The position numbers and the translations under genes were made by a program. This document shows, piece by piece, positions 1 through 64,000 of a DNA stretch of 64,000 nt. Source of the stretch: Fimbriimonadaceae bacterium (GTDB lineage: Bacteria; Armatimonadota; Fimbriimonadia; Fimbriimonadales; Fimbriimonadaceae); the NCBI GenBank assembly GCA_019454125.1, contig CP075365.1, positions 552,218-616,217 on the forward strand, read 5' to 3'. Every line of letters starts with the position of its first letter. Positions within the stretch are counted from its first letter, which is position 1. Below the pieces are notes generated by a model. The model was not told the DNA's origin and did no database searches. It saw only the letters and a program-made list of their open reading frames with translations.

Positions 1-1
1 G

Positions 2-295
2 GCGGGGCACGCGGTCGGGCTCTTCCCCGAGGGGCGACTGAGCCCGGATGGCCGCCTGCTGGACGTTCTGCCGGGGGTGGCGCTCATCGTCCGGAAGGCC
101 CGGGTGCCGGTGGTCTGCGTCGGGCTGAGGGGAACGAACGGCGTGATGCCGAATCCCAAGGAGACGCCGCAATGGTCGGGGCGGCCGATCGTGGCCCGCT
201 GGGGGCGCGTCCAGCGGTTTGCCGATGATGCCGGAGCCGACGAAATCGTCGCTTGGATCGATTCCGAGCTCCGGCGTCTCTCGGGCCAGGGCTAG
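2..295 (+). CDS. 1-acyl-glycerol-3-phosphate acyltransferase (PlsC-like), C-terminal part
   Basis: Only the 3' end is present; the reading frame is open from base 2 to the TAG at 293-295. The visible protein starts with a GLFPEGRLS stretch, which matches the substrate-binding FPEG motif of the PlsC/LPLAT family, and continues with a typical alpha/beta tail. The family acylates lysophosphatidate on the cytoplasmic membrane in phospholipid synthesis. The catalytic HxxxxD motif would lie upstream, outside the window. The gene converges on the cytochrome oxidase operon, with 2 bases between the two stop codons. Family assignment rests on one motif, so substrate is uncertain. Confidence 0.65.
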   Translation, partial: AGHAVGLFPEGRLSPDGRLLDVLPGVALIVRKARVPVVCVGLRGTNGVMPNPKETPQWSGRPIVARWGRVQRFADDAGADEIVAWIDSELRRLSGQG

Positions 296-297
296 GG

Positions 298-765
298 CTA
301 GTGGCCGCCGCCGTGTCCCGCACCCTCGGGTGCGGTAGCGCCTTGGGCAGGCAGGTGTTCGGCCGGCTGGGGGACGACTTCGGCCCGGTCACGCGGCAAC
401 CCGCTCTCGGGCACAGCCTCCCAGCCCGGAACCGGCTCCCAGGGGCGGGAGGTGTAGTCCCCGAACATGAAGAAGAGGAGGAAGAACCAAATGAACCCGC
501 CGAAGGCGTAGATTCTCACGAGGTTGGTCGTGTACTTCACCCCCATGAACACCATGACCACGTAGGACGCCTTCGTCACCGCAATGGCGAGGGCGATGAA
601 GTTCATGAGGAACCAATAGTGCTGGAACGGGGCGAACGCAGGCACGTCCAATGGCAGCCTCGCGGCCAGGATCGTGAGGGCCATAAGGACCGTCAGCATC
701 CCGAAGGTCTTCATCAAGACCGGGATCGGCGTGATGTGGTGCTCGTGGGGAGTGTGCAGTGCCAT
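298..765 (-). CDS. ctaF: Cytochrome c oxidase subunit IV (caa3-type, prokaryotic)
   Basis: This is the last gene of the respiratory operon, 155 aa. A His-rich N-terminus (HTPHEHH) is followed by three hydrophobic segments around residues 17-36, 48-72 and 86-101, the layout of the COX4_pro/CtaF family. Residues after about 105 form a hydrophilic Pro/Ala tail ending in GHGGGH, longer than the usual ~110 aa family length. The protein is a non-catalytic stabilising subunit of the membrane oxidase. It follows subunit III with a 4-base gap. Function is assigned from topology and context more than from invariant residues. Confidence 0.8.
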   Translation of the reverse strand: MALHTPHEHHITPIPVLMKTFGMLTVLMALTILAARLPLDVPAFAPFQHYWFLMNFIALAIAVTKASYVVMVFMGVKYTTNLVRIYAFGGFIWFFLLFFMFGDYTSRPWEPVPGWEAVPESGLPRDRAEVVPQPAEHLPAQGATAPEGAGHGGGH

Positions 766-769
766 GGCT

Positions 770-1470
770 TTATTTCGGGATGAGATAGAAGAGCGGGTAG
801 AGGAAGATCCACACCAGGTCGACGAAGTGCCAGTAGAGCCCGACCATCTCGATTGGCACGTAGTCGGAGAGAACTCCTTGCTTGAACAGCCGCCCCGCCT
901 TGTGCTCGCGCCGGAGCAGCCCCATGAGGACGGCGAAGATGACGATCCCGATGAGGACGTGGAGGCCGTGTAGGCCCGTCATTGCAAAGTACAGCGAGAA
1001 GAAGACTCTCGCGTGCTCTGGGTCGCCGCCGTGCGGGATCGGGTTCCAGTGGAAGGTGTCGTTCGGGAAAAGGTGGTGCTCGAACTTCACGCTCCACTCG
1101 AAGACGAGCTTTATCACGAGGAACGCGGCTGCGCAAAGCTGGGTGATCCAGAGCATGGACATCACCGGTTTGTACTTTTTCAGCTGGGCGTAGTGGACGG
1201 CGAGCGCCACGCAGAGCGAACTGATGAGCAGGATGAAGGTGTTCAAGCCTCCGATCATGTAGTTCAGCTCTTCGTGATAGATGAAGAAGTCGCTCTGATA
1301 CTTCCACCGATAGATGGTGTAGATCAAGAAGAGCGCCCCGAAGAACATGACTTCGGTGACGAGGAACGCCCACATCCCCAGCACATAGGTTTCCTGTTGC
1401 TGGTCGATATGCTCGAACTGCTCGTAAACAGCCGGATCGTCTGGGTTAGCGGTGTGGGGATGGGCAGCCA

Positions 1471-1471
<1 letters not shown>
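770..1471 (-). CDS. ctaE: Cytochrome c oxidase subunit III
   Basis: 233 aa with the subunit III hallmarks: WAFLVTEVMFFGALF near residues 34-48, and FSLYFAMTGLHGLHVLIG around residue 158, the conserved helix with His residues. It ends with the LYWHFVDLVWIFLYPLFYL segment typical of the last helix. The family has up to seven helices; this one shows five clear hydrophobic segments, consistent with the shorter forms found with caa3 oxidases. Its ATG overlaps the subunit I stop codon (TGATG). Subunit III stabilises the oxygen-reducing core and does not carry cofactors. Confidence 0.93.
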
Positions 1472-3194
<1,723 letters not shown>

Positions 3195-3198
<4 letters not shown>

Positions 3199-4289
3199 TC
3201 TCTGGTGGCTCCTTGTTCTTGTTGCATCGCGGGGGCGGAGGCCCTTCTGTTAGCGACATCGGTCGAGTTCTGCGGAGAGCTCGTCGGCCGGGACGTCTCG
3301 AACCCAGGTTCGATCGCAGCGGCCTTCTCGCCGCCCGGCTCCGCGGTCAGCGTCTTCATATACTCGACCAGCGCCAGCACCCGCTCTTCGGTGATCTGGC
3401 CCTTATATGCCGGCATACTGGCCTCGTAGCCCCTCGTCAAGAGCAGCCACGGGGTCAGGATCGATTCCCGCAGATAGTCGTTGTCGGCCACCTTGCTAGA
3501 CCCGTCGCTGAACGTGCGCCTTGTGCCGAAGATGCCGTAGAGCGAGGGGCCGCGCAGGGTGTCCTTTTGACCGTGGCAGTTCCCGCAGCCGAGGTCTTTC
3601 CACGTCTGGGCGCCTGCCGCCGCCATCGTGAGCGGCTTGTCCTGGTAACGGTTGGCGTTGTTCTCCATCCACTTGGCGAAGTCGCCCTTGGACATGACGT
3701 GGACCAATCCGACCATTTCAGAGTGCTGGGTGCCGCAGTACATGTTGCAGAGCATCTTGTACTTGCCGATCCGCGTGGCGGTGAAGTTCAGGTCGGTGTA
3801 TCGGCCCGGCACCACGTGGTATTGGGCGCGGAACTCGGGGAGGTACATCGCGTGGATGACGTCCTGGGAGATCATCGTGAGCTTGATCGGGGTGTCGACG
3901 GGGACGTGGAGCTCGTTGTTTTCCCGGACGCCGTTCATGTGCTGCAAGTGCCACATCCACTGCTTGCCGACGACGAAGATCTCCATCGCCTTCTCCGGCG
4001 TCTTGCGGTAGTTCACGAACCCGAGCGAAGCCCAGACGAAGATGGCGAGGCCGAGCACGAGGGGCACGCCGATCAAGAGGCTCTCAATCTTGAGGCTGTG
4101 GTAGACGGGGTTTCGGCGGTCCGCCGGGCTCCCCTGGCGGTAGGTGGTGGCCAGCCGCAGGATCAAGAGGAAAACCAAGATCGTGAAGATCACCGACAGG
4201 CCCGTGATAGTGAAGAAGAGCAAGTCGTGCCAGAACGCCCGCTCGGACGCCTGCACCGGCATCACGGGAAGAGTCTTAAAGAGGTTCAT
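3195..4289 (-). CDS. ctaC: Cytochrome c oxidase subunit II with fused cytochrome c domain (caa3)
   Basis: 364 aa from the ATG at 4289, chosen because it overlaps the sco stop codon as ATGA; an in-frame ATG 15 codons upstream would lie inside sco. Two transmembrane helices lie near residues 20-45 and 70-90. The cupredoxin domain carries the CuA ligand motif [12 protein letters not shown], and a C-terminal cytochrome c domain carries CGNCH. The Met of the c domain is probably in the SMPAYKG stretch. The fused c domain identifies a caa3 oxidase that accepts electrons directly, here probably from the ActE/ActA cytochromes. It feeds electrons to subunit I. Confidence 0.95.
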
Positions 4290-5167
4290 GAGTCGGTTCT
4301 TTCCTCCGGCCGGCGCTTCGCCTGGCGGTTCCAAACGGCCATCGCGACGACCATCCCGAGGATCGTCACCACGCCGAGGGTCTTTAGCGTGTTCAAGATG
4401 TTCAAGCTTCGCTGACCGGTCAACGGGTCTACCTGGATGCAGGAGAGGAAGAATGGCTGTTCCTCACGCGTCCCGACCTGGCCCTTGCCCGCGTCCTTGA
4501 TCGAATTCAGAAGAAGGCGCTGGGGGTATTGCACGTCCAGGAAATAGCGGCTGATCTTGCCCTGCGGAGTGAGCACGACGAGCGCGGCCGGGTGGGTGAT
4601 GTTGCCGTTGGAGGCGTCATACGTGAACCGGAAGCCGATCGCGTCCGTGACCTTGCGGATCTGGGTCATGTCTCCCGTCAGGAAGTGCCACCCGCGTTCC
4701 GTCATGAGCCGCTCCTCGCGTTTCGTCCGGTTGCCTTGATAGAGCGCGACCAGGGTGTCTTTCTTTTGCGAGGCAAGCTCCGGCGTCTCGCTGGGGTCGA
4801 TACCGACCGTGACGACCAAGAAGTCTTTGCCCACGAAGTCCTTGTTGAACCCCTTCAGGCTCTCGACCAGGTTCATGAGCTCGGCCTCGCAGATGCCGGG
4901 GCACTTGTAGAACACGGGCAGCAGCAGGACGGGCTTGTCGACAAAGTAGTCGCCCAGCTTTACCTTCATGCCGAGTTCGTCGCGGAACTCGGCGTCGAGC
5001 GGGACGAAACTTTCCAGCTTCTGGTCGACCCGGACGTCCGCGGTCTTGCTCTGGGCGGCCACGCGCGACTGGCCGGGGACCGGCGGATCTTTATAGCCGT
5101 AGAACTGGGGCGAGGCGAGGCCGGCCAGTCCCACCAAGGCCATCACAGCCAGGGCGCGGCGGCTCAC
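4286..5167 (-). CDS. sco: SCO1/SenC copper chaperone for CuA assembly
   Basis: 293 aa thioredoxin-fold protein with an N-terminal hydrophobic signal/anchor, the copper-binding YKCPGICEAELM (CxxxC) motif and a downstream conserved His in NITHPAALVVL. These are the three metal ligands of the Sco family. It inserts copper into the CuA site of subunit II, the gene directly downstream. A second hydrophobic stretch near the C-terminus (TLGVVTILGMVVAMAVW) would anchor the C-terminal end, giving an unusually long form with two membrane segments. The GTG start overlaps the stop of the upstream small membrane protein (GTGA). Confidence 0.93.
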   Translation of the reverse strand: MSRRALAVMALVGLAGLASPQFYGYKDPPVPGQSRVAAQSKTADVRVDQKLESFVPLDAEFRDELGMKVKLGDYFVDKPVLLLPVFYKCPGICEAELMNLVESLKGFNKDFVGKDFLVVTVGIDPSETPELASQKKDTLVALYQGNRTKREERLMTERGWHFLTGDMTQIRKVTDAIGFRFTYDASNGNITHPAALVVLTPQGKISRYFLDVQYPQRLLLNSIKDAGKGQVGTREEQPFFLSCIQVDPLTGQRSLNILNTLKTLGVVTILGMVVAMAVWNRQAKRRPEERTDS

Positions 5168-5622
5168 CGTTGCTCCTCCGCCAGGACGGTCGGGGGGATC
5201 TCACCCTCGGGGACACGCGCGTTAGCACGGGACGGCAGGCCCTCGGCCAGAACTTGCGCCATGGCTCGGTCGATGGGGATGTGGACGTGGCCGGTCTTCC
5301 GGTCGGTCCAGCCATAGGTGCTTTCCTTCTTGCGCTCTTCTTGGATCACGTCCACCATGTCCTTGTGGGCGGTGACGTTCGTCTGGATCAGGGGAATGCC
5401 TTCCGCAGGCTTGCGGGTGCGTTCCAACTGCGTCGAGGCGGGCCGCCGGGTCATCTCGGGCGCCACCCAGACGAAGAAGAAGTAGGCGACGATGATCGTC
5501 ACGACCACCGTCCCGAAGAACGGGACCAAGCCCAGGGCGACCGGCCGGGCCGGGACGTCCTGGATCTCGTAGCCCAGTTCCTCCAAGAGGTCTTTATCGC
5601 GGCTTTCGTTATGCTCAGACAT
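5164..5622 (-). CDS. Small membrane protein of the ACIII/oxidase operon
   Basis: 152 aa from the ATG at 5622, which overlaps the actF stop by 8 bases; an upstream in-frame start is less likely. It has one transmembrane helix (PVALGLVPFFGTVVVTIIVAYFFFVW, near residues 27-52) and a periplasmic tail with YGWTDRKTGHVHIPIDRAMAQVLAEGLPSR. Proteins with this 'YGWxDxxxGxVxIPIxRAM' tail occur in oxidase loci of several phyla, as I recall, and have no established function. Position between actF and sco suggests a role in assembling or coupling ACIII and caa3. That role is inference from context. Confidence 0.75.
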   Translation of the reverse strand: MSEHNESRDKDLLEELGYEIQDVPARPVALGLVPFFGTVVVTIIVAYFFFVWVAPEMTRRPASTQLERTRKPAEGIPLIQTNVTAHKDMVDVIQEERKKESTYGWTDRKTGHVHIPIDRAMAQVLAEGLPSRANARVPEGEIPPTVLAEEQR

Positions 5623-6784
5623 TCTCAGTCGCCTCCACAATTCGGGCTTCGCGGGACGTCAGCAAGGGCGCGCGTTGCAACGAGAGCCCATAGGCCAGGA
5701 ACCACAGTCCACCGAGGGCAAAGAGGGCCCCTAGGTCGAGGGCGTGCACGCCCAGTTGCGGTCGGAAGGTCGGCACCGTGATCCAGAACCAATCGACGAG
5801 CCTCATCGCAAAGATGTAGGCGGCGATCGTGCCGAGCGTCTTCGGGCTCTTCTTCACGCCCGGCATGAGGAGCAGCACAAAGGGCACGAAGAACTGGAAG
5901 AAGAGAAGGATGTTGCTGACGATCAGCCAGCCGCCGTCCGTCCGCGCGATGAAGTACTCGGTCGTGACCGGGAGGTTCCCCGACCAGATGATGAGGTACT
6001 GGCTGAACGAGAAGTACGCCCAGAGCAGTGTCATCGTGAGCAAGAGGTTGCCCCAGTCGCGGCTCAGCCATTCCGCCATCACGTCCCGATAGGGCTTGCC
6101 CTCGGAGTTGAAGCAGGCGACCGCCACGGCGAGGGACATCGCCATCAGCGCGCCGCCGATGATGTTCCAGAACCCGTACATGGTCGAGTACCAGTGCAGC
6201 TCCCGGCTCATGCCCCAGTCGGTCCAGGCGAGCGTGACGAGCAGGAAGTACACCACGAGCCCGACCGCGCTAAAGCGGCTCCGGGCCTGCCAGTTCGACC
6301 GGCCGGTCCGTTCTTCTTCCCGCAAGGTCGCCTGGTTGCGCATCGAGAAGAAGAAGAAGACCAGGAAGTAGACGATCCCGCGGGCCACCCAGAAGCTGAA
6401 GTTCATCGCCCCGGCGCGGTGGGTGAGGATCGGGTCGCCCGCCACGACCGAGGGGTTTGCCCAGGGGTAGATCGCGGCCGACTGCGCCGCGACCCCGAGC
6501 CAGCCGATGAATGTGACGCCAAGCGCGAAGGGCCCGCTCCCTGCCTCGAAGAGGCGGACGAGGGGGAAGCCCCAGTGGCCGCGGGTCGCGTGGTGCAGGA
6601 GCGAGAGGCCGAGACAGCCCAAGGTCAGGGCCGTCCAGCAGTGCCAGGCGAAATAGTAGGAGTTCGCGATCTCCACCCCGGACCGGCCGCCCATGGTGCT
6701 GCCGAGCAGGGCGAGCACGATGCCGATCACCAGCAGGACCGCTCCGGCGCTCACGAATGTCCGGTCGAACCGTGATGCCTTCAT
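5615..6784 (-). CDS. actF: Alternative complex III subunit ActF
   Basis: 389 aa from the ATG at 6784, which forms an ATGA overlap with actE. An upstream extension reads through actE in another frame and is rejected. About ten hydrophobic helices are visible, with the ActF-type features HCWTALTLGCLGLSLLHH and FSQYLIIWSGNLPVTTEYFI. ActF is a membrane subunit that resembles ActC and helps form the quinol/proton region of ACIII, the bc1 analogue. It is encoded after actE and before the small membrane protein, the usual act order. Confidence 0.9.
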   Translation of the reverse strand: MKASRFDRTFVSAGAVLLVIGIVLALLGSTMGGRSGVEIANSYYFAWHCWTALTLGCLGLSLLHHATRGHWGFPLVRLFEAGSGPFALGVTFIGWLGVAAQSAAIYPWANPSVVAGDPILTHRAGAMNFSFWVARGIVYFLVFFFFSMRNQATLREEERTGRSNWQARSRFSAVGLVVYFLLVTLAWTDWGMSRELHWYSTMYGFWNIIGGALMAMSLAVAVACFNSEGKPYRDVMAEWLSRDWGNLLLTMTLLWAYFSFSQYLIIWSGNLPVTTEYFIARTDGGWLIVSNILLFFQFFVPFVLLLMPGVKKSPKTLGTIAAYIFAMRLVDWFWITVPTFRPQLGVHALDLGALFALGGLWFLAYGLSLQRAPLLTSREARIVEATENV

Positions 6785-7524
6785 TGCGTGCCTCCCATCG
6801 GCGCCGCGCTGCCCTGTCCGCCGGGGACTGCCGACCCTTCGCCGACGTTCCCGGGGGTGGGCCCGCTCGGGACGGGCGGCCTCGGCGCCAAGGGCGAAGG
6901 CTGCGCGACCTGCGGCTCGGGCGCCGCGTCCTGCGAAGATTCGTAAGGCATTTGCATAAGCTTGTTGCGCTCTTCCGCGGGGACGGAGGCGACCGCGGCG
7001 TACTGGCTCCGTTGCAGCACGCGGATATAGCTGGCGATCGCCCACCGGTCATAGGGGCGGATGCGCTCTTTGAAGGGGTACATCGTGCCGAAGCCGTTGG
7101 TGATCACGTCGAAGAAGTGGCCGACCGGCATGTTGCGAAGCCTTTGCGAGTGGTAGTTGCCCACCGGCCGGGCGAGCGTGAACCCGCGTTTGGCGATCAT
7201 GCCCTCGCCGTCGCCGATCGCGCCGTGGCAGTGCCGGCAGAAGATGTCGAACCGCTCCTTGCCGCGCTTGACCAGCTCTTCGGTGACCGGCATCGGGAAC
7301 TCGCGCACGAGCCGCCCCTCTCGGTCGTAGCCCGTATAGAACTCACGGTCGGTCTTCGGCCGTTCAAAGGCGACGGTTCCGGCCACGGGCGGCCGGGAGG
7401 AGACGCTGTCCGTGAAGAACGCGCTCTTCGACTGCGCCTTGTTCTTCGGCTGTTGCCACATGTCCTGGTGGCAGCCGACCGCAAGGGCGAGCGTGGCGAG
7501 CGTCAAAGGCAGGTACCGCTTCAT
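6781..7524 (-). CDS. actE: Alternative complex III subunit ActE, monoheme cytochrome c lipoprotein
   Basis: 247 aa from the ATG at 7524, sharing its A with the actD stop (TGATG). The N-terminus is a lipoprotein signal (MKRYLPLTLATLALAVGC, Cys18). One heme motif, CRHCH, is followed by GAIGDGEGMIAKRGF, and a Met-containing NMPVGHFFDVITNGFGTMY region supplies the axial ligand, as in ActE. The last ~65 residues form a Pro/Gly/Ala-rich tail that is longer than needed for the cytochrome fold. It transfers electrons from ACIII toward the caa3 oxidase. Confidence 0.92.
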   Translation of the reverse strand: MKRYLPLTLATLALAVGCHQDMWQQPKNKAQSKSAFFTDSVSSRPPVAGTVAFERPKTDREFYTGYDREGRLVREFPMPVTEELVKRGKERFDIFCRHCHGAIGDGEGMIAKRGFTLARPVGNYHSQRLRNMPVGHFFDVITNGFGTMYPFKERIRPYDRWAIASYIRVLQRSQYAAVASVPAEERNKLMQMPYESSQDAAPEPQVAQPSPLAPRPPVPSGPTPGNVGEGSAVPGGQGSAAPMGGTQ

Positions 7525-8086
7525 CAATATCCCTCCGAGGTCCAGACCTCTTCGACGGTCTCGGCCCCTTGATCCCTCAGGAAGGCCATCGCTCTGTCCA
7601 GGTCGTAGTTCGGATCCGAGGCTTCCAGGCAGAGCACAAAACGGTCTTGGGAGGCCCGCACCATCGCTTCCGCGTTGAAGACCGGGCGGTGCGGCTTGGG
7701 CATGTCGTTCATCGCGAACATCCCGAAAGTCGCGGCCGCCGCGGCGAAGAGGATCGTGCACTCATAGAGCACGGGGAAGAACATGGGGATGCTGACCAGC
7801 GGCTTGCCGCCGACGTTGTGCGGGTAGGAGACGGCCGAGGTGAGCGCCTCGAGCGCGAACCCGACGATGGCGCCCGTGGCGCCAGCCCCCAGGACCAAGC
7901 CGGTCAGCATCCAGTCCTTCGGGCGCCCGACCACGTCGGCAAGCCCCTCCACCGGGATCGGCGAATAGCCGTCCATGTGGCGGTAGCCCGCGTCCTTTGC
8001 TCGCTGGGCGGCTTCGAGCAGCGCTTCCGGCGTGGTGAACGATCCGACGACGCCGTACGGCCTTGCGTGGTTGTCCCTGCCGTGGC

Positions 8087-8090
<4 letters not shown>
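7524..8090 (-). CDS. actD: Alternative complex III subunit ActD (DUF3341)
   Basis: 188 aa. The start is a GTG at 8090 overlapping the actC stop (GTGA); it gives the expected YGVVGSFTTPEALLEAAQRAKDAGYRHMDGYSPIPVEGL N-terminus typical of DUF3341 proteins. Two transmembrane helices follow (MLTGLVLGAGATGAIVGFAL and IPMFFPVLYECTILFAAAAATFG), then a cytoplasmic tail. ActD is a small structural subunit of ACIII with no cofactor. The reading frame extends further upstream but that part is antisense to nothing real and overlaps actC. Confidence 0.92.
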
Positions 8091-9592
<1,502 letters not shown>

Positions 9593-9595
9593 GGG

Positions 9596-12500
9596 TTAGG
9601 CTTCCAGCTCCGGATGGGGGTTGTTGACGCGGCCCAGGTGGGTGACGCGCGGACGGGTGTTCAAGTAGCCGAGCAACGAATAGTTGCGCGGGTTCTGCCG
9701 GTGCTTGCTCACCAGGGCGTCGCGGTCGCCCTTGTTGCCGAAGACGATCGCCCCGGTCGGGCACGCCTGCTGGCAGGCGGTGCGGACCTCGCCGTCCTGG
9801 ATCTTGCGCCCGTGCTTCTTGGCGTCGATGCGCGCCTCGTTGATCCGGTGCACGCACATCGTGCACTTCTCCATCACGCCGCGTCCCCGCACGGTGACGT
9901 TCGGGTTCTGGGCGAGCTGCAGCACCGGCACCTTCTCAGGCTTCTCTTGGTAGAAGAGGAAGTTGAAGCGGCGCACCTTGTACGGGCAGTTGTTGCTGCA
10001 GTACCGGGTGCCGACGCACCGGTTATAAACCATTTGGTTGATGCCTTCGTGGCTGTGCGTCGTCGCGGCCACGGGGCACACCGGCTCGCACGGGGCCAGT
10101 TCGCACTGGACGCACGTCACGGGTTGCAGCGCGATTGCCGGATCGTCCGGGTTAAACTCGCCGTGCCTGTTCGGCATGTAGTACCGGTCGATGCGGATCC
10201 AGTGCATCTCGCGGCCCTTTTGGACCTGCTCCTTGCCGACGACCGGGATGTTGTTCTCGGCCTGGCACGCGGTGACGCAGGCGTTGCATCCCGTGCAAAG
10301 GTTCAGGTCGATCGTCATCGCCCACTGGTAGTTGGTGGACTCGTCGTAGAACTCCTGCGGCGGGATGAAGATGCTCTCGTGCTTCTCCGTGCCCCCGTGC
10401 TCCTTGCCGTGCGCCTCCTCTTTGCCGTGCCCGTCCTCGCCGTGGGATTCCCCATGGCCTCCCGCGTGGGAGCCGAAGGTCGGCGAACTCATGACGTCCG
10501 GCTTCTGCAAGAGCATGGCCAAGCTGGTCTTCCGGATCACGTCGCGGTTGCTGTCGACGTCCGTGACCTCGAGCATGTTGTGGAACTGCGCGTTCGCCAA
10601 GGCGTAGGTGCCGTCCGCGTGCTCGACTTGTGCGCCGATCACGAGGTTCGGCGCTGCCGTGGTACGGAGCACCATGGCATCGAAGCCGCCGCCGTGCCGC
10701 TCGTCTGCCGCGGTCCCGATCTGACCGGCCTTTGTACGGCCGTAACCCATGCGCACGACGACGGTCTCGTCGGCCATGCCCATGTTCACGTAGACCGCGC
10801 CCTCAAGCGTCTGGCCGTTCGCGCTGATGCGCGCCCGCCTTCGCGGGCCGTAGTAGGGAAGCGTGCCAAGGTAGCGGTCCACCTGGGTGACCCCCAGCCG
10901 CTGGGCCAGTGCCGGCCCCATTTCGATCGCGTTGTCCCAGGTGAGGTCCGTCAGCGGCTTGGGCAGTTCTTGCAGCCAGCCGACGTTTGAATAGCGGCCG
11001 TCGTAGACGGTCGGGTCCGGCAGGACGAGCAAGTCGATCCCCCCGCCCGCGCCAGGCTCGCCGAGGCCCGCCAGGAGGTTCGGCACGAGCGAGACCGCCA
11101 CGGGCGCGCCCCCTCGCTGTTCCATGGCGCCGATCGCCAGGAGTTCGGCCCAAGCGTCCTCGCGTGTGTCCGCCGCCGCTCCGCTCCGCTCGGTCCAAGT
11201 CTGGCGCACCATCGCCAGGCCGTCTTGGACGCGCCCGAGCAGGGCTGCGAGCAGCTCCACGGGAGACCGCGAGTCGTAAAGCGGCATGATGAGCGGTTGG
11301 CCCACCGAATAGGTGTGGTCGAAGGCGACGCCGTCGCCCCACGCCTCGAGGAAGTGGCTGCAGGGAAGCTGCCACCGGCACGCCGCCGAAGTCTCGTTGT
11401 CGTAGAGCGAGAGGTGCGCGGTCAGCTTGGCCTTGCCCAGCAGCTCCTTAAAGTTCAGGTCTGCCGGGGCGTCGTAGACAGGGTTGCCTTCCAGGACGAG
11501 GAGGAACTTGATCTGGCCCGAGCTCAGCTTCGTCGCAAGGTCGCGGATGTCCGCCATGTTGCTGGTCGGCTTCGCCATGACGGGCGTCTTCGGTTCCAGG
11601 GTCGTCCCGATATTGCCGAGGTGCGAGTTGATCGCGTTGACCACGGCGTGGACGGCGGCGGAGCAGTGCGTCCCTGCCGTGACGATGCTCGCCCCCCGGT
11701 TTGCCAGGAGGTCGGCGGCCATCGCGTTAAGGGCCTTTTCATCGAGCCCTTCCACGGGCGAGGCGCCCGCCCCGGGCACGCCGACCTTCGCGGCTAGGGC
11801 CTTGACGGCGGCCAGTGTCCGGCTGGGCCGCACGCGGTAGCGGTGGTCGGCCATCGCGCCGAAAAGGGTGGGGACCGCCTCCAGTGCGTAGAGCCGGCTC
11901 ATCTCGCGCGTCGTCCCGTCGACGAACCGGTTCGCGGCCAGGTCGCGCTGGTAGCGCACCGGCGCCGGGCCGTCGAGGATGATGTCCGCGTCGATGCCGA
12001 CGACGACCTTTGCGAGGTCGAAGCGCGGCACAAGCTCCACGTTCGTGCCGAAGGCGAGCATCGCGCCCTCCCGCACGTTGTCCCGGTTCACCGGTTCGTA
12101 CTGGTGCCAGGTCGCGTTGGGATATTGGGCGAGGAAGTCTTGGATGAGCCCGGCCAGAGTCGGCGAGCTGACGTTCGGGGTGAGGATGGCGATGCCGTTC
12201 GCGCCGCTTTCGCCCACGTTGGCGAGCGTGTTGCGCGCCTCGATCAAGAACGCCTCCCACGTGCCGAAGTCGCCCAACAGCGTCGGCGACTGCAGCCGGT
12301 CGGGGTCGTAGAGGACGGCGATCTCGGCGATCGTCCGCGAGTCGATCGCCCCCAGGCTGGCCGGGTGCTTCGGGTTGCCTTCCAGCTTCACGGGGCGGCC
12401 GTCGTAGCTGCGGGCGAGCACGCCCATGGCATAACCGCCACGCGTCGCGGTGGTCGCGAAGTACTGGTCGAGACCGGTGGCGTACTCCCTGTGCCCGAGC

Positions 12501-12736
12501 ACCTGCGGCACGATCTTGCGCTGCGGCTCGATGCGGCATCCGGTGGCCAGGCCCGCCATGGCGACGACGCCCGCGGCCATCTTCAGGACGGAGCGGCGGT
12601 CGACCTGGAGGAGCGTCTCCCGGTAGGGGAACTCGTCCTCGGCTGTGCGCCGGGCCGGGTCTGGGTCGACCGTCTGTTCAAAACCCTTGACCAGTTTGGG
12701 CTCCTTGCCGAAGTCGGGGTTAGTGGTGGCAGACAT
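9596..12736 (-). CDS. actB: Alternative complex III subunit ActB, molybdopterin-like plus Fe-S protein
   Basis: 1046 aa. It has a Tat-type signal (DRRSVLKMAAGVVAMAGLATGC, with a lipobox-like Cys), then a ~700-residue domain of the molybdopterin oxidoreductase fold that in ActB is known to lack the cofactor. The C-terminal ferredoxin region carries CTGCNACVTACQAEN, CVQCELAPCEPVCPVAAT, CVGTRYCSNNCPYK and CTMCVHRINEA, enough cysteines for the four clusters of ActB. A His-rich linker (HAGGHGESHGEDGHGKEEAHGKEHGG) separates the halves. It relays electrons from quinol to the ActA/ActE hemes. The start overlaps the actA end by 17 bases. Confidence 0.95.
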   Translation of the reverse strand: MSATTNPDFGKEPKLVKGFEQTVDPDPARRTAEDEFPYRETLLQVDRRSVLKMAAGVVAMAGLATGCRIEPQRKIVPQVLGHREYATGLDQYFATTATRGGYAMGVLARSYDGRPVKLEGNPKHPASLGAIDSRTIAEIAVLYDPDRLQSPTLLGDFGTWEAFLIEARNTLANVGESGANGIAILTPNVSSPTLAGLIQDFLAQYPNATWHQYEPVNRDNVREGAMLAFGTNVELVPRFDLAKVVVGIDADIILDGPAPVRYQRDLAANRFVDGTTREMSRLYALEAVPTLFGAMADHRYRVRPSRTLAAVKALAAKVGVPGAGASPVEGLDEKALNAMAADLLANRGASIVTAGTHCSAAVHAVVNAINSHLGNIGTTLEPKTPVMAKPTSNMADIRDLATKLSSGQIKFLLVLEGNPVYDAPADLNFKELLGKAKLTAHLSLYDNETSAACRWQLPCSHFLEAWGDGVAFDHTYSVGQPLIMPLYDSRSPVELLAALLGRVQDGLAMVRQTWTERSGAAADTREDAWAELLAIGAMEQRGGAPVAVSLVPNLLAGLGEPGAGGGIDLLVLPDPTVYDGRYSNVGWLQELPKPLTDLTWDNAIEMGPALAQRLGVTQVDRYLGTLPYYGPRRRARISANGQTLEGAVYVNMGMADETVVVRMGYGRTKAGQIGTAADERHGGGFDAMVLRTTAAPNLVIGAQVEHADGTYALANAQFHNMLEVTDVDSNRDVIRKTSLAMLLQKPDVMSSPTFGSHAGGHGESHGEDGHGKEEAHGKEHGGTEKHESIFIPPQEFYDESTNYQWAMTIDLNLCTGCNACVTACQAENNIPVVGKEQVQKGREMHWIRIDRYYMPNRHGEFNPDDPAIALQPVTCVQCELAPCEPVCPVAATTHSHEGINQMVYNRCVGTRYCSNNCPYKVRRFNFLFYQEKPEKVPVLQLAQNPNVTVRGRGVMEKCTMCVHRINEARIDAKKHGRKIQDGEVRTACQQACPTGAIVFGNKGDRDALVSKHRQNPRNYSLLGYLNTRPRVTHLGRVNNPHPELEA

Positions 12737-13469
12737 AGCAATCCCTTAGTTGAGTCATGTTGATGCCGCGGTCCTTCATCAGCCGCACTCCTTCGTGCAC
12801 CTTGTCCGCCGGGACGACCTGGGGAAGCCCTTTGGCGAGGTTGCGTTCGATGTCGGTCAGCTGGTCGCCGGCGGCGAGCTTGCGATAGAGCTGGAAGACC
12901 TGCTCCCGGGGCGACGCGCCCTCGGCGAGGGTGGCGTCCGCATAGAGGTACTTCTGCGGTTCCTGGTGGCACTCCAAGCACCAGGCCATGCGGAACGCCT
13001 GGCCCTTCCAGGTGATCGGCATGTCGTTCACGGCCCCGTGGCAGTTGTTGCAGCTCACGCCCCGGTTGATGTGGATGGAGTGGTTGAAGTAGACGAAGTC
13101 CGGGACCGCGTTCACCTTGTTCCACTGGATCGCGGTGCCCGTCTCGTAGCTCTTGCGCACCGCTTCCAAGTTCGGGCTGTTCGTCCAGATCTGGCTGTGG
13201 CACGTCATGCACACGTCGGTCGACGGGACTCCCGCGTTCGGCGAGTCTTCGACGCTGAGGTGGCAAAAGCGGCAGTCGATGCCGAGCTCGTAGGCGTGGT
13301 GCTTGTGGCTGAAGGGGGCGGGCTGGTCCAAGGGGACGGTCACGCCCGTGTTCGCGGGGGAGTTCGTGATCCCCGACCCCGTGAACATCAGCAAAAAGGG
13401 AAGCGCCGCCCCTCCGAAGAGGCTCGCCGTCGCGATCGTATTGGTCGCCGGTCCGAATATCTGTGCCAT
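12720..13469 (-). CDS. actA: Alternative complex III subunit ActA, pentaheme cytochrome c
   Basis: 249 aa with an N-terminal membrane anchor (residues ~12-33) and five CxxCH motifs: CRFCH (66-70), CMTCH (87-91), CNNCH, CLECH and the terminal CYVCH (244-248). Five hemes is the ActA count. Extra His residues (SHKHH, HSIHI) can serve as distal ligands. It is the periplasmic electron exit of ACIII. It is the first act gene and lies 17 bases after the heme A synthase fusion gene, so supply of heme A and assembly of the chain are co-expressed. Confidence 0.95.
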   Translation of the reverse strand: MAQIFGPATNTIATASLFGGAALPFLLMFTGSGITNSPANTGVTVPLDQPAPFSHKHHAYELGIDCRFCHLSVEDSPNAGVPSTDVCMTCHSQIWTNSPNLEAVRKSYETGTAIQWNKVNAVPDFVYFNHSIHINRGVSCNNCHGAVNDMPITWKGQAFRMAWCLECHQEPQKYLYADATLAEGASPREQVFQLYRKLAAGDQLTDIERNLAKGLPQVVPADKVHEGVRLMKDRGINMTQLRDCYVCHH

Positions 13470-13486
13470 AGGTTAGTCCCCCCGCC

Positions 13487-15415
13487 TCAGGCGGGCCACC
13501 TCGCCGCTTGGTCGACGGCGACGACGATAAAGAAGAGGGCGAGGTACGCCATGCTGAATTTGAACAAGGCCCGCGCGTGGGGCCGGTCGGTGTGCAGGAA
13601 GAGCCGAAGGCTTTGGGCGAGCAACCCCAGGTTGAGCAAGACAGAACCGGCCAGGTAGGTCAGCCCTGCCTGGCCCTGGACGAACGGCACGACGCACACC
13701 AGCGAGGTTAGCACGGCATAGATGCCGATTTGTTCGGCCGTGACCCGCTCGCCCTTCACAACGGGCAGCATTGGGACCCCAGCCCGGGCGTAATCGTCCT
13801 TCAGGAGCAGGGCCAGCGCCCAAAAGTGCACCGGCGTCCACGTGAAGATCACCGCGAAGAGCGTCCAAGCGAGCGGAGAGAGCGCGCCCGAGACTGCCGC
13901 GTAGCCGACCAGCGGGGGGAACGCGCCGGCCGCGCCCCCGATCACGATGTTGTGCCAAGTCCGGCGCTTGAGCCAAAGCGTGTAGACGAAGACGTAGCAA
14001 AGGAGGCCGCACAAGGCGAGGGCCGCGGAGAGCAGGTTCGCCCCCGACCAGAGCACCGCGAACGCCACCGTCATCGTGACCCAGGCGAAGGCCTGTGCCT
14101 GGCGCTTGCCGATGCGGTGGGTGACGGTCGGCCGCTTCGCCGTCCGCTCCATGGCGAGGTCGAGGTCTTCCTCGACGGACATGTTGAAGGCGTTCGCGGC
14201 CCCTGCCATCAGGTAGCCGCCGATCGAGACCGCCAGGATGAGCCAGCCGCCGGGCCAGCCACGCGCGGCGACGATCATCGCGGCGACGGTCGTAAAGAGC
14301 AGAAGGCTCACGACGCGCGGCTTCGTCAACGCGACATAGTCTTTCGCCAGGGCCATGTAGCCCCCTCCGCCCGCCGCGACGGCAGGGGCCTCGGCGCGAA
14401 GGCTGCTGGCCTCGCCCACCTGCGCCGCAGGCACGAGCGCGTGGGCGGCGAGCATCGTCAAAGTGAGCCAGTTCCCGATCGCCAGGGCCAAGTGGGCCAG
14501 CTGCATCCCGACCGGAGCGCTCATCAAGAGGTTGGCCAGCCCGAAGACGAACTGGAAGAGGAAAAGGCCGACCGTCGCCCTCGCCCAGAACCGCACCTCG
14601 GGCCGCGGGCGCTGCTCCACGACAAGGCCGCACGCCCAAACAATGAGCAGGCCCACCGAGGTGGCGATCAGCGGGTGGACGACGCCGCCCCGCAGCAGCG
14701 GGTGGGCGCCTTCGCCAACGTGCAGCATCAGGCGCTGCACGAGCGTGCTCGCCCCTTTCAATTCGTGCTCGAAGGCGGTTCGGCCCATGGCGGAGATCGC
14801 CCCCGTCATGCCCAGCGCGACCATCCCGCCCGCGGCCCAGCGCAAGGCGCCTGCGACCTGGCCCTGCCCCTTCCAAGCCCACTTCTGCCCGCCCGCGCTC
14901 CAATAGGCGCAGAGCGCGAGGGCAGCGAACAGCACGAGGTTGTTCACGAGGTGCAGCGGCATCGTCACCGCGCGCCCCGCCGAGGCGTCGTTCGTCACCC
15001 AGCGGAAGAGCACGAGCAGTGCGCCGATCAGCGCCGAGACGAACGAGGTGCCCAAAGCGACGCCCGCCGCCTTCCAAACGTGGCCATCGGAGCGGAACGC
15101 CCGGTAAGCCCAGACCGTCAGTCCGGCCAGGCCGAGGATAAGCAGGCCGCTCGAGACGCGGTGGGTGAACTCGACCGCCATCTTCGCTGTCGGCGCCAAC
15201 GGCAAAACCTGCCCGTCGCAAAGCGGCCAGCTCGCGCCGCACCCGTCGCCGGAAAGCGAGGCCCGCACGAACGCGCCGAAGACGGCCACGGCGGCCGAAT
15301 AGGCGAGAAGGATCCAAGCGGCGAGCGTGAACGGACGGCTAGACGCGCGTGAAGAAGGCGCAGTATCGGACGGGGGAGTCACCGCCACCCCTCTGTGGCC
15401 GCCGTCGCTAGTCAT
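13487..15415 (-). CDS. ctaAB: Fused heme A synthase (CtaA) and protoheme IX farnesyltransferase (CtaB)
   Basis: 642 aa from the ATG at 15415; alternatives are ATGs at 15424 and 15481. Residues ~30-320 match CtaA: eight helices with VEFTHRVSSG, HLVNNLV, LHVGEGAHPLL and LAHLALAIGNW supplying the heme His ligands, plus the external GDGCGASWPLCDG cysteine pair. Residues ~345-640 match CtaB/COX10: LTKPRVVSLLLFTT, NAFN...EEDLDLAMERTAKRP (prenyl-diphosphate/Mg binding), NIVIGGAAGAFPPLVG and KDDYARAGVPMLPVV. CtaB makes heme O and CtaA converts it to heme A for the oxidase. The order on the protein is reversed relative to the reaction order. A canonical promoter upstream supports the downstream start. 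Confidence 0.93.
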   Translation of the reverse strand: MTSDGGHRGVAVTPPSDTAPSSRASSRPFTLAAWILLAYSAAVAVFGAFVRASLSGDGCGASWPLCDGQVLPLAPTAKMAVEFTHRVSSGLLILGLAGLTVWAYRAFRSDGHVWKAAGVALGTSFVSALIGALLVLFRWVTNDASAGRAVTMPLHLVNNLVLFAALALCAYWSAGGQKWAWKGQGQVAGALRWAAGGMVALGMTGAISAMGRTAFEHELKGASTLVQRLMLHVGEGAHPLLRGGVVHPLIATSVGLLIVWACGLVVEQRPRPEVRFWARATVGLFLFQFVFGLANLLMSAPVGMQLAHLALAIGNWLTLTMLAAHALVPAAQVGEASSLRAEAPAVAAGGGGYMALAKDYVALTKPRVVSLLLFTTVAAMIVAARGWPGGWLILAVSIGGYLMAGAANAFNMSVEEDLDLAMERTAKRPTVTHRIGKRQAQAFAWVTMTVAFAVLWSGANLLSAALALCGLLCYVFVYTLWLKRRTWHNIVIGGAAGAFPPLVGYAAVSGALSPLAWTLFAVIFTWTPVHFWALALLLKDDYARAGVPMLPVVKGERVTAEQIGIYAVLTSLVCVVPFVQGQAGLTYLAGSVLLNLGLLAQSLRLFLHTDRPHARALFKFSMAYLALFFIVVAVDQAARWPA

Positions 15416-15425
15416 CGGACGCATC

Positions 15426-15456
15426 AGAATAGCCGGATGGTCCGCGCCAATGTCAA
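15426..15456 (-). promoter_or_regulatory. Promoter of the ctaAB-act-cox operon
   Basis: Reading the minus strand, TTGACA (15456-15451) is followed after 19 bases by TATTCT (15431-15426). Transcription would begin near 15419-15420, only a few bases before the ATG at 15415, so the mRNA would be leaderless or nearly so. This is what decides the start choice for the fusion gene; no Shine-Dalgarno sequence precedes that ATG. The match to a sigma-70-type consensus is seen directly, but the 19-base spacer is long and activity is inferred. Confidence 0.5.
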
Positions 15457-15734
15457 CTCTACAAGGCCCCGGCAGCGACAAACAGTAGGAAAGTCCTCAT
15501 TCCTTATACGCTTTGTTATGCCACAGAAGAGAAACGAAAATGAGTAAAGATCGGCGCCACGTCGTGCCCAGAACAGCCTGGTTTTCGTGCTGATTGTCCT
15601 TTCAGTAATGAATGAAACTTCCCTCTTTCGCGCACGGCCGACCAAGGCCAGGGCCCGGAAAGATCGAGTTTGAAACTTAGTGGTTTCCGAGTTCCGGGCA
15701 TAGGTCGGACGGCAGTGTTGGTAGACTTTACCGC
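15457..15734. other. Intergenic region between divergent transcription units
   Basis: About 280 bases between the oxidase operon promoter and the glycosyltransferase gene. Base composition is less GC-rich than the flanks. Small open frames here have no protein-like features. I see no RNA gene, repeat or strong palindrome. It probably holds the rightward promoter for the glycosyltransferase pair, but no convincing hexamers are visible. Confidence 0.5.
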
Positions 15735-16472
15735 TTGGCCCCCGTCGAACTGAGCGTGGTGATACCGGCCTATAACGAGGAAGCCCGGATCAGCCCGACC
15801 CTTGCGCGCACGTACGAGTACCTGCAGGGTCTGGACGTGCCGTTCGAGGTCATCGTCGTGAGCGACGGGAGCACCGACGGCACCGCGGCCGCAGTGGAGG
15901 AGTTCGCGCGCGACCATGCGGAAGTCCGCCTCCATGCCTACCTGCCCAACCGGGGGAAGGGGTTCGCCGTGCGCTCGGGGATCCTGCTTTCGGAGGGGGC
16001 CCTGATCCTCTTCACCGACGCCGACCTCGCCACCCCGATCGAGGAGTACGAGAAGCTGCACGCGGAGATCGGCGGCGCGGACATCGCCATCGGTAGCCGC
16101 CCCCTGCGCGAGAGCAACCTGGAGATCCGCCAACCTTGGTACAGGGAAATGCTCGGACGCGCGTTCAACGTCGCCGTCCAGCTCTTGGCCGTGAAGGGGA
16201 TCAAGGACACCCAGTGCGGGTTCAAGCTCTTCCGCCGGGACGTGGCCCGGGACGTCTTCTCCCGTTGCGAGATCGATGGGTTCGGGTTCGACTTCGAAGC
16301 CCTCGTGATCGCCCACGACCTCGGGTACCGGATCGCCGAGGTGCCGATCCGCTGGCGGCACCAAGAAGGGTCGAAGGTCGTCCTCATGCGGGACGGCCCC
16401 AAGATGCTGGGCGAGCTCGTCCGGCTCCGCATGGCCGGGAAAAAAAGACGGTTGGCGCTGCGTGCAGAGTGA
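15735..16472 (+). CDS. Family 2 glycosyltransferase, dolichyl/polyprenyl-phosphate sugar synthase type
   Basis: 245 aa from a TTG start. It begins directly with the GT2 fold: LSVVIPAYNEEARI, VSDGSTDGT, NRGKGFAVRSGILLS and the DxD motif FTDADLATP. QCGFKLFRR and FGFDFEAL follow, which is the ALG5/DPG-synthase subgroup pattern. Such enzymes transfer glucose or mannose from a nucleotide sugar to a polyprenyl phosphate on the cytoplasmic face. No C-terminal membrane helices are present. The stop lies inside the next gene (11-base overlap), so the two are translationally coupled and probably act in one glycan pathway. The sugar is unknown. Confidence 0.88.
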   Translation: MAPVELSVVIPAYNEEARISPTLARTYEYLQGLDVPFEVIVVSDGSTDGTAAAVEEFARDHAEVRLHAYLPNRGKGFAVRSGILLSEGALILFTDADLATPIEEYEKLHAEIGGADIAIGSRPLRESNLEIRQPWYREMLGRAFNVAVQLLAVKGIKDTQCGFKLFRRDVARDVFSRCEIDGFGFDFEALVIAHDLGYRIAEVPIRWRHQEGSKVVLMRDGPKMLGELVRLRMAGKKRRLALRAE

Positions 16473-17196
16473 GGAGTACGACAAGCTCTTCCGGTTAGAG
16501 GAAGGCTATTGGTGGTTCGTCGGGCGCCGCCGCCTTGCCCGCCGCCTCTTGCACGCCGCGAACCCACGGCCCGACCGGGTGCTCGACCTCGGTTGCGGGA
16601 CGGGGGCTGGCTTGGCCGAGCTTTCCGAAAGCGTCGTCTCGGTCGGGCTGGACCCCTGGCCACCGGCCCTGGGCTACTGCCGACGGCGCGGGCTCTCCCG
16701 CCTCGTGCGCGGCGACGGTTCCGCCCTGCCCTTCGCCTCCGGCTCCTTCGACGGGGTCGTCGCCCTGGACGTCTACGAGCACATTCGCGACGACCGGGCC
16801 GCCCTTGCCGAGACGTGGCGTGTCTTGCGCCCCGGCGGGGTCGTCGTCCTGTCCGTGCCGGCCTTCCGGTTCCTGTGGGGGCCGCACGACGTCGCCCTGC
16901 ACCACTTTCGCCGGTACCGCGCGTCCGAGGTGCGGGCGCGGCTGGAGGGCGCGGGCTTCCAGGTGGAACGCCTCTCCTATGCCGTCTTCTTCCTCTTTCC
17001 GTTGGTGCTGGCGTCCCGCGTCCTCGAACGGTTCCGCCCCGGCCCTCCGCGGGCCTCGCTCCCGCCCGTCCCGAAGGCGCTGAACCGCGTGCTCGCCCGA
17101 CACTTAGAGTACGAGGCCAGGCTGACGGTGGAGAAGGGATTGCGCCTGCCCTGGGGCAGCAGCGTCGTCGCGGTGGGACGAAAACCCTCGGCCTGA
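16462..17196 (+). CDS. SAM-dependent methyltransferase (class I, Methyltransf_11/23 type)
   Basis: 244 aa from a GTG start overlapping the glycosyltransferase. The SAM site is VLDLGCGTGAGLAEL near residue 36, followed by the acidic GLDPW strand end, RGDGSALPFASGSFDGVVALDVYEHI (motif II/post-II) and LRPGGVVVLSVPAFRFLWGPHDVALHHFRRYR. The last segment, with HDxxxxHxRRY, is common in methyltransferases paired with ALG5-like glycosyltransferases. A hydrophobic stretch (YAVFFLFPLVLASRVL) suggests membrane association. The likely substrate is a lipid-linked glycan or polyprenol; this is inferred from the partner gene. Confidence 0.85.
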   Translation: MQSEEYDKLFRLEEGYWWFVGRRRLARRLLHAANPRPDRVLDLGCGTGAGLAELSESVVSVGLDPWPPALGYCRRRGLSRLVRGDGSALPFASGSFDGVVALDVYEHIRDDRAALAETWRVLRPGGVVVLSVPAFRFLWGPHDVALHHFRRYRASEVRARLEGAGFQVERLSYAVFFLFPLVLASRVLERFRPGPPRASLPPVPKALNRVLARHLEYEARLTVEKGLRLPWGSSVVAVGRKPSA

Positions 17197-17226
17197 ACCC
17201 CCGCCGGGCGTTCTAGACCAATAAGG

Positions 17227-17421
17227 ATGCAAGACCCCAACAACCCCAGTCCCGCCCGCCCGGAACCCAATCCGGACCCCACCGCTCCCGGCGCCCCGAC
17301 CCCGCAGCCCCATCCGGGGCCGCCCCATGAGCCGCCGCCGAGCGTCCCGGAGATTCCGGCGGAACCAAACCCCCAGCCTAAACCGGATCCGAACCCGGAC
17401 CCCACGAGGCCGGGCGGCTAG
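17227..17421 (+). CDS. Proline-rich mini-protein
   Basis: 64 aa, about 40% Pro with Asn, Asp and Glu, built from irregular PNPDP/PxPxP units and lacking hydrophobic segments. An AAGG lies 5 bases before the ATG. It follows the methyltransferase by 30 bases and overlaps the convergent acetyltransferase gene by 4 bases. Low-complexity, acidic, Pro-rich peptides of this kind are often disordered spacers. It may be a real small protein or a compositional accident in GC-rich DNA; I cannot name a function. Confidence 0.35.
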   Translation: MQDPNNPSPARPEPNPDPTAPGAPTPQPHPGPPHEPPPSVPEIPAEPNPQPKPDPNPDPTRPGG

Positions 17422-18035
17422 CGGCGCTTCCGGTAAAGGAGCGTCTCGACCCCGTAGTACTTCTGCGTGGTGCCGAGGCACTCCATGCCGAGCCGTTCCA
17501 TCACGCGGACGGAGCGCTCGTTGTCCAGTTTCGTCACGGCATAGACCTCGGCCAGGGCGGGCTGGGTCGCGAAGGCGTGCTCCAGCAGGGCTTGGGAGGC
17601 CTCCGTTGCGAACCCCTGGCCCCAGAACTCCTGGGCGAAGTGCCAACCGATCTCGTAGTCGCCCGTGCCGTTATCCTCCCCGTCCGGCAGTTCGCGGAAG
17701 ATGACCGCGCCGATCACTCTGCCGTCCGAGAGCCGTTCGACGGCCAGGTAGCAGCTCCCGTCCCGGAGCCCCGCGTTCACAGCCGATCGCGCCTCCAGCA
17801 CCTCCCGTTGTTCCTCGCGCGAGCCGATCACCCGGCGCCCGTCGCCGAGCCATCGCATCACCTCGGGGTCTGAATAGATCGCGAAGGCTGCTTCCACGTC
17901 CTCTCTCTCGCGGGGACGCCACTCTCGCAGTCGCAGACGGCTCGTCTCGGGCCAGGCCACCGCCGCAATGTACCGCGTGCTCGGAGCCTTGCGGAATTGC
18001 CGGGTTTCCAGCCTTGAACTGCGATAGGGCGGCAT
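17418..18035 (-). CDS. GNAT N-acetyltransferase, RimJ/RimL type
   Basis: 205 aa. The core from about residue 30 reads TSRLRLREWRPREREDVEAAFAIYSDPEVMRWLGDG, the typical RimL opening. NDNGTGDYEIGWHFAQEFWGQGFATEASQALLEHAF gives the acetyl-CoA binding strand and Q/RxxGxG/A-like loop, and TKLDNERSVRVMERLGMECLG the last helix. The family acetylates N-termini, amino sugars or small amines. About 28 residues before the domain may be an over-long start; no clear ribosome site decides it. Transcribed divergently from the beta-propeller gene. Substrate unknown. Confidence 0.85.
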   Translation of the reverse strand: MPPYRSSRLETRQFRKAPSTRYIAAVAWPETSRLRLREWRPREREDVEAAFAIYSDPEVMRWLGDGRRVIGSREEQREVLEARSAVNAGLRDGSCYLAVERLSDGRVIGAVIFRELPDGEDNGTGDYEIGWHFAQEFWGQGFATEASQALLEHAFATQPALAEVYAVTKLDNERSVRVMERLGMECLGTTQKYYGVETLLYRKRR

Positions 18036-18079
18036 TCTTGCGTCAGACTGGGACTGAGCGCCTGCGCTCGAGCTTGGTT

Positions 18080-20815
18080 ATGCGCTTACTCCCCCTCCTC
18101 GCTTTGGTCTTCTCGACGACCTTCGCCTTTGGTGACTGGCACCACGCGGTCGCCCACACCCTCGCCACCGACCGGCAGCCGACCCTCAGCAAGGAGCGGA
18201 GCGCCGTCTTGGCCGTCGCCCAGAGGAGCATCGCCCGCCTGAGCGAAGGGGGGACGGTGCCGGAGAACGCCCTCGCCAGGGCCCTGGAACAGAAGCAGGC
18301 CCTCATGGAGGCGCAAGGGAACACCATCGCGCTCAGCCCCGCAACCTGGGCCTACTTCGGCCCCGGCAACATCGGCGGCCGCATCCGTGCGATCATCGTC
18401 CACCCGACGAACACCAACGTCATGTGGCTGGGTTCGGTCGGAGGCGGCATCTGGAAGACCACGAACTCGGGCGGCACCTGGCGGGCCATCGACGACTTCC
18501 TTCCCGCGCTCGGCATCGGGTGCATGGCGATCGACCCGCTGAACCCGGACGTCCTCTACGCGGGCACCGGCGAAGGGTTCTTTGAAACGGAAGACGGCTC
18601 CTCGAACACGGCCGCGCTCCGCGGCGCCGGGATCTATAAGAGCGTGGACGCAGGCGAGACTTGGCAACAGCTCACCTCCACCATCGGCCCGGACTTTTAC
18701 AACGTCACCCGCCTCGCCGTCGACCCCGCGCAGACGAGCGTCATCGTCGCCGCCACAACGAGCGGCATCTATCGGTCCACCGATGCGGGCTCGACCTGGT
18801 CGAAGAGGCTCGACGGACACGTCTACGACGTCAAGGCGAACCCGAACAACCGGGACGAAATGGTCGCGGGCGTGCACGACAGCCCGGGGGTGTTCTGGTC
18901 GAACGACGGCGGCGCCACCTGGACGGCGGCCACCGGCATCAGCGGCTTCCACCGGTGCGAAGTCGCCTGGTCGAAGAGCTCTCCCGGCACGGTCTATGCC
19001 GGTGCCAGCACGACCGGGGAGCGGATCCTGGTCTATCGCTCCACCAATTCCGGCCGGACCTGGACGCGCCAAACCTCGGGCAACGGCATCAGCACCTATG
19101 AAGCCTACAACTCCGTGATCTGGGTCGACCCCACCAACGCCAACAACCTCGTGGTCGGGGGCGTCTATGTCTACCGCAGCACGAACGCGGGCGTCACCCT
19201 CACCCAGGCGTTCAACAACATGCACCCGGACTTCCACGTCCTCACCCAAGACCCGAACTTCGACGGGGTCAACAACCGCCGCCTCTACTTCGGCCACGAC
19301 GGCGGCATCTCCGTCGCCACCAACTACGCGGGCACGGCTTACACCGACCTCAACAACAACCTCGGCATCACCCAGTTCTATGGCGTGGCCGTCAACGACG
19401 CCTCCGGCGTCATCGTCGCCGGCGCCCAGGACAACGGCACCCAACGCTACACCGGCAACATCAATGGTTGGAGCGACAGGATCGGCGGAGACGGCATCTT
19501 TTGCGCCAGCGACCCGACCGACCCGAACACGTTCTACGGCGGCTACTACTACAACCGCATCTTCCGCTCCAGCAACGCTGGTTCCAGCTTCAGCGACATC
19601 AGTTCCGGCATTACCGACCGTGACGCGGCGACGAACTCGAACTTCATCGCCTATTTCACGCTCGACCCGAACAACCCGAACCGGATGCTGGCCTGCGGCC
19701 GCAGCCTCTGGCGTTCGAACAGCGTCAAAGGCACCCCGAACTGGGCCGCCATCAAGGCGCCGATCGCGGCAGGCCCCGAACCCGTCTTCAGGGACAGGGC
19801 CAACGCCCACATGAACCCGAACCCGCCTTATCTCATCTCCACCTGCACCATCGCCAAGGGCAATTCGGACGTGGTCTGGGTCGGGCACAACAACGGCCAG
19901 CTCTACAAGACCACCAACGGCACCCAGACTAGCCCGACTTGGACGCGGATGGACACGAACGGCACTCTGCCCGGCCGCTGGGTCGGCCGCATCGTCATCG
20001 ACCCCAACGACGTGAACCGCGTCTATGTCGCCTACATGGGCTGGGAGGCCGACAACGTGTGGAAGACCCTCGACGGGGGCCAGACCTGGACTCCCGCGGT
20101 GGGGACCGGCGCCCGCCGCCTGCCGTCCGCGCCGGTCTCGGCCTTCGCGGTCGACCCGTTGCGGGCTGGACGCCTCTTCGCCGGCACCGACATCGGCGTC
20201 TTCACGAGCTGGGACGACGGCCAGACCTGGTCGGTCTCGACCCAAGGGCCGGGCACCGTCGCGATCGACGAACTTGTCTGGCGAAACAGCACCACCCTGA
20301 TGGCCGCCACCCACGGGCGCGGCATCTGGCAGGCCGTCGTGACCCCCTCGGTCACCCAGGCGACGCCGGCAAGCTTCAACTTGGTCCGCGGCTTCCTGCT
20401 CGGCGGGGGCCTGGCCGAGCTCGGCGCGAGCGACGACACCTATCTGACCGTCCGCAGAGGGATCGTGGTCAACCAGAACGAGTCGCCGATCAACGTCGAG
20501 TTCGCCGCGACCGCGCCGCAGACCGTGGCCCAGTCGATCGAAGTGACGGTGGAGGCAGCGGTCTCGACCAACGGCCTCCGCCAGACCATCCAGGCGTTCG
20601 ACTTCGACGCCAGCGCGTGGGTGGACGTCGATTCGCGCAACGCCTCGACCACCGACCTCGTGACCACGGTTCAGCTGCCGGGTTCGGTCTCCCGCTTCAT
20701 CGGGCCGAACGACCGCGCGGTCAGGCTCAGGGTGGCCTTCAAGCAGAACGGCCCCGTCGCGCAGGCGAACTGGCAGGCCCGGTTCGACCTCGTGCGCTGG
20801 GCCGTCAGCGAATAG
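18080..20815 (+). CDS. Secreted BNR/sortilin-like beta-propeller protein
   Basis: 911 aa from the ATG at 18080, chosen because it begins a clean signal peptide (MRLLPLLALVFSTTFAFG). The body has many BNR/Asp-box repeats of the form SxDxGxTW: TTNSGGTW, SVDAGETW, STDAGSTW, NDGGATW, STNSGRTW, TLDGGQTW, WDDGQTW. These predict one or two six- to ten-bladed propellers of the Vps10/glycosyl-hydrolase-33 superfamily. No sialidase catalytic Arg triad can be assigned by eye. The C-terminal ~150 residues form a separate beta-rich domain. Such proteins are exported and often bind or cut surface polymers; the role here is unknown. Confidence 0.85.
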   Translation: MRLLPLLALVFSTTFAFGDWHHAVAHTLATDRQPTLSKERSAVLAVAQRSIARLSEGGTVPENALARALEQKQALMEAQGNTIALSPATWAYFGPGNIGGRIRAIIVHPTNTNVMWLGSVGGGIWKTTNSGGTWRAIDDFLPALGIGCMAIDPLNPDVLYAGTGEGFFETEDGSSNTAALRGAGIYKSVDAGETWQQLTSTIGPDFYNVTRLAVDPAQTSVIVAATTSGIYRSTDAGSTWSKRLDGHVYDVKANPNNRDEMVAGVHDSPGVFWSNDGGATWTAATGISGFHRCEVAWSKSSPGTVYAGASTTGERILVYRSTNSGRTWTRQTSGNGISTYEAYNSVIWVDPTNANNLVVGGVYVYRSTNAGVTLTQAFNNMHPDFHVLTQDPNFDGVNNRRLYFGHDGGISVATNYAGTAYTDLNNNLGITQFYGVAVNDASGVIVAGAQDNGTQRYTGNINGWSDRIGGDGIFCASDPTDPNTFYGGYYYNRIFRSSNAGSSFSDISSGITDRDAATNSNFIAYFTLDPNNPNRMLACGRSLWRSNSVKGTPNWAAIKAPIAAGPEPVFRDRANAHMNPNPPYLISTCTIAKGNSDVVWVGHNNGQLYKTTNGTQTSPTWTRMDTNGTLPGRWVGRIVIDPNDVNRVYVAYMGWEADNVWKTLDGGQTWTPAVGTGARRLPSAPVSAFAVDPLRAGRLFAGTDIGVFTSWDDGQTWSVSTQGPGTVAIDELVWRNSTTLMAATHGRGIWQAVVTPSVTQATPASFNLVRGFLLGGGLAELGASDDTYLTVRRGIVVNQNESPINVEFAATAPQTVAQSIEVTVEAAVSTNGLRQTIQAFDFDASAWVDVDSRNASTTDLVTTVQLPGSVSRFIGPNDRAVRLRVAFKQNGPVAQANWQARFDLVRWAVSE

Positions 20816-20840
20816 CTCACTGCCCTGGTGACGAGGGCGT

Positions 20841-20884
20841 TGGCACGGCTGTGGCACGGCTGTGGCACGGCTACGGCACGGGTG
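20841..20884 (+). repeat. Four tandem copies of an 11-bp repeat
   Basis: The unit TGGCACGGCTG occurs twice exactly (20841-20862), then as TGGCACGGCTA and CGGCACGGGTG. An inverted copy, CAGCCGTGCC, lies at 20939-20948, so transcripts could fold the array back on itself. It sits 25 bases after the beta-propeller stop and ~115 bases before mqnA. No coding sense is apparent. Confidence 0.75.
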
Positions 20885-20890
20885 GAGCCC

Positions 20891-20911
20891 TGCCAAGCCC
20901 GGCCCTTGGCA
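20891..20911 (+). terminator. Possible hairpin terminator downstream of the beta-propeller gene
   Basis: TGCCAAG (20891-20897) and CTTGGCA (20905-20911) form a 7-bp stem around a GC-rich loop. No T-tract follows, so a factor-independent terminator is not certain; it may work together with the neighbouring repeats. Confidence 0.35.
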
Positions 20912-21000
20912 GGGGCCGGGCGGGCGAAGGGTGCCCACCAGCCGTGCCCTCGCATAGGGCTGGCGGTGCCTTGCCCGTCCCTCTCTCGTATGTAACGGAC

Positions 21001-21792
21001 GTGGCCTACCGCGTCGGCTCCGTGCCGTTCCTCAATGCCCGACCGCTTGTTTGGGGGCTGGAAGGGGTGGAGGTCGTCTATCGGGTGCCTTCCGCCCTGC
21101 CTCCGCTGCTGGATTCGGGCGAGGCGCAGGCGATCTTGGTGTCTTCGGTCGACGCCCTGGTCAAGCCGGACCGCCAGTTTGTGGAAGGCGCGTCGATCTC
21201 GACCCACGGCGAGGTGCGCAGCGTGGTCCTCTTCAGCAACGTCCCGTTCGACCGGATCGGGCGCCTGGCCCTCGACGCAAGTTCCATGACGAGCAACCTG
21301 CTGGCGAGGCTCGTCCTCCTGGAGCAGTTCGGGTGCGAGCCAGGGATCGAGCCGATGGAGCCCGACGGCGACGCCATGCTCGCGGCGGCGGACGCCTGCG
21401 TCCTCATAGGCGACAAGGGCCTGACCTATCCCCGCGACGGGCGCTACTCGCTTGACCTTGGCCGGGCTTGGTCGGACGCCACCGGCCTGCCCTTTGTGTG
21501 GGCGTTCTGGGTCGGGGGCGGCGCCTTGGAGAGCGGCCTTGCGGAGCGGCTGGTCGCGGCGGCGCGCGCCGGTGCGGCGGATCCTGCGGCGGTGGTCTCC
21601 GCTGCGCCCTTGCCCCCCGGGGTGGACGACCGCCTCGCCCATCGTTACCTCGGCGAGACCTTCGACTATGGATGGAGCCCGGCCCACGACCGGGCTTTGG
21701 CCGAGTTCGGCGCACGGCTCGCCAAGCACGGGCTCGTCGAGCACGTCCACGCCCCCGCCGCGGTCCGCCCGGAACTCACCCTCGCCACCTGA
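21001..21792 (+). CDS. mqnA: Chorismate dehydratase MqnA, futalosine menaquinone pathway
   Basis: 263 aa from a GTG at 21001. The start is set by the family's opening sequence VAYRVGSVPFLNARPLVWGL. Other family landmarks are VSSVDALVKPD, the SISTHGEVRSVVLFSN segment, LALDASSMTSNLLARL, CVLIGDKGL and LPFVWAFWVG. MqnA belongs to the periplasmic-binding-like fold and dehydrates chorismate to 3-enolpyruvylbenzoate. That is the first step of the futalosine route, and it supports menaquinol as the electron donor to the ACIII encoded upstream. Other mqn genes are not in the window. It follows the beta-propeller by ~185 bases and precedes an MFS transporter. Confidence 0.9.
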   Translation: MAYRVGSVPFLNARPLVWGLEGVEVVYRVPSALPPLLDSGEAQAILVSSVDALVKPDRQFVEGASISTHGEVRSVVLFSNVPFDRIGRLALDASSMTSNLLARLVLLEQFGCEPGIEPMEPDGDAMLAAADACVLIGDKGLTYPRDGRYSLDLGRAWSDATGLPFVWAFWVGGGALESGLAERLVAAARAGAADPAAVVSAAPLPPGVDDRLAHRYLGETFDYGWSPAHDRALAEFGARLAKHGLVEHVHAPAAVRPELTLAT

Positions 21793-21849
21793 AAACCCGT
21801 GGCTTGACCGTAGCCGGTCCAGCTACGATCTGGGTACCGTACAGAGTTC

Positions 21850-23088
21850 ATGCGCAGAGCGGGAAGCGGGCAAGGAAGCCCGGCGCTGGCCCTGGTCGCC
21901 GCTGCCCTCGGCTACTTCGTCGACGTCTACGACATTTGGCTTTACAGCGTCCTGCGCGTGCCGAGCCTCAAAGGGCTGGGGTTCACCGACCCCGACCAGA
22001 TCAAATCGATCGGCGAAATGCTGCTCAACTGGCAGATGGCGGGGTTCATCCTTGGGGCGGTCGGCTTCGGGATCCTGAGCGACAAGCGGGGCCGGCTCAC
22101 GGTGCTCTTCGGCTCGATCCTCGTCTATTCGCTCGCCAACATCGCCAATGGCTTCGTCCACGACGTGCCCCTCTATGCGGTCTGCCGCTTCTTCGCCGGC
22201 TTCGGTCTGGCGGGGGAACTGGGTGCGGGCATCGCCTTGGTGAGCGAGCTCGTCCACAAGACCGCGCGGGGATGGGCGACGACCATGGTCGCGACGATGG
22301 GCGTGGCCGGCTCTGTCGCGGCGGCTCTGTTCGCTTCGGCGTTCGACTGGCGGGTCGGCTACTTCGTCGGCGGCGGGATGGGGCTGGGGCTGCTCCTCCT
22401 GCGCCTCAGCGTGTTCGAATCGGGCATGTTCGAGAAGGTCGCCGCCGACCCCACCGTGCGGCGCGGGGACTTCGGGGCGCTCTTCCGGAGCCGCGAGGCG
22501 TTCTCGCGCTACCTGGCCACGATCCTGAGCGGGGCGCCCGTGTGGTTCTTCGCGGGGCTCTTCATGACCTTCAGCCCCGAGCTCCAGAAGGGCCTCGGCA
22601 TCGCCGATCCGCACACCGCGGCGGAAGTGATCATGATCAGCGCCATCGGCCTGACCCTGGGCGACGTGTTCTTCGGCAGCCTCAGCCAGATCTGGCGTAG
22701 CCGTAAGAAGGCGTTCTATGCCGCCTTTGTCGTCATGACCCTGGCCATCGCCGCGATCTTCCTGGTCGCCCGCGACCGCCAGACATTCTTCTGGCTCATG
22801 TTCGTCGCGGGGCTCGGGGCGGGCTATTGGGCCGTCTTCGTCACCACGTCCGGCGAGACGTTCGGCACAAACCTGCGGGGGACGGTGGCGGTCACCGCGC
22901 CCAGCTTCGTCCGGGGCTTGGTCATCCCGCTGACTCTGGGGCGCAACGCGCTCGTCGGCTCGCTCGGCCTGCTGGGGGCGACGGCGGCCACGGGGCTGCT
23001 CGTGCTCGGGCTCGCGGTCTGGGCGGTGGCCCGGCTCCCGGAGACCTATGCCCGAGAGCTCGACTTTGTCGAGCAACCCAGCGCATAA
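21850..23088 (+). CDS. Major facilitator superfamily transporter (sugar/metabolite-proton symporter type)
   Basis: 412 aa with twelve predicted helices. Landmarks: LGYFVDVYDIWLYSVLR in helix 1, FGILSDKRGRLTVLFGS (the MFS motif A loop between helices 2 and 3), and CRFFAGFGLAGELGAGIALVSELVHKTARGWATTM in helices 4-5. The Asp in helix 1 and the GELGAG pattern resemble the metabolite:H+ symporter branch (ShiA/ProP-like). Substrate cannot be told; shikimate- or benzoate-like acids would be in keeping with the mqnA neighbour but this is speculative. It ends 29 bases before the tRNA gene. Confidence 0.87.
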   Translation: MRRAGSGQGSPALALVAAALGYFVDVYDIWLYSVLRVPSLKGLGFTDPDQIKSIGEMLLNWQMAGFILGAVGFGILSDKRGRLTVLFGSILVYSLANIANGFVHDVPLYAVCRFFAGFGLAGELGAGIALVSELVHKTARGWATTMVATMGVAGSVAAALFASAFDWRVGYFVGGGMGLGLLLLRLSVFESGMFEKVAADPTVRRGDFGALFRSREAFSRYLATILSGAPVWFFAGLFMTFSPELQKGLGIADPHTAAEVIMISAIGLTLGDVFFGSLSQIWRSRKKAFYAAFVVMTLAIAAIFLVARDRQTFFWLMFVAGLGAGYWAVFVTTSGETFGTNLRGTVAVTAPSFVRGLVIPLTLGRNALVGSLGLLGATAATGLLVLGLAVWAVARLPETYARELDFVEQPSA

Positions 23089-23117
23089 CCCCCGCTTGGG
23101 TACCATAAACGCTCTTT

Positions 23118-23193
23118 GGGGATGTAGCTCAGCTGGGAGAGCGCTGCAATCGCACTGCAGAGGTCGTGGGTTCGAATCCCATCATCTCCACCA
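23118..23193 (+). tRNA. tRNA-Ala (anticodon CGC), integration target
   Basis: A 76-base cloverleaf with encoded CCA. Acceptor stem GGGGATG/CATCTCC has the G3-U70 pair that marks alanine tRNAs; the D arm is GCTC/GAGC. The anticodon stem is CTGCA/TGCAG with loop ATCGCAC (anticodon CGC, reading GCG). The T arm is GTGGG TTCGAAT CCCAT. The 3' half from the anticodon loop (23149) to CCA is repeated exactly at 32957 and 42149, showing that this gene is the attachment site of the adjoining island. The tRNA remains intact, so the island restored the 3' half. Confidence 0.96.
23149..23193 (+). repeat. Attachment-site repeat, copy 1 (within tRNA-Ala)
   Basis: The 45-base segment from A32 of the anticodon loop to the CCA end. 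It is identical to 32957-33001 and 42149-42193. Identity starts exactly in the anticodon loop, which fits tyrosine recombinases that cross over at the anticodon stem-loop. It is followed by two TTGGTTCCTA repeats 13 bases apart (23212-23221 and 23225-23234). Confidence 0.93.
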
Positions 23194-23211
23194 AGTTCAA
23201 TCGAATCTAAG

Positions 23212-23234
23212 TTGGTTCCTACGATTGGTTCCTA
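23212..23234 (+). repeat. Paired TTGGTTCCTA repeats, left end of cassette 1
   Basis: Two direct copies, 23212-23221 and 23225-23234, with a 13-base period. The same pair with the same period follows the other two attachment repeats. Position and spacing suggest arm-type integrase binding sites; this is inference. Confidence 0.6.
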
Positions 23235-23310
23235 AAACAAACTCGGCCAGTTTCCAGTTCTATCTCGGGCGAGGGATTCCAGCCCGGAACGGGAAGGCAT
23301 CTACGGACGT

Positions 23311-23316
23311 TATAAT
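23311..23316 (+). promoter_or_regulatory. Candidate -10 element of the copper cassette
   Basis: A perfect TATAAT ends 7 bases before the ATG at 23324, so transcription from it would give a leaderless mRNA. No matching -35 hexamer is visible at 16-19 bases upstream, which would fit an activator-dependent promoter or a false match. This is the only good promoter-like element before the cassette 1 genes. Confidence 0.35.
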
Positions 23317-23323
23317 TAGCGTG

Positions 23324-23788
23324 ATGCGAACGCATAGGACCTGGATAAATATGGTCTCAATGCTCGCGCTGCTGATGGGCTTAGTTCCCACGAGCGCGAT
23401 AGCTTCGCTGTTCGCTTCAAGTTGCAGCATGACCTGTTGCGTCGGGAAGCAGACGCATATAATGGCCGATCCGGTCTGCCTCAAGGTGTGCGAGGCGGAG
23501 ATGGGACACAAGTCAAAACCGGCGGCTTCGATTCAAGACAAGCAGTCCGACGACTGCAAGTGCAGCTTGAGTTCGGCCCCGACCACGCCACGACCTGACG
23601 AGGCAGCTCCAGCAGCTTCTGGCCTTCAGATTCATCAGATGGTTGCGGATATTCCTGCTGAAAAGAAAGTCGTAGTGGTTGCATCCGAGCCAGAATCACC
23701 AGGAATCTTCGGCACGGATTCAGGTCCGCCAGCTTCCAGGCCCAACTACGTCTCCCTTGGCCGCGCTCCTCCTGTGCTCCTTGCTTAA
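23324..23788 (+). CDS. Secreted Cys-rich small protein, first gene of the copper cassette
   Basis: 154 aa. After a hydrophobic N-terminus (INMVSMLALLMGLVPTSAIA) comes a cysteine cluster (SSCSMTCC, DPVCLKVC, DDCKC), then an extended Pro/Ser-rich region ending in LGRAPPVLLA. The protein 41585-41995 that opens the Zn/Cd cassette has the same plan (signal, Cys cluster, then a tail with RAPPxxL). The two are probably homologues with a periplasmic metal-binding or sensing role. I recognise no named family. The upstream frame continues into the tRNA and is not used; the ATG sits just after a TATAAT. Confidence 0.65.
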   Translation: MRTHRTWINMVSMLALLMGLVPTSAIASLFASSCSMTCCVGKQTHIMADPVCLKVCEAEMGHKSKPAASIQDKQSDDCKCSLSSAPTTPRPDEAAPAASGLQIHQMVADIPAEKKVVVVASEPESPGIFGTDSGPPASRPNYVSLGRAPPVLLA

Positions 23789-23861
23789 CAGCCTGCCTGC
23801 CCGATCGGTATGCAGGGTTCGTCGTTGACGCAAGTCCCCAATTCACAGCACAGGAAATTCA

Positions 23862-25547
23862 ATGTTAAACACGATCATCGCCCTCGCGGCGGTGGCACTC
23901 GGTCAAGGCTCGGCACTCAAATGCCCGGTCATGGGCAGTGCCGTCGCGGCCAACTCGCCCGTTGTCGAATACAACGGCTCACGCTATCAGTTCTGCTGCG
24001 CAGGCTGTGACGCGAACTTCGCCAAGTCCCCGGAAGCGTTTCTGAAGACTCAGCGTTCCGCCAAGAACACGGTTGGAGTCTTTCTCTTTGACCCAGTCAG
24101 CCGTCTGCGACTCGATATGGACAAAGCCAAGGCAACGGCAGACTTTGATTCGGTCCGCTATCCCTTCCAATCGGAAGAGAACAAAACGGCATTCTTGGCA
24201 AACCCCAAGAAGTTCGCAACCGTACCGGCCAAGGAAGCGCTGTATTGCCCGGTTGGTAAGGAGGCCGTACCTTCCTATTCCAAGTCAAGCGACTACGTTG
24301 ACCACAACGGCGTGCGTTGGTACATGTGTTGCGCCGGATGCGGCGGGCCTTTCGAGAAGGATCCGAAGAAGTATCTCTTCGCGGGAATCGAAAAGAACGT
24401 TCAAGTCGCCAAAGCGATCAAGCAAGACGCTTCGCATCATCCTGCGACCTCCGACGTCAAGGTTGTGACCAAGGTGAAGTTCGGCAAATACGAGGCTGTG
24501 CTTCGTGTTCCCGAGGAAGGGCTATTCGCCCAAGAGGAAGTCGATGTGGAGTTCCGCGTGGTCGATACAACCGCCAAGGACCCAGTGGAAGAAGGGTTCA
24601 AGGGAGTGGGGGCGATCGAAGCGACCGCCGTCATGACCATGCCGAGCATGGCGGGGATGCCAGAAGCCAAGCCCGAAGTGCACCGCGAAGGCGTGCCCGG
24701 CGACTACGGGGTCGTCCTTTTCTTTCCGCATGGTGGCGACTACAAGATCGCCCTGACGCTCAACATTCCGGGCCAGGGAAAGCACGATATCGCGTTCTTA
24801 GTGGACGTGAAAGACGAGCGCCCGGCCAGCTTGTCAAAGCCGCAGCCATACCAACTCAAAGTTGTCGATGGGCCCGTTCATGCAATGGCCGGCCAACCGA
24901 GCAACCTGAAGTTGCAGGTCGTCGACACGAAGACCGGAAAGGTTCAGAGCGCCTTCGACGTCGCTCATGAGAAGCAGTTCCACCTGCTGCTTGCCAGCAA
25001 GGACCTTAACTGGTTCCTTCACGAGCACCCAGAGATGGCAAAGGACGGCACGTGGTCGATTCCGATTACGTTTCCCGCCGGAGGGGATTACTGGGTGTAT
25101 GGCGATGTGGCTCCGAGCGGCAAGGGATCGCGAGTGCTTATCGCGAAGGTCAGCGTCCACGGCGACAAGCCGACGTGGGATACCAAATTGAACCTCACGA
25201 CCACGGCCGTGGACGGAGGTCTTAAGGGCGAGCTTGTGACTCGCAATATACAGGTCGGTCGCAAGACCACCTTGATGGTCAAGCTCACCGACGAGAAGAC
25301 CGGCCAAGCAGCCGGAGATACCGTCAAGTGGCTTGGAGCGGCAGGTCACATGATGATCTTCCATCAAGACGGTCAGACGGTCGTCCATAGCCACCCGGCC
25401 GAGGACGAAGAAAATGAAGCGCAGGTGAACCAGGGCATGATCCACTTTACGGGCCGGTTCCCCAAGCCTGGACTCTACAAGGTCTATGCCCAGTTCGATT
25501 GGCGCGGCGCGGTTCGAACGCTCGGCTTCGCCATCGAGGTGAAGTAA
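23862..25547 (+). CDS. Periplasmic YHS-domain protein with FixH-like C-terminal domains
   Basis: 561 aa with a short signal peptide. Residues ~20-60 are a YHS domain (LKCPVMG...YQFCCAGCDANFAKSPEAF). Residues ~65-115 form a degenerate copy lacking the cysteines (VSRLRL...NPKKFA). Residues ~120-170 form a third copy (YCPVGKEAV...WYMCCAGCGGPFEKDPKKY). The remainder holds two beta-rich repeats, including a FixH/CopC-like stretch with HLLLASKDLNWFLHEHPEM and MPSMAGMPEAKPEVHR, rich in Met and His. YHS domains bind copper or hand it to P-type ATPases; CopA of this cassette also starts with one. A periplasmic copper carrier/buffer is the best inference. Confidence 0.75.
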   Translation: MLNTIIALAAVALGQGSALKCPVMGSAVAANSPVVEYNGSRYQFCCAGCDANFAKSPEAFLKTQRSAKNTVGVFLFDPVSRLRLDMDKAKATADFDSVRYPFQSEENKTAFLANPKKFATVPAKEALYCPVGKEAVPSYSKSSDYVDHNGVRWYMCCAGCGGPFEKDPKKYLFAGIEKNVQVAKAIKQDASHHPATSDVKVVTKVKFGKYEAVLRVPEEGLFAQEEVDVEFRVVDTTAKDPVEEGFKGVGAIEATAVMTMPSMAGMPEAKPEVHREGVPGDYGVVLFFPHGGDYKIALTLNIPGQGKHDIAFLVDVKDERPASLSKPQPYQLKVVDGPVHAMAGQPSNLKLQVVDTKTGKVQSAFDVAHEKQFHLLLASKDLNWFLHEHPEMAKDGTWSIPITFPAGGDYWVYGDVAPSGKGSRVLIAKVSVHGDKPTWDTKLNLTTTAVDGGLKGELVTRNIQVGRKTTLMVKLTDEKTGQAAGDTVKWLGAAGHMMIFHQDGQTVVHSHPAEDEENEAQVNQGMIHFTGRFPKPGLYKVYAQFDWRGAVRTLGFAIEVK

Positions 25548-25703
25548 GTGGCCGTCGCCGGAACCGTGTTGCTCGTCGCGGCAGCCGTTGGCCTCTACGC
25601 GTGGTTGATCTTGCGCCGTCTGGGCGTAGGCCAGCCTGGCGGCAAGCCCGATTGCGGATGCGGTTCTGGCAAAGCCTGCAAGACCAAGAAGGTGCACCCG
25701 TGA
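25548..25703 (+). CDS. Tiny Cys-rich membrane protein (FeoB-associated-like)
   Basis: 51 aa from a GTG immediately after the preceding stop (TAAGTG). One transmembrane helix (VLLVAAAVGLYAWLILRRL) is followed by a short tail containing DCGCGSGKACK. This is the plan of FeoB-associated Cys-rich membrane proteins, which end in CxCGxCxxC-like motifs. Here it lies in a copper operon, so a membrane-surface metal-binding role is inferred. The stop overlaps the next start (GTGA), showing translational coupling. Confidence 0.7.
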   Translation: MAVAGTVLLVAAAVGLYAWLILRRLGVGQPGGKPDCGCGSGKACKTKKVHP

Positions 25704-26512
25704 GAGCGATTTCTGTCCTGGTTGCTGGGTTGTTTGCCGCAGCCGCGATCGCTACTCCCGAACAAATGGAAGCCTTCCACACGGCTTTGCGGTTGAAAGA
25801 ATCCTTCAGGCTTTACAAGGCTGAGTGCATGTCATGCCATACCAAACCGCCCGAGCACAACGCCTTTGGAAAGGATGTTAAGTCAGCCCTCAAAGCTGGT
25901 GGAAAGGATCTCGTCACGCTTGAATTGATCCGGTCGTTGGATGCCAAGGATTCGGATGGAGATGGATGGCCCAACGGAGAGGAAATCAAGCAAGACTTCC
26001 TTCCGGGCGATCCCAAGAGCCACCCCGCCGGAATGCCTCCGAAGGCCACCAATCACGAGGGGATGATGGGCGCGAACATGGACAATCCATCAGGCAAGGA
26101 GCAGAGCCTGCTCGACCGATACGTCCCCAAACACTCCTTCCATCCGCTGATCATCCACTTCCCAATTGCCCTCTTCCTCTTTGGGGCAGGGCTGGAGGTC
26201 TTTGGGTGGCGGCGCAAAGATCCAACGATGCGAAAGGCGGGTTGGTGGGCGCTTCTCTTCGGCGCGCTTAGTACCGCCATTGCCATACCCACCGGCCTGA
26301 TGGTGTTTCTCCGTAGCGGGTTCCAGTGGCAAGGAACCGCGCTCATTCACTCCATTCTCGCCGTCACTGCGACTCTTCTCATGGCTGCAACCGTGATTTG
26401 GAGACGCAAGGGGGCGCACGAATCCCTGTCCTACTTCACGCTTCTGGGCTTGGCCGCAATTGCCGTCGGGGCGGCCGGTCACTTTGGAGCACTGCTCGTC
26501 TACGGACCATAA
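25700..26512 (+). CDS. Cytochrome c-like and DUF2231-like membrane fusion protein
   Basis: 270 aa from the GTG at 25700 overlapping the previous stop. A signal peptide is followed by CMSCH, a single c-type heme motif near residue 35. A calcium-loop-like SLDAKDSDGDGWPNGEEI comes next, then a Met/His segment (NHEGMMGANMDN). The C-terminal half has four hydrophobic helices beginning HPLIIHFPIALFLFGAGLEV, which resembles the DUF2231 family with its His-containing first helix. A periplasmic heme coupled to a membrane domain suggests electron transfer, perhaps for copper redox handling. Function is inferred. Confidence 0.75.
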   Translation: MRAISVLVAGLFAAAAIATPEQMEAFHTALRLKESFRLYKAECMSCHTKPPEHNAFGKDVKSALKAGGKDLVTLELIRSLDAKDSDGDGWPNGEEIKQDFLPGDPKSHPAGMPPKATNHEGMMGANMDNPSGKEQSLLDRYVPKHSFHPLIIHFPIALFLFGAGLEVFGWRRKDPTMRKAGWWALLFGALSTAIAIPTGLMVFLRSGFQWQGTALIHSILAVTATLLMAATVIWRRKGAHESLSYFTLLGLAAIAVGAAGHFGALLVYGP

Positions 26513-26526
26513 CCAAGGAAACAACT

Positions 26527-27036
26527 ATGACCATCAAACTGCTCGAAACCCTGGCCTTCGCGACCATTGTTGGCTTCGCCCTAATCGGGTGCTCATCCAA
26601 AACAGACGCGGCAGCTAGCCAGGACACTTCCAAAACTACCGTCGCTACGACTATGCCCGAATATAAGGAGGCCGCAGAAGTCTGGGGCAGAGTCCTTGCC
26701 TGCAAAGCCAACTTCGACCACATTGTCGAGGAGAAGAACTGGAAGTCGGTCCATGAAGCTGCGTTCGCCATTCGCGACGAGGTGTTACTTCTGCCCGATG
26801 CCTCCAAGCCTCTGGGAGATCACCTCGTTAAGGTGAAGGAGCAGGTCAAGCAAGTCGGATCGCTCGCCGAGCAGCTTGACGCGGCGGGCGACGCGGGCAA
26901 TGGCCCTAAGGTCGAATCGCTTGCCAAAGAAATGACTGAAACGCTTAACGGCATCGCCGCGCACTTCCCCGAAGGCGCACTCCCCAAAGAGGCCAGTCGA
27001 AAAGCAAACCTGCCCGCTGGCGATCACGACCACTAG
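26527..27036 (+). CDS. Helical periplasmic lipoprotein of the copper cassette
   Basis: 169 aa from the ATG at 26527. Lipoprotein signal TIVGFALIGC (Cys ~22), then a Ser/Thr linker and an all-helical domain (residues ~45-150) with one further Cys in VLACKANFDHIV. It ends in PAGDHDH. The frame extends upstream through the previous gene, but that part is not protein-like. The fold resembles four-helix bundles such as cytochrome c'-like or DUF4142-type proteins without a CxxCH. No family can be named. It may bind metal through the terminal His/Asp. Confidence 0.65.
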   Translation: MTIKLLETLAFATIVGFALIGCSSKTDAAASQDTSKTTVATTMPEYKEAAEVWGRVLACKANFDHIVEEKNWKSVHEAAFAIRDEVLLLPDASKPLGDHLVKVKEQVKQVGSLAEQLDAAGDAGNGPKVESLAKEMTETLNGIAAHFPEGALPKEASRKANLPAGDHDH

Positions 27037-27047
27037 GAATCGCAAAC

Positions 27048-27116
27048 ATGAAAACACAAATATCGATCCTGATCACGCTTCGGACTCTTTGCATTCCAAT
27101 CAAGGTGAAGGAATGA
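27048..27116 (+). CDS. 22-residue leader peptide coupled to the cupredoxin gene
   Basis: An ATG at 27048 opens a 22-codon frame (MKTQISILITLRTLC...) that ends in a TGA overlapping the next ATG as ATGA. The first part looks like the start of a signal peptide. It could be a translational-coupling leader or the remnant of a truncated secreted protein. It is too short to identify and may be chance. Confidence 0.3.
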   Translation: MKTQISILITLRTLCIPIKVKE

Positions 27117-27505
27117 GCATGAGACTATGCGTTTTCGTCGTAATCGCCACCATCCTCGGAATCGCCGCCAATGGTTGCTCAACCAAGGCCGAAACATCCC
27201 AGACGGAGAACCCAAAACCAATGACAAACACAACTGAAGAAATTCAAAAAGCCACCGTCACCATCGATGGAGGCAAATACACGCCGAACGTCATCACCGT
27301 CGACCGTGGCAAGCCCGTGGAGTTGACCTTCAAAGGCGGCCAGGAACTCGGCTGCGGAGGCACGGTCGTCTTCAAGTCCCTCAACCAATCCAAGGAGGTC
27401 GAATCCGGCAAGTCCGTGACGTTCGCCTTCACCCCGGACCAAGCCGGAGAGATCCCTTTCACCTGCGGCATGGAGATGTACGACGGCAAGGTTGTCGTCA
27501 AGTGA
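27113..27505 (+). CDS. Cupredoxin-domain lipoprotein
   Basis: 130 aa from the ATG at 27113. Lipoprotein signal ending GIAANGC, a short Thr/Asn linker, then a cupredoxin_1-type domain: YTPNVITVDRGKPVELTFKGG, FAFTPDQAGEIPFTCGMEMYDGKVVV. The C-terminal FTCGMEM gives Cys and Met ligands, but the usual final His is absent (C-G-M-E-M). The upstream ligand region is LGCGGTVVFKS, where a Cys replaces the usual His. The site could thus be Cys/Met-rich and suited to Cu(I). A periplasmic copper carrier anchored in a membrane is the likely role. Confidence 0.82.
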   Translation: MSMRLCVFVVIATILGIAANGCSTKAETSQTENPKPMTNTTEEIQKATVTIDGGKYTPNVITVDRGKPVELTFKGGQELGCGGTVVFKSLNQSKEVESGKSVTFAFTPDQAGEIPFTCGMEMYDGKVVVK

Positions 27506-27525
27506 ATACTCAAGGAAACAGAACT

Positions 27526-28011
27526 ATGAACATCATCAACAGAATCTCGAAATCCCTCGCCCTGTTCGCCGTTATCGGCGCACTCGGCCTCTCTACGATC
27601 GCTTCGGCGCACGAAGGCGATTGCCCTTACTGCAAGATGAAGCTGGTCCAAAACACCAAAGAACAGGACAACGAAGTCGTCTTGAAAACGGGCAACAAGC
27701 GCATCGAATATCGGTGCATGTATTGCGTCATCAAGGATCAGGGCCGATACCAAAGCGACCTCATCGTTTACGCTCCCAGCGAGAAGGTCGGCGAGCCGGT
27801 CGTCCTCAAGCGCACGGGAGGAAAGTGGACCGCACCCGAAGGCACGGTCTTCCTCAACACCTTCAAGAAGCACGCCGATTGCGCCGCGTTGTCACGAGCG
27901 TTTAGCTCTAAGGCTGCCTTTGATGCCTATGTTGCGAAGCATAAAGTCGAAGGCGCAAAGGCGCTTACGCTCGCCGAGTTCATTGCAGCTGTCGCAAAAC
28001 CTGCGAACTAG
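27526..28011 (+). CDS. NosL-like copper-binding secreted protein
   Basis: 161 aa from the ATG at 27526, with a signal peptide ending STIASA. The mature protein opens HEGDCPYCKMKLVQ, which matches the Cu(I)-binding CxxCxM motif of NosL. RCMYCVIKDQG follows, and the tail FLNTFKKHADC...SRAFSSKAAFDAYVAKHK matches the NosL-type end with F-S-S-x-x-A. The next gene carries a diverged version of the same domain. NosL supplies copper to nitrous oxide reductase, but no nosZ is in the window, so a general periplasmic Cu(I) carrier is more likely here. The upstream in-frame ATG at 27502 lies across the previous stop and is less likely. Confidence 0.75.
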   Translation: MNIINRISKSLALFAVIGALGLSTIASAHEGDCPYCKMKLVQNTKEQDNEVVLKTGNKRIEYRCMYCVIKDQGRYQSDLIVYAPSEKVGEPVVLKRTGGKWTAPEGTVFLNTFKKHADCAALSRAFSSKAAFDAYVAKHKVEGAKALTLAEFIAAVAKPAN

Positions 28012-28085
28012 CTCTCCGTAACGTCCCGAGCATTGATTGCTCGGGACCCTACTCTAAACGTAACAAAACTATAGGAACGAAAACC

Positions 28086-29654
28086 ATGAAAGCGAAGACA
28101 ATACTTGGCTTAGCGCTTCTATTCGCCGTCTCGCTCGCGCAGGAAATGCCGGGCCACGATATGGCGGGGATGAAGAAGCAGACCGAGCTCCCGACAATGC
28201 CCGAGGACATGCCCGGATGGATAGGTTCTCCCGGAGCAGACCACCTCTTTTACAAAGCAGCCCCCTACAACTGGTCAATCAACCGTATCCCGAAGTTCGC
28301 GAAGGACATGTATGCGACCGGAGTGGGTCACGCTATGGCCTACGAAGCCCTGGTGCGGGGCGAAGCTCCAACGCTCGAAACCAAGACCTTCGACACGATC
28401 AACTGGGTGCTAAACAACCCGCCGCGAATTCCCGTGGACGAAGGCGCGATCTCACCAACATTCATGCGCCGCTACGGCTATTTGGAGAAGGTCTTCGACT
28501 GGGCACACATTCTCCACTTCCAGACGATCGACACGTTCACCTACCCAGGAATGACCGATGAACAGAAAGAAGCAGAGATCGAGCGGCTGTGGGCGTTCTA
28601 CAGCGCCCAGCCCTATGCGATCACGGGGTTGCCCATGAATATGGATTACCTTGACAGCTTTCCGTATTCGATGAAGTTCCGCACCGACTACCCGAAGGTG
28701 AACGGCCTCTTCTGGGGCTACCACTGGCTACAGACCGTGAACTACGACATGCTGTACCGGGTTCCGGTGAGGGATCAAGCGCCTCAATACGAGGTGATGG
28801 GCGCGCGCTACCACGACGTCGAGCTTTACAAGACCGACCGAGACTTCATGCCGATGACGGCGGAGATGAGTCCGCGCTTCGCCAAACGATTTCCCCAAAT
28901 TGCGAATGCGTTCGATAACCTCCACATGCTTCACGACAACGTGAACGACATTCTTGCTCAGCCGAACTTCACGGAAGCCCAAAAGCAAGAGCAGGTGAAG
29001 ATTGCCATCTATCGCGTTCTCGCCACGACACACAAGGGCGAAACTGCGGGAGAAGGTGAGGGCAAAGAGAACACTCTCCACGATCACCGCCACCCGCCGA
29101 GCATGCCTGGAATGGGTTGGATGAAAGGAAGCGAAGACGACATCATGTGGATGTCCGGCATGGGCTGGATGGACATGAGCGTTTGTTCTCACTGCTCGAT
29201 CCCAATGCCCGAAGGACCCTTTTGGGGAGCGACGGTTTCCGCCGAAGGGTGGACGATGATGGTTCGCTGCCTGATGTGCGCTCGCGACATGGCGGGAGAA
29301 ACGCCGGGCCGCGCAATCATCCGAGCCGCCACCGAAGACCCAAATCGCTTGCTCGTCATGATTTCAGATGACGAGGGAAATCTTACGAGCAACATCAAGG
29401 AAGTGGTGTTCCTTGAGAAGATGGGCGAACATCCTGAATGCTCTGGTTGGTCGCGGGCGTTCACATCGCGAGCCGCATTCGACAAGTATGTTGCCGAGAA
29501 CGCTGAGTTTAAGGACACGAAGCCGCTCAACCTCGAGGAGTGGAGCAAACTCAACAACGGAACGCCGGATACGTACCGCAAGATCGACAAACCAAACCCC
29601 TACAAACCTGATGGCAGGACGCCGCCGCCTACCTCCAGTGGGGGTCGATCATGA
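28086..29654 (+). CDS. Large Met/His-rich secreted protein with C-terminal NosL-like domain
   Basis: 522 aa. After a signal peptide (MKAKTILGLALLFAVSLAQ) comes a Met/His segment (EMPGHDMAGMKK) and an uncharacterised domain of ~320 residues rich in Trp, Tyr and Met. HDHRHPPSMPGMGWMKG and MWMSGMGWMDM follow. Residues ~365-500 repeat the NosL plan: SVCSHCSIPMPEG, VRCLMCARDM, then FLEKMGEHPECSGWSRAFTSRAAFDKYVAE, parallel to the preceding gene. I know no named family with this architecture. Methionine clusters and the CxxC motifs point to Cu(I) binding outside the cytoplasm. The stop overlaps the next start (ATGA). Confidence 0.75.
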   Translation: MKAKTILGLALLFAVSLAQEMPGHDMAGMKKQTELPTMPEDMPGWIGSPGADHLFYKAAPYNWSINRIPKFAKDMYATGVGHAMAYEALVRGEAPTLETKTFDTINWVLNNPPRIPVDEGAISPTFMRRYGYLEKVFDWAHILHFQTIDTFTYPGMTDEQKEAEIERLWAFYSAQPYAITGLPMNMDYLDSFPYSMKFRTDYPKVNGLFWGYHWLQTVNYDMLYRVPVRDQAPQYEVMGARYHDVELYKTDRDFMPMTAEMSPRFAKRFPQIANAFDNLHMLHDNVNDILAQPNFTEAQKQEQVKIAIYRVLATTHKGETAGEGEGKENTLHDHRHPPSMPGMGWMKGSEDDIMWMSGMGWMDMSVCSHCSIPMPEGPFWGATVSAEGWTMMVRCLMCARDMAGETPGRAIIRAATEDPNRLLVMISDDEGNLTSNIKEVVFLEKMGEHPECSGWSRAFTSRAAFDKYVAENAEFKDTKPLNLEEWSKLNNGTPDTYRKIDKPNPYKPDGRTPPPTSSGGRS

Positions 29655-30424
29655 AAAGGTGCGCTTCCCTAATCGCCTTGGGTACTGTGCTCGTCAGCAG
29701 CGTGTTTGCCCAGAGCGACCACAACAACATCGACTCGGGCAGACCATTGCGCTTCGACGATGCCTTCTCGATCGCATTCCGAGAACGCGCACTCGAGTTT
29801 GGCTTGTCACTCGACACTTTCCGTCGCAGGACGGCAAACTACGGGTTCAAGGCCGAATACAAAGTTGGCTTCGCGAAAAATCAGGACATCGGGATCACGT
29901 TCGATCCTATCTACGATGGCACCGACCGAAGGTTCGATGCGGGCAACGTCGAAATCGCATATTTCAACGGCTTTCGGCGAGAAATCAACGATGCTCCGGC
30001 GCTTGCATACCGAATCGAGCTCGGGCTGCCAACCGGTAGAGGAGCAAGCGGGTTAGATGCCAAGTTTCGGGCTATTGCAACGCGGGCTCTGCGACAGTAC
30101 GACAAGGTGCATCTCAACTTCGACGCGAACGTAGCAACAAATCCTGGACCGGGAGAACGCAACGTGGCGTTTGGCGTGATCCTGGGCTACACGAACCCTC
30201 TTGGCTATCCGAGGAAGTTCGATCAGACTATGATTGCAGAGTTCGCTGTACAGCAAAGCGGGAGCAAGGATGAGGGCTTCGTCGGATCTTTTGGAATCGG
30301 TTTGCGTCGTCAGCTCACTCCACAATCCGTATTCGACGTCGGCATTACGTCCGATATCTTCTCCACGAAGGGGGCAGAGCGAAGCTCGCTCAGGCTTGCC
30401 ATCGGCTACTCGGTCGGCTTCTAA
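29651..30424 (+). CDS. Outer-membrane beta-barrel protein of the copper cassette
   Basis: 257 aa with a signal peptide ([21 protein letters not shown]) and alternating hydrophobic strands throughout, ending in an aromatic residue ([11 protein letters not shown]), the C-terminal signal for barrel insertion. It resembles the 'MetA-pathway of phenol degradation'/transporter barrels that often accompany copper genes. It could pass copper or a copper-binding substrate across the outer membrane. The start overlaps the preceding stop as ATGA and the stop shares a base with the copA ATG (TAATG). Confidence 0.72.
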
Positions 30425-32838
30425 TGGAAAGCGTGAACAAACAGCATATCGATCCAGTTTGCGGCATGTGGGTAAACCCCGATGATGCGGCTGGGTCGTT
30501 TGAGCACGCGGGGACGACGTACTATTTCTGCGGCAAGAGTTGCCTGGAGCGATTCAAGTCGAGCCCCGAGAAGTATCTGGCTCCGCAGCCCATCGAGGCA
30601 GCGCAGCCGCCGGATATGCAGGCCGACTACACCTGCCCCATGCATCCCGAGATCGTGCAGAAGGGTCCGGGCAGTTGCCCGAAGTGCGGTATGGCGCTGG
30701 AGCCGCTTCATCCCGTCGCGAAGGTCAGGAAGACGCAGTGGACCTGTCCGATGCATCCGCAAATCGTGCAGGACAAACCGGGCAGTTGCCCCATCTGCGG
30801 GATGGCGCTCGAACCGATGGAGGTAAGCCTCGACGACGAGAATCCTGAGCTTTCAGACATGTCGCGACGGTTCTGGATTTCGACCGTCCTCTCGATTCCG
30901 CTTCTATTGGCAGTGATGCCCCATCTGTTCGGATTCGACATCGCGCAGTGGATACCGCATGGGGTGCTTGGCTGGACGCAGTTTGCGGTTGCCACGCCGG
31001 TCGTGCTTTGGGGAGGGTGGCCGTTCTTCCAGCGCGGTTGGGCTTCGGTTGTCCATCGCAGCCCGAACATGTTTACGCTTATAGCGTTGGGAACGGGAGT
31101 GGCTTGGCTGTACAGCGTGGTCGGGGTAATCGCTCCCCAAGTGTTTCCGCCTTCGTTCCGCAACCAGATGGGCGGCGTGGACCTGTATTTTGAGGCGGCA
31201 GCGGTCATCACGACCCTCGTCTTGCTGGGGCAGGTTTTAGAACTTCGCGCCAGGAGCGCGACGAGCAGCGCCATTCGGGCTCTACTCGATCTTGCACCCA
31301 AGCAGGCACGGGTGGTGCGAGATGGAAAGGAAGAGGACATCCCTCTAGAACATGTCCATATCGGTGACGCGTTGCGAGTGCGCCCAGGGGAGAAAATTCC
31401 AGTAGATGGGGTCGTAATCGAGGGGCGCAGTTCGGTGGACGAATCCATGATCACGGGCGAACCGATGCCGGTGCAGAAGACGGAAGGCGATAGAGTGACG
31501 GGTGCTACAGTGAACGGAACCGGGAGCTTTGTTCTGCGGGCCGAGCGGGTTGGAAGCGAAACCCTGCTTGCCCAGATTGTGAAGATGGTGAGCGAGGCGC
31601 AACGATCGCGGGCTCCGATCCAAAAACTGGCCGACACAGTGTCAGGCATTTTCGTGCCGATAGTGGTGCTGGTCGCGATCATTTCCTTTGTCGTCTGGGC
31701 GATGTTCGGACCCGCGCCTGCAATGGCGTATGCGGTCATCAATGCGGTAGCGGTGCTGATTATCGCCTGCCCTTGCGCACTGGGTTTAGCGACTCCGATG
31801 TCGATCATGGTCGGAACCGGACGCGGTGCACAGGCAGGTGTTCTCATAAAGAATGCGGAGTCTTTGGAAGCGTTCGAGAAAGTGGATACGCTAGTGGTCG
31901 ACAAGACGGGCACACTCACGGAGGGCAAACCCAAACTCATCGCTGTCCAAGCTTTCGGCGATACGTCCGAGGAACAACTTCTCCAGATCGCGGGCGGACT
32001 AGAGCAAGGCAGCGAACATCCTCTGGCAGCCGCGATCCTTGCTGGGCTCAAGGAGCGCAACATCGAGCCAAGCGCCGTGACAGACTTCACGTCCGTCACG
32101 GGCAAAGGTGTGCGAGGCAAATCGGGCTTACACGATGTCGCCTTTGGGAATCTCGCACTGATGGAGGCTGTCGAGGCAAAAGTTGGAGATGTGGCCGCAA
32201 AAGCGGAGGCCATGCGATCCGAGGGCCAGACCGTCATGTTCGTTGCTGCTGGGACGACGATCATCGGTCTGATCGGCGTCGCAGACCCTATCAAGACAAC
32301 AGCATCTGAAGCCTTAATAGCCTTGCACGACGAGAAGATTCGCGTCGTCATGGTCACGGGCGACAGCAAGACCACGGCGCAGGCCGTAGCCACAAAACTC
32401 GGCATCGACGAAGTCCATGCAGACGTTTTGCCCGAAGGCAAGATTGAGATCATCAAGCGACTCCAATCGGAGGGGCGGTTCGTTGCGATGGCAGGTGACG
32501 GGATCAACGACGCCCCTGCTCTTGCTCAAGCTCAGGTTGGAATCGCAATGGGAACTGGCACCGACGTGGCAATGGAAAGCGCTGGAATCACCCTCCTCAA
32601 AGGCGATCTGACGGGACTGGTTCGGGCGAGAAGACTCAGCCGTGCGACAATGAGCAACATCCGCCAGAACCTCTTCTTTGCGTTTATCTACAACGTGGCA
32701 GGGGTGCCAATCGCCGCTGGAGTGCTGTACCCCTTCACCGGACTTCTCCTGAGTCCCATGATCGCGGCTCTAGCCATGAGCTTGAGTTCCGTTTCGGTGA
32801 TCGCCAATGCGCTGAGGCTGCGGAGCGCACGACTCTAG
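30424..32838 (+). CDS. copA: Copper-exporting P1B-type ATPase with YHS and two heavy-metal-binding domains
   Basis: 804 aa. Residues ~7-50 are a YHS domain (DPVCGMWV...[20 protein letters not shown]). Two copies of the HMBD motif follow ([26 protein letters not shown] and [26 protein letters not shown]). The ATPase core has the transport motif [10 protein letters not shown] (Cys449), phosphorylation site DKTGT (Asp493), TGE in MITGEP and [10 protein letters not shown]. The CPC motif plus the later Asn/Tyr and Met-Ser helices mark the Cu(I) subgroup. There is no classical HMA with GMxCxxC. It pumps Cu(I) from the cytoplasm, the end point of this cassette. A 600-codon antisense frame over it is a shadow. 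Confidence 0.95.
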
Positions 32839-32873
32839 AGTCGAATCGTTGGAGATTCACGAGGTATCTCGTG
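32831..32873 (+). other. Palindrome and stem-loop after copA
   Basis: GACTCTAGAGTC (32831-32842) is a perfect 12-bp palindrome that contains the copA stop codon. CACGAG (32858-32863) and CTCGTG (32868-32873) then form a 6-bp stem around GTAT. A third, longer hairpin follows at 32877. No T-tract is present. They may terminate copA transcription or belong to the recombination end. Confidence 0.5.
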
Positions 32874-32876
32874 TGA

Positions 32877-32905
32877 GACCACTGCAACGTGCAACTGCAG
32901 TGGTC
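32877..32905 (+). repeat. Right-end hairpin of cassette 1
   Basis: GACCACTGCA (32877-32886) and TGCAGTGGTC (32896-32905) pair perfectly around a 9-base loop. The right end of cassette 2 has the same hairpin (42069-42097) with GACCTCTGCA/TGCAGAGGTC, i.e. a compensated base-pair change. Both are followed by AGGTTCAAAAATG. The right arm resembles the tRNA-Ala anticodon 3' stem (TGCAGAGGTC). Confidence 0.8.
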
Positions 32906-32956
32906 GATTAGGTTCAAAAATGACTGCTTTTTGCGAGCTTTGGAGTTGATCGGGCC

Positions 32957-33001
32957 ATCGCACTGCAGAGGTCGTGGGTTCGAATCCCATCATCTCCACC
33001 A
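32957..33001 (+). repeat. Attachment-site repeat, copy 2 (between the metal cassettes)
   Basis: A 45-base copy of the tRNA-Ala 3' half, identical to 23149-23193, with no 5' half, so it is not a tRNA gene. It separates the copper cassette from the Zn/Cd cassette. TGGTTCCTA repeats with the same 13-base period follow (33021-33029, 33034-33042), and the cadA stop codon lies inside the first of them. Confidence 0.93.
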
Positions 33002-33026
33002 AGTTCAAATGAACTTGAAATGGTTC

Positions 33027-35150
33027 CTACAATTGGTTCCTAAACTGCGAGGGGAGGGCTGGACGCAGAAGCCTTAACCCGTTCCCAACGACAAGCAAGC
33101 TCGCCCCCATATCGGCGAAAACGGCCATCCACAAGGTAGCGATGCCAAAGAAGGCGAGCACGAAGAAGGCCACCTTTACGCCAATCGCGAATGCGATGTT
33201 TTGCTTCAGGACAGTGGACGCCTTTCGACTCAGACGGATGAACTCCGGGATTTTGCGCAAGTCATCCTGCATGAGCGCGACGTCGGCAGTCTCTATCGCT
33301 GTGTCCGTTCCGGCTGCGCCCATCGCGAAGCCGACGTCTGCCTGGGCTAGTGCGGGGGCGTCGTTGATGCCGTCACCCACCATGCCGACGTGTCCTTTGT
33401 CAGCGGTTAGCTCGGTGATGATCTCTAGCTTGTCTTCGGGAAGTAGGTCTCCGCGAGCGTCGTCAATGCCAACTTGGGCAGCAATGGCCCTTGCGGTGCG
33501 AGCATTGTCACCCGTGAGCATGAGCGTTCTCACTCCAAGGTCGTGCAGCTCCTTAACTGCTTGGATGCTCGTTTCGCGGACGGTGTCAGCTACGGCAATG
33601 ACTCCGAGCGCCCGATCAGTGTTGCCGAGAATGACGACCGTCTTGCCCTGCTCTTCAAGCCGTTCGAGAACCGCCTCGACCTCTGCCCGGCAGTAGTCCT
33701 CCTCGTGGGCAAGCCGGTGGTTTCCGAGGAAATATTGCTGCCCATCAACGACTCCCTTCACCCCCCGCCCCGTTATGGACTCGAACTCTTCGACCGAAGC
33801 TCTCTGGCTTCCGTACGCAGCGACAATGGCGGTAGCCACGGGATGTTCAGAGGGGGCATCCAAGCTAGCCGCTAAGCGAAGCAGTTCAGCCTCTTCTATG
33901 GAATCAAACGAAACGACATCCGTCACCTTCGGCAAGCCGTGCGTCAAGGTGCCGGTTTTGTCAAGAGCAATCTGCGAGAGCCTCCGACCCTCCTCGATGT
34001 AAACGCCACCCTTAACCAAAATTCCTCGTCTTGCAGCTGAGGCCAAAGCGCTGACGACAGTGACCGGAGTCGAGATGACCAGCGCACATGGGCACGCGAT
34101 CACCAAGAGCACCAATGCTTTGTATAGCCAATCCGAGTAAGGTTGGGCCAAAAGCAAGGGTGGCACGACCGTAATGAGGATTGCCAATACGACGACGAGC
34201 GGCGTGTAGTATCTGGCGAACTTGTCGACAAAGCGCTGCGTCGGCGCCTTCTGACTTTGCGCCTGCTGCACGACCCGAATGATTCGCGCCAACGTCGTTT
34301 GCTCAGTGTTCGCCGTTACTTCAAAATCAAAGCTGCCCTTCTCGTTGATCGTTCCGGCGAAGACCTGATCTCCCGCCGCTTTGGCCACCGGAATACTTTC
34401 TCCGGTAATAGGGGCTTGGTTTACACTGGAGGAACCTTTCTTTACGAGGCCATCTAGCGCGATGCGTTCTCCTGGCCGAACTCTCACGAGTTGCCCGAGA
34501 GCGACGCTGGAAGCTTCGATTTCGACCCATTCGTTTCCGACCAATGCAAGTGCACGCTCGGGGGATAATTCCATGAGTGAGCGAATCGCGTGACGCGCTC
34601 GATCGAGCGAGAATGCTTCAATCATTTCAGCGACCCCAAAGAGGAAGGTGACCATAGCGGCTTCGGGCCACTGCCCGATGAAGGCCGCCCCGATGATCGC
34701 AATCGTCATCAAGAAATTTATGTTGAGCGTGAGGGTCCGCAGGGAGACGATCCCCTTTCGAATCGTCTCCTTGCCGCCCAGCGCAATCGAACCAAGTGCT
34801 AGAGCAATCACCGGCCATGACCGTTCTGTGCCCATAGTCCACGCGATGACTTCGGCGGCCACCGCGAGGACTCCAGAAGCTCCCATGAGCCATCGATCGA
34901 GAATCGGAACAGCCGGTCCGTGCCCCGCCGATTCGGGCTCGTCTTCACTTACGAGCTTTGGATCCATTCCTACCGATTCAAGGGCTTGCTGGATGGTGCT
35001 TTCGTCGGGATGTCCGTGGATCACCGTCAGCTTGCGGCTCATCAAGTCGAATTCCAGCCGCTCGATCCCGTTCATCCCTTTCAAACGGTTCCGAATGATG
35101 CCTTCCTCCGTAGGGCAATCCATCTTTCCGATCCGGAAGACCGTCTTCAT
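33027..35150 (-). CDS. cadA: Zn/Cd/Co-exporting P1B-type ATPase
   Basis: 707 aa. N-terminal HMA-like domain (residues ~1-68) with KMDCPTEEGIIRNRL, so the usual GMxCxxC site is reduced to one Cys followed by Glu residues, a variant known in CadA-like pumps. Core motifs: CPCALVIST (Cys353), DKTGT (Asp397), ITGES and [10 protein letters not shown]. The CPC plus the later ...NIAFAIGVKV helix fit the Zn/Cd/Pb subgroup. It exports divalent cations from the cytoplasm to the periplasm for CzcCBA. The start overlaps the czcA stop (ATGA). The last five residues (FRNQL) are encoded within attachment-end repeats, suggesting the original C-terminus was altered at integration. Confidence 0.93.
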   Translation of the reverse strand: MKTVFRIGKMDCPTEEGIIRNRLKGMNGIERLEFDLMSRKLTVIHGHPDESTIQQALESVGMDPKLVSEDEPESAGHGPAVPILDRWLMGASGVLAVAAEVIAWTMGTERSWPVIALALGSIALGGKETIRKGIVSLRTLTLNINFLMTIAIIGAAFIGQWPEAAMVTFLFGVAEMIEAFSLDRARHAIRSLMELSPERALALVGNEWVEIEASSVALGQLVRVRPGERIALDGLVKKGSSSVNQAPITGESIPVAKAAGDQVFAGTINEKGSFDFEVTANTEQTTLARIIRVVQQAQSQKAPTQRFVDKFARYYTPLVVVLAILITVVPPLLLAQPYSDWLYKALVLLVIACPCALVISTPVTVVSALASAARRGILVKGGVYIEEGRRLSQIALDKTGTLTHGLPKVTDVVSFDSIEEAELLRLAASLDAPSEHPVATAIVAAYGSQRASVEEFESITGRGVKGVVDGQQYFLGNHRLAHEEDYCRAEVEAVLERLEEQGKTVVILGNTDRALGVIAVADTVRETSIQAVKELHDLGVRTLMLTGDNARTARAIAAQVGIDDARGDLLPEDKLEIITELTADKGHVGMVGDGINDAPALAQADVGFAMGAAGTDTAIETADVALMQDDLRKIPEFIRLSRKASTVLKQNIAFAIGVKVAFFVLAFFGIATLWMAVFADMGASLLVVGNGLRLLRPALPSQFRNQL

Positions 35151-38100
35151 AGCTCCTCCGGAAGCTCGTTGTCACGCTCGAACCATGTGTAAAGAACCGG
35201 AAGGACGAGAAGGGTTAGCAACGTGGCAGAAGCGATTCCGCCAATGACTACCGTTGCCAAGGGCCTTTGGACTTCTGCTCCTATGCCTGTGTTCAGTGCC
35301 ATGGGAATGAACCCCAGGGCGGCAACGAGAGCGGTCATCAGCACCGGACGAAGACGCTGCTGGGCACCTTCGCTAACGGCGTCCTTAACCAAGAGCTTGC
35401 CTTCTTGTCGCAATCGGTTGATCGCAGAGACCATCACAACACCATTCAGGACCGCAACTCCGGACAAGGCTATGAAGCCTACGCCGGCCGAGATGCTGAA
35501 GGGCAACCCTCTGATCCATAGGGCAAGAACACCGCCCGTCACCGCCAGTGGAACGCCGGTGAAGATCAGCAACGCCTGCTTGATCGAGCCGAAAGTCATG
35601 AAGAGTAGGGTGAAGATCAAGGCAAGCGCCAGAGGCACCACAATCATCAATCGTGCGCTTGCTTGCTGCAGGTTCTCGAACTGACCGCCCCACGTAATGT
35701 AATAGCCTTCGTCGAGCTTTACCTTCTCGTCAATGGCCTTCTGGGCATTCGCGACGAAGCCAGCAAGGTCGGTTCCACGGACGTTGAGCTGAACGACGAC
35801 GCGCCGCTTGCCCGATTCCCGGCTGATTTGGGCGGGTGCAGGTTGATTGTCGATATGCGCCAGACTCGATAGAGGGACCGATTCGCCGTTGGCTAGCTTC
35901 ACGGGCAAACTCGCGATGGCATCAGCGTCGTTTCGTACTTCGGCAGGCAAACGAACGATCAGCTCATACCGCTTGTCCCCTTCACGAATCTGCCCAATCT
36001 CTTCGCCTCCTAAGGCTGAGCTGATTAACTCTTGGACTTCGCTAATCGAAACTCCGAACCGCCCTATGGCTTCGCGGTCGATGTCGATTTGGAGAACGGG
36101 GATGGGCTCAACCTGCTCGACTTCGACGTCCGCTGCGCCCGGGATTTCTGCAACAACCGCCCGAATCTCTTCAGCCTTCTGACGGAGCACCTCCAGGTCT
36201 TCTCCAAACACCTTGATTCCGATGTCGGCCTTGACCCCGGAAACCAATTCGGAGAAGCGCATTTCGATGGGCTGCGAGAAGTTGTAGCCTTGGCCTGGGA
36301 CTTCGTTGAGCTTTTCTTCGATTTCCTCGCGGATCTTTTCCTTAGTCATTCCCGCACGCCACTGATCCCTCTCTTTGAGCATGATGAAGCTGTCGGTAAG
36401 GCTAAGCGGCATTGGATCGGTAGCGACTTCAGGCGTGCCGCTCCGCGAGAACATCGTGATCACCTCCGGAACTTCCAGCACCTTCTTCTCGGCTGCGGTT
36501 ACCAGCCGGATGGTTTCCTCTGCGTTGACGGTCCGGATACGAATCGGCTGCACAACGAGGTCGCCTTCATCCAAGGTTGGAATGAACTCAGCGCCCAGCG
36601 TAGTGAAGACCCAGCCCGCTAGCCCCAGCAGAACGAGAGCCCCCGCGACAACGATTGCCTTTGCGCGCAGCGCGAAGGTCAATGCGGGTTTGTACATACG
36701 GCTGAAGAATCCCATGATCGGGTTCTTGCCCTCGCGCGTGTCGCCTGACAAGAACAGGCTGGCCAAAGCCGGAACCAATGTAAGGGTTAAGATCAACGCG
36801 CCAAGTAGCGCGAACACGACCGTAAAGGCCATCGGCTTGAACATCTTGCCTTCGGTTCCTTCCAGCGCCAAGATCGGCAAATAAACGACCGTGATAATGG
36901 AAACCGCGAAGGCCGTTGGCTTGGCCACTTCCTTCGAGGACTCCCAGACCACGTGCCGCACATCATGACGGTTTAGCGTCTTACCGGCATGCTCGCGGGC
37001 TTCCGCAACCCTGCGGACGGCATTCTCGATCATGACGACCGCGCCGTCGACGATCAAACCAAAGTCGATCGCACCGAGGCTCATGAGGTTCCCAGAGATG
37101 CCCCACTGGTTCATCATGCCGATGGCAAAGAGCATCGACAATGGGATTGCCAAAGCGACGATTACTGCGCCGCGCCAGTTTCCGAGCAGGAGAAGGAGGA
37201 TGACGACGACAAGGATGCCGCCTTCCAACAGGCTCTTCTCAACCGTGCCTACGGTCTTGTCAACCAATTGGGAGCGGTTGTAAACCGTCGTCAGCTTGAC
37301 ATCCTCGGGAAGCTGCGCCTTGATCTCCTCGATTTTGGCGTCCACTGCCTGGGCGACCGTTCGCCCATTGGCCCCCTTGAGCATCATCGCGATGGCAAGG
37401 AGGGCTTCGTGGCCGTCCTTCGTGCTCAGGCCGGTCAGGACCGGTGTCCCTGTCGTGACTTCGGCCACGTCGCGCACGAGCACCGGAGTGCCGTCTTCGC
37501 TCGAAACGGGAATGGTTTCGATTTCCTCTGGTGTGGAAGCCATGCCCACCGAGCGGATGAGCGTTCTCTCCCCTCCAGAGTCGAGAACTCCTCCTCCCGC
37601 GTTCTGGTTGTTGTTCTGCAGGGCTTCGATCAGGTCGTGGATGCCGAGTCCGCGCGCTTGCAGCCGAGCCATGTCGGCGACCACTTGATATTGCTTGACG
37701 TTGCCGTCAGCAACGTTGACTTCGGCGACTCCGGCGACCGAGCGAAGCTGGGGCGCGATCTGCCAATCCATGATCGTCCTCAGGTCGGTGATCGAGCGCT
37801 TGTCGCTTTCGACCGAGAACATGTAGATGTCGCCGAGCCCGGTGGAAACCGGCCCCATTTGTGGCGCATCAATATTCGCCGGTAACTCAGCGCCAACTCT
37901 GCTCAACCGTTCGTTCACAAGCTGACGCGCGAAGAAGATGTCCACGTTGTCGTGGAATGTCACCGTGACTTGGGACAGACCGTATTGGCTGAGCGACCTG
38001 GTGTTCATCACGCCGGGAAGGCCGGCCATCGCCGTTTCGATGGGAAACGTCACCAGCCGCTCCACTTCCTCGGGTCCCATGCCCCCGGTTTGCGTGTTGA

Positions 38101-38245
38101 TCTGCACCTGATTCGTGGTGATGTCAGGGACCGCGTCGAGATTGAGCTTGGTCCATGAGAGAATTCCCCAAAGGACAAGTCCGATGGTTCCGGCAAAAAC
38201 CAGGAGTCGCTGAGTCAGGCTGAAATGGAGGAGTCTATCCAACAT
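35147..38245 (-). CDS. czcA: Heavy-metal RND efflux pump CzcA
   Basis: 1032 aa from the ATG at 38245, which has a strong GGAGG 8 bases upstream; an ATG 8 codons earlier lacks one. Twelve helices and two large periplasmic loops in the RND plan. Helix 4 reads LGAIDFGLIVDGAVVMIEN; the two Asp and the Glu match the HME1 signature of Zn/Co/Cd pumps rather than the CusA (Cu/Ag) pattern. It exports divalent metals from the periplasm through CzcB and CzcC across the outer membrane. It starts ~120 bases after the ABM gene and is coupled to cadA. Confidence 0.95.
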   Translation of the reverse strand: MLDRLLHFSLTQRLLVFAGTIGLVLWGILSWTKLNLDAVPDITTNQVQINTQTGGMGPEEVERLVTFPIETAMAGLPGVMNTRSLSQYGLSQVTVTFHDNVDIFFARQLVNERLSRVGAELPANIDAPQMGPVSTGLGDIYMFSVESDKRSITDLRTIMDWQIAPQLRSVAGVAEVNVADGNVKQYQVVADMARLQARGLGIHDLIEALQNNNQNAGGGVLDSGGERTLIRSVGMASTPEEIETIPVSSEDGTPVLVRDVAEVTTGTPVLTGLSTKDGHEALLAIAMMLKGANGRTVAQAVDAKIEEIKAQLPEDVKLTTVYNRSQLVDKTVGTVEKSLLEGGILVVVILLLLLGNWRGAVIVALAIPLSMLFAIGMMNQWGISGNLMSLGAIDFGLIVDGAVVMIENAVRRVAEAREHAGKTLNRHDVRHVVWESSKEVAKPTAFAVSIITVVYLPILALEGTEGKMFKPMAFTVVFALLGALILTLTLVPALASLFLSGDTREGKNPIMGFFSRMYKPALTFALRAKAIVVAGALVLLGLAGWVFTTLGAEFIPTLDEGDLVVQPIRIRTVNAEETIRLVTAAEKKVLEVPEVITMFSRSGTPEVATDPMPLSLTDSFIMLKERDQWRAGMTKEKIREEIEEKLNEVPGQGYNFSQPIEMRFSELVSGVKADIGIKVFGEDLEVLRQKAEEIRAVVAEIPGAADVEVEQVEPIPVLQIDIDREAIGRFGVSISEVQELISSALGGEEIGQIREGDKRYELIVRLPAEVRNDADAIASLPVKLANGESVPLSSLAHIDNQPAPAQISRESGKRRVVVQLNVRGTDLAGFVANAQKAIDEKVKLDEGYYITWGGQFENLQQASARLMIVVPLALALIFTLLFMTFGSIKQALLIFTGVPLAVTGGVLALWIRGLPFSISAGVGFIALSGVAVLNGVVMVSAINRLRQEGKLLVKDAVSEGAQQRLRPVLMTALVAALGFIPMALNTGIGAEVQRPLATVVIGGIASATLLTLLVLPVLYTWFERDNELPEEL

Positions 38246-38365
38246 GGCTTGAAACCTCCGGCAAGTCACGAGTCGCTTCCCCTTCGGGCGAGGTCGGTTT
38301 GCATCCGCACTCAGCGCTCAATAGAGGAGCCAGCATGAGCCAGCGAAGTACACGTATGACTCGTC

Positions 38366-38740
38366 TCATCTTGCCACAATCCTGTATGTCTGGAAGCTGG
38401 ACGTCATGGGCGGTTCTTGCCCGGCAGCTTTAGCCGCCTTTATATCGTCGAAACCTCGCTGATGGCCTTCCGCAAACTCAGAAGAACCGACCCACGCTCG
38501 GAAGCCACTCTCGTCCTCCCATTGGCTGATGATAAGATAGGCTTCGCCCTCTCGATCCGGGCGGAGAACAAACATCTCCACAAACCCTGGAACTCGGTCG
38601 ATCGCATGGGCGCGCGTCGCGAAAAGCTCTTCAAATCGAAGTGCGTAGTCGTTCCGAACACTAATGTAGTTGATGGCCACGAATTGTGCGGGGCCGCACG
38701 GGGACGCGCAGCCACATTGAGTTTTTGCTTTGTGATCCAT
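38366..38740 (-). CDS. Antibiotic biosynthesis monooxygenase (ABM)-fold protein
   Basis: 124 aa. After a Cys-rich N-terminus (KTQCGCASPCG) comes the ABM dimeric ferredoxin fold: FVAINYISVRNDYALRFEELFATRAHAIDRVPGFVEMFVLRPDREGEAYLIISQWEDESGFRAWVGSSEF. This is closest to the IsdG/HmoB-like group (N, W and H residues are present), some of which degrade heme. The N-terminal cysteines are unusual and could bind metal. It is embedded between czcB and czcA, with its start overlapping the czcB stop (TAATG). Its role in metal efflux is unclear. Confidence 0.8.
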   Translation of the reverse strand: MDHKAKTQCGCASPCGPAQFVAINYISVRNDYALRFEELFATRAHAIDRVPGFVEMFVLRPDREGEAYLIISQWEDESGFRAWVGSSEFAEGHQRGFDDIKAAKAAGQEPPMTSSFQTYRIVAR

Positions 38741-40332
38741 TAGTCTTCATGCCCCTTGAGTTCACCCTTCACCTTCTCGCTTTTGAGCACGAAGGCGCCC
38801 TTGCTGACTACTCGATCGCCGATGGCGACGCCTTCCAGAACTTCCACAAACTCTCCTTGAACACGCCCCAGCGTGACAGTCCGCTCCTCGAACTTCCCAC
38901 CATCTTCGGCGATGTACAGCTTTCGCTTGTCGCCATCTTCGATGATCGCGGAGCGTGGAACGACGACGGCCTGTGTGCTTGCGCCGACTCCCAACCGGAC
39001 CGTTGCAGACATTCCGCTGCGTAACTGCGAGCCGGAGTTGTCAACGAGTATCTGGACGGGCATGGATCTCGTCTTCGGGTCGAGGCGGCTGCCTACCGAC
39101 TGGACAACCCCACTGAAGATCCTGCCAGGATAAGCGCTGACGCTGACTTGGGCGACTGTGCCGGCTCTGGCCGCTCCGATCTGCTTGTCGGAGACTTGCG
39201 CCACCACCCAAACAGTTGCCAGGTTCTCAATCTCTCCTAGCTCTGTCGACCTTTCAACGGCTTGCCCCATCGTGGCTTCAAGGTCGACGACTACGCCACT
39301 TATGGGAGCCTTAACGACCACGGAACCGCCCGATGCGCTCCCCGATCCCGCGAGGGCTGAGTACCCGGCGCGGGCTGCTTCAACGCCTTTCATGGCCGCG
39401 ACAACGGCCGAGTTGGCGGACACCAAGCGAATGTGCGCTTGCTGGACTTCGAGGTTTGCGGAACGCACCTCTGCTTCTGCGGCTTGGATTTCCCGCGAAT
39501 TCGATAGACCTTGCTCGGCGATCTTTCGCTCTCGCTCATACGTCGCTTTAGCGAGTTCGGTCCGTCTCTCCGCGTTTCGCTGCCGTATCTTGTCTGTGGC
39601 TACCTCCAGCCTTGCTTGCTCCAGCTCGGTACGGGAGATGAGCTCTTGCTTATAAAGCCGCTCCGCACGTTCCAACTGCGCTTCGTGGACGGTCTGGTCC
39701 TGCTTACCTCGCTCCAACTCCGCTTCCGCGTCGGCCAGGTCCTTTTGGGCGGCCTGGAGAGCGGGCTGGCTAAATGCACCGGTTTTGGCGAAGGCTTGTT
39801 GCCGAGCCAATTGCTGCTTGGCAGTGCGCAGTTTTGCGTTTGCCAAATTGATCTCGGCGGCTGCTTCCTTTACCGCGGCCTGGGCAGTAACGACTCCTCG
39901 CTGGGCTTCGATGATCAGCGCTGAAGCTTGCGCCAGTTCTCCTGATCGCAATGTCGCGATGGGTTGCCCAGCTCGAACTCGGTCACCCGCTTTGACATGG
40001 AGTCGAACAACTTGCCCGCCAACAGGCGGAGTAACGATCGCACGTCCCTGTGAGGAAGTGGTCACCGTTCCCGGAACCTTGAGTTCTTGCTGAAGCAGCC
40101 TCTGTTCGACCGGCTGGGTCTCAATTCCCGCGATCTTGATAGCCTCAGCAGTTAACTGGATGTCTTCGGAGTGACCTGCTTCCTCCTTCGTTGCCCCTGA
40201 TTCGCCCTCGATGTGTCCAGTTTCTTCGTGGCCATGCTCATCCTTCGCAGCCGTCGCTCCTCCGTCCTTCGCACACCCGCCCAATGCAACAGCGAGACCG
40301 GCAAGTATCCAAATCAAGTGGATTCGTTTCAT
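38740..40332 (-). CDS. czcB: Membrane fusion protein CzcB
   Basis: 530 aa. Lipoprotein signal ending ALGGC, then a His/Glu-rich segment (EHGHEETGHIEGESG). The HlyD/MFP core starts at LKVPGTVTTSSQGRAIVTPPVGGQVVRLHVKAGDRVRAGQPIATL. A coiled-coil hairpin of ~200 residues (very Ala/Gln/Glu-rich) follows, then ISGVVVDLEATMGQAVE and the barrel ending VLEGVAIGDRVVSKGAFVLKSE. It joins CzcA to CzcC in the periplasm. The stop overlaps the ABM gene, and the start overlaps the czcC stop (ATGA). The long hairpin matches a TolC-type partner. Confidence 0.92.
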   Translation of the reverse strand: MKRIHLIWILAGLAVALGGCAKDGGATAAKDEHGHEETGHIEGESGATKEEAGHSEDIQLTAEAIKIAGIETQPVEQRLLQQELKVPGTVTTSSQGRAIVTPPVGGQVVRLHVKAGDRVRAGQPIATLRSGELAQASALIIEAQRGVVTAQAAVKEAAAEINLANAKLRTAKQQLARQQAFAKTGAFSQPALQAAQKDLADAEAELERGKQDQTVHEAQLERAERLYKQELISRTELEQARLEVATDKIRQRNAERRTELAKATYERERKIAEQGLSNSREIQAAEAEVRSANLEVQQAHIRLVSANSAVVAAMKGVEAARAGYSALAGSGSASGGSVVVKAPISGVVVDLEATMGQAVERSTELGEIENLATVWVVAQVSDKQIGAARAGTVAQVSVSAYPGRIFSGVVQSVGSRLDPKTRSMPVQILVDNSGSQLRSGMSATVRLGVGASTQAVVVPRSAIIEDGDKRKLYIAEDGGKFEERTVTLGRVQGEFVEVLEGVAIGDRVVSKGAFVLKSEKVKGELKGHED

Positions 40333-41558
40333 GGGTTCACCTCCAGAATTTGGCCGGAAGCTCGGACAAGTCTTGCCTGTGCTTCGGCAAGGCGAGTTCG
40401 TGCTTCGACGTAGGCTTGCTCAAGATCTCGGAGCACTCGGGTCGCGTCCAGGACTTCGATCAGGGTTGTCGCTTGTTCCGTGAGACCGGGGCGAAGGCGA
40501 TTCACCAGTTCCTTGGCGCGTGCCACTAGTGCCTCGTATTTGCCTACTTGGTCTCTCGCGGACGCAACTTCAATCTGCGCCGCCTTTACTTCGCCCTCGG
40601 CCAACTTGGATGCGTCAGTAAACGCCTTGCGGGCGGCTTCGGCCTTGATTCCAGCAGCTCTCGTTTCAGCAGCGACTCGGCCGTGATCGAAGAGCGGGAT
40701 TGACAGCTGAAGTCGGAGTCCATACCGATCGTCTCGCTCTTGCCAGGGCGTTCTCCTGCCTTGAAGCTCCAGTTCGGGCCTGCCGCTCGCTCGTGAGATG
40801 GCAATTTCGGCCTCAGCTAACTGGGTTTGGGCCTCAAGTAGCAACAATTCAGGGCGCTGCCGCTTCAGGGCTTCTGCGTCGGTTGCAACGGGCACTAGCT
40901 CTGGAAAGGCACCTTGAAACTCGCGCAATTCAGACAGTCCGGTAACAGACTCAAGCTTGCGAAGCGCTGCATTCTGTTCGGACTGACGCTGCTCGGCGCG
41001 AAGCTTTGCTTGCTCAAGGTCGAGGCCGACTTGCGTGAGGTGGAATCCAGGCGCAATTCCACCTTCGACTCGAAGCCGCGTCGCTTCGTATAGCTGCTCG
41101 TAAACGGCCTGAACGGCCTTTGCGCTCTTTGCCAACTCTGCAGCGGCGACGGCGGACAGATACGCCTCTAGCACCTCCGTCTGAACGTCGAGCGACACTT
41201 GACGAAAGCTGGCTTCAGCTTCCGCGACTAGAGCGCGGCCCGATCGACGGTAGGCGTTTGTTCGGCCAAACAAATCGATCGGTTGAGACAAGACGAGGTC
41301 ATCATCAGACCCCCCTGTTTCGGGATCAGTCGTGTATCCGACGAGGAGACGCGTGACAGGAAAGGCTCCTAGGGCGCGGCTGGTCAACTTGGCTTGACTC
41401 AGTCGCAGACTGGCCGCTTGAAGCACGGGACGATTAGCTCGGGCTGAACGAAGAACGTCGTCAAGCCCGATCTGCTGGGCATGCGCTGAAATGGCGAGGC
41501 CAGCGAGACAGAATATGGGTAGGGTTCTCAAGAAATCTCCAACTGAGGTTACGGTCAT
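40329..41558 (-). CDS. czcC: Outer-membrane efflux channel CzcC
   Basis: 409 aa from the ATG at 41558 (MTVTSVGDF); an ATG 4 codons earlier is also possible. Signal peptide ends at SAHAQ. The body is a TolC/OEP family repeat of long helices (SARANRPVLQAASLRLSQAKLTSRALGAFP ... ARPELLLLEAQTQLAEAEIAISRASGRPEL) with the barrel strand LRLQLSIPLFDHGRVAAETRAA typical of OEPs. It forms the exit duct for CzcBA. It begins 14 bases after the Cys-rich protein gene, and its stop overlaps czcB. Confidence 0.9.
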   Translation of the reverse strand: MTVTSVGDFLRTLPIFCLAGLAISAHAQQIGLDDVLRSARANRPVLQAASLRLSQAKLTSRALGAFPVTRLLVGYTTDPETGGSDDDLVLSQPIDLFGRTNAYRRSGRALVAEAEASFRQVSLDVQTEVLEAYLSAVAAAELAKSAKAVQAVYEQLYEATRLRVEGGIAPGFHLTQVGLDLEQAKLRAEQRQSEQNAALRKLESVTGLSELREFQGAFPELVPVATDAEALKRQRPELLLLEAQTQLAEAEIAISRASGRPELELQGRRTPWQERDDRYGLRLQLSIPLFDHGRVAAETRAAGIKAEAARKAFTDASKLAEGEVKAAQIEVASARDQVGKYEALVARAKELVNRLRPGLTEQATTLIEVLDATRVLRDLEQAYVEARTRLAEAQARLVRASGQILEVNP

Positions 41559-41584
41559 GGCTCCGCGCAACGCGGAGCGAACAA

Positions 41585-41995
41585 CTAGCTCAGTTGGAAA
41601 GGCGGAGCGCGTGAAGAAGTGGATGAGGGCGGCGCATTGGGAAAGCCCAGCTCAATGTGCGCAAAAACGACCTTGCAGACGATGTACCGAACGACCGACA
41701 AGCAAATCGCTTCCGGAAGGATTGCGAAAACGAGTTGGAACTGCTGAGACGGGACTGCCGCTTGTTTCTCTTTCGAATCCGTGCAAGAAGTCAGAGAGCA
41801 ACATTCATGGCAATCTAGTGATCCACTGACCGAGATCGTTCGCTCTGACTGATTCTCCGATTTGCCGTCTAAGCATGGTCCGCGCGGACACGTGGGGCAC
41901 TCCCTACCGTCGGGCAGCACCCAAGCGCCCGAGCAAGCATGAGCTTGACCTAGCAGGAGCAACCATATGAGGATTAAAGCGCGGCCCAAAGGCAC
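41585..41995 (-). CDS. Secreted Cys-rich small protein, first gene of the Zn/Cd cassette
   Basis: 136 aa from a GTG at 41995. Signal peptide (ALILIWLLLLGQAHA), Cys cluster (CSGAW, ECPTCPRGPC, DCHECCSLTSC), a hydrophobic middle (FQLVFAILPEAICLSVVRYIVCKVVFA) and the end SSRAPPFQLS. Same order of parts and same RAPPxxL tail as the first protein of the copper cassette. Such short Cys-rich proteins upstream of RND metal pumps are known but poorly characterised. Candidate periplasmic metal-binding or sensing partner. AT-rich CATAAT/TAATAT elements lie just before the GTG, suggesting a leaderless start. Confidence 0.68.
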   Translation of the reverse strand: MPLGRALILIWLLLLGQAHACSGAWVLPDGRECPTCPRGPCLDGKSENQSERTISVSGSLDCHECCSLTSCTDSKEKQAAVPSQQFQLVFAILPEAICLSVVRYIVCKVVFAHIELGFPNAPPSSTSSRAPPFQLS

Positions 41996-42068
41996 AACAA
42001 CATATTATGGCGAAATTGCAGTGGGACATTGAGTCCCTCTAACGGAGCCCTCAGCGGCTGAAGAACGC

Positions 42069-42097
42069 GACCTCTGCAAACCGCAACTGCAGAGGTC
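42069..42097 (+). repeat. Right-end hairpin of cassette 2
   Basis: GACCTCTGCA (42069-42078) and TGCAGAGGTC (42088-42097) pair perfectly around a 9-base loop; counterpart of 32877-32905 with one compensated pair. The same AGGTTCAAAAATG motif follows. The right arm is identical to ten bases of the tRNA-Ala 3' anticodon stem region. Confidence 0.82.
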
Positions 42098-42148
42098 ATT
42101 TAGGTTCAAAAATGGCGTGTTTTGTCCAAACTTGCGCTATTTGCGAGC

Positions 42149-42193
42149 ATCGCACTGCAGAGGTCGTGGGTTCGAATCCCATCATCTCCACCA
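42149..42193 (+). repeat. Attachment-site repeat, copy 3 (next to the integrase)
   Basis: Third identical 45-base copy of the tRNA-Ala 3' half. It marks the left end of the integrase-bearing element and the right end of the Zn/Cd cassette. TGGTTCCTA repeats follow at 42212-42220 and 42225-42233. The right end of the integrase element is not seen before 64 kb. Confidence 0.93.
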
Positions 42194-42211
42194 GATTCAA
42201 ATGAACCTAAA

Positions 42212-42257
42212 TGGTTCCTAAGATTGGTTCCTAAACCAGAGGTAGACTGTAGGAACC
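42212..42257 (+). promoter_or_regulatory. Candidate integrase-binding and control region before int
   Basis: Two direct TGGTTCCTA copies (13-base period) are followed by an inverted copy, TAGGAACC (42250-42257), that directly touches the int ATG. A -10-like TAGACT lies at 42243-42248. Binding of the integrase or excisionase to the inverted copy would cover the int start, giving simple autoregulation. This is inferred from position. Confidence 0.45.
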
Positions 42258-43475
42258 ATGGCCAAAGCTATTTCGGGCGAAGGCTCCATCCGCAAGCGAC
42301 TCAGCGGCAAACTCGCTGGCAAGTGGCGGGTCCAGTGGTCATACGACGATCCGATGTCCAACGACCTGACGACGGTGGATCGTACTTTCCCGACCCAGGC
42401 CGAAGCAGCCAGGTTCCTAAAGGAACTTAAGGCTCGTGTTCACACCGGCCAGAAGATTGAGGAGTCGAACACCAAGAAGGCGCTGACGCTCAATGCGTGG
42501 TTCGACGATCTCGCCGGGACTTCAGAGAGGGGCTATGCGGGTCGCTGGAGCGAAGACGGAATGAAGCTCCAGACAATCGCGGCCAAAGTCAGCCGCTACA
42601 ACTCGAACGTGCGCCGCTCTGAACTTGGCTCACTTCCCGTGCAGCTCATTGATGTAGATCGCGCCCGTGCGTTCTTCCGAGCGATGAAGGAAGCTGGCAA
42701 GAGCAAGGCGACAATGAAGGACGTTCAGGCGGTGCTGGTCAAGGTGATGAACGACGCGATCGACACCTACGAGAAGTTCCCCAACCTCCGGAACGCCTTC
42801 TCAAAGGTGAAGCTTGAGACTCCTGAAGCCCGCGAAGCAATTGTGGTGACACCTGAAAACGCGATGAAGGCCATCCGGAAGTTGGAGGCTCCCGCCGATC
42901 GCGCCTTTCTTGGTTTGTACTTCCTTGCGGGTCTTAGGCTAAGCGAGCAAATGGCGCTCACTGCCGAGCAGGTCGACTTTGCTCAAGGAGTGATTGTCAT
43001 TGATCGTGCGGTCAAACTTGGACCGACCGGTCGCCAGGAAGTCGGGCTCCCGAAGGGCGACAAGACGAGGCTGGTTGCCCTGTGCCCCACACTGGCTGAT
43101 CTATTGAAGCCAGTGGTCGGTGACAGTGACGGCTACCTCTTTCATGCCGACTCCGCTGACAAGCCGAAGATGAAGAAAGTTGTCTATTCGACATGGAAGC
43201 GCATCCTCAAAGAGTCCGGGTTGCCAGACGAGCTTGAACTTCGCGACTGTCGCCTCTCGCACAATTCCTGGATCGAGAAATTCTGCCCAAAAGTCAGCCT
43301 CTCGACGAGGCTCGAACACATGGGGCACAGCGTCAACCGGAACAACTCGGAACACAAAGGGTTGACCGTGAATGTCCGCAACTACACTCGCTTTCTGAGC
43401 GGTGGCTTGGACATCCTGAGGAAGGAACTTGAGCGGGTTGTGAAGGCAGCCGAGCGTAAAGCATCGCGGCATTAA
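42258..43475 (+). CDS. int: Tyrosine recombinase (integrase) of the tRNA-Ala island
   Basis: 405 aa. An N-terminal arm-binding domain (GEGSIRKRLSGKLAGKWRVQWSY) is typical of AP2-like/IntP-type recombinases. A SAM-like core-binding domain and a catalytic domain with GLRLSEQMAL (first Arg) and KGDKTRLV (Lys) follow. The box II region is LRDCRLSHNSWI, where Arg stands in the usual His position of HxxR. LEHMGHS and the nucleophile Tyr in VRNYTRFL complete the site. It sits 64 bases after attachment copy 3, the normal place for an island integrase, and converges with the excisionase-like gene (4-base overlap of stops). It is the only recombinase near the three repeats. Confidence 0.92.
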   Translation: MAKAISGEGSIRKRLSGKLAGKWRVQWSYDDPMSNDLTTVDRTFPTQAEAARFLKELKARVHTGQKIEESNTKKALTLNAWFDDLAGTSERGYAGRWSEDGMKLQTIAAKVSRYNSNVRRSELGSLPVQLIDVDRARAFFRAMKEAGKSKATMKDVQAVLVKVMNDAIDTYEKFPNLRNAFSKVKLETPEAREAIVVTPENAMKAIRKLEAPADRAFLGLYFLAGLRLSEQMALTAEQVDFAQGVIVIDRAVKLGPTGRQEVGLPKGDKTRLVALCPTLADLLKPVVGDSDGYLFHADSADKPKMKKVVYSTWKRILKESGLPDELELRDCRLSHNSWIEKFCPKVSLSTRLEHMGHSVNRNNSEHKGLTVNVRNYTRFLSGGLDILRKELERVVKAAERKASRH

Positions 43476-43693
43476 CTTCCAGTCCAACCTTGCTCAAGCT
43501 CTCTTTCCCGCAAGTACGCTTCGATTTGACGCCGCGTGATCATTGTCGTGCCCTCGTCCTTGATGTGCCCGAGCCGCTTCGAACGAAGTAGGCGCTTCAA
43601 TTTCGACTCACTGATGCTCAGAACTGCTGCCGCTTCGGGAATCCGAAACGCCAGCTTCTCACCATGCCAATCATCTGGGCGATTGAGTCTCAT
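43472..43693 (-). CDS. xis: Excisionase-like helix-turn-helix protein
   Basis: 73 aa, MerR/excisionase-type winged helix: AFRIPEAAAVLSISESKLKRLLRSKRLGHIKDEGTTMITRRQIEAYLRERELE. This is the 'HTH_17' plan with a wing between the recognition helix and last helix. Small size and convergence with int suggest a recombination directionality factor; a plasmid regulator is the alternative. It is probably the last gene of the leftward unit that starts at 46370. Confidence 0.78.
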   Translation of the reverse strand: MRLNRPDDWHGEKLAFRIPEAAAVLSISESKLKRLLRSKRLGHIKDEGTTMITRRQIEAYLRERELEQGWTGS

Positions 43694-43737
43694 CGACTGC
43701 CCACCTCGCCGCTATCAGGTCTTTGCGGCTCCTTGCA

Positions 43738-44106
43738 TCAGAGCAACCTCGCGCGGATGTAGCGTCGTGTGATCGTCGGGACGTTGACAACTTCCTGGCC
43801 CATCGGAAAGCCAAGGAAGGTCTTCTGAACGAGCTGATGGCGATCAACACTCTCCATCGTCTCAACTTCGAATCCACGGTAGCCCATGTCGCCAAGGATG
43901 ATGAGCGCCCCTATCTCGGGGGATTGCTGAGCGATCCTCTGGACGACCTGCATCGCTTCTCTTGCCTTGACGACAGCGAGCGAGCGGTCGCCGTCGGACT
44001 CGGCTTCCTCGCTCTGATTCAGGAGACTCTGGGCTCGCTCCAGCTGTTGTCGGAGCGAGTTCGGGACAGTGACGAGAGGTTGTTGGTCGGTTCTTTGGGG
44101 AAGCAT
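43738..44106 (-). CDS. Uncharacterised protein downstream of the replication-relaxation gene
   Basis: 122 aa from the ATG at 44106, which has a GGAG 9 bases upstream; a TTG five codons earlier is possible. An amphipathic helical N-terminal half (LRQQLERAQSLLNQSEEAESDGDRSLAVVKAREAMQVVQRI) precedes a small alpha/beta part (IGALIILGDMGYRGFEVETMESVDRHQL). I recognise no family. Position directly after the replication-relaxation and ATPase genes suggests a transfer or replication accessory of the element. A long antisense frame covers it; the minus-strand protein looks the more natural. Confidence 0.6.
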   Translation of the reverse strand: MLPQRTDQQPLVTVPNSLRQQLERAQSLLNQSEEAESDGDRSLAVVKAREAMQVVQRIAQQSPEIGALIILGDMGYRGFEVETMESVDRHQLVQKTFLGFPMGQEVVNVPTITRRYIRARLL

Positions 44107-44111
44107 GTTGT

Positions 44112-44789
44112 TTAACTCCAAGGTGTGATCGGGGTCGCACCAACCTCGTCGAAGGTTTGAACAAGAAGCTCAAACCCTGCGTCGGAGGGCTGAAGGCGAC
44201 GAAGATGACGAGAGCGCAAGGGGCCGGTTGTGACCACCAGGACGCGAAACTGACTGAATCCGTACAGCGACTGGCACTGGCCAGAACGGGCAAGGGCCTG
44301 ATAGGCTGTCAGCTTTTCTTTGAAGCGGGTCGCCGAAGCGTGGCCCATGTCGACCTCGACAAAGATGGGCAAGCTTGCCATTAGGAGTCCGTCTGGTCGG
44401 AGTTCGTGTTCCTTGGAGCCCTGGATCTTTCGCCAGAGCTGTTGCTCGAATCTCCAAGCTGCGCTCGACTTGCGCTGCAAAGCGATCCGAACGTTTGTGA
44501 CCGACAGAGCATGCTGCACAAAGCGAGGCGAGGAAGTACGGCCCTCTATGAGCGACGAGATTCGCGCATCTACGACCTCAGCCGCTCGCTTGGTTGCCAT
44601 GTATAGGCTCTGACCGAAAAACGGACTCTCCAACCGACGGACGAGGTCAAGCCGCCTCAACTCCCTCAAGCGAGTGTTCACACGAGTAATCGAGTTGAAG
44701 TAGCCGAGCTCGCGGAACTGGTCCCTGAACATCACTTGGCTTAGCGCCAAGTCGCGAAGGACTCTGAGGTCGCGATTTGTCACTCTCAT
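44112..44789 (-). CDS. Replication-relaxation family protein
   Basis: 225 aa from the ATG at 44789, which overlaps the preceding stop (ATGA). The N-terminal winged helix (TNRDLRVLRDLALSQVMFRDQFRELGYFNSITRVNTRLRELRRLDLVRRLESPFFGQSLYMATKRAAEVV) and the nuclease-like core with LRPDGLLMASLPIFVEVDMGHASATRFKEKLTAYQAL match the Replic_Relax family found on plasmids and integrative elements. The D...ExD residues resemble a PD-(D/E)xK site, fitting a relaxase-like or nicking role. It is paired with a HerA/TraD-like ATPase as in other elements. Confidence 0.8.
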   Translation of the reverse strand: MRVTNRDLRVLRDLALSQVMFRDQFRELGYFNSITRVNTRLRELRRLDLVRRLESPFFGQSLYMATKRAAEVVDARISSLIEGRTSSPRFVQHALSVTNVRIALQRKSSAAWRFEQQLWRKIQGSKEHELRPDGLLMASLPIFVEVDMGHASATRFKEKLTAYQALARSGQCQSLYGFSQFRVLVVTTGPLRSRHLRRLQPSDAGFELLVQTFDEVGATPITPWS

Positions 44790-46171
44790 GACAGCCAATC
44801 CTCCAAGTGCCCTGGCTGTGTTTCCAGGTCCTTTTGCCGCTTCCGTGAAGTCGGCTGCTCTTCGACCTGAGCTTGGTCCGGAGCCTCAACGGACTGGGTT
44901 TCTTCGACAATCTCGAAGAACGCAGGAGTCAGTTCAGCGAGTCGTGCCAAGAACTCGCGAGCGGATTGGCTGACGCTTCCAACATCGTCAATGAGTGGAG
45001 CATTGATTTCAATCTGGAAGGGAAACTCGCCACGACGCCAGAGCACCGCTTCGCCTACGGGAAGAGAGGCAAGATCAAATGCGCCTTTGATGCCGGCGAG
45101 ATCACGATTCAAAACCTCAGCGTCCTGGTAGCCCGTGCGGAACACGACCTTCACACCCACGTTCCCCAAGATCACCGAACGGAGCTTTGGCGTAAGCTGG
45201 GCCAAGGTCTGATGCGCCAACACGATCGAGAAACCGAATCTCCGACCCTCGGCAAGGATCGATTCGAAGTCTCGCATTGCGAAGTTCTCGAACTCGTCAA
45301 CGTACAGCCGAATCGGGTTTCGCTGGCTCTCCGCGACAGTTGCCTGAGAAAAGACTTCGCGGCAAATTGAACTGAGCATGATCGAGCCCGTCATCCATCC
45401 CGCTGAGTGAAGTTCGTCGACAGCGAGCGAGACCAGGGTCACGCTTCCTGCCGTTCCCAGGTGCTCGGCAAGATCAACGGGCGCAGGATGGCCGTACATC
45501 CGCCGAAGTCCAACCGTTGACAGAAGGGCGCTCACTTTGTTGAGCACCGGTGAGGCCAGTACAGACTGCTTGTCGGCAGAAAGCGAGTCGTATCGACTCC
45601 AGAAAGCGCGGAGAGGCTCAGAAGTCGCTCGTGCGATCAACTCTCGCCGAGCGGCACGATTGTGAAACAGCCCGTCAAGCTTTGTGATGGGGGATCCAGT
45701 TTCAGCGAGCAGGAGGGCGGCGTTTCGGAATGTCTCGGCGAGTTGTACACCCCAGGACTCGGACTCTGCAGCGACTGCGTCGATCAGCCCGAGCGCCCGG
45801 TAGTAAGGTTCGCCGTTGCCTGCGAGAGGATTGAATCCCAGCGGTTGATCCTTTTCACGAAGGTTAAAGAACCTCAAATCTTTAGGATCAACGCCAGCCC
45901 GCGCCGCCAACTCGACCGTCGCCAGGGCTAGGTCACCACGAGCGTCGAGCACTACAATTGATTGCCCCCGCATCAGGTCCCCAGCAATAAGGTGATGAAG
46001 CAGATTGGTCTTGCCGCTGCCGGTTGCACCGATGATAAGCCCATGCGTGGCGAGCACGTGAGGAGGGAGGGTAACGAAGGCTTCACCCAGTGATCGGCAA
46101 AGATCCGGCCAACCTTTGACGATGCCAATCCAGTGCGGAGGTATCGTGGGAGACGGAGCTCGACTAAGCAT
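44786..46171 (-). CDS. HerA/TraD-like ATPase (type IV coupling protein type)
   Basis: 461 aa from the ATG at 46171, preceded by GGAAGG; an upstream GTG is less likely. Walker A LIIGATGSGKTNLLHHL (48-55), SIVVLDARGDLA, Walker B IRLYVDEFENFA (~288) and the TraM-recognition-like LAEGRRFGFSIVLAHQTLAQLTPKLRSVILGNVGVKVVFRTG. No membrane helix, so it differs from classic VirD4. Such ATPases pair with replication-relaxation proteins and probably move or process element DNA. Start overlaps the zinc-ribbon gene stop by 8 bases. Confidence 0.85.
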   Translation of the reverse strand: MLSRAPSPTIPPHWIGIVKGWPDLCRSLGEAFVTLPPHVLATHGLIIGATGSGKTNLLHHLIAGDLMRGQSIVVLDARGDLALATVELAARAGVDPKDLRFFNLREKDQPLGFNPLAGNGEPYYRALGLIDAVAAESESWGVQLAETFRNAALLLAETGSPITKLDGLFHNRAARRELIARATSEPLRAFWSRYDSLSADKQSVLASPVLNKVSALLSTVGLRRMYGHPAPVDLAEHLGTAGSVTLVSLAVDELHSAGWMTGSIMLSSICREVFSQATVAESQRNPIRLYVDEFENFAMRDFESILAEGRRFGFSIVLAHQTLAQLTPKLRSVILGNVGVKVVFRTGYQDAEVLNRDLAGIKGAFDLASLPVGEAVLWRRGEFPFQIEINAPLIDDVGSVSQSAREFLARLAELTPAFFEIVEETQSVEAPDQAQVEEQPTSRKRQKDLETQPGHLEDWLS

Positions 46172-46370
46172 CGTTCCGCCTTCCACCCGTCACACTGATG
46201 TGGCGAGACTCGAAGAACCTAGCAACTGACTCTGGATCTGCTAGCCCGATGTAGTCGGAGGCGTCCACTAGGTCCAGGGCGTCATCGCACCATCGGCACT
46301 TGTTCTTATTGACAATTAGTAGACTTTCGTCTACCCTTCGGCAGCGGGGGCATTGCTCATTCATGCTCAT
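46164..46370 (-). CDS. Small zinc-ribbon protein
   Basis: 68 aa from the ATG at 46370 (MSMNEQCPRCRR). Two CxxC pairs (CPRC and CRWC, about 20 residues apart) form a zinc ribbon, followed by a helical tail (LADPESVARFFESRHI). It is the first gene of the leftward transfer unit (zinc ribbon, ATPase, replication-relaxation protein, unknown, excisionase), facing away from the XRE regulator across a palindromic operator. It may be a small DNA-binding or adaptor protein; function unknown. Confidence 0.65.
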   Translation of the reverse strand: MSMNEQCPRCRRVDESLLIVNKNKCRWCDDALDLVDASDYIGLADPESVARFFESRHISVTGGRRNDA

Positions 46371-46462
46371 GCTCTCGTCCCGCCGGGTCAACCCAGATCG
46401 CCAAATATGGGGGCCCGGCTCTTCTTGTATTGATGGGCTCCGAGGAGCCACGCATCAGTATG

Positions 46463-46511
46463 ACGCATAAGTTGCGGAAAATGTTTCCGCAACTTGCAGA
46501 AACAGATGCGT
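46463..46511. promoter_or_regulatory. Nested palindromic operator between the transfer unit and the XRE regulator
   Basis: AAGTTGCGGAAA (46469-46480) and TTTCCGCAACTT (46484-46495) are perfect inverted 12-base arms around ATG. An outer pair ACGCAT (46463-46468)/ATGCGT (46506-46511) encloses them. It lies midway in the divergent intergenic region, 32 bases before the regulator ATG. This is the typical position for a phage-type repressor controlling both directions; the cognate repressor is probably the XRE gene next to it. Confidence 0.75.
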
Positions 46512-46542
46512 AAACTTCGCCTCTGACTGGGTAGAATTGGCC

Positions 46543-48000
46543 ATGGAGTCCAAACTTGAGTTCGGAAAGCTGGTCCGAGACGCTAGGAGGGCGCGTCGAT
46601 GGACCCTCGCCAAGTTGGCGGAAGCGACCGGGTTCTCACGGGGGACATTTTCGAAACTTGAGAACGGCGTCTATGACCGTCCGCCAAGCGATCGGCTGAT
46701 TGATGCGGTTTCCGCAGCGCTTGGAATAGACCGTGCCCTGCTGGCTGAAGCTCGAAATGCCTACACCCCACCCGCCATAGGTAACCGTGAATCCGTTTCG
46801 TCAGCCACGGCGGAACGCGACAGGGCGGTGGAAGCTTTCTATGTCGCTGGAAGTTCGTCGGCACTCTCTCTTCTCTCTGATCCACCGCTCGACCGCGCAC
46901 TAGAAGAAGCGGTCCGAGAGTTGGTACGAGCGGCACGGCGAGGTCTTGACGCCCACCAGCCTTCGGCTGCAAATACGCTTCTCGAACTTGCAAGAGGAAT
47001 GGCCCATTCAAAGATGGGGGACGGGCTAGACGTCACAAACCTCGAGATCGCGATTCTAACTTCGCTGGCGAGGTCACGGCTCCGGGCGCGTCAAGGCCGG
47101 CTTGAACGCCGAGGGAACCGAGCAGACGCTGAACTCTTTGAAGATGTCACCGAAATCGGACAATTTATTGCGAATACGCCAGAAAATGGGCACGAGACGA
47201 GATACGTTTGGTTCTTGACCCTAAAGGAACTGGCATCATTTGCGGCACGCTTGGTCCGCAAAACAACCTCTAGGCCGTCGCTAGAACTTATACTCTCGTG
47301 GCCACAGGTTAACGAAGACCTGCTCGCTAAGGCTACTTCTCAGCGCTTCGTCGTGAAACCAACTTCAAAGACGGCTCATGCAAATGCTGCTCAACAGGAT
47401 GTCAGTTTGGATGAGTCGCTGATGGAGCGCCGTATTATTGCGGAGTCAGAAGTGGCTCTTTCGCTCTTTCACGCTGCGATAGAACTTGAACCAATAGCCG
47501 TAGATACGAGCGACACAGTGCGGAGTATTCTTAAACAGGCTCACTGGAGAATCGAACGAGCGATCGTGATGCGTGACATGGTTCGACTCCAGACGCTCCT
47601 CGTAACGGAGGGATACTCAATACATCCGGACACGAAGGTGTCAAGCAGCTGGTGCGAAGACGCGATGCGTCAGGAAATCCTGGAAGTTCGGCAACGAGCT
47701 CGCAGACTTACTTCCGAGGAACACATTGGAGAGGCAAGGAGTTTTCTTGCGTACGCACATCTCGAGCTTGGATTTCTGCTCCGCACTCGCGGATCGGAGG
47801 TTCAAGACCTCTTAGCAGCATTCTGGAACTTTACGTTGGCATCGGCTCTGGACCGACTCTTCGAGGAATACGCGCACGTCCAGCTAAAAGAGATTTGGTC
47901 AGCTCTCAATGGCAACAATACCGAATATGTTCGGTTGGAGAGACAGGTTGAGCGCAAGTTGAGTGCAAGTAACATCGCTGCGTTTGACTACGATTTCTGA
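46543..48000 (+). CDS. XRE-family regulator with large C-terminal helical domain
   Basis: 485 aa from the ATG at 46543. Residues ~5-65 are an HTH_3 domain (FGKLVRDARRARRWTLAKLAEATGFSRGTFSKLENGVYDRPPSDRLIDAVSAALGI). The ~420-residue remainder is mostly helical, without zinc or kinase motifs, and could hold TPR-like sensor repeats. Base composition is lower in GC than elsewhere in the window, a sign of separate origin. Likely repressor or peptide-responsive switch of the element, acting on the palindrome just upstream. The sensor domain is not identified. Confidence 0.8.
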   Translation: MESKLEFGKLVRDARRARRWTLAKLAEATGFSRGTFSKLENGVYDRPPSDRLIDAVSAALGIDRALLAEARNAYTPPAIGNRESVSSATAERDRAVEAFYVAGSSSALSLLSDPPLDRALEEAVRELVRAARRGLDAHQPSAANTLLELARGMAHSKMGDGLDVTNLEIAILTSLARSRLRARQGRLERRGNRADAELFEDVTEIGQFIANTPENGHETRYVWFLTLKELASFAARLVRKTTSRPSLELILSWPQVNEDLLAKATSQRFVVKPTSKTAHANAAQQDVSLDESLMERRIIAESEVALSLFHAAIELEPIAVDTSDTVRSILKQAHWRIERAIVMRDMVRLQTLLVTEGYSIHPDTKVSSSWCEDAMRQEILEVRQRARRLTSEEHIGEARSFLAYAHLELGFLLRTRGSEVQDLLAAFWNFTLASALDRLFEEYAHVQLKEIWSALNGNNTEYVRLERQVERKLSASNIAAFDYDF

Positions 48001-48135
48001 TTCGAAACGATCTTGCAGTGCCTCGCAATCACAAGACACGGATACACACGCCGAGGCACCGCGAGGATCGCGCTGAGCGCGAAGAGAAGTTTGCCTTACT
48101 CCGGTCGGTCCGGTGCTACACTCCCAGAGGTGCCT

Positions 48136-48591
48136 TTACGACCCCCAAACGATTCCCTTAGCGAACAAGAGCGCGGGAATCATCGCAAGGACTCCAGCTG
48201 CCCTGACCAGTATAACGATGGACTCTCCGCCGTCATCGGCGTTCGTAACCAGAGCAGATGTGCCGAACCAGCAGATCGCGGCAGCCCAAACAAAGAGCGG
48301 AATACCAATGCCGCAACCAAGCTTGAAGCCCACCGAGTGTGTTTCAGAGAAGATCCGGTGCAAAGCAACCAAGCAAAGGGAAAGGTACGTGACCGAAGCA
48401 GAGAGATTCACGCAGAAGAGGAGTCTCTCTCTCATCACTTGACGCGACTGGGAACGTAGCATGGCGGCCACATCAGGCTCTGCTTCGTTCTCGGAGCGTG
48501 TTTCGATAACGACTCGCTGACCCGACGGCAGATCAAACTGGCCGACCTCATCCCAGTCGTTTTCGCCACTATGGCCAGGGTGTTCAGCCAT
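48136..48591 (-). CDS. Uncharacterised membrane protein
   Basis: 151 aa from the ATG at 48591. An acidic soluble N-terminus (~60 residues) is followed by three hydrophobic segments: LLFCVNLSASVTYLSLCLVALHRI, LGCGIGIPLFVWAAAICWFG and IVILVRAAGVLAMIPALLFAKG. No family is recognised. It lies alone on the minus strand among cargo genes of the element; both neighbours point the other way. A frame on the opposite strand is less protein-like. Confidence 0.5.
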   Translation of the reverse strand: MAEHPGHSGENDWDEVGQFDLPSGQRVVIETRSENEAEPDVAAMLRSQSRQVMRERLLFCVNLSASVTYLSLCLVALHRIFSETHSVGFKLGCGIGIPLFVWAAAICWFGTSALVTNADDGGESIVILVRAAGVLAMIPALLFAKGIVWGS

Positions 48592-48752
48592 CACGATTAA
48601 CCTTACCTAAGGGCAGCCGGAGCCCTCGCTGATCGTTCGACGCCAGGTGCCGCAATTTGACCCTCGGGCGTAAATTGCGATGATTCCCTCAAGTTCGTTT
48701 CGCCCTGTCCGGGGGCTGGGGCAAGTCTCGAGCCCCCGTACGAGGTGAAAAC

Positions 48753-49016
48753 TTGCACATTGAACTAGGAGCGCTCTTGATCACGCCGAGGGCGCAAGCG
48801 ATGATCGACCCGGCAGATGTGTTCGAGGCGATCCAGAGGCACTCGATGGGCGACTGGGGCGACCTTTGTGAGGAGGATCGTCAGGAGAACGAGGTTTCGA
48901 TTCAGAACGGCTTCCGGGTTCTGTCCGCATACAGCGACCGACGAGGAGCGAAGTTCTGGATCATCACCGAAGCCGACCGATCCTCGACGACCGTTCTCTT
49001 GCCCGACGACTACTGA
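48753..49016 (+). CDS. Plasmid-related conserved small protein
   Basis: 87 aa from a TTG start with AGGTG 6 bases upstream. The sequence LGALLITPRAQAMIDPADVFEAIQRHSMGDWGDLCEEDRQENEVSIQNGFRVLSAYSDRRGAKFWIITEADRSSTTVLLPDDY matches a widespread small family on plasmids and islands. Its hallmarks are GDWG-LCEEDR-EN, RxLSAY and WIITEADRxxTTxLLPxxY. It is sometimes annotated as 'plasmid related protein'. Function is unknown. A strong terminator follows directly. Confidence 0.8.
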   Translation: MHIELGALLITPRAQAMIDPADVFEAIQRHSMGDWGDLCEEDRQENEVSIQNGFRVLSAYSDRRGAKFWIITEADRSSTTVLLPDDY

Positions 49017-49041
49017 GCAGGCCCCGCCTGCTCCTTTTTTT
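49015..49041 (+). terminator. Factor-independent terminator after the plasmid-related gene
   Basis: GAGCAGGC (49015-49022), loop CCC, GCCTGCTC (49026-49033) and a run of T's to 49041. The stem begins inside the stop codon of the upstream gene. Confidence 0.85.
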
Positions 49042-49317
49042 GATGCGAGATACTCCAAGGTGCGGCCAATCCCTCGGTCAACGACCCGGCCAACGGGGCG
49101 GCCAGGGCTGACCGGGTTTTTTGAACCTGGTTGAACTGCCTCAAAACTCAACTCTCATTCTCCGAGTTCTGTTACTCACTCCTCCTTCCTCATTCCCATT
49201 GCGTCAGTCGTCTTTCGTTCCATTCCCTCGGATCATTCGCCCTGGGGCGGGGCCAACTTTGACCATGAGAGACATATTAGAACGAGATTGGAAGACTAGA
49301 TCGATCTGAAGGCAGCA
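49042..49317. other. Non-coding stretch with a second terminator-like hairpin
   Basis: About 275 bases with no convincing gene. At 49084-49089 ACCCGG and 49112-49117 CCGGGT form a stem with an inner GGCC/GGCC pair, followed by six T's, a likely back-up terminator in the rightward direction. The rest is AT-richer and shows no RNA gene, repeat or promoter that I can support. Confidence 0.5.
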
Positions 49318-49878
49318 TTATCTCGGAGGGAGAGGTTGTCTCCCAAGATCAATGATGAAGCCTTGAAGGAATGCAGTCGCTAACATGCTTAGAATGAAGC
49401 CAGCCATGTTCAACCGGTAGATTCGTTGATCCTCAGCCGAGTCTGAGTCGCACTTTTGGATCACGTTGTATATTCGGATAAGCCAGAGAGCGCACGCCGA
49501 CCACAGAACGAAGTAACTCAGCGCGTTTGCGAGCGGATGGCGGAAGGCAGGCGCGATCCACCAACCGAAGATGAAGAACAGAATCTGACCAACAGCGTAA
49601 ACCTTGAACGAGGTCAGCCCTGATCCAAACGTGATCCGCCGCCAGACAACAACGAACCCGGTCGAAGCAACCACTCGCGACTCGCTCTTGAGCTCTTCGG
49701 TGACCGTCTCGATTTCGACTACCCAATTGCCTCGGGAAGCACTGCGTCGGGTGCCGTGAGCTTGACCAGGCTCGTTCGAACCGTGGCTTGTCTTGCTGTC
49801 GTCTGGGCCACCCATCTCGTGATGACGATACCCGTGGACTTGCCTTAGCGTTAGATTCCGCCCAGCGCGAAGAGCCAT
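49318..49878 (-). CDS. Uncharacterised membrane protein with soluble N-terminus
   Basis: 186 aa. About 70 residues of polar sequence are followed by hydrophobic segments FKVYAVGQILFFIFGWWI, LANALSYFVLWSACALWLI and LNMAGFILSMLATAFLQGFI. No family is recognised. It is divergent from the trypsin-like protease gene with 38 bases between starts, so the two may share control. The long N-terminus could be over-extended; a start near residue 22 is possible. Confidence 0.5.
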   Translation of the reverse strand: MALRAGRNLTLRQVHGYRHHEMGGPDDSKTSHGSNEPGQAHGTRRSASRGNWVVEIETVTEELKSESRVVASTGFVVVWRRITFGSGLTSFKVYAVGQILFFIFGWWIAPAFRHPLANALSYFVLWSACALWLIRIYNVIQKCDSDSAEDQRIYRLNMAGFILSMLATAFLQGFIIDLGRQPLPPR

Positions 49879-49916
49879 GACTTGCTCTTCGCGGGAGTTT
49901 CGCTACGCTCGAAGAG

Positions 49917-51179
49917 ATGAGAATTGTGCCGACTGGCTCCGAGTTTCGACGAACTGCTTGGCGAGCAATTGGCGGGCTTGTCGCCTTAGTCGCTGTCTTC
50001 GTGATAGGGCTGACCAGCACGGTTTTGTCCTGGGTGATCTTCGCGGCTTGTTTGCTGGCACTTGCATGGCACTTCAGAAGCAACGCAGTTCTAGTACGCG
50101 TTGTCCGCTTCGGCTATCTTCGCTCGTACCAGTGGGTTCGCTCCCACATGGTCATTCTCTGTGCGGTTTCGCTCGTCCTCTCGTCCGCAGCTCTGCTTCT
50201 CGAAGTCGAATCGCGTTGGAGGGCTGCGACTCGCCAACCTGAGCGCACGTGTGGCATGGAGGATATTGAATCAGCATCTGCATCAGTTGTCCTGATTCAG
50301 GGCAAGGAAGTCGACGGGACCGGCTTCTGGGTGACTCCGACAACCGTCATGACCAACAACCACGTTGTGGACCACAATCCGGAGCTTGTCGTGAACAAGC
50401 GGTTCCCGGCGACGGTGCTGGCAACCGATTCGCTCCGCGACATCGCCCTTCTCTCGGTGACCTTTGTGGATCCCGAGCCAATCCCCGTTCGGGTCTCCGA
50501 TCAACCGCCACGCCTGGCCGACGACGTCTATGTGATCGGCCATCCGATCGGCAGGAACCTCACGGTCTCCAAGGGGATCGTTTCTGCTTTGACCAGCGAC
50601 GACTACGATGACCGGCAATACATTCAGACCGATGCGGCCATCTCGCCTGGTAGCTCGGGCGGCCCGGTCGTGGACAAGTGCGGGCGAGTGGTCGGCATGG
50701 CCACTCAGACTCTGAGAGGGGCTGAGAACGTCGGCTATGCGATCACATGGTCGCAACTCTCACTGCGCATGGATCAGATGCTCAAGGCCATCGAATCTTC
50801 AACCCGAGAGGAACGCGAGCTGACCTATCCGTCCGAGCAGACGGAGGTGGTCGCGAAGTACTACTCGACGCTCGGCGCCGGAGACCTGCAAGCCGCGTAT
50901 GACTTTTATTCCACGGCACGAAAAGCCAGACTCCCATATGACAGCTGGGCCAAGGGGCTTGGCAAGACGGTCTTCATCCGGCTTGTGGACGTTCGACCCG
51001 GCGAACGGACGAACTTGGTGAAGGTTCACTTCTACTCGACGGAAGAGGTCGAGGCGGGCACCTGGGAATGGCGGACTGGTGAGTTTGAAGGCACGTGGAC
51101 GCTGACCCGAGAAGGCGGCCTCTGGAAGATGAATGAGTCGAACATCAAAGACATCACCAAGCCAGCAGACTCACAGTAA
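49917..51179 (+). CDS. Membrane-anchored trypsin-like serine protease with NTF2-like C-terminal domain
   Basis: 420 aa. Hydrophobic segments lie at ~18-50 and ~78-95. The protease domain (residues ~115-290) has the trypsin/DegP triad: His149 in TNNHVV, Asp175 in LRDIALL and Ser247 in SPGSSGGPVV. No PDZ domain follows; the last ~120 residues form an NTF2/DUF4440-like domain (VVAKYYSTLGAGDLQAAYDFYSTARKARLPYDSW). It resembles Trypsin_2 proteins of bacterial stress and defence loci. Substrate unknown. In an accessory element it may be a quality-control or defence protease; that is inference. Confidence 0.85.
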   Translation: MRIVPTGSEFRRTAWRAIGGLVALVAVFVIGLTSTVLSWVIFAACLLALAWHFRSNAVLVRVVRFGYLRSYQWVRSHMVILCAVSLVLSSAALLLEVESRWRAATRQPERTCGMEDIESASASVVLIQGKEVDGTGFWVTPTTVMTNNHVVDHNPELVVNKRFPATVLATDSLRDIALLSVTFVDPEPIPVRVSDQPPRLADDVYVIGHPIGRNLTVSKGIVSALTSDDYDDRQYIQTDAAISPGSSGGPVVDKCGRVVGMATQTLRGAENVGYAITWSQLSLRMDQMLKAIESSTREERELTYPSEQTEVVAKYYSTLGAGDLQAAYDFYSTARKARLPYDSWAKGLGKTVFIRLVDVRPGERTNLVKVHFYSTEEVEAGTWEWRTGEFEGTWTLTREGGLWKMNESNIKDITKPADSQ

Positions 51180-51279
51180 GGACGAACCGTTCGGTCGGAC
51201 GAACGAGAGTTGCTTGATGGCATCGCTTGGATGAACGTGGAGGCAGCGGACTCAACCCGCAATTCCACGGAGATTCCAG

Positions 51280-52206
51280 ATGTCACAGCACTTTTCTAAA
51301 TCACGGTCGCGCGTAACTTCCAACCGGGAACTCGCGCAACCAACTACTTCGGCCTATCAGACGATCACGGCACAGATCGTCGAAGCCCTGAAACGAGGCG
51401 TCGTGCCTTGGCGAAAGCCTTGGCGGGGACGCGATCAGCTGCCGTGCAACGCCGTCAGCAAACGGCCGTACCACGGCGTCAACCTGCTTCTACTCTCCCT
51501 TGCGCCGTTCAGGGATCATCGCTGGATGACCTTGCGCCAGGCGAACGAGCTTGGCGGTCGAATCCGGCGCGGTGAAAGGTCTTCCATCGCCGTCTTCTGG
51601 AAGCACTTGGACGTAACCGACGAGGAAGACGCCCAAGACGGTCGTCGGCGCTGCATCCCGCTCTTGCGTTACTACCACGTGTTCAACGCAGAGCAATGCG
51701 AAGGGCTTAACCTCCCCGTTCTCATGGACGACTGGAACGAGGAGTTAACGGCCAGGATCGAGAAGGCGGAAGAGGTCGTCATGTCAATGCCAAATCCTCC
51801 AAAGATTGTGGAGGGCGGCAATGTCGCATGCTACCAGCCGCCCGAGGACTTGGTCCGCATTCCCAAGATTCGAGACTTCGAGTCGGCGGAAGCCTACTAC
51901 GCGACCCTCTTTCACGAACTCGGGCACTCCACCGGGCATCTGAACCGGCTCAACCGGCCCGGAGTGACCGGTGCGATCCACTTCGGATCGTGCGACTATA
52001 GTCGGGAGGAGTTGGTAGCCGAGCTGACCTCGGCTTTCTGTTGCGCCGAAGTGGGGATCGACAACTCGATCCTCGACAACGCGGCCAGCTACATCCACGG
52101 ATGGTTAGAAGCTTTGCAAGGTGATCCAAAGGCCGTCGTCGCAGCAGCCGGGCAAGCCCAACGCGCGACCGACTACATCCTCAACGTTCCTCCGAGATCG
52201 GAGTGA
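51280..52206 (+). CDS. ardC: ArdC-like antirestriction protein (N-terminal ssDNA-binding plus zincin)
   Basis: 308 aa. N-terminal ArdC domain: SAYQTITAQIVEALKRGVVPWRKPWRGRDQLPCNAVSKRPYHGVNLLLLSL, the classic opening, and YYHVFNAEQCEGL. The C-terminal metallopeptidase-like domain has the zinc motif FHELGHSTGH (His212, Glu213, His216). EELVAELTSAFCCAEVGI carries the third ligand Glu. ArdC proteins bind single-stranded DNA and protect an incoming element from restriction. Its presence supports conjugative or natural-transfer history of this element. Confidence 0.88.
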   Translation: MSQHFSKSRSRVTSNRELAQPTTSAYQTITAQIVEALKRGVVPWRKPWRGRDQLPCNAVSKRPYHGVNLLLLSLAPFRDHRWMTLRQANELGGRIRRGERSSIAVFWKHLDVTDEEDAQDGRRRCIPLLRYYHVFNAEQCEGLNLPVLMDDWNEELTARIEKAEEVVMSMPNPPKIVEGGNVACYQPPEDLVRIPKIRDFESAEAYYATLFHELGHSTGHLNRLNRPGVTGAIHFGSCDYSREELVAELTSAFCCAEVGIDNSILDNAASYIHGWLEALQGDPKAVVAAAGQAQRATDYILNVPPRSE

Positions 52207-52218
52207 ACATCCAAACAA

Positions 52219-52239
52219 GCTCCATCGCTTAGATGGAGC
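52219..52239. terminator. Hairpin between convergent ardC and serine recombinase genes
   Basis: GCTCCATC (52219-52226) and GATGGAGC (52232-52239) with a 5-base loop, 10 bases after the ardC stop and before the convergent recombinase stop. No long T-run follows, so it may be a weak bidirectional terminator. Confidence 0.5.
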
Positions 52240-52246
52240 CGTCTGT

Positions 52247-53836
52247 TCATATTGAGTCTTTCATGTAGCCAAACTCGCGATGCAGCCTTTTCATCAGTTC
52301 GATCTGCGCCGAGAGTGAACGTGACTCGTGCGCAGAGTCTGTAACGTCGCGGTGTGCACTCTCTTCGCTCAGGTCCACCAAACGGAAACTGCCTGCAAAA
52401 GAAACGTCCCTCAGACCTGTTAATGCAGGTCCTTTTGCGGTTCGCGCATTGCCTTTGAAGCTCAGTGTCGCGCCAGCCGGGAAAAGCACTCGCTGTATAT
52501 GTTGTTTGACTTCGAACGATGCACAAAGCCAAATCTCATCAACCTTGTTGAGGAACATACGAGAGAACTCCACGACCTTTTCGATAGCCGGTTCGGCACT
52601 CGACGCATTAGGTTCTGCGAGTTTGGCGCGAAGCTCACGCATGGCTGATTCGAACTCCCTGAGTTGCTGTGCTGCCATCTCATCCGGTATCACTCCCTCA
52701 ACCGTTTTGAGGATGAGGGCCTTCTGCAATCTGCCCAGGCGGTCCAACTCTTGCTCAAATCGTTTTCGTTGCTCAACCAGCAGTGCGCGATCCGCGTCTG
52801 CTTGCCTATAGAGAGATGCAACAGCCGCTTCGTCGAGAGGCAACTCGGCGCGGATCGCTGAAAGGAAGCGGGCAAACGCGATCTCGACCGCTTCCCGTCG
52901 CAAGTTTGTCTGAGAACAGCGCCGACACCTGTAGTAGGCGTATTTTGCGGATCGTCCGTGGGACCAGCCGGCGGTGAGCGCCTTGCCACATAGGCATCGA
53001 ACCGTTCCCCGGAGAGGAAAGTGTGGGTTCTCTCGGCGTATCGTCTCCGGCATTTGGACGCGCCGCAGGCCGTTTTGAGCCGCATAGAACAGGGACTCCG
53101 AAATGATGGGAATCATCGGCGGCTCTCCTCGAACTTCCATGCCGAATGCCTCGATGATGCCTATATATGCCTTGTTGCGTATCATCCGGTAAAGGGATGT
53201 CGTCCCTATGGACACGCCTTGGGTACGGGTCCACTCACCGATCTCGGCTACAGTCCAAGTTCCCCTCGCAAAGCGCTCAAAGATTGCCGTAACAAGTGGG
53301 ACATTCTCCGGGTCGGGCTCCATCGTTGCCTTGCCCTGCGACCGTATGTTGCGAAATCCGAACGGGGCTTTAAAGACCCATCTGCCTTGTGTTACCGCCT
53401 CCTTCATTCCGTTGTAGGTTCGCTCTGAACGGACATCGTTGTCGAACTGGGCCGTAGCCGCCAACATGCTTTCAAGGAACCGACCAGCAGGCGAATCGTC
53501 GAACCTCTCATCAATGGACTCAATGCGAACGCCGCACTCCCTCAAGGTGCGTTTGAGGTGGTGATAGTCCTCCGTGTACCGTGCAAACCGGTCGATTTTC
53601 GGAAAGATGAGAGCATCGATCCTGCCTTTCTCGCGCTGGCAAAACGCCAACATCTCCTGAAGTACAGGACGATGCTCGGTCTTGGCCGATTCCCCTTCTT
53701 CGACAAAGAGCCTGGCGAGGTCGTATCCCTTGGCCGTGACATACTCAATCACACGCCTTCTTTGTGTGATCAGCGAAGTTCCGTCAATTGCTTGTCGGTC
53801 TGTTGAGACCCGGATGTAGGCTATAACCCGTACCAT
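52247..53836 (-). CDS. Large serine recombinase
   Basis: 529 aa from the ATG at 53836 (MVRVIAYIRVSTDRQ), the normal resolvase start; an earlier ATG adds four residues. The catalytic Ser is in RVSTD, followed by FPKIDRFAR and the conserved Arg residues of the resolvase fold. A Recombinase domain (APFGFRN...) and a zinc ribbon (CLCGK...YYRCRRC) are followed by a coiled coil (~370-420). Such enzymes integrate phages and elements at specific sites. It is a second, unrelated recombinase in the same island, so part of 52-64 kb could be a nested element. Its own attachment sites are not identified. Confidence 0.93.
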   Translation of the reverse strand: MVRVIAYIRVSTDRQAIDGTSLITQRRRVIEYVTAKGYDLARLFVEEGESAKTEHRPVLQEMLAFCQREKGRIDALIFPKIDRFARYTEDYHHLKRTLRECGVRIESIDERFDDSPAGRFLESMLAATAQFDNDVRSERTYNGMKEAVTQGRWVFKAPFGFRNIRSQGKATMEPDPENVPLVTAIFERFARGTWTVAEIGEWTRTQGVSIGTTSLYRMIRNKAYIGIIEAFGMEVRGEPPMIPIISESLFYAAQNGLRRVQMPETIRRENPHFPLRGTVRCLCGKALTAGWSHGRSAKYAYYRCRRCSQTNLRREAVEIAFARFLSAIRAELPLDEAAVASLYRQADADRALLVEQRKRFEQELDRLGRLQKALILKTVEGVIPDEMAAQQLREFESAMRELRAKLAEPNASSAEPAIEKVVEFSRMFLNKVDEIWLCASFEVKQHIQRVLFPAGATLSFKGNARTAKGPALTGLRDVSFAGSFRLVDLSEESAHRDVTDSAHESRSLSAQIELMKRLHREFGYMKDSI

Positions 53837-54000
53837 CTCTTGAAACATGAATAAAGCAACTCGGCAAGCGCTTCCGATTGCTCAATTGTCAGCTTCGCAG
53901 GTTTCTGGGATTTGTCACTAGGCAAAGAAACGATGCACCCGTGAAACTCCAATTGCAGTTCTTGCGAGTCTTCGCGACCTGTCAGATTATTAGCCGTCAT
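53821..54000 (-). CDS. Small protein before the serine recombinase
   Basis: 59 aa from the ATG at 54000 (MTANNLTGRED...). It has a short hydrophobic strand (LQLEFHGCIVSLP) and a helix (TIEQSEALAELLYSCFKRWYGL). It overlaps the replication gene upstream by 11 bases and the recombinase gene downstream by 16, suggesting coupled translation. I recognise no family; it may be a recombination directionality or replication accessory factor. Confidence 0.5.
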   Translation of the reverse strand: MTANNLTGREDSQELQLEFHGCIVSLPSDKSQKPAKLTIEQSEALAELLYSCFKRWYGL

Positions 54001-54427
54001 TTGTTTCTTTCTTTGAGTGATAGTTGCTTTTGTTGTTTTCGCTTTGTGAACTTCGCAATGTGAAGTCTCCAAGACCGATCCGACGCCGGTACAGTGCCGA
54101 TTCAAGGAAAAGGGGGTGAATCGCAAAGACAAGACCCGACCGAGATCGCCTGCGTTCGGCGGTCGAATACAGTCGCCGGTTGAATCGGTCTCGGACGACG
54201 ATCAACCCGCGTTTGACGAGCGTATCCACGGCGCGGCTGACGGCGGCGCTCTCCCGGCCCGTGTGGCTTTTGAGTTGGCTGTGACTGAGCCAGTCTTCAG
54301 GCTTCTGCCAGCCATAGGTCTGCCGGACGATGACGCAGAGCACCCTCCACTCCGTGTCGCTCAAGAGCTTCATCACCCGGTCCAAGAGCAGGTTCGGGAA
54401 TGGCGTCGTGTTGGCGAGCCTACTCAT
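53990..54427 (-). CDS. Phage replication protein O-like winged-helix protein
   Basis: 145 aa. N-terminal region TPFPNLLLDRVMKLLSDTEWRVLCVIVRQTYGWQKPEDWLSHSQLKSHTGRESAAVSRAVDTLVKRGLIVVRD is the phage_rep_O/RepA_N-like origin-binding winged helix with the 'R-T-x-G' turn. A basic tail follows. It overlaps the next upstream gene by 8 bases. Together the two look like a split initiator: DNA-binding part here, helicase-loading part upstream. It would let the element replicate on its own after excision. Confidence 0.78.
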   Translation of the reverse strand: MSRLANTTPFPNLLLDRVMKLLSDTEWRVLCVIVRQTYGWQKPEDWLSHSQLKSHTGRESAAVSRAVDTLVKRGLIVVRDRFNRRLYSTAERRRSRSGLVFAIHPLFLESALYRRRIGLGDFTLRSSQSENNKSNYHSKKETNDG

Positions 54428-54710
54428 TGGCGTACACCGGAGGATCGTAGTCGTTCTCGATGGCGGAGATAAGCAGCGATGCCGGTCTTCGAGCGGCGCG
54501 AAGCGGAAGCCAGTTCAGCTGACGCTCAATCCGCTCGGCGGGATACTGATCGACCAGGCTTCGGGCTTTTCTGAGTCCGACCCCGACATGGACGAGCTCC
54601 AGGACGAGCTCTTCATCAGGAGAAAGGACCGCATCATCCGGCGTTGGGCGGCGACGCCTCTTCCCGTCTGCCTGGGGCAGGATCTCGCCGATCGGCTCGA
54701 AACCGCTCAT
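54420..54710 (-). CDS. Replication initiator/helicase-loader C-terminal-like protein
   Basis: 96 aa. The core LVLELVHVGVGLRKARSLVDQYPAERIERQLNWLPLRAARRPASLLISAIENDYDPPVYANE resembles the C-terminal domain of plasmid and phage initiators. Its landmarks are ARxLVxxYPxERIxxQLxWLPxRxAxNPAxLLxxAI. It is transcribed just before the rep-O-like gene and overlaps the Mrr-like gene upstream by 4 bases. The pair may have arisen by splitting of one initiator. Confidence 0.7.
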   Translation of the reverse strand: MSGFEPIGEILPQADGKRRRRPTPDDAVLSPDEELVLELVHVGVGLRKARSLVDQYPAERIERQLNWLPLRAARRPASLLISAIENDYDPPVYANE

Positions 54711-55336
54711 TCCAGGAATCCTTTCGCAAACCAGAGAACCAGCAGAATCAGTAATGCTCCGGCCAGCACCCAGCTCGCCCGGTCTGGTCGTGGTCCGTCA
54801 GGGTTAGAAGCGAGTTCGGCCGGTAGGCTGAGAGGGCGTGGCTTTGACGGCGCCCCCGCAAGTCCGAGCGACACTGAGCCAACGGCACGGAAGAAAGCGG
54901 GAGTTCCAAGATCGAGGGCGATCATCGAGTCGGCCAGACTCTCAAGTCCGACAACTCTGATGGGGCGACCTGAGAAGTCGGCAGCTGCCAAACGAGCCGC
55001 CCGAGATACTTGAGACGAGCTAATGATCATGCCGGCCGGAATCTGATCGCGAAGCAGAATGCCTCGCAGCTCATCGACCGCCCGTTTTGAAAGTGGTGAT
55101 CGCCAGTGCCGGATCTGCACAGCGACCTCGATGCCGTCTTCTCCAATCTGAGCAAGGAAGTCCGGACCCACGGAGCCTCGGCCGCGTCGGCGAGGGCGGT
55201 TGAGCGTTCGAATGCAGTGATAGCCACTTGCTCCGAGCCAGAGCCAAACGATCCTCTGAAAAGTCTTGAAATCGAGGCCAGAGAGCATGGAGCGGACATA
55301 TAAACTGCGGCTGCTGTTGCTGTCGCGGCGGCTCAT
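54707..55336 (-). CDS. Membrane-tethered Mrr-like restriction endonuclease fold protein
   Basis: 209 aa. An Mrr_cat-type domain: FKTFQRIVWLWLGASGYHCIRTL...GSVGPDFLAQIGEDGIEVAVQIRHWRSPLSKRAVDELRGIL. It gives the D...ExQ residues of a PD-(D/E)xK site, with Gln-x-Arg where Gln-x-Lys is usual. The C-terminus has a single hydrophobic helix (ASWVLAGALLILLVLWFAKGFL). Mrr-like enzymes cut modified DNA. It lies inside the replication operon, overlapping both neighbours by 4 bases, so it could be a defence gene or an element-processing nuclease. Confidence 0.78.
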   Translation of the reverse strand: MSRRDSNSSRSLYVRSMLSGLDFKTFQRIVWLWLGASGYHCIRTLNRPRRRGRGSVGPDFLAQIGEDGIEVAVQIRHWRSPLSKRAVDELRGILLRDQIPAGMIISSSQVSRAARLAAADFSGRPIRVVGLESLADSMIALDLGTPAFFRAVGSVSLGLAGAPSKPRPLSLPAELASNPDGPRPDRASWVLAGALLILLVLWFAKGFLE

Positions 55337-55746
55337 CCTTGGCCCTCCATAAACTCGGCCACATCACCAGACCACTTGCCCGGCTGAACGTGGGACCACT
55401 GAGGCTTGATGCTGCCGTCCACGTTGTGGAGTCGATCGGGCAAACACCCTTTGCAGCCTGCCAGCTTGCAGACGTGCTTCGTCGGAAAGGACCCATCCTC
55501 GGAGAACACATCGCGCACATTTAGCTTGCGCGCCAATTGATACTCGAGGTTCCTGATGATCGGCGCCACGGTCTTATAGAGCGGATTGGTCCGTCCATGG
55601 ATGATGTGGCAGATTGTTGACTTCGCCACCCCACAGTCTTTTGCCAAGCGGGAGGTTCCACGAAATCCGTATCGACTTGAGTGCAACATCAACGCGGCGA
55701 CGCGATTGTGGCAAATGGCTGGTGCGATGCGAAGTTGTTTTTTCAT
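55333..55746 (-). CDS. XRE-like regulator with Cys cluster, first gene of the replication operon
   Basis: 137 aa from the ATG at 55746 (MKKQLRIAPA). A helix-turn-helix occupies ~30-75 (RGTSRLAKDCGVAKSTICHIIHGRTNPLYKTVAPIIRNLEYQL). A Cys/His segment, HVCKLAGCKGCLPDRLHNVDGSIKPQWSHV, probably binds zinc. Similar proteins precede phage-O-like initiators on other elements, as I recall. Probable autoregulator of replication. The longer frame upstream lacks a ribosome site and overlaps the next gene's 3' end. Confidence 0.72.
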   Translation of the reverse strand: MKKQLRIAPAICHNRVAALMLHSSRYGFRGTSRLAKDCGVAKSTICHIIHGRTNPLYKTVAPIIRNLEYQLARKLNVRDVFSEDGSFPTKHVCKLAGCKGCLPDRLHNVDGSIKPQWSHVQPGKWSGDVAEFMEGQG

Positions 55747-55816
55747 TGCGATTTTCAGCGTGCCCGCCGAGGGGAATAGCCGCAATTGAAGTTTCTCCAA
55801 CCGAACGTTTTCCGAA

Positions 55817-56386
55817 CTATTTCGGACCCCGCGTGATGCGACGCGCAACCTGAAACTCGCTCATTTCCTGCTCCCTCAACATCGAACGAATCGATGCGGA
55901 TGCATTGACGAGCTTGAGCCGATTCGCCCGAACAAAAGCCGAAACATATGTTCTAGAGCGAATGTCGAACGAGTGCCAGCTTCCCGAGGAGCCAAGGTAC
56001 CGGACGCTCCGATTCAGTGCCACACAGCCACCGAACTGGCTTCGCTTAAGCCGAGCGAAGAGCCAGACGACGCCAATCGCAGCGAGGGCGGAACCGAGCA
56101 AGAAGGCCGCCAGGCTGAGATACCAAGCCGCCCCAAGTCCCAGAGCGACGAATGACCCGACTCCCAAGAGGGCAACCAGGGACAAGGCTGCAATGAGGAG
56201 TCGGTCTGCAACCCGAACGTGGGCGCGGCACTGATGGCAATATGGGATGTCCCATGCCCAGCCCCGAGTCTTGGAGTTTCGGTTTCTCTCAGTCCCGCTG
56301 ATCGTCAGCCAGGTTCCAGGAAAGCGCCCGCAGCAGGCGCATTGCCGAGGGAAGGCGAACTGCTTGCCTGAAACATCGACTCTCAT
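55817..56386 (-). CDS. Membrane protein with N-terminal zinc ribbon
   Basis: 189 aa. CACCGRFPG and CHQCRAH form a four-Cys zinc ribbon around residues 17-55. Two membrane helices follow (LLIAALSLVALLGVGSFVALGLG and AWYLSLAAFLLGSALAAIGVVWLF), then a polar C-terminal domain with SGSWHSFDIRSRTYVSAFVRAN. This plan occurs in proteins of unknown function that may sense membranes or stress. No link to its neighbours is clear. Confidence 0.6.
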   Translation of the reverse strand: MRVDVSGKQFAFPRQCACCGRFPGTWLTISGTERNRNSKTRGWAWDIPYCHQCRAHVRVADRLLIAALSLVALLGVGSFVALGLGAAWYLSLAAFLLGSALAAIGVVWLFARLKRSQFGGCVALNRSVRYLGSSGSWHSFDIRSRTYVSAFVRANRLKLVNASASIRSMLREQEMSEFQVARRITRGPK

Positions 56387-56485
56387 CCTTCGACCATCCA
56401 GGACGCAGAATCCGCGTCAAATTTCAATCACCAAACCGAACAAAGACCGAACGAAGGTATGCCCCTCACAGCGAGGGGCAAGTGG

Positions 56486-57013
56486 TTAGAACTCCGGATT
56501 GCCGAACAGACAGCCGAGAAAGTCGCGGTTCACAATGCGCTCGATGAGGCGATCCACAGTCGGGTTGAATCGTGCGAATGTCGGTGGCCGATCCGGGGCT
56601 CTCCGCGAGATCACCAGGTCAACTTGGGGATCGAACTGGTATCGCCACAGCCGAGCCGCTCGGAATGGCTCATCCTTCAGATCCTTGCCAAGATGATGAT
56701 GGAAGCCACCTGAGAACACGAGGACCCTGGGCGATCCCCAGCGAAGCGGCACGATGGCCACCCGCTGATGGGCCGGGTTGTGAATCCCGGTGACGATGAC
56801 GCCACTACTAAGAACAAGTGATTCCGTCGTTCGCTCTATCTCGTCGAGCTCACCCGGCGAGTGACGCGGTTGGCCGTGAGCCGCCTCGACTTTCACGAGC
56901 TTCGCTCCCAGGAGTCGGGCATTGCCGTAGAGCCAAAGACCAGCTGGCTCATAGAAGCCGGGCTCCGAATCGAAGGGAGCCGTTCGGGTTGGGGGTGCAA
57001 GGTGCGTTTTCAC
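56486..57013 (-). CDS. DprA/Smf-like Rossmann-fold protein
   Basis: 175 aa. The core VLSSGVIVTGIHNPAHQRVAIVPLRWGSPRVLVFSGGF resembles the nucleotide-binding part of DprA-like proteins that carry a G-x-H-S/N-P motif. The rest (FRAARLWRYQFDPQVDLVISRRAPDRPPTFARFNPTVDRLIERIV) is consistent with a C-terminal helix. True DprA loads RecA on incoming single-stranded DNA; short relatives occur in mobile elements and some defence loci. The gene runs opposite to the SNF2 helicase with ~130 bases between their starts. Assignment is moderate. Confidence 0.5.
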   Translation of the reverse strand: MKTHLAPPTRTAPFDSEPGFYEPAGLWLYGNARLLGAKLVKVEAAHGQPRHSPGELDEIERTTESLVLSSGVIVTGIHNPAHQRVAIVPLRWGSPRVLVFSGGFHHHLGKDLKDEPFRAARLWRYQFDPQVDLVISRRAPDRPPTFARFNPTVDRLIERIVNRDFLGCLFGNPEF

Positions 57014-57144
57014 CCACCGACCGTCTCAATGAGCTCGGACCTTTGCGAATCACGTTGCTTGCGGCAAACGACTTCAGTTCCCCAGTTGGCTCACTCCACC
57101 CCCATGGAAAAAGCCGCATAATCCAGGCAAGATCGAACTGAAAG

Positions 57145-60027
57145 ATGCAACTCACCGACTACCAGGCCGCGTTCTTCGCACACGAGCTCACCAAACGCAG
57201 CGCTTCAGACAGCGTTGAAAAGCTCGCGCACGTTCTGGCGGACGCTCAGGTAGACCTCAATCCACACCAGGTTGAGGCGGCGCTCTTCGCCTTTCGGAAT
57301 CCGTTCTCAAAGGGAGCCATTCTCGCGGACGAAGTCGGACTTGGAAAGACCATCGAGGCCGGTCTCTTACTTGCTCAAAACTGGGCCGAACGCAAACGAA
57401 GGTTGCTTGTCATCGTCCCGGCCAATCTGCGAAAACAATGGAGCCAAGAGCTGGCCGACAAGTTCTACCTACCTTCCGTGATCCTGGAAGCGAGGAGCTT
57501 TAATGAAGCCATCGCGAAAGGCAATCTCAACCCGTTCAAGCAGGACGCCATCATCCTTTGCTCGTACCAGTTCGCCAAGGCAAAAGAGCCCTACGTCAAG
57601 CAAACCGATTGGAATCTCGTTGTGATCGATGAGGCCCACAGGCTCCGGAACGTGTACAAGGGCACGAGCAAGATTGCCCTTTCGATCAAGAACTCTGTTG
57701 CGCCGTTTCCGAAGGTTCTGCTGACCGCTACACCGCTCCAGAACAGCCTGTTGGAACTGTACGGTCTGGTTAGCATCATCGATGACTACGCTTTTGGCGA
57801 TCAGAAGAGCTATCGCCAACGGTTCACGAGGCTCGGTGAGAACGAGGACTTCGCCGAACTCAAAGAGCGCCTTGCTCCCATCTGCAAGCGAACTCTCAGA
57901 AGGCAAGTGCTGGAGTACGTCAGATACACGAACCGCCATGCATTGGTGCAGGAGTTCGTGCCAACTGAGGAAGAACAGCGACTCTACGATCTTGTGTCGG
58001 AATATCTGCAAGCAGACAAGCTCTACGCCCTTCCGGCCAGTCAGCGAGCATTAGTGACTCTCATTCTCCGGAAGCTGCTCGCCTCATCGACCTACGCGAT
58101 TTCAGGAACCCTTCAAAGCCTGATCGATCGCCTTTCCGAAGCGGAAGCCGACGCTGAGAGAGTTGAAGCCGCTCCAGAGGACCTGCCGAGCGAATGGGAG
58201 GACTATGACGAGTTGGCCGATGAATGGAGCGAAGAGGAAGAAGAAGGGCCCAAAAAGGGTGAACCATTGACGCCCGAGCAACTGGCCGAACTGAAGGAAG
58301 AGAAAGCCAAGCTCCAAGAGTTTTGTGCCTTGGCTAAATCCATCGTCAAGAACTCTAAAGGGGAAGTTCTGCTTACGGCCCTACGTCGTGGATTCGACGC
58401 CGCAGCAAAGGCTCAGCAAGAGCGAGGAGGCGCGACGCTTCAGCAGAAGGCCGTCATCTTCACCGAATCCAGACGAACCCAGGAGTATCTGTTCAAGATC
58501 CTCAACGAGACCGAGTTTGCCGGTCAGGTGATGCTCTTCAACGGCACCAATACCGATCAACTCTCAAGGGACATCTATCAAGAGTGGCTCAAGAAACATG
58601 CCGGGACGGACAAGGTCAGCGGATCGAAGTCGGCCGATATGCGGCAAGCCCTTGTTGAGAATTTCCGAGATAACGCCTCGATCCTTATCGCTACGGAAGC
58701 AGCTGCCGAGGGGATAAACCTCCAGTTCTGCAATCTCGTGGTCAACTACGACCTGCCGTGGAATCCGCAACGAATCGAGCAGAGAATCGGGCGATGTCAC
58801 CGATACGGTCAAAAGTTCGACGTCGTTGTCGTCAACTTCCTGAATAAGAACAACGCGGCGGACGTTCGGGTCTACGAGTTGCTGGACGAGAAGTTCAAGC
58901 TCTTCAACGGCGTGTTTGGAGCCAGCGACGACGTGCTTGGAGCCGTTGAGTCAGGCGTCGATTTCGAGAAGCGGATCGCCTCGATCTATCAAAAGTGCCG
59001 GACGCCTCAGCAGATCGCGTTCGAGTTTGATGAACTGCAAAGAGACCTTGAAGGCGACATCGCGGCGACCCAGCGTGACGCCCGTGAGAAGCTGCTGGAC
59101 AACTTCGATCAAGAGGTCGTTGAAAAGGTCAGGATTGAAAGCAAAGATGCCCTTGATCGTTTTCAGCACCAACTGTGGCTGCTGACCCGACACGTCCTGA
59201 AAGATCACGCGTCCTTCGAGGACGCGACTTTCTCATTCCAGTTGGTCCAGAACCCATTTCCACCCGAAACCATCCACGCTGGGCCATATCGCGTTGGCAA
59301 AAACGTGGAGAATGCCAACACCTATCGCGTCGGACATCCGCTCGCACAAAAAGTGATCAAATCGGCGGCATCGAAGGAGCTTCCCGAAGCCGAGGTCAAG
59401 TTTGACTACACCGGCTCAAGGAAGAACATCGCGATTCTCAATGACTTCACGGGGAAGTCTGGGTATCTTGCCTGCGTCAAGCTGACGATGACTGCCCTGG
59501 AAACTGAGGATCGACTCGTGATGGTCGGAGTCAGCGACGATGGAGAGGTTCTCGATGAACACCAGGCGCGTCGCCTGTTTGACCTCCCGGCCTCAGTTGG
59601 CGTACGCACAGCGGTGCCGGAGGCGATAAAGGAGCATCTTGCCGGTTCAATTCAGACCAAGAAGAAGATCATCTTAGATGAGGCTTCTGTTCGCAATGGA
59701 TCCTGGTTCGACACGGAAATGGAGAAGCTCGACCATTGGGCCGAGGACCGCCGCGCCAGCCTAAAGTCGGAACTTGCCGACCTTGACGCGAACATCAAGG
59801 AGTCCAAGAAAGCCGCTCGATTGGCCGGAAGCTTGCCGGAAAAACTCGAGAAGCAGCGCCAAGTTCGGAGCCTCGAAACAAAGCGAGAAGAAGCTTGGAG
59901 AGCCTACGACCAAGCGAGTCGCGAAGTCGATCAGCAGAAGGATTCGTTGTTAGACGAGATCAGCAAACGGCTTGAGCAACACATCCAAGAGGATCGTCTC
60001 TTCACGATCCGGTGGCATGTTCTCTAG
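57145..60027 (+). CDS. SNF2/RapA-like helicase of the defence block
   Basis: 960 aa. SF2 motifs: LNPHQVEAALFAFR (Q-motif region), Walker A ILADEVGLGKTIEAGLLL (~59-76), VVIDEAHRLRN (motif II, DEAH), LTATPLQN (III). Motif V is ATEAAAEGINLQFCNLVVNYDLPWNP and motif VI is RIEQRIGRCHRYGQ. An acidic insert (~350-385) splits the two RecA lobes. The C-terminal ~300 residues are mostly helical coiled coil. Such helicases occur with adenine methyltransferases in DISARM-like and other restriction loci. The next plus-strand gene is an adenine methyltransferase. No nuclease motif is visible in this protein itself. Confidence 0.92.
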   Translation: MQLTDYQAAFFAHELTKRSASDSVEKLAHVLADAQVDLNPHQVEAALFAFRNPFSKGAILADEVGLGKTIEAGLLLAQNWAERKRRLLVIVPANLRKQWSQELADKFYLPSVILEARSFNEAIAKGNLNPFKQDAIILCSYQFAKAKEPYVKQTDWNLVVIDEAHRLRNVYKGTSKIALSIKNSVAPFPKVLLTATPLQNSLLELYGLVSIIDDYAFGDQKSYRQRFTRLGENEDFAELKERLAPICKRTLRRQVLEYVRYTNRHALVQEFVPTEEEQRLYDLVSEYLQADKLYALPASQRALVTLILRKLLASSTYAISGTLQSLIDRLSEAEADAERVEAAPEDLPSEWEDYDELADEWSEEEEEGPKKGEPLTPEQLAELKEEKAKLQEFCALAKSIVKNSKGEVLLTALRRGFDAAAKAQQERGGATLQQKAVIFTESRRTQEYLFKILNETEFAGQVMLFNGTNTDQLSRDIYQEWLKKHAGTDKVSGSKSADMRQALVENFRDNASILIATEAAAEGINLQFCNLVVNYDLPWNPQRIEQRIGRCHRYGQKFDVVVVNFLNKNNAADVRVYELLDEKFKLFNGVFGASDDVLGAVESGVDFEKRIASIYQKCRTPQQIAFEFDELQRDLEGDIAATQRDAREKLLDNFDQEVVEKVRIESKDALDRFQHQLWLLTRHVLKDHASFEDATFSFQLVQNPFPPETIHAGPYRVGKNVENANTYRVGHPLAQKVIKSAASKELPEAEVKFDYTGSRKNIAILNDFTGKSGYLACVKLTMTALETEDRLVMVGVSDDGEVLDEHQARRLFDLPASVGVRTAVPEAIKEHLAGSIQTKKKIILDEASVRNGSWFDTEMEKLDHWAEDRRASLKSELADLDANIKESKKAARLAGSLPEKLEKQRQVRSLETKREEAWRAYDQASREVDQQKDSLLDEISKRLEQHIQEDRLFTIRWHVL

Positions 60028-60032
60028 CGGTC

Positions 60033-61118
60033 TCACGCCCTATTGGTCCACTCAAACTTCACCTTGAGGCTGTTTAACGTATCCCAGCCGATGATCTCTT
60101 CCTTCTGAAGCCGTCCCACGACGATTCCCGGCGAAATCCCGAGCGACTCGGCAAACGCCCGAACGGCAGAGCCGCTGAAGTCGTCAGCTTGGACAAATCG
60201 CCTAAAGGCTGACGGCGGAATCATGTGGTTCGCCGCGAATGCATCGGCTTCGAGTTCGTCTTCACTCTTTTCACCTTTGATCACTTCCAAGTACACGGCC
60301 CGCTTTTGATGCCTGAGAATGTGACAGGACTCATGAAAGATCGTGAACCACAAGTGATCGTTGGTTTTGTATCTCAATGTGATCTGGATGAGCGCTTTGG
60401 AGGGAGTCAGCCACCTTGTCGCGCCAGACACGCCCATGCTTGGGAGTTCCGGCACAAAGAGAAGCACGACGCCGCATCGAGCGAAGGAGTCCTTCAGTGC
60501 GGGCACGAATTCGCGAGGGCCTTGACATGTCAGCTTCAGAGCCTCATCAACGGCTTTGGCAAAGCTCTTTTCGTCGTAGTCCGAAGCGTCCACATCTTCT
60601 GCTTCAAGCTCACCTTGTCGGAGCCAGGCCGCGATCAAGTGATCCTTATCAGCCTTAGTCTCAGAGCGTCTATATTGAGGGCTCAGGTTTGCGACCCAGG
60701 CATTAAAGGCCGAACGATCGACGACGCCGAAGAAGCGAAGCAGATTGTGAAACTTCTCACGCGCATTGGAAGTTGGAGGAACCCACTCGTATTCCGCCAT
60801 TTCCTTGTACGTGAAACTCCGCGCCCATTCGAGGTCTTCATCGGTAGGCTCGGGAACGCTCGATCGAGAGAGCCACTCCTGGTAGCGGGCCTCACGTGCG
60901 AGCCAAAAGCGAGCGGGTGTGCCGAGCACCCGTTCCAAATCGACGGCCAACTCCGGTGTAATCGGAGCCTTCCCGTTCACAATCTGGCTGAGGTTCTTAT
61001 CCGAACGCCCCAGGCGAAGGCTCAGCAGCTTCTGGCTGATCCCCTTCTCTTCAAGTAAGTCATTCAGCGTCTCTCCCGGTGGAGAAACGCTCGTCGGTCT
61101 GTATTCCAGGTTCGGCAT
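60033..61118 (-). CDS. higA: HigA-type antitoxin fused to an ImmA/IrrE metallopeptidase domain
   Basis: 361 aa. Residues ~10-75 are the HigA HTH (PGETLNDLLEEKGISQKLLSLRLGRSDKNLSQIVNGKAPITPELAVDLERVLGTPARFWLAREARYQEWL). The C-terminal ImmA/IrrE domain has FTIFHESCHILRH (His262, Glu263, His266). SEDELEADAFAANHMIPPSAFRRF follows with the third ligand. It represses its operon and neutralises the HigB-like toxin encoded just upstream; the protease domain may also cleave a regulator. It stops 6 bases from the convergent helicase gene. Confidence 0.9.
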   Translation of the reverse strand: MPNLEYRPTSVSPPGETLNDLLEEKGISQKLLSLRLGRSDKNLSQIVNGKAPITPELAVDLERVLGTPARFWLAREARYQEWLSRSSVPEPTDEDLEWARSFTYKEMAEYEWVPPTSNAREKFHNLLRFFGVVDRSAFNAWVANLSPQYRRSETKADKDHLIAAWLRQGELEAEDVDASDYDEKSFAKAVDEALKLTCQGPREFVPALKDSFARCGVVLLFVPELPSMGVSGATRWLTPSKALIQITLRYKTNDHLWFTIFHESCHILRHQKRAVYLEVIKGEKSEDELEADAFAANHMIPPSAFRRFVQADDFSGSAVRAFAESLGISPGIVVGRLQKEEIIGWDTLNSLKVKFEWTNRA

Positions 61119-61147
61119 GGTCGTGGTTTCCTCGTTTCTTGAATCTG

Positions 61148-61480
61148 CTAGTGGTAGTCGACGACTTCGATGACCTCAACGGCGGTCACCTGGGTCCAAT
61201 CCAGGCCGCCATCTTCCTTCTCCGGTCTCGGATCGTGGTTGGGTCGGAAGATAAGTCGGTCGTTCGCGGAAACGCGAACGGAAAGTTGTCCTGCGCGGTC
61301 CCCGGTCAGCTCTTCGCATCGACCGGGCAAAGCGCGCATGTCGTCGAGAGTCGTGGCGGCATCCAAGTCGTCCAAGCGCTTCCGAATCTGCTTGGCCATG
61401 TCCGCGCCGTAGGTCTGGCTCAGCTTGGAGTCGCTGTTCATGACCTTGGCCAACTTCTCGGTTGCGAACGCCACGTCCAA
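61148..61480 (-). CDS. higB: HigB/RelE-like toxin
   Basis: 110 aa from a GTG or ATG at 61480. RelE-fold features: MAKQIRKRLDDLDAATTLDDMRALPGRCEELTGDRAGQLSVRVSANDRLIFRPNHDP and a C-terminal DWTQVTAVEVIEVVDYH, which matches plasmid-maintenance killer (HigB) proteins. The family cleaves mRNA on the ribosome. It is upstream of higA with a 29-base gap, the usual HigBA order, and divergent from the methyltransferase gene. Confidence 0.88.
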   Translation of the reverse strand: MDVAFATEKLAKVMNSDSKLSQTYGADMAKQIRKRLDDLDAATTLDDMRALPGRCEELTGDRAGQLSVRVSANDRLIFRPNHDPRPEKEDGGLDWTQVTAVEVIEVVDYH

Positions 61481-61653
61481 TGTGCATGTTCTCCATTCTC
61501 TTTACGTGATCGGTAAACAGAACGGTGCATTGTAGCCCAAAATCGGATAGAATAGCTACCAAACCTGGTAAAGCGGTCCAAGACGCTCAGGGCCCCTGCT
61601 TGCATGTCCTCGTCGAATCCGGTTCAATCAGGCTGGAAGGAACCCAAACTCGA

Positions 61654-63624
61654 ATGAACGAATCCAACGCCAACCCCGAAGTTGAGAAGCTCGACCTGAG
61701 TTCGCTTGATGTTGCTGAGCTGAAGCGTCAGGAACTGGCCGAGCTCTTCCCCGAGGTCAGAACCGAGGGCGGGAAGATCGACTTTGAGCGACTGAAGGCA
61801 GTGTTGGGCGAGATGGTGGACGCCGGTCGGGAGCGATACGGCATGAACTGGCCCGGCAAGGCCGAGTGCATGCGGACGATCCAAGCGCCGAGCATGGGCA
61901 CGCTGCTTCCGATGCCCGACGAGAGCGTGGACTGGGACACGACGGAGAACGTGATCATCGAGGGCGACAATCTTGAGGTGCTCAAGCTGCTCCAGAAGAG
62001 CTACCTCGGCAAGGTCAAGATGATCTACATCGATCCGCCCTACAACACAGGTAAGGACTTCATCTACCCGGACAATTACACCGAATCATTGCAGACCTAT
62101 CTCGAATACACGGGCCAGGTCGATTCGGAAGGCAGGAAGTTTGGCCCGAATGCCGATTCGGACGGTCGGTATCACTCGCGATGGCTGAACATGATGCATC
62201 CGAGACTGTTCTTAGCGAAAAACCTTCTTCGAGATGACGGCGTGATCTTCATCAGCATCGATGATTACGAGGCGCAAAACCTGGTACGGCTTTGCACTGA
62301 CATCTTCGGCGAAGAAAACTTTTTAGGCTTCTTGCCAACAGTGATGAATCTGAAAGGCAATAACGATGAGTTCGGGTTTGCGGGAACACATGAATACACC
62401 GTTGTCTTTGCCAAACACAAGGATCGGGTTAAGCTATTTGAGTTTCCGATCGATGAGGAGGATGAGGATGACTGGGAAGAGGATGAGCTAGGGTTTTACA
62501 AGCGAGGAGCAAATCTCAAAGCAACGGGGAAGAATGCCCCTCGCGAGAAGCGTCCAAACCTCTTTTTTCCCATATACGTCCATGAGGGCAAAGTCCACTT
62601 GGAGCGACAAACGCCCACTGATGTAGAGCTACTTCCGATGACCGATGGCCAAGAAATGTCTTGGCGTTGGAGCAAGACAAAGTTTCAGAAACAGCCTGAC
62701 GATGTGATTATTGTTGGAGAAGGCGACGGGATCGCCATCTACAAAAAGCAACGTCCAAGCTTGGGCGACTTACCTTCAAAGAAGCCGAAGAGCCTTCTGT
62801 ACAAGCCCGAGTATAGTAGCGGCAACGGAACCGCTGCGATCAAGAAGCTTTGCGGAGCACAGCTGTTCTCATCGCCACCAAAACCGCCGGCACTCATTGA
62901 AGACTTCGTGAGGATCGGGTCTCAGCCGGGAGACATTGTGCTTGATTTCTTTGCAGGGTCTGGAACTACGGCTCAATCGACTCTCGAACTCAATGCTGAG
63001 TCGGAGGGCGACAGAAAGTTTATTCTTGTTCAGTTACCCGAGGGACTTGATCCCGATAAGCCAGAGCAACGCGCGGGTGCCCAGTTTTGTGACGCAATCG
63101 CTAGGCCCAGAAACATTGCCGAGATCACAAAGGAGCGAGTTCGCAGAGTCATAACTGGCCTGAACAAGCAAGAGAATCTCTTTAATGACAACATCGTGAG
63201 AGACCGCGGATTCCGTTCATTTAAGCTTGTGCCCTCAAACTTCATTCCATGGGACGGAACCGCCTCCAACGACGCCGACCAACTGGCCAAGCAGCTGAAG
63301 CTCGGCATTGACCACACGCGAGGCGACCGCACCCCACAAGACCTGCTTTTTGAAGTCCTCCTCAAGTCTTGGGGCGAACCCGCGCTCAGCCTCAAGGTGG
63401 CTGAAGAAACCATCGAGGGCGTGCGCGTCTTCTCCATCGCTGAAGGCGATTTCCTCATCTGCCTAGAGGAGAAGGTCTCTCTGGAGTTCATTCGTGCTCT
63501 TGCCGCACGCAAGCCCAGCCGAGTTGTCATGCGCGAGTCGGCGTTCGCCGGCAACGACCAGCTGAAGACCAACGCCGTCCAGACCTTCAAGTCCCAAGGC
63601 GTGACGAGCTTCAAGGTGGTGTGA
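61654..63624 (+). CDS. mod: DNA adenine methyltransferase, type III Mod-like (beta class)
   Basis: 656 aa from the ATG at 61654 (MNESNANPEVEKLD), the typical N-terminus; an in-frame ATG at 61525 lies in the shared promoter region and is less likely. Motif IV DPPY (127-130) precedes the target-recognition region. The SAM motif I DFFAGSGTT (431-439) comes near the C-terminus, the beta-class order seen in type III Mod proteins. The recognition region (~210-400) contains an acidic loop (FPIDEEDEDDWEEDELG). It would methylate adenine to protect host DNA. The stop overlaps the KilA-N start (TGATG). A Res partner is expected beyond the window edge. Confidence 0.92.
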   Translation: MNESNANPEVEKLDLSSLDVAELKRQELAELFPEVRTEGGKIDFERLKAVLGEMVDAGRERYGMNWPGKAECMRTIQAPSMGTLLPMPDESVDWDTTENVIIEGDNLEVLKLLQKSYLGKVKMIYIDPPYNTGKDFIYPDNYTESLQTYLEYTGQVDSEGRKFGPNADSDGRYHSRWLNMMHPRLFLAKNLLRDDGVIFISIDDYEAQNLVRLCTDIFGEENFLGFLPTVMNLKGNNDEFGFAGTHEYTVVFAKHKDRVKLFEFPIDEEDEDDWEEDELGFYKRGANLKATGKNAPREKRPNLFFPIYVHEGKVHLERQTPTDVELLPMTDGQEMSWRWSKTKFQKQPDDVIIVGEGDGIAIYKKQRPSLGDLPSKKPKSLLYKPEYSSGNGTAAIKKLCGAQLFSSPPKPPALIEDFVRIGSQPGDIVLDFFAGSGTTAQSTLELNAESEGDRKFILVQLPEGLDPDKPEQRAGAQFCDAIARPRNIAEITKERVRRVITGLNKQENLFNDNIVRDRGFRSFKLVPSNFIPWDGTASNDADQLAKQLKLGIDHTRGDRTPQDLLFEVLLKSWGEPALSLKVAEETIEGVRVFSIAEGDFLICLEEKVSLEFIRALAARKPSRVVMRESAFAGNDQLKTNAVQTFKSQGVTSFKVV

Positions 63625-64000
63625 TGAGGAAGTCAAAGCAAGCCAAAATCAGCGTGGCCGGGACCGAAATCTCGGTGGTCAGCGACGCCCGGGGCGACTA
63701 CATCTCGCTGACCGACATGACCCGCGGTTTCGACGGCGGCCCCGCCCTGATCGAGCAGTGGATGCGGGCCAAGGACACGATTCTGTTCCTGGGAGCCTGG
63801 GAGAGCTTGCACAACCCCATTTTTAAACCCCACGAATTCGGGGGGTTTAGGAATGAGGCTGGCCGAAACAGCTTCTATATGTCACCCAAGAAGTGGGTCG
63901 AGGCAACCGGAGCCATCGGGATCTACTCCCAATCGGGTCGCTATGGAGGCGGGACTTTCGCACACCGCGACATCGCCTTTGAGTTCGGAACTTGGCTGAG
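63624..64000 (+). CDS. KilA-N domain protein, C-terminally cut by the window edge
   Basis: The frame is open from the ATG at 63624 to the end of the window. It shows the KilA-N pattern: ISLTDMTRGFDGG...WMRAKDTILFLGAWESLHNPIFKPHEFGGF, then SFYMSPKKWVEATGAIGIYSQSGRYGGGTFAHRDIAFEFGTWL. KilA-N is a DNA-binding fold of phages and mobile elements, and this version commonly sits between Mod and Res of type III-like systems. The role, perhaps sequence recognition or regulation, is not established. Its ATG overlaps the mod stop, so the two are co-translated. Confidence 0.9.
   Translation, partial: MRKSKQAKISVAGTEISVVSDARGDYISLTDMTRGFDGGPALIEQWMRAKDTILFLGAWESLHNPIFKPHEFGGFRNEAGRNSFYMSPKKWVEATGAIGIYSQSGRYGGGTFAHRDIAFEFGTWL

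Follow-up and report, generated by a model that had tools for sequence, protein, structure and literature searches.

The window (the whole stretch of 64,000 nucleotides analysed here) encodes, at 54707-55336, a 209-residue protein of the Mrr fold. The earlier note on this DNA had rightly recognised a gene at these positions; the present analysis adds its strand, which is minus, the plus-strand reading of the same interval containing 8 stops. In minus-strand order the genes of the region are g175, g189, an XRE-like gene, mrr, g96, repO and a large serine recombinase gene, with ardC on the opposite strand:

51280-52206, plus strand: ArdC-like antirestriction protein (ArdcN and zincin-like metallopeptidase domains)
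52247-53848, minus strand: large serine recombinase (Resolvase and Recombinase domains), of a family found in 30 of 36 related loci
53990-54427, minus strand: repO, winged-helix protein (Phage_rep_O, PF04492, E 4.8e-12; PHROG replication initiation, O-like)
54420-54710, minus strand: g96, helical domain of 96 residues, equivalent to the C-terminal part of longer proteins in other elements
54707-55336, minus strand: Mrr-fold protein, 209 residues (Mrr_cat, residues 21-137; D59...Q74-x-R76; predicted C-terminal membrane helix, about 190-208)
55333-55848, minus strand: XRE-like protein with HTH matches; the true start is probably an ATG near 55746 (by eye)
55817-56386, minus strand: g189, uncharacterised, with a hydrophobic stretch (by eye); upstream of the XRE-like gene in closer relatives
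56486-57013, minus strand: g175, conserved and uncharacterised; the last gene in the DNA common to the copy in genome G038

The XRE-like gene and mrr share 4 bases (55333-55336), as do mrr and g96 (54707-54710). It had been proposed that mrr overlaps in this way with both an XRE gene and a replication gene; this holds for the former, while repO overlaps g96 and it is g96, not repO, that overlaps mrr. The replication-type setting itself is borne out by the Phage_rep_O match of repO within the same run. It is through repO, which matches both Phage_rep_O and the PHROG O-like initiators, that the run resembles lambda O-type initiator genes; it differs from them in additionally containing the Mrr-fold, XRE-like and g96 genes. 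No phage structural genes were recognised among the ORFs scanned (10 of them with PHROGs), and no methyltransferase gene lies in the xre-mrr-g96-repO run.

The XRE label is a weak one, every HTH match of this protein, in the window and in the relatives scanned, falling under the Pfam cut-off. A C-x4-C-x2-C motif, perhaps a metal-binding knuckle, is nearly invariant in the family. The g96 protein on its own matches no family, and nothing convincing was found for it among solved structures searched by sequence. Since the longer proteins of other lineages carry only weak helix-turn-helix matches, the "initiator-like" character of g96 is something we infer.

The Mrr-type fold proposed for the 209-residue protein is supported. 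Pfam assigns it to Mrr_cat (PF04471; E 5e-10, 39.9 bits against a cut-off of 21) and, as a second match, to NA-iREase1 (PF22722; E 1.9e-7, 31.4 bits against a cut-off of 27). These Mrr-type matches (residues 21-137) and the C-terminal helix account for all that was recognised in the protein; a separate DNA-recognition domain was not found. The AlphaFold model has modest overall confidence (mean pLDDT 58.5). Its best solved neighbour is MspJI residues 277-427 (Z 10.4, rmsd 3.4 over 136 residues), and the catalytic domain of AspBHI scores Z 9.7; Foldseek alone reaches E 1.5e-3 at best. As modelled, the protein shares its core fold with these solved PD-(D/E)xK members. Many of the 50 structure matches given for the model are to the RNA polymerase subunit Rpb5 (Z about 7-9), which we take to reflect a shared REase-like fold and not function. 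Comparison of the window gene with its counterpart in G038 gave a dN/dS of 0.19 (0.11 for the domain, 0.28 for the tail), and comparison of G008, from the same family as the window's genome, with G093 gave 0.17, indicating that mrr is under purifying selection. Because this holds for two pairs, and because relatives occur across a phylum, the frame is not a product of chance; together with the Pfam match, these findings rule out a fortuitous or mis-called ORF.

The active site departs from that of a standard PD-(D/E)xK nuclease. An ExQxR motif had been put forward for this protein. The sequence does read E70-V-A-V-Q74-I-R76; at that first position the window's clade, ten proteins in all, variously has E, D, A, R, G or K, and ExQxR is rejected as a catalytic signature because E70 is not conserved. 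The conserved set is D59...Q74-x-R76, invariant in 10/10. Thus, the acidic residue (D59) and the D/E/Q metal ligand (Q74) of the nuclease site are present throughout the clade and the catalytic lysine is absent, R76 occupying in all ten proteins the position that lysine has in QxK members.

Among 54 distinct Mrr proteins from the fetched loci (profile score over 80), 6 lack an adjoining XRE-like gene. The 48 XRE-linked proteins fall into four active-site classes: D..QxK (18), D..QxR (10, the window's clade), D..ExK (1) and degenerate (19). In the degenerate class E replaces D in 17/19; one alignment (A2) shows V-x-K at the Q-x-K/R site, while another puts the lysine elsewhere. In a tree of 47 of the 48 proteins (one fragment omitted), built with the active-site columns excluded, the D..QxR group and the degenerate group are each set apart by a well supported branch (100/98 and 100/99, respectively). 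The XRE-like gene still adjoins mrr in the degenerate clade. Conservation of the catalytic residues across the family, on which the earlier note had made its reading depend, is thus partial: it fails in the degenerate class and, at the lysine, in the D..QxR class.

The C-terminal hydrophobic segment of the window protein (residues 190-208) has a mean Kyte-Doolittle value of 2.36. The model places a helix at 186-208, enclosing this segment, and confidence there is higher than the mean (pLDDT 87 for residues 191-200 and 74 for 201-209). All 10 clade proteins have a C-terminal segment of 19 residues, long enough to span a membrane, with mean hydropathy between 1.71 and 2.94; its sequence varies, its hydropathy is kept. 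Judged from these sequences, the claim of a membrane anchor stands: the protein looks like one held in the membrane by a single C-terminal helix. A membrane link recurs, in another form, outside the window's order. At 17 of the 20 XRE-linked Mrr loci found there, the inner membrane protein YdjM (PF04307) is fused to Mrr or encoded directly downstream: it is fused in 8 and the next gene in 7 of the fetched loci, and whole-genome search added one fusion and one neighbour (G151 C241 and G120 C10). YdjM is absent at the remaining three, two of them in G114 and one in G156, where the flank is only 1.5 kb. YdjM thus belongs to the same run in other Armatimonadota, whereas the window's clade has the tail helix instead: no YdjM match was obtained in G000 and five other genomes of the window's family, the window's own genome included. 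Nine of the ten YdjM matches in G120, G133 and G151 lie within Mrr loci, the tenth being beside a g96 gene; G114 has eight matches (two under the cut-off), one in an Mrr locus and the others elsewhere. Tethering is not universal, since 18 of the 19 degenerate proteins, and the Mrr of locus L007, have no membrane segment over threshold; the remaining degenerate protein has an N-terminal one.

Inspection of the DNA around the XRE-like gene revealed a tandem motif, TTCGG-N6-TTCGG, present at three places:

55801-55816, minus strand: copy 1, candidate operator, placed upstream of the coding core of the XRE-like gene
55928-55943, minus strand: copy 2, within g189
56436-56451, minus strand: copy 3, about 50 bases upstream of g189

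The motif was picked after viewing the window. It occurs in 9 of 50 regions upstream of XRE-like genes against a mean of 0.02 in shuffled sequences, a count that reduces to about five independent cases because window and G038, as well as L051-L054, are close relatives; none of 15 other spacings gave any occurrence. When two mismatches are tolerated, the site shows no excess over chance in L016 (12 against 8.2). We read TTCGG-N6-TTCGG as the probable operator of the XRE-like protein.

The run lies in an integrative element of about 29 kb (42.2-71.3 kb) bounded by repeats of a tRNA-Ala gene, its right end falling beyond the window. The tRNA-Ala(CGC) gene itself is at 23118-23193 and copies of its 3' end occur at 32954-33044, 42149-42238 and 71308-71357 on the window's scale. 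The remaining features of the element are:

42149-42238, no strand: left boundary repeat, a copy of the tRNA-Ala(CGC) 3' end
42258-43475, plus strand: tyrosine integrase, near the left boundary repeat
44112-44798, minus strand: Replic_Relax protein (PF13814), putative relaxase
44786-46186, minus strand: TrwB/TraG-like coupling ATPase
57145-63624, plus strand: cargo, SNF2/DrmD-like helicase and type III methyltransferase; the type III REase is next, beyond the window
71308-71357 (L034 7308-7357, beyond the window): right boundary repeat, a tRNA-Ala(CGC) copy

The element is thus of the integrative type, with an integrase gene and, at each end, a direct repeat derived from a tRNA 3' end; it may also be mobilizable, given its Replic_Relax protein and its TrwB/TraG-like ATPase. 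The latter also shows a weak VirB4 match (E 3.7e-4) and a lesser PHROG match to a terminase family (E 1.1e-7); no VirB4-type secretion ATPase was recognised among the large ORFs scanned, some of them by PADLOC only. Besides the type III methyltransferase and REase, the cargo region (57145-63624 and L034 1-7300) encodes an XRE-ImmA-type protein (PADLOC PD-Lambda-2_B, E 1.8e-32), a RelE-like ORF recognised by eye and a further helicase-like protein. Two more elements sit in tandem at tRNA-Ala(CGC) (23118-42238): by ORF reading, the one at 23.2-32.95 kb carries a copper-type P-ATPase and related genes, and the one at 33.0-42.15 kb, which is common to G038, a cation ATPase and RND-type efflux genes. 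The right-hand repeat is overlapped by another serine recombinase gene (L034 7345-8898), which suggests that a further element lies beyond.

Corresponding tRNA repeats are present in G038, a genome from another family of the order. The two share 48496-52214 at 96% and 53310-57032 at 90% identity, with more diverged stretches leftward, and the Mrr protein is 94% identical. The match stops just past g175, and for the type III restriction cargo blastn against the G038 contig gave no alignment longer than 100 bases. Because mrr, by contrast, sits in the shared, conserved part of the element, a cargo origin for it is disfavoured.

The recurrence of the run was assessed in 291 Armatimonadota genomes with XRE and Mrr profiles (A4 and A5). 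As these profiles were built from loci holding both genes, and part of each genome's first-look candidates was scored, the counts that follow lean toward linkage. Among 76 XRE-profile matches at E 1e-5 or better, mrr is directly downstream in 69, two of which are pieces of one gene. The other seven comprise a G096 locus where Mrr starts and breaks off with the contig, a G156 match near a contig end, two short copies in G114 and three weak matches. The G114 copies (L162, G114 C25) lie beside serine recombinase genes, without Mrr. In the reverse direction, an XRE-like gene is directly upstream in all of the top 66 Mrr-profile matches, the list being cut at the first match known to be unlinked (G276); taken further, 68 of the top 74 are linked. 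The 4-base overlap between the two genes occurs in 24/48. Downstream, g96 lies within 2.5 kb in 63 of the top 66 Mrr matches, as judged from 82 g96 matches at E 3.8e-14 or better, weaker ones being left out. Conversely, for 19 of the 82 no Mrr is listed upstream, and 12 of these 19 belong to frames of 390-624 residues (weaker Mrr matches are in fact present on the spot in two of the 19, in G066 and G108 C181), so g96-type proteins do not need Mrr in general. One locus has two g96-like genes (L086 9984-14013). Across 36 fetched loci, the families were counted as XRE 35, Mrr 34, g96 33, repO 30 and serine recombinase 30; only the last three counts are independent, since the loci were chosen for XRE or Mrr. 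The survey of similar loci that the earlier note had called for, carried out here within Armatimonadota, thus finds the best matches linked to XRE-like and g96 genes, with a membrane part recurring outside the window's clade as YdjM.

Wider searches returned little. A single-protein scan of genome_contigs and three queries of viral_contigs, which rest on short peptide patterns, gave nothing; neither did tblastn of the window Mrr against plasmids and phages, PHROGs and NCBIfam for the Mrr protein, or Rfam over 42000-64000. Iteron-like repeats or an origin were not found in three stretches. By sequence, the best solved structure for Mrr was LlaBIII at E 0.58. With PADLOC, the protein gives a weak match of partial length (E 1.2e-6) to PDC-S02, a defence candidate listed without description. 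With a D..QxK relative (L087) as query, 52 plasmid and 3 phage records were matched, each over less than 80% of the query; of the best 20 among the 52 plasmid matches, the majority are annotated as restriction endonucleases. For a long g96 relative, matches covering 24-33% of the protein were found to HTH or HNH genes on three Bacillus/Paenibacillus plasmids. Plasmid pIAD-21 of an Abditibacteriota bacterium (AP024153.1, 81439-81831) carries a truncated XRE relative, which has a serine recombinase on its upstream side and, downstream, a gene resembling a transposase; the two stretches of this plasmid that were read, which do not include 50001-69441 and 93811-102890, showed no Mrr. Among the titles and abstract openings listed by searches of open-licence literature, none described the xre-mrr-g96-repO run.

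Some known systems share part of these features. MspJI and AspBHI resemble the window Mrr in the fold of their catalytic domain, whereas the window protein lacks a separate recognition domain, has a C-terminal membrane helix, carries Q-x-R in place of Q-x-K and is encoded in a replication-type run without a methyltransferase. The NA-iREase1 family, which is REase-like and inactive, is matched in Pfam; the window Mrr differs in having no NACHT domain and in keeping the active-site D and Q. A defence candidate from an E. coli pangenome screen is described as having a putative membrane anchor and a DNA binding or cleavage domain; it came from phage selection and has a coiled-coil domain (DUF4041) (PMC9519451). 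It would thus share an anchor and a DNA domain with the window gene, which instead has a constant place in the replication-type run of an element.

We favour, at a probability of roughly 0.45, the interpretation that Mrr is a core component of the replication or maintenance module of tRNA-integrating, apparently mobilizable Armatimonadota elements, where it would tether or gate the element's own DNA. The XRE-like protein would probably bind TTCGG-N6-TTCGG and set the expression of the run. Held in the membrane by its C-terminal helix, Mrr would work with the run's initiator-like proteins on the element's DNA, most likely tethering or gating it there in replication, transfer or exclusion of a second copy; in the window's clade, cleavage may have weakened, changed or disappeared. 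A core function exploiting the DNA contact of the fold at the membrane is favoured because gene order and linkage stay constant while the catalytic residues vary. Likewise, recurrence of the same gene set in related bacteria suggests that mrr probably belongs to the element's core machinery rather than being an added defence gene. Action on the element itself had been raised only as an alternative in the earlier note; the fixed position of mrr in the element's core makes it the better fit.

The idea that the note had placed first, membrane tethering that confines cutting to incoming DNA at the envelope, can be widened to exclusion of sibling elements: a membrane-held Mrr, joined elsewhere by YdjM, would disable incoming sibling-element or phage DNA under XRE control. 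Occurrence of the membrane link in two forms, retention of D..QxK in 18 of the 48 XRE-linked proteins, the weak PDC-S02 match and the nature of the nearest solved structures, both modification-dependent restriction enzymes, make such entry exclusion or element-borne defence conceivable. However, mrr is fixed in the core beside initiator-like genes and is not variable cargo, the site is degenerate in 19 of the 48 and has lysine changed to arginine in 10, the run has no methyltransferase, and the window Mrr has no added recognition domain. We therefore consider free-standing restriction at the envelope rather unlikely and prefer a core component acting on the element's DNA.

Two further explanations turn on what remains of the active site. 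Mrr could be an active nuclease that processes the element by a nick or cut at a specific site, in the service of replication, resolution or transfer, arginine having taken the role of lysine. Invariance of D59, Q74 and R76 in 10/10 clade proteins, purifying selection and proximity to initiator-like genes are all in line with this proposal, which is nonetheless improbable: the lysine is replaced, a whole clade of 19 is degenerate with the XRE-like gene still adjacent, and the element already has recombinases and a Replic_Relax protein. At the other extreme, the protein might be a relic that binds DNA but has lost catalysis, retained solely to assist the XRE-like protein as an accessory repressor or partner, as the NA-iREase1 match, the lysine-to-arginine change and the degenerate clade could indicate. 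This we hold to be the least likely explanation, since D and Q are kept with R in 10/10 clade proteins and the tail stays hydrophobic despite its varying sequence, a feature that a plain repressor would not need.

Returning to the favoured interpretation, in which Mrr acts on the element's own DNA, we tentatively suggest that the run might represent a previously undescribed module in which an Mrr fold, tied to the membrane by YdjM or by a tail helix, holds or gates element DNA together with an XRE-like regulator and initiators. If this is true, a restriction-type fold has been turned into a membrane tether for an element's own DNA. The gene run is small and defined, and what membrane attachment does for a nuclease fold could be tested in it. 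The usual annotation of an Mrr-type gene is that of a restriction enzyme, and such genes are tallied with defence. The phylum-wide presence of this gene set in the core of elements beside initiator-like genes, its repeated association with a membrane partner and the drift of the active site argue that some of these annotations may describe the biology of elements and not defence.
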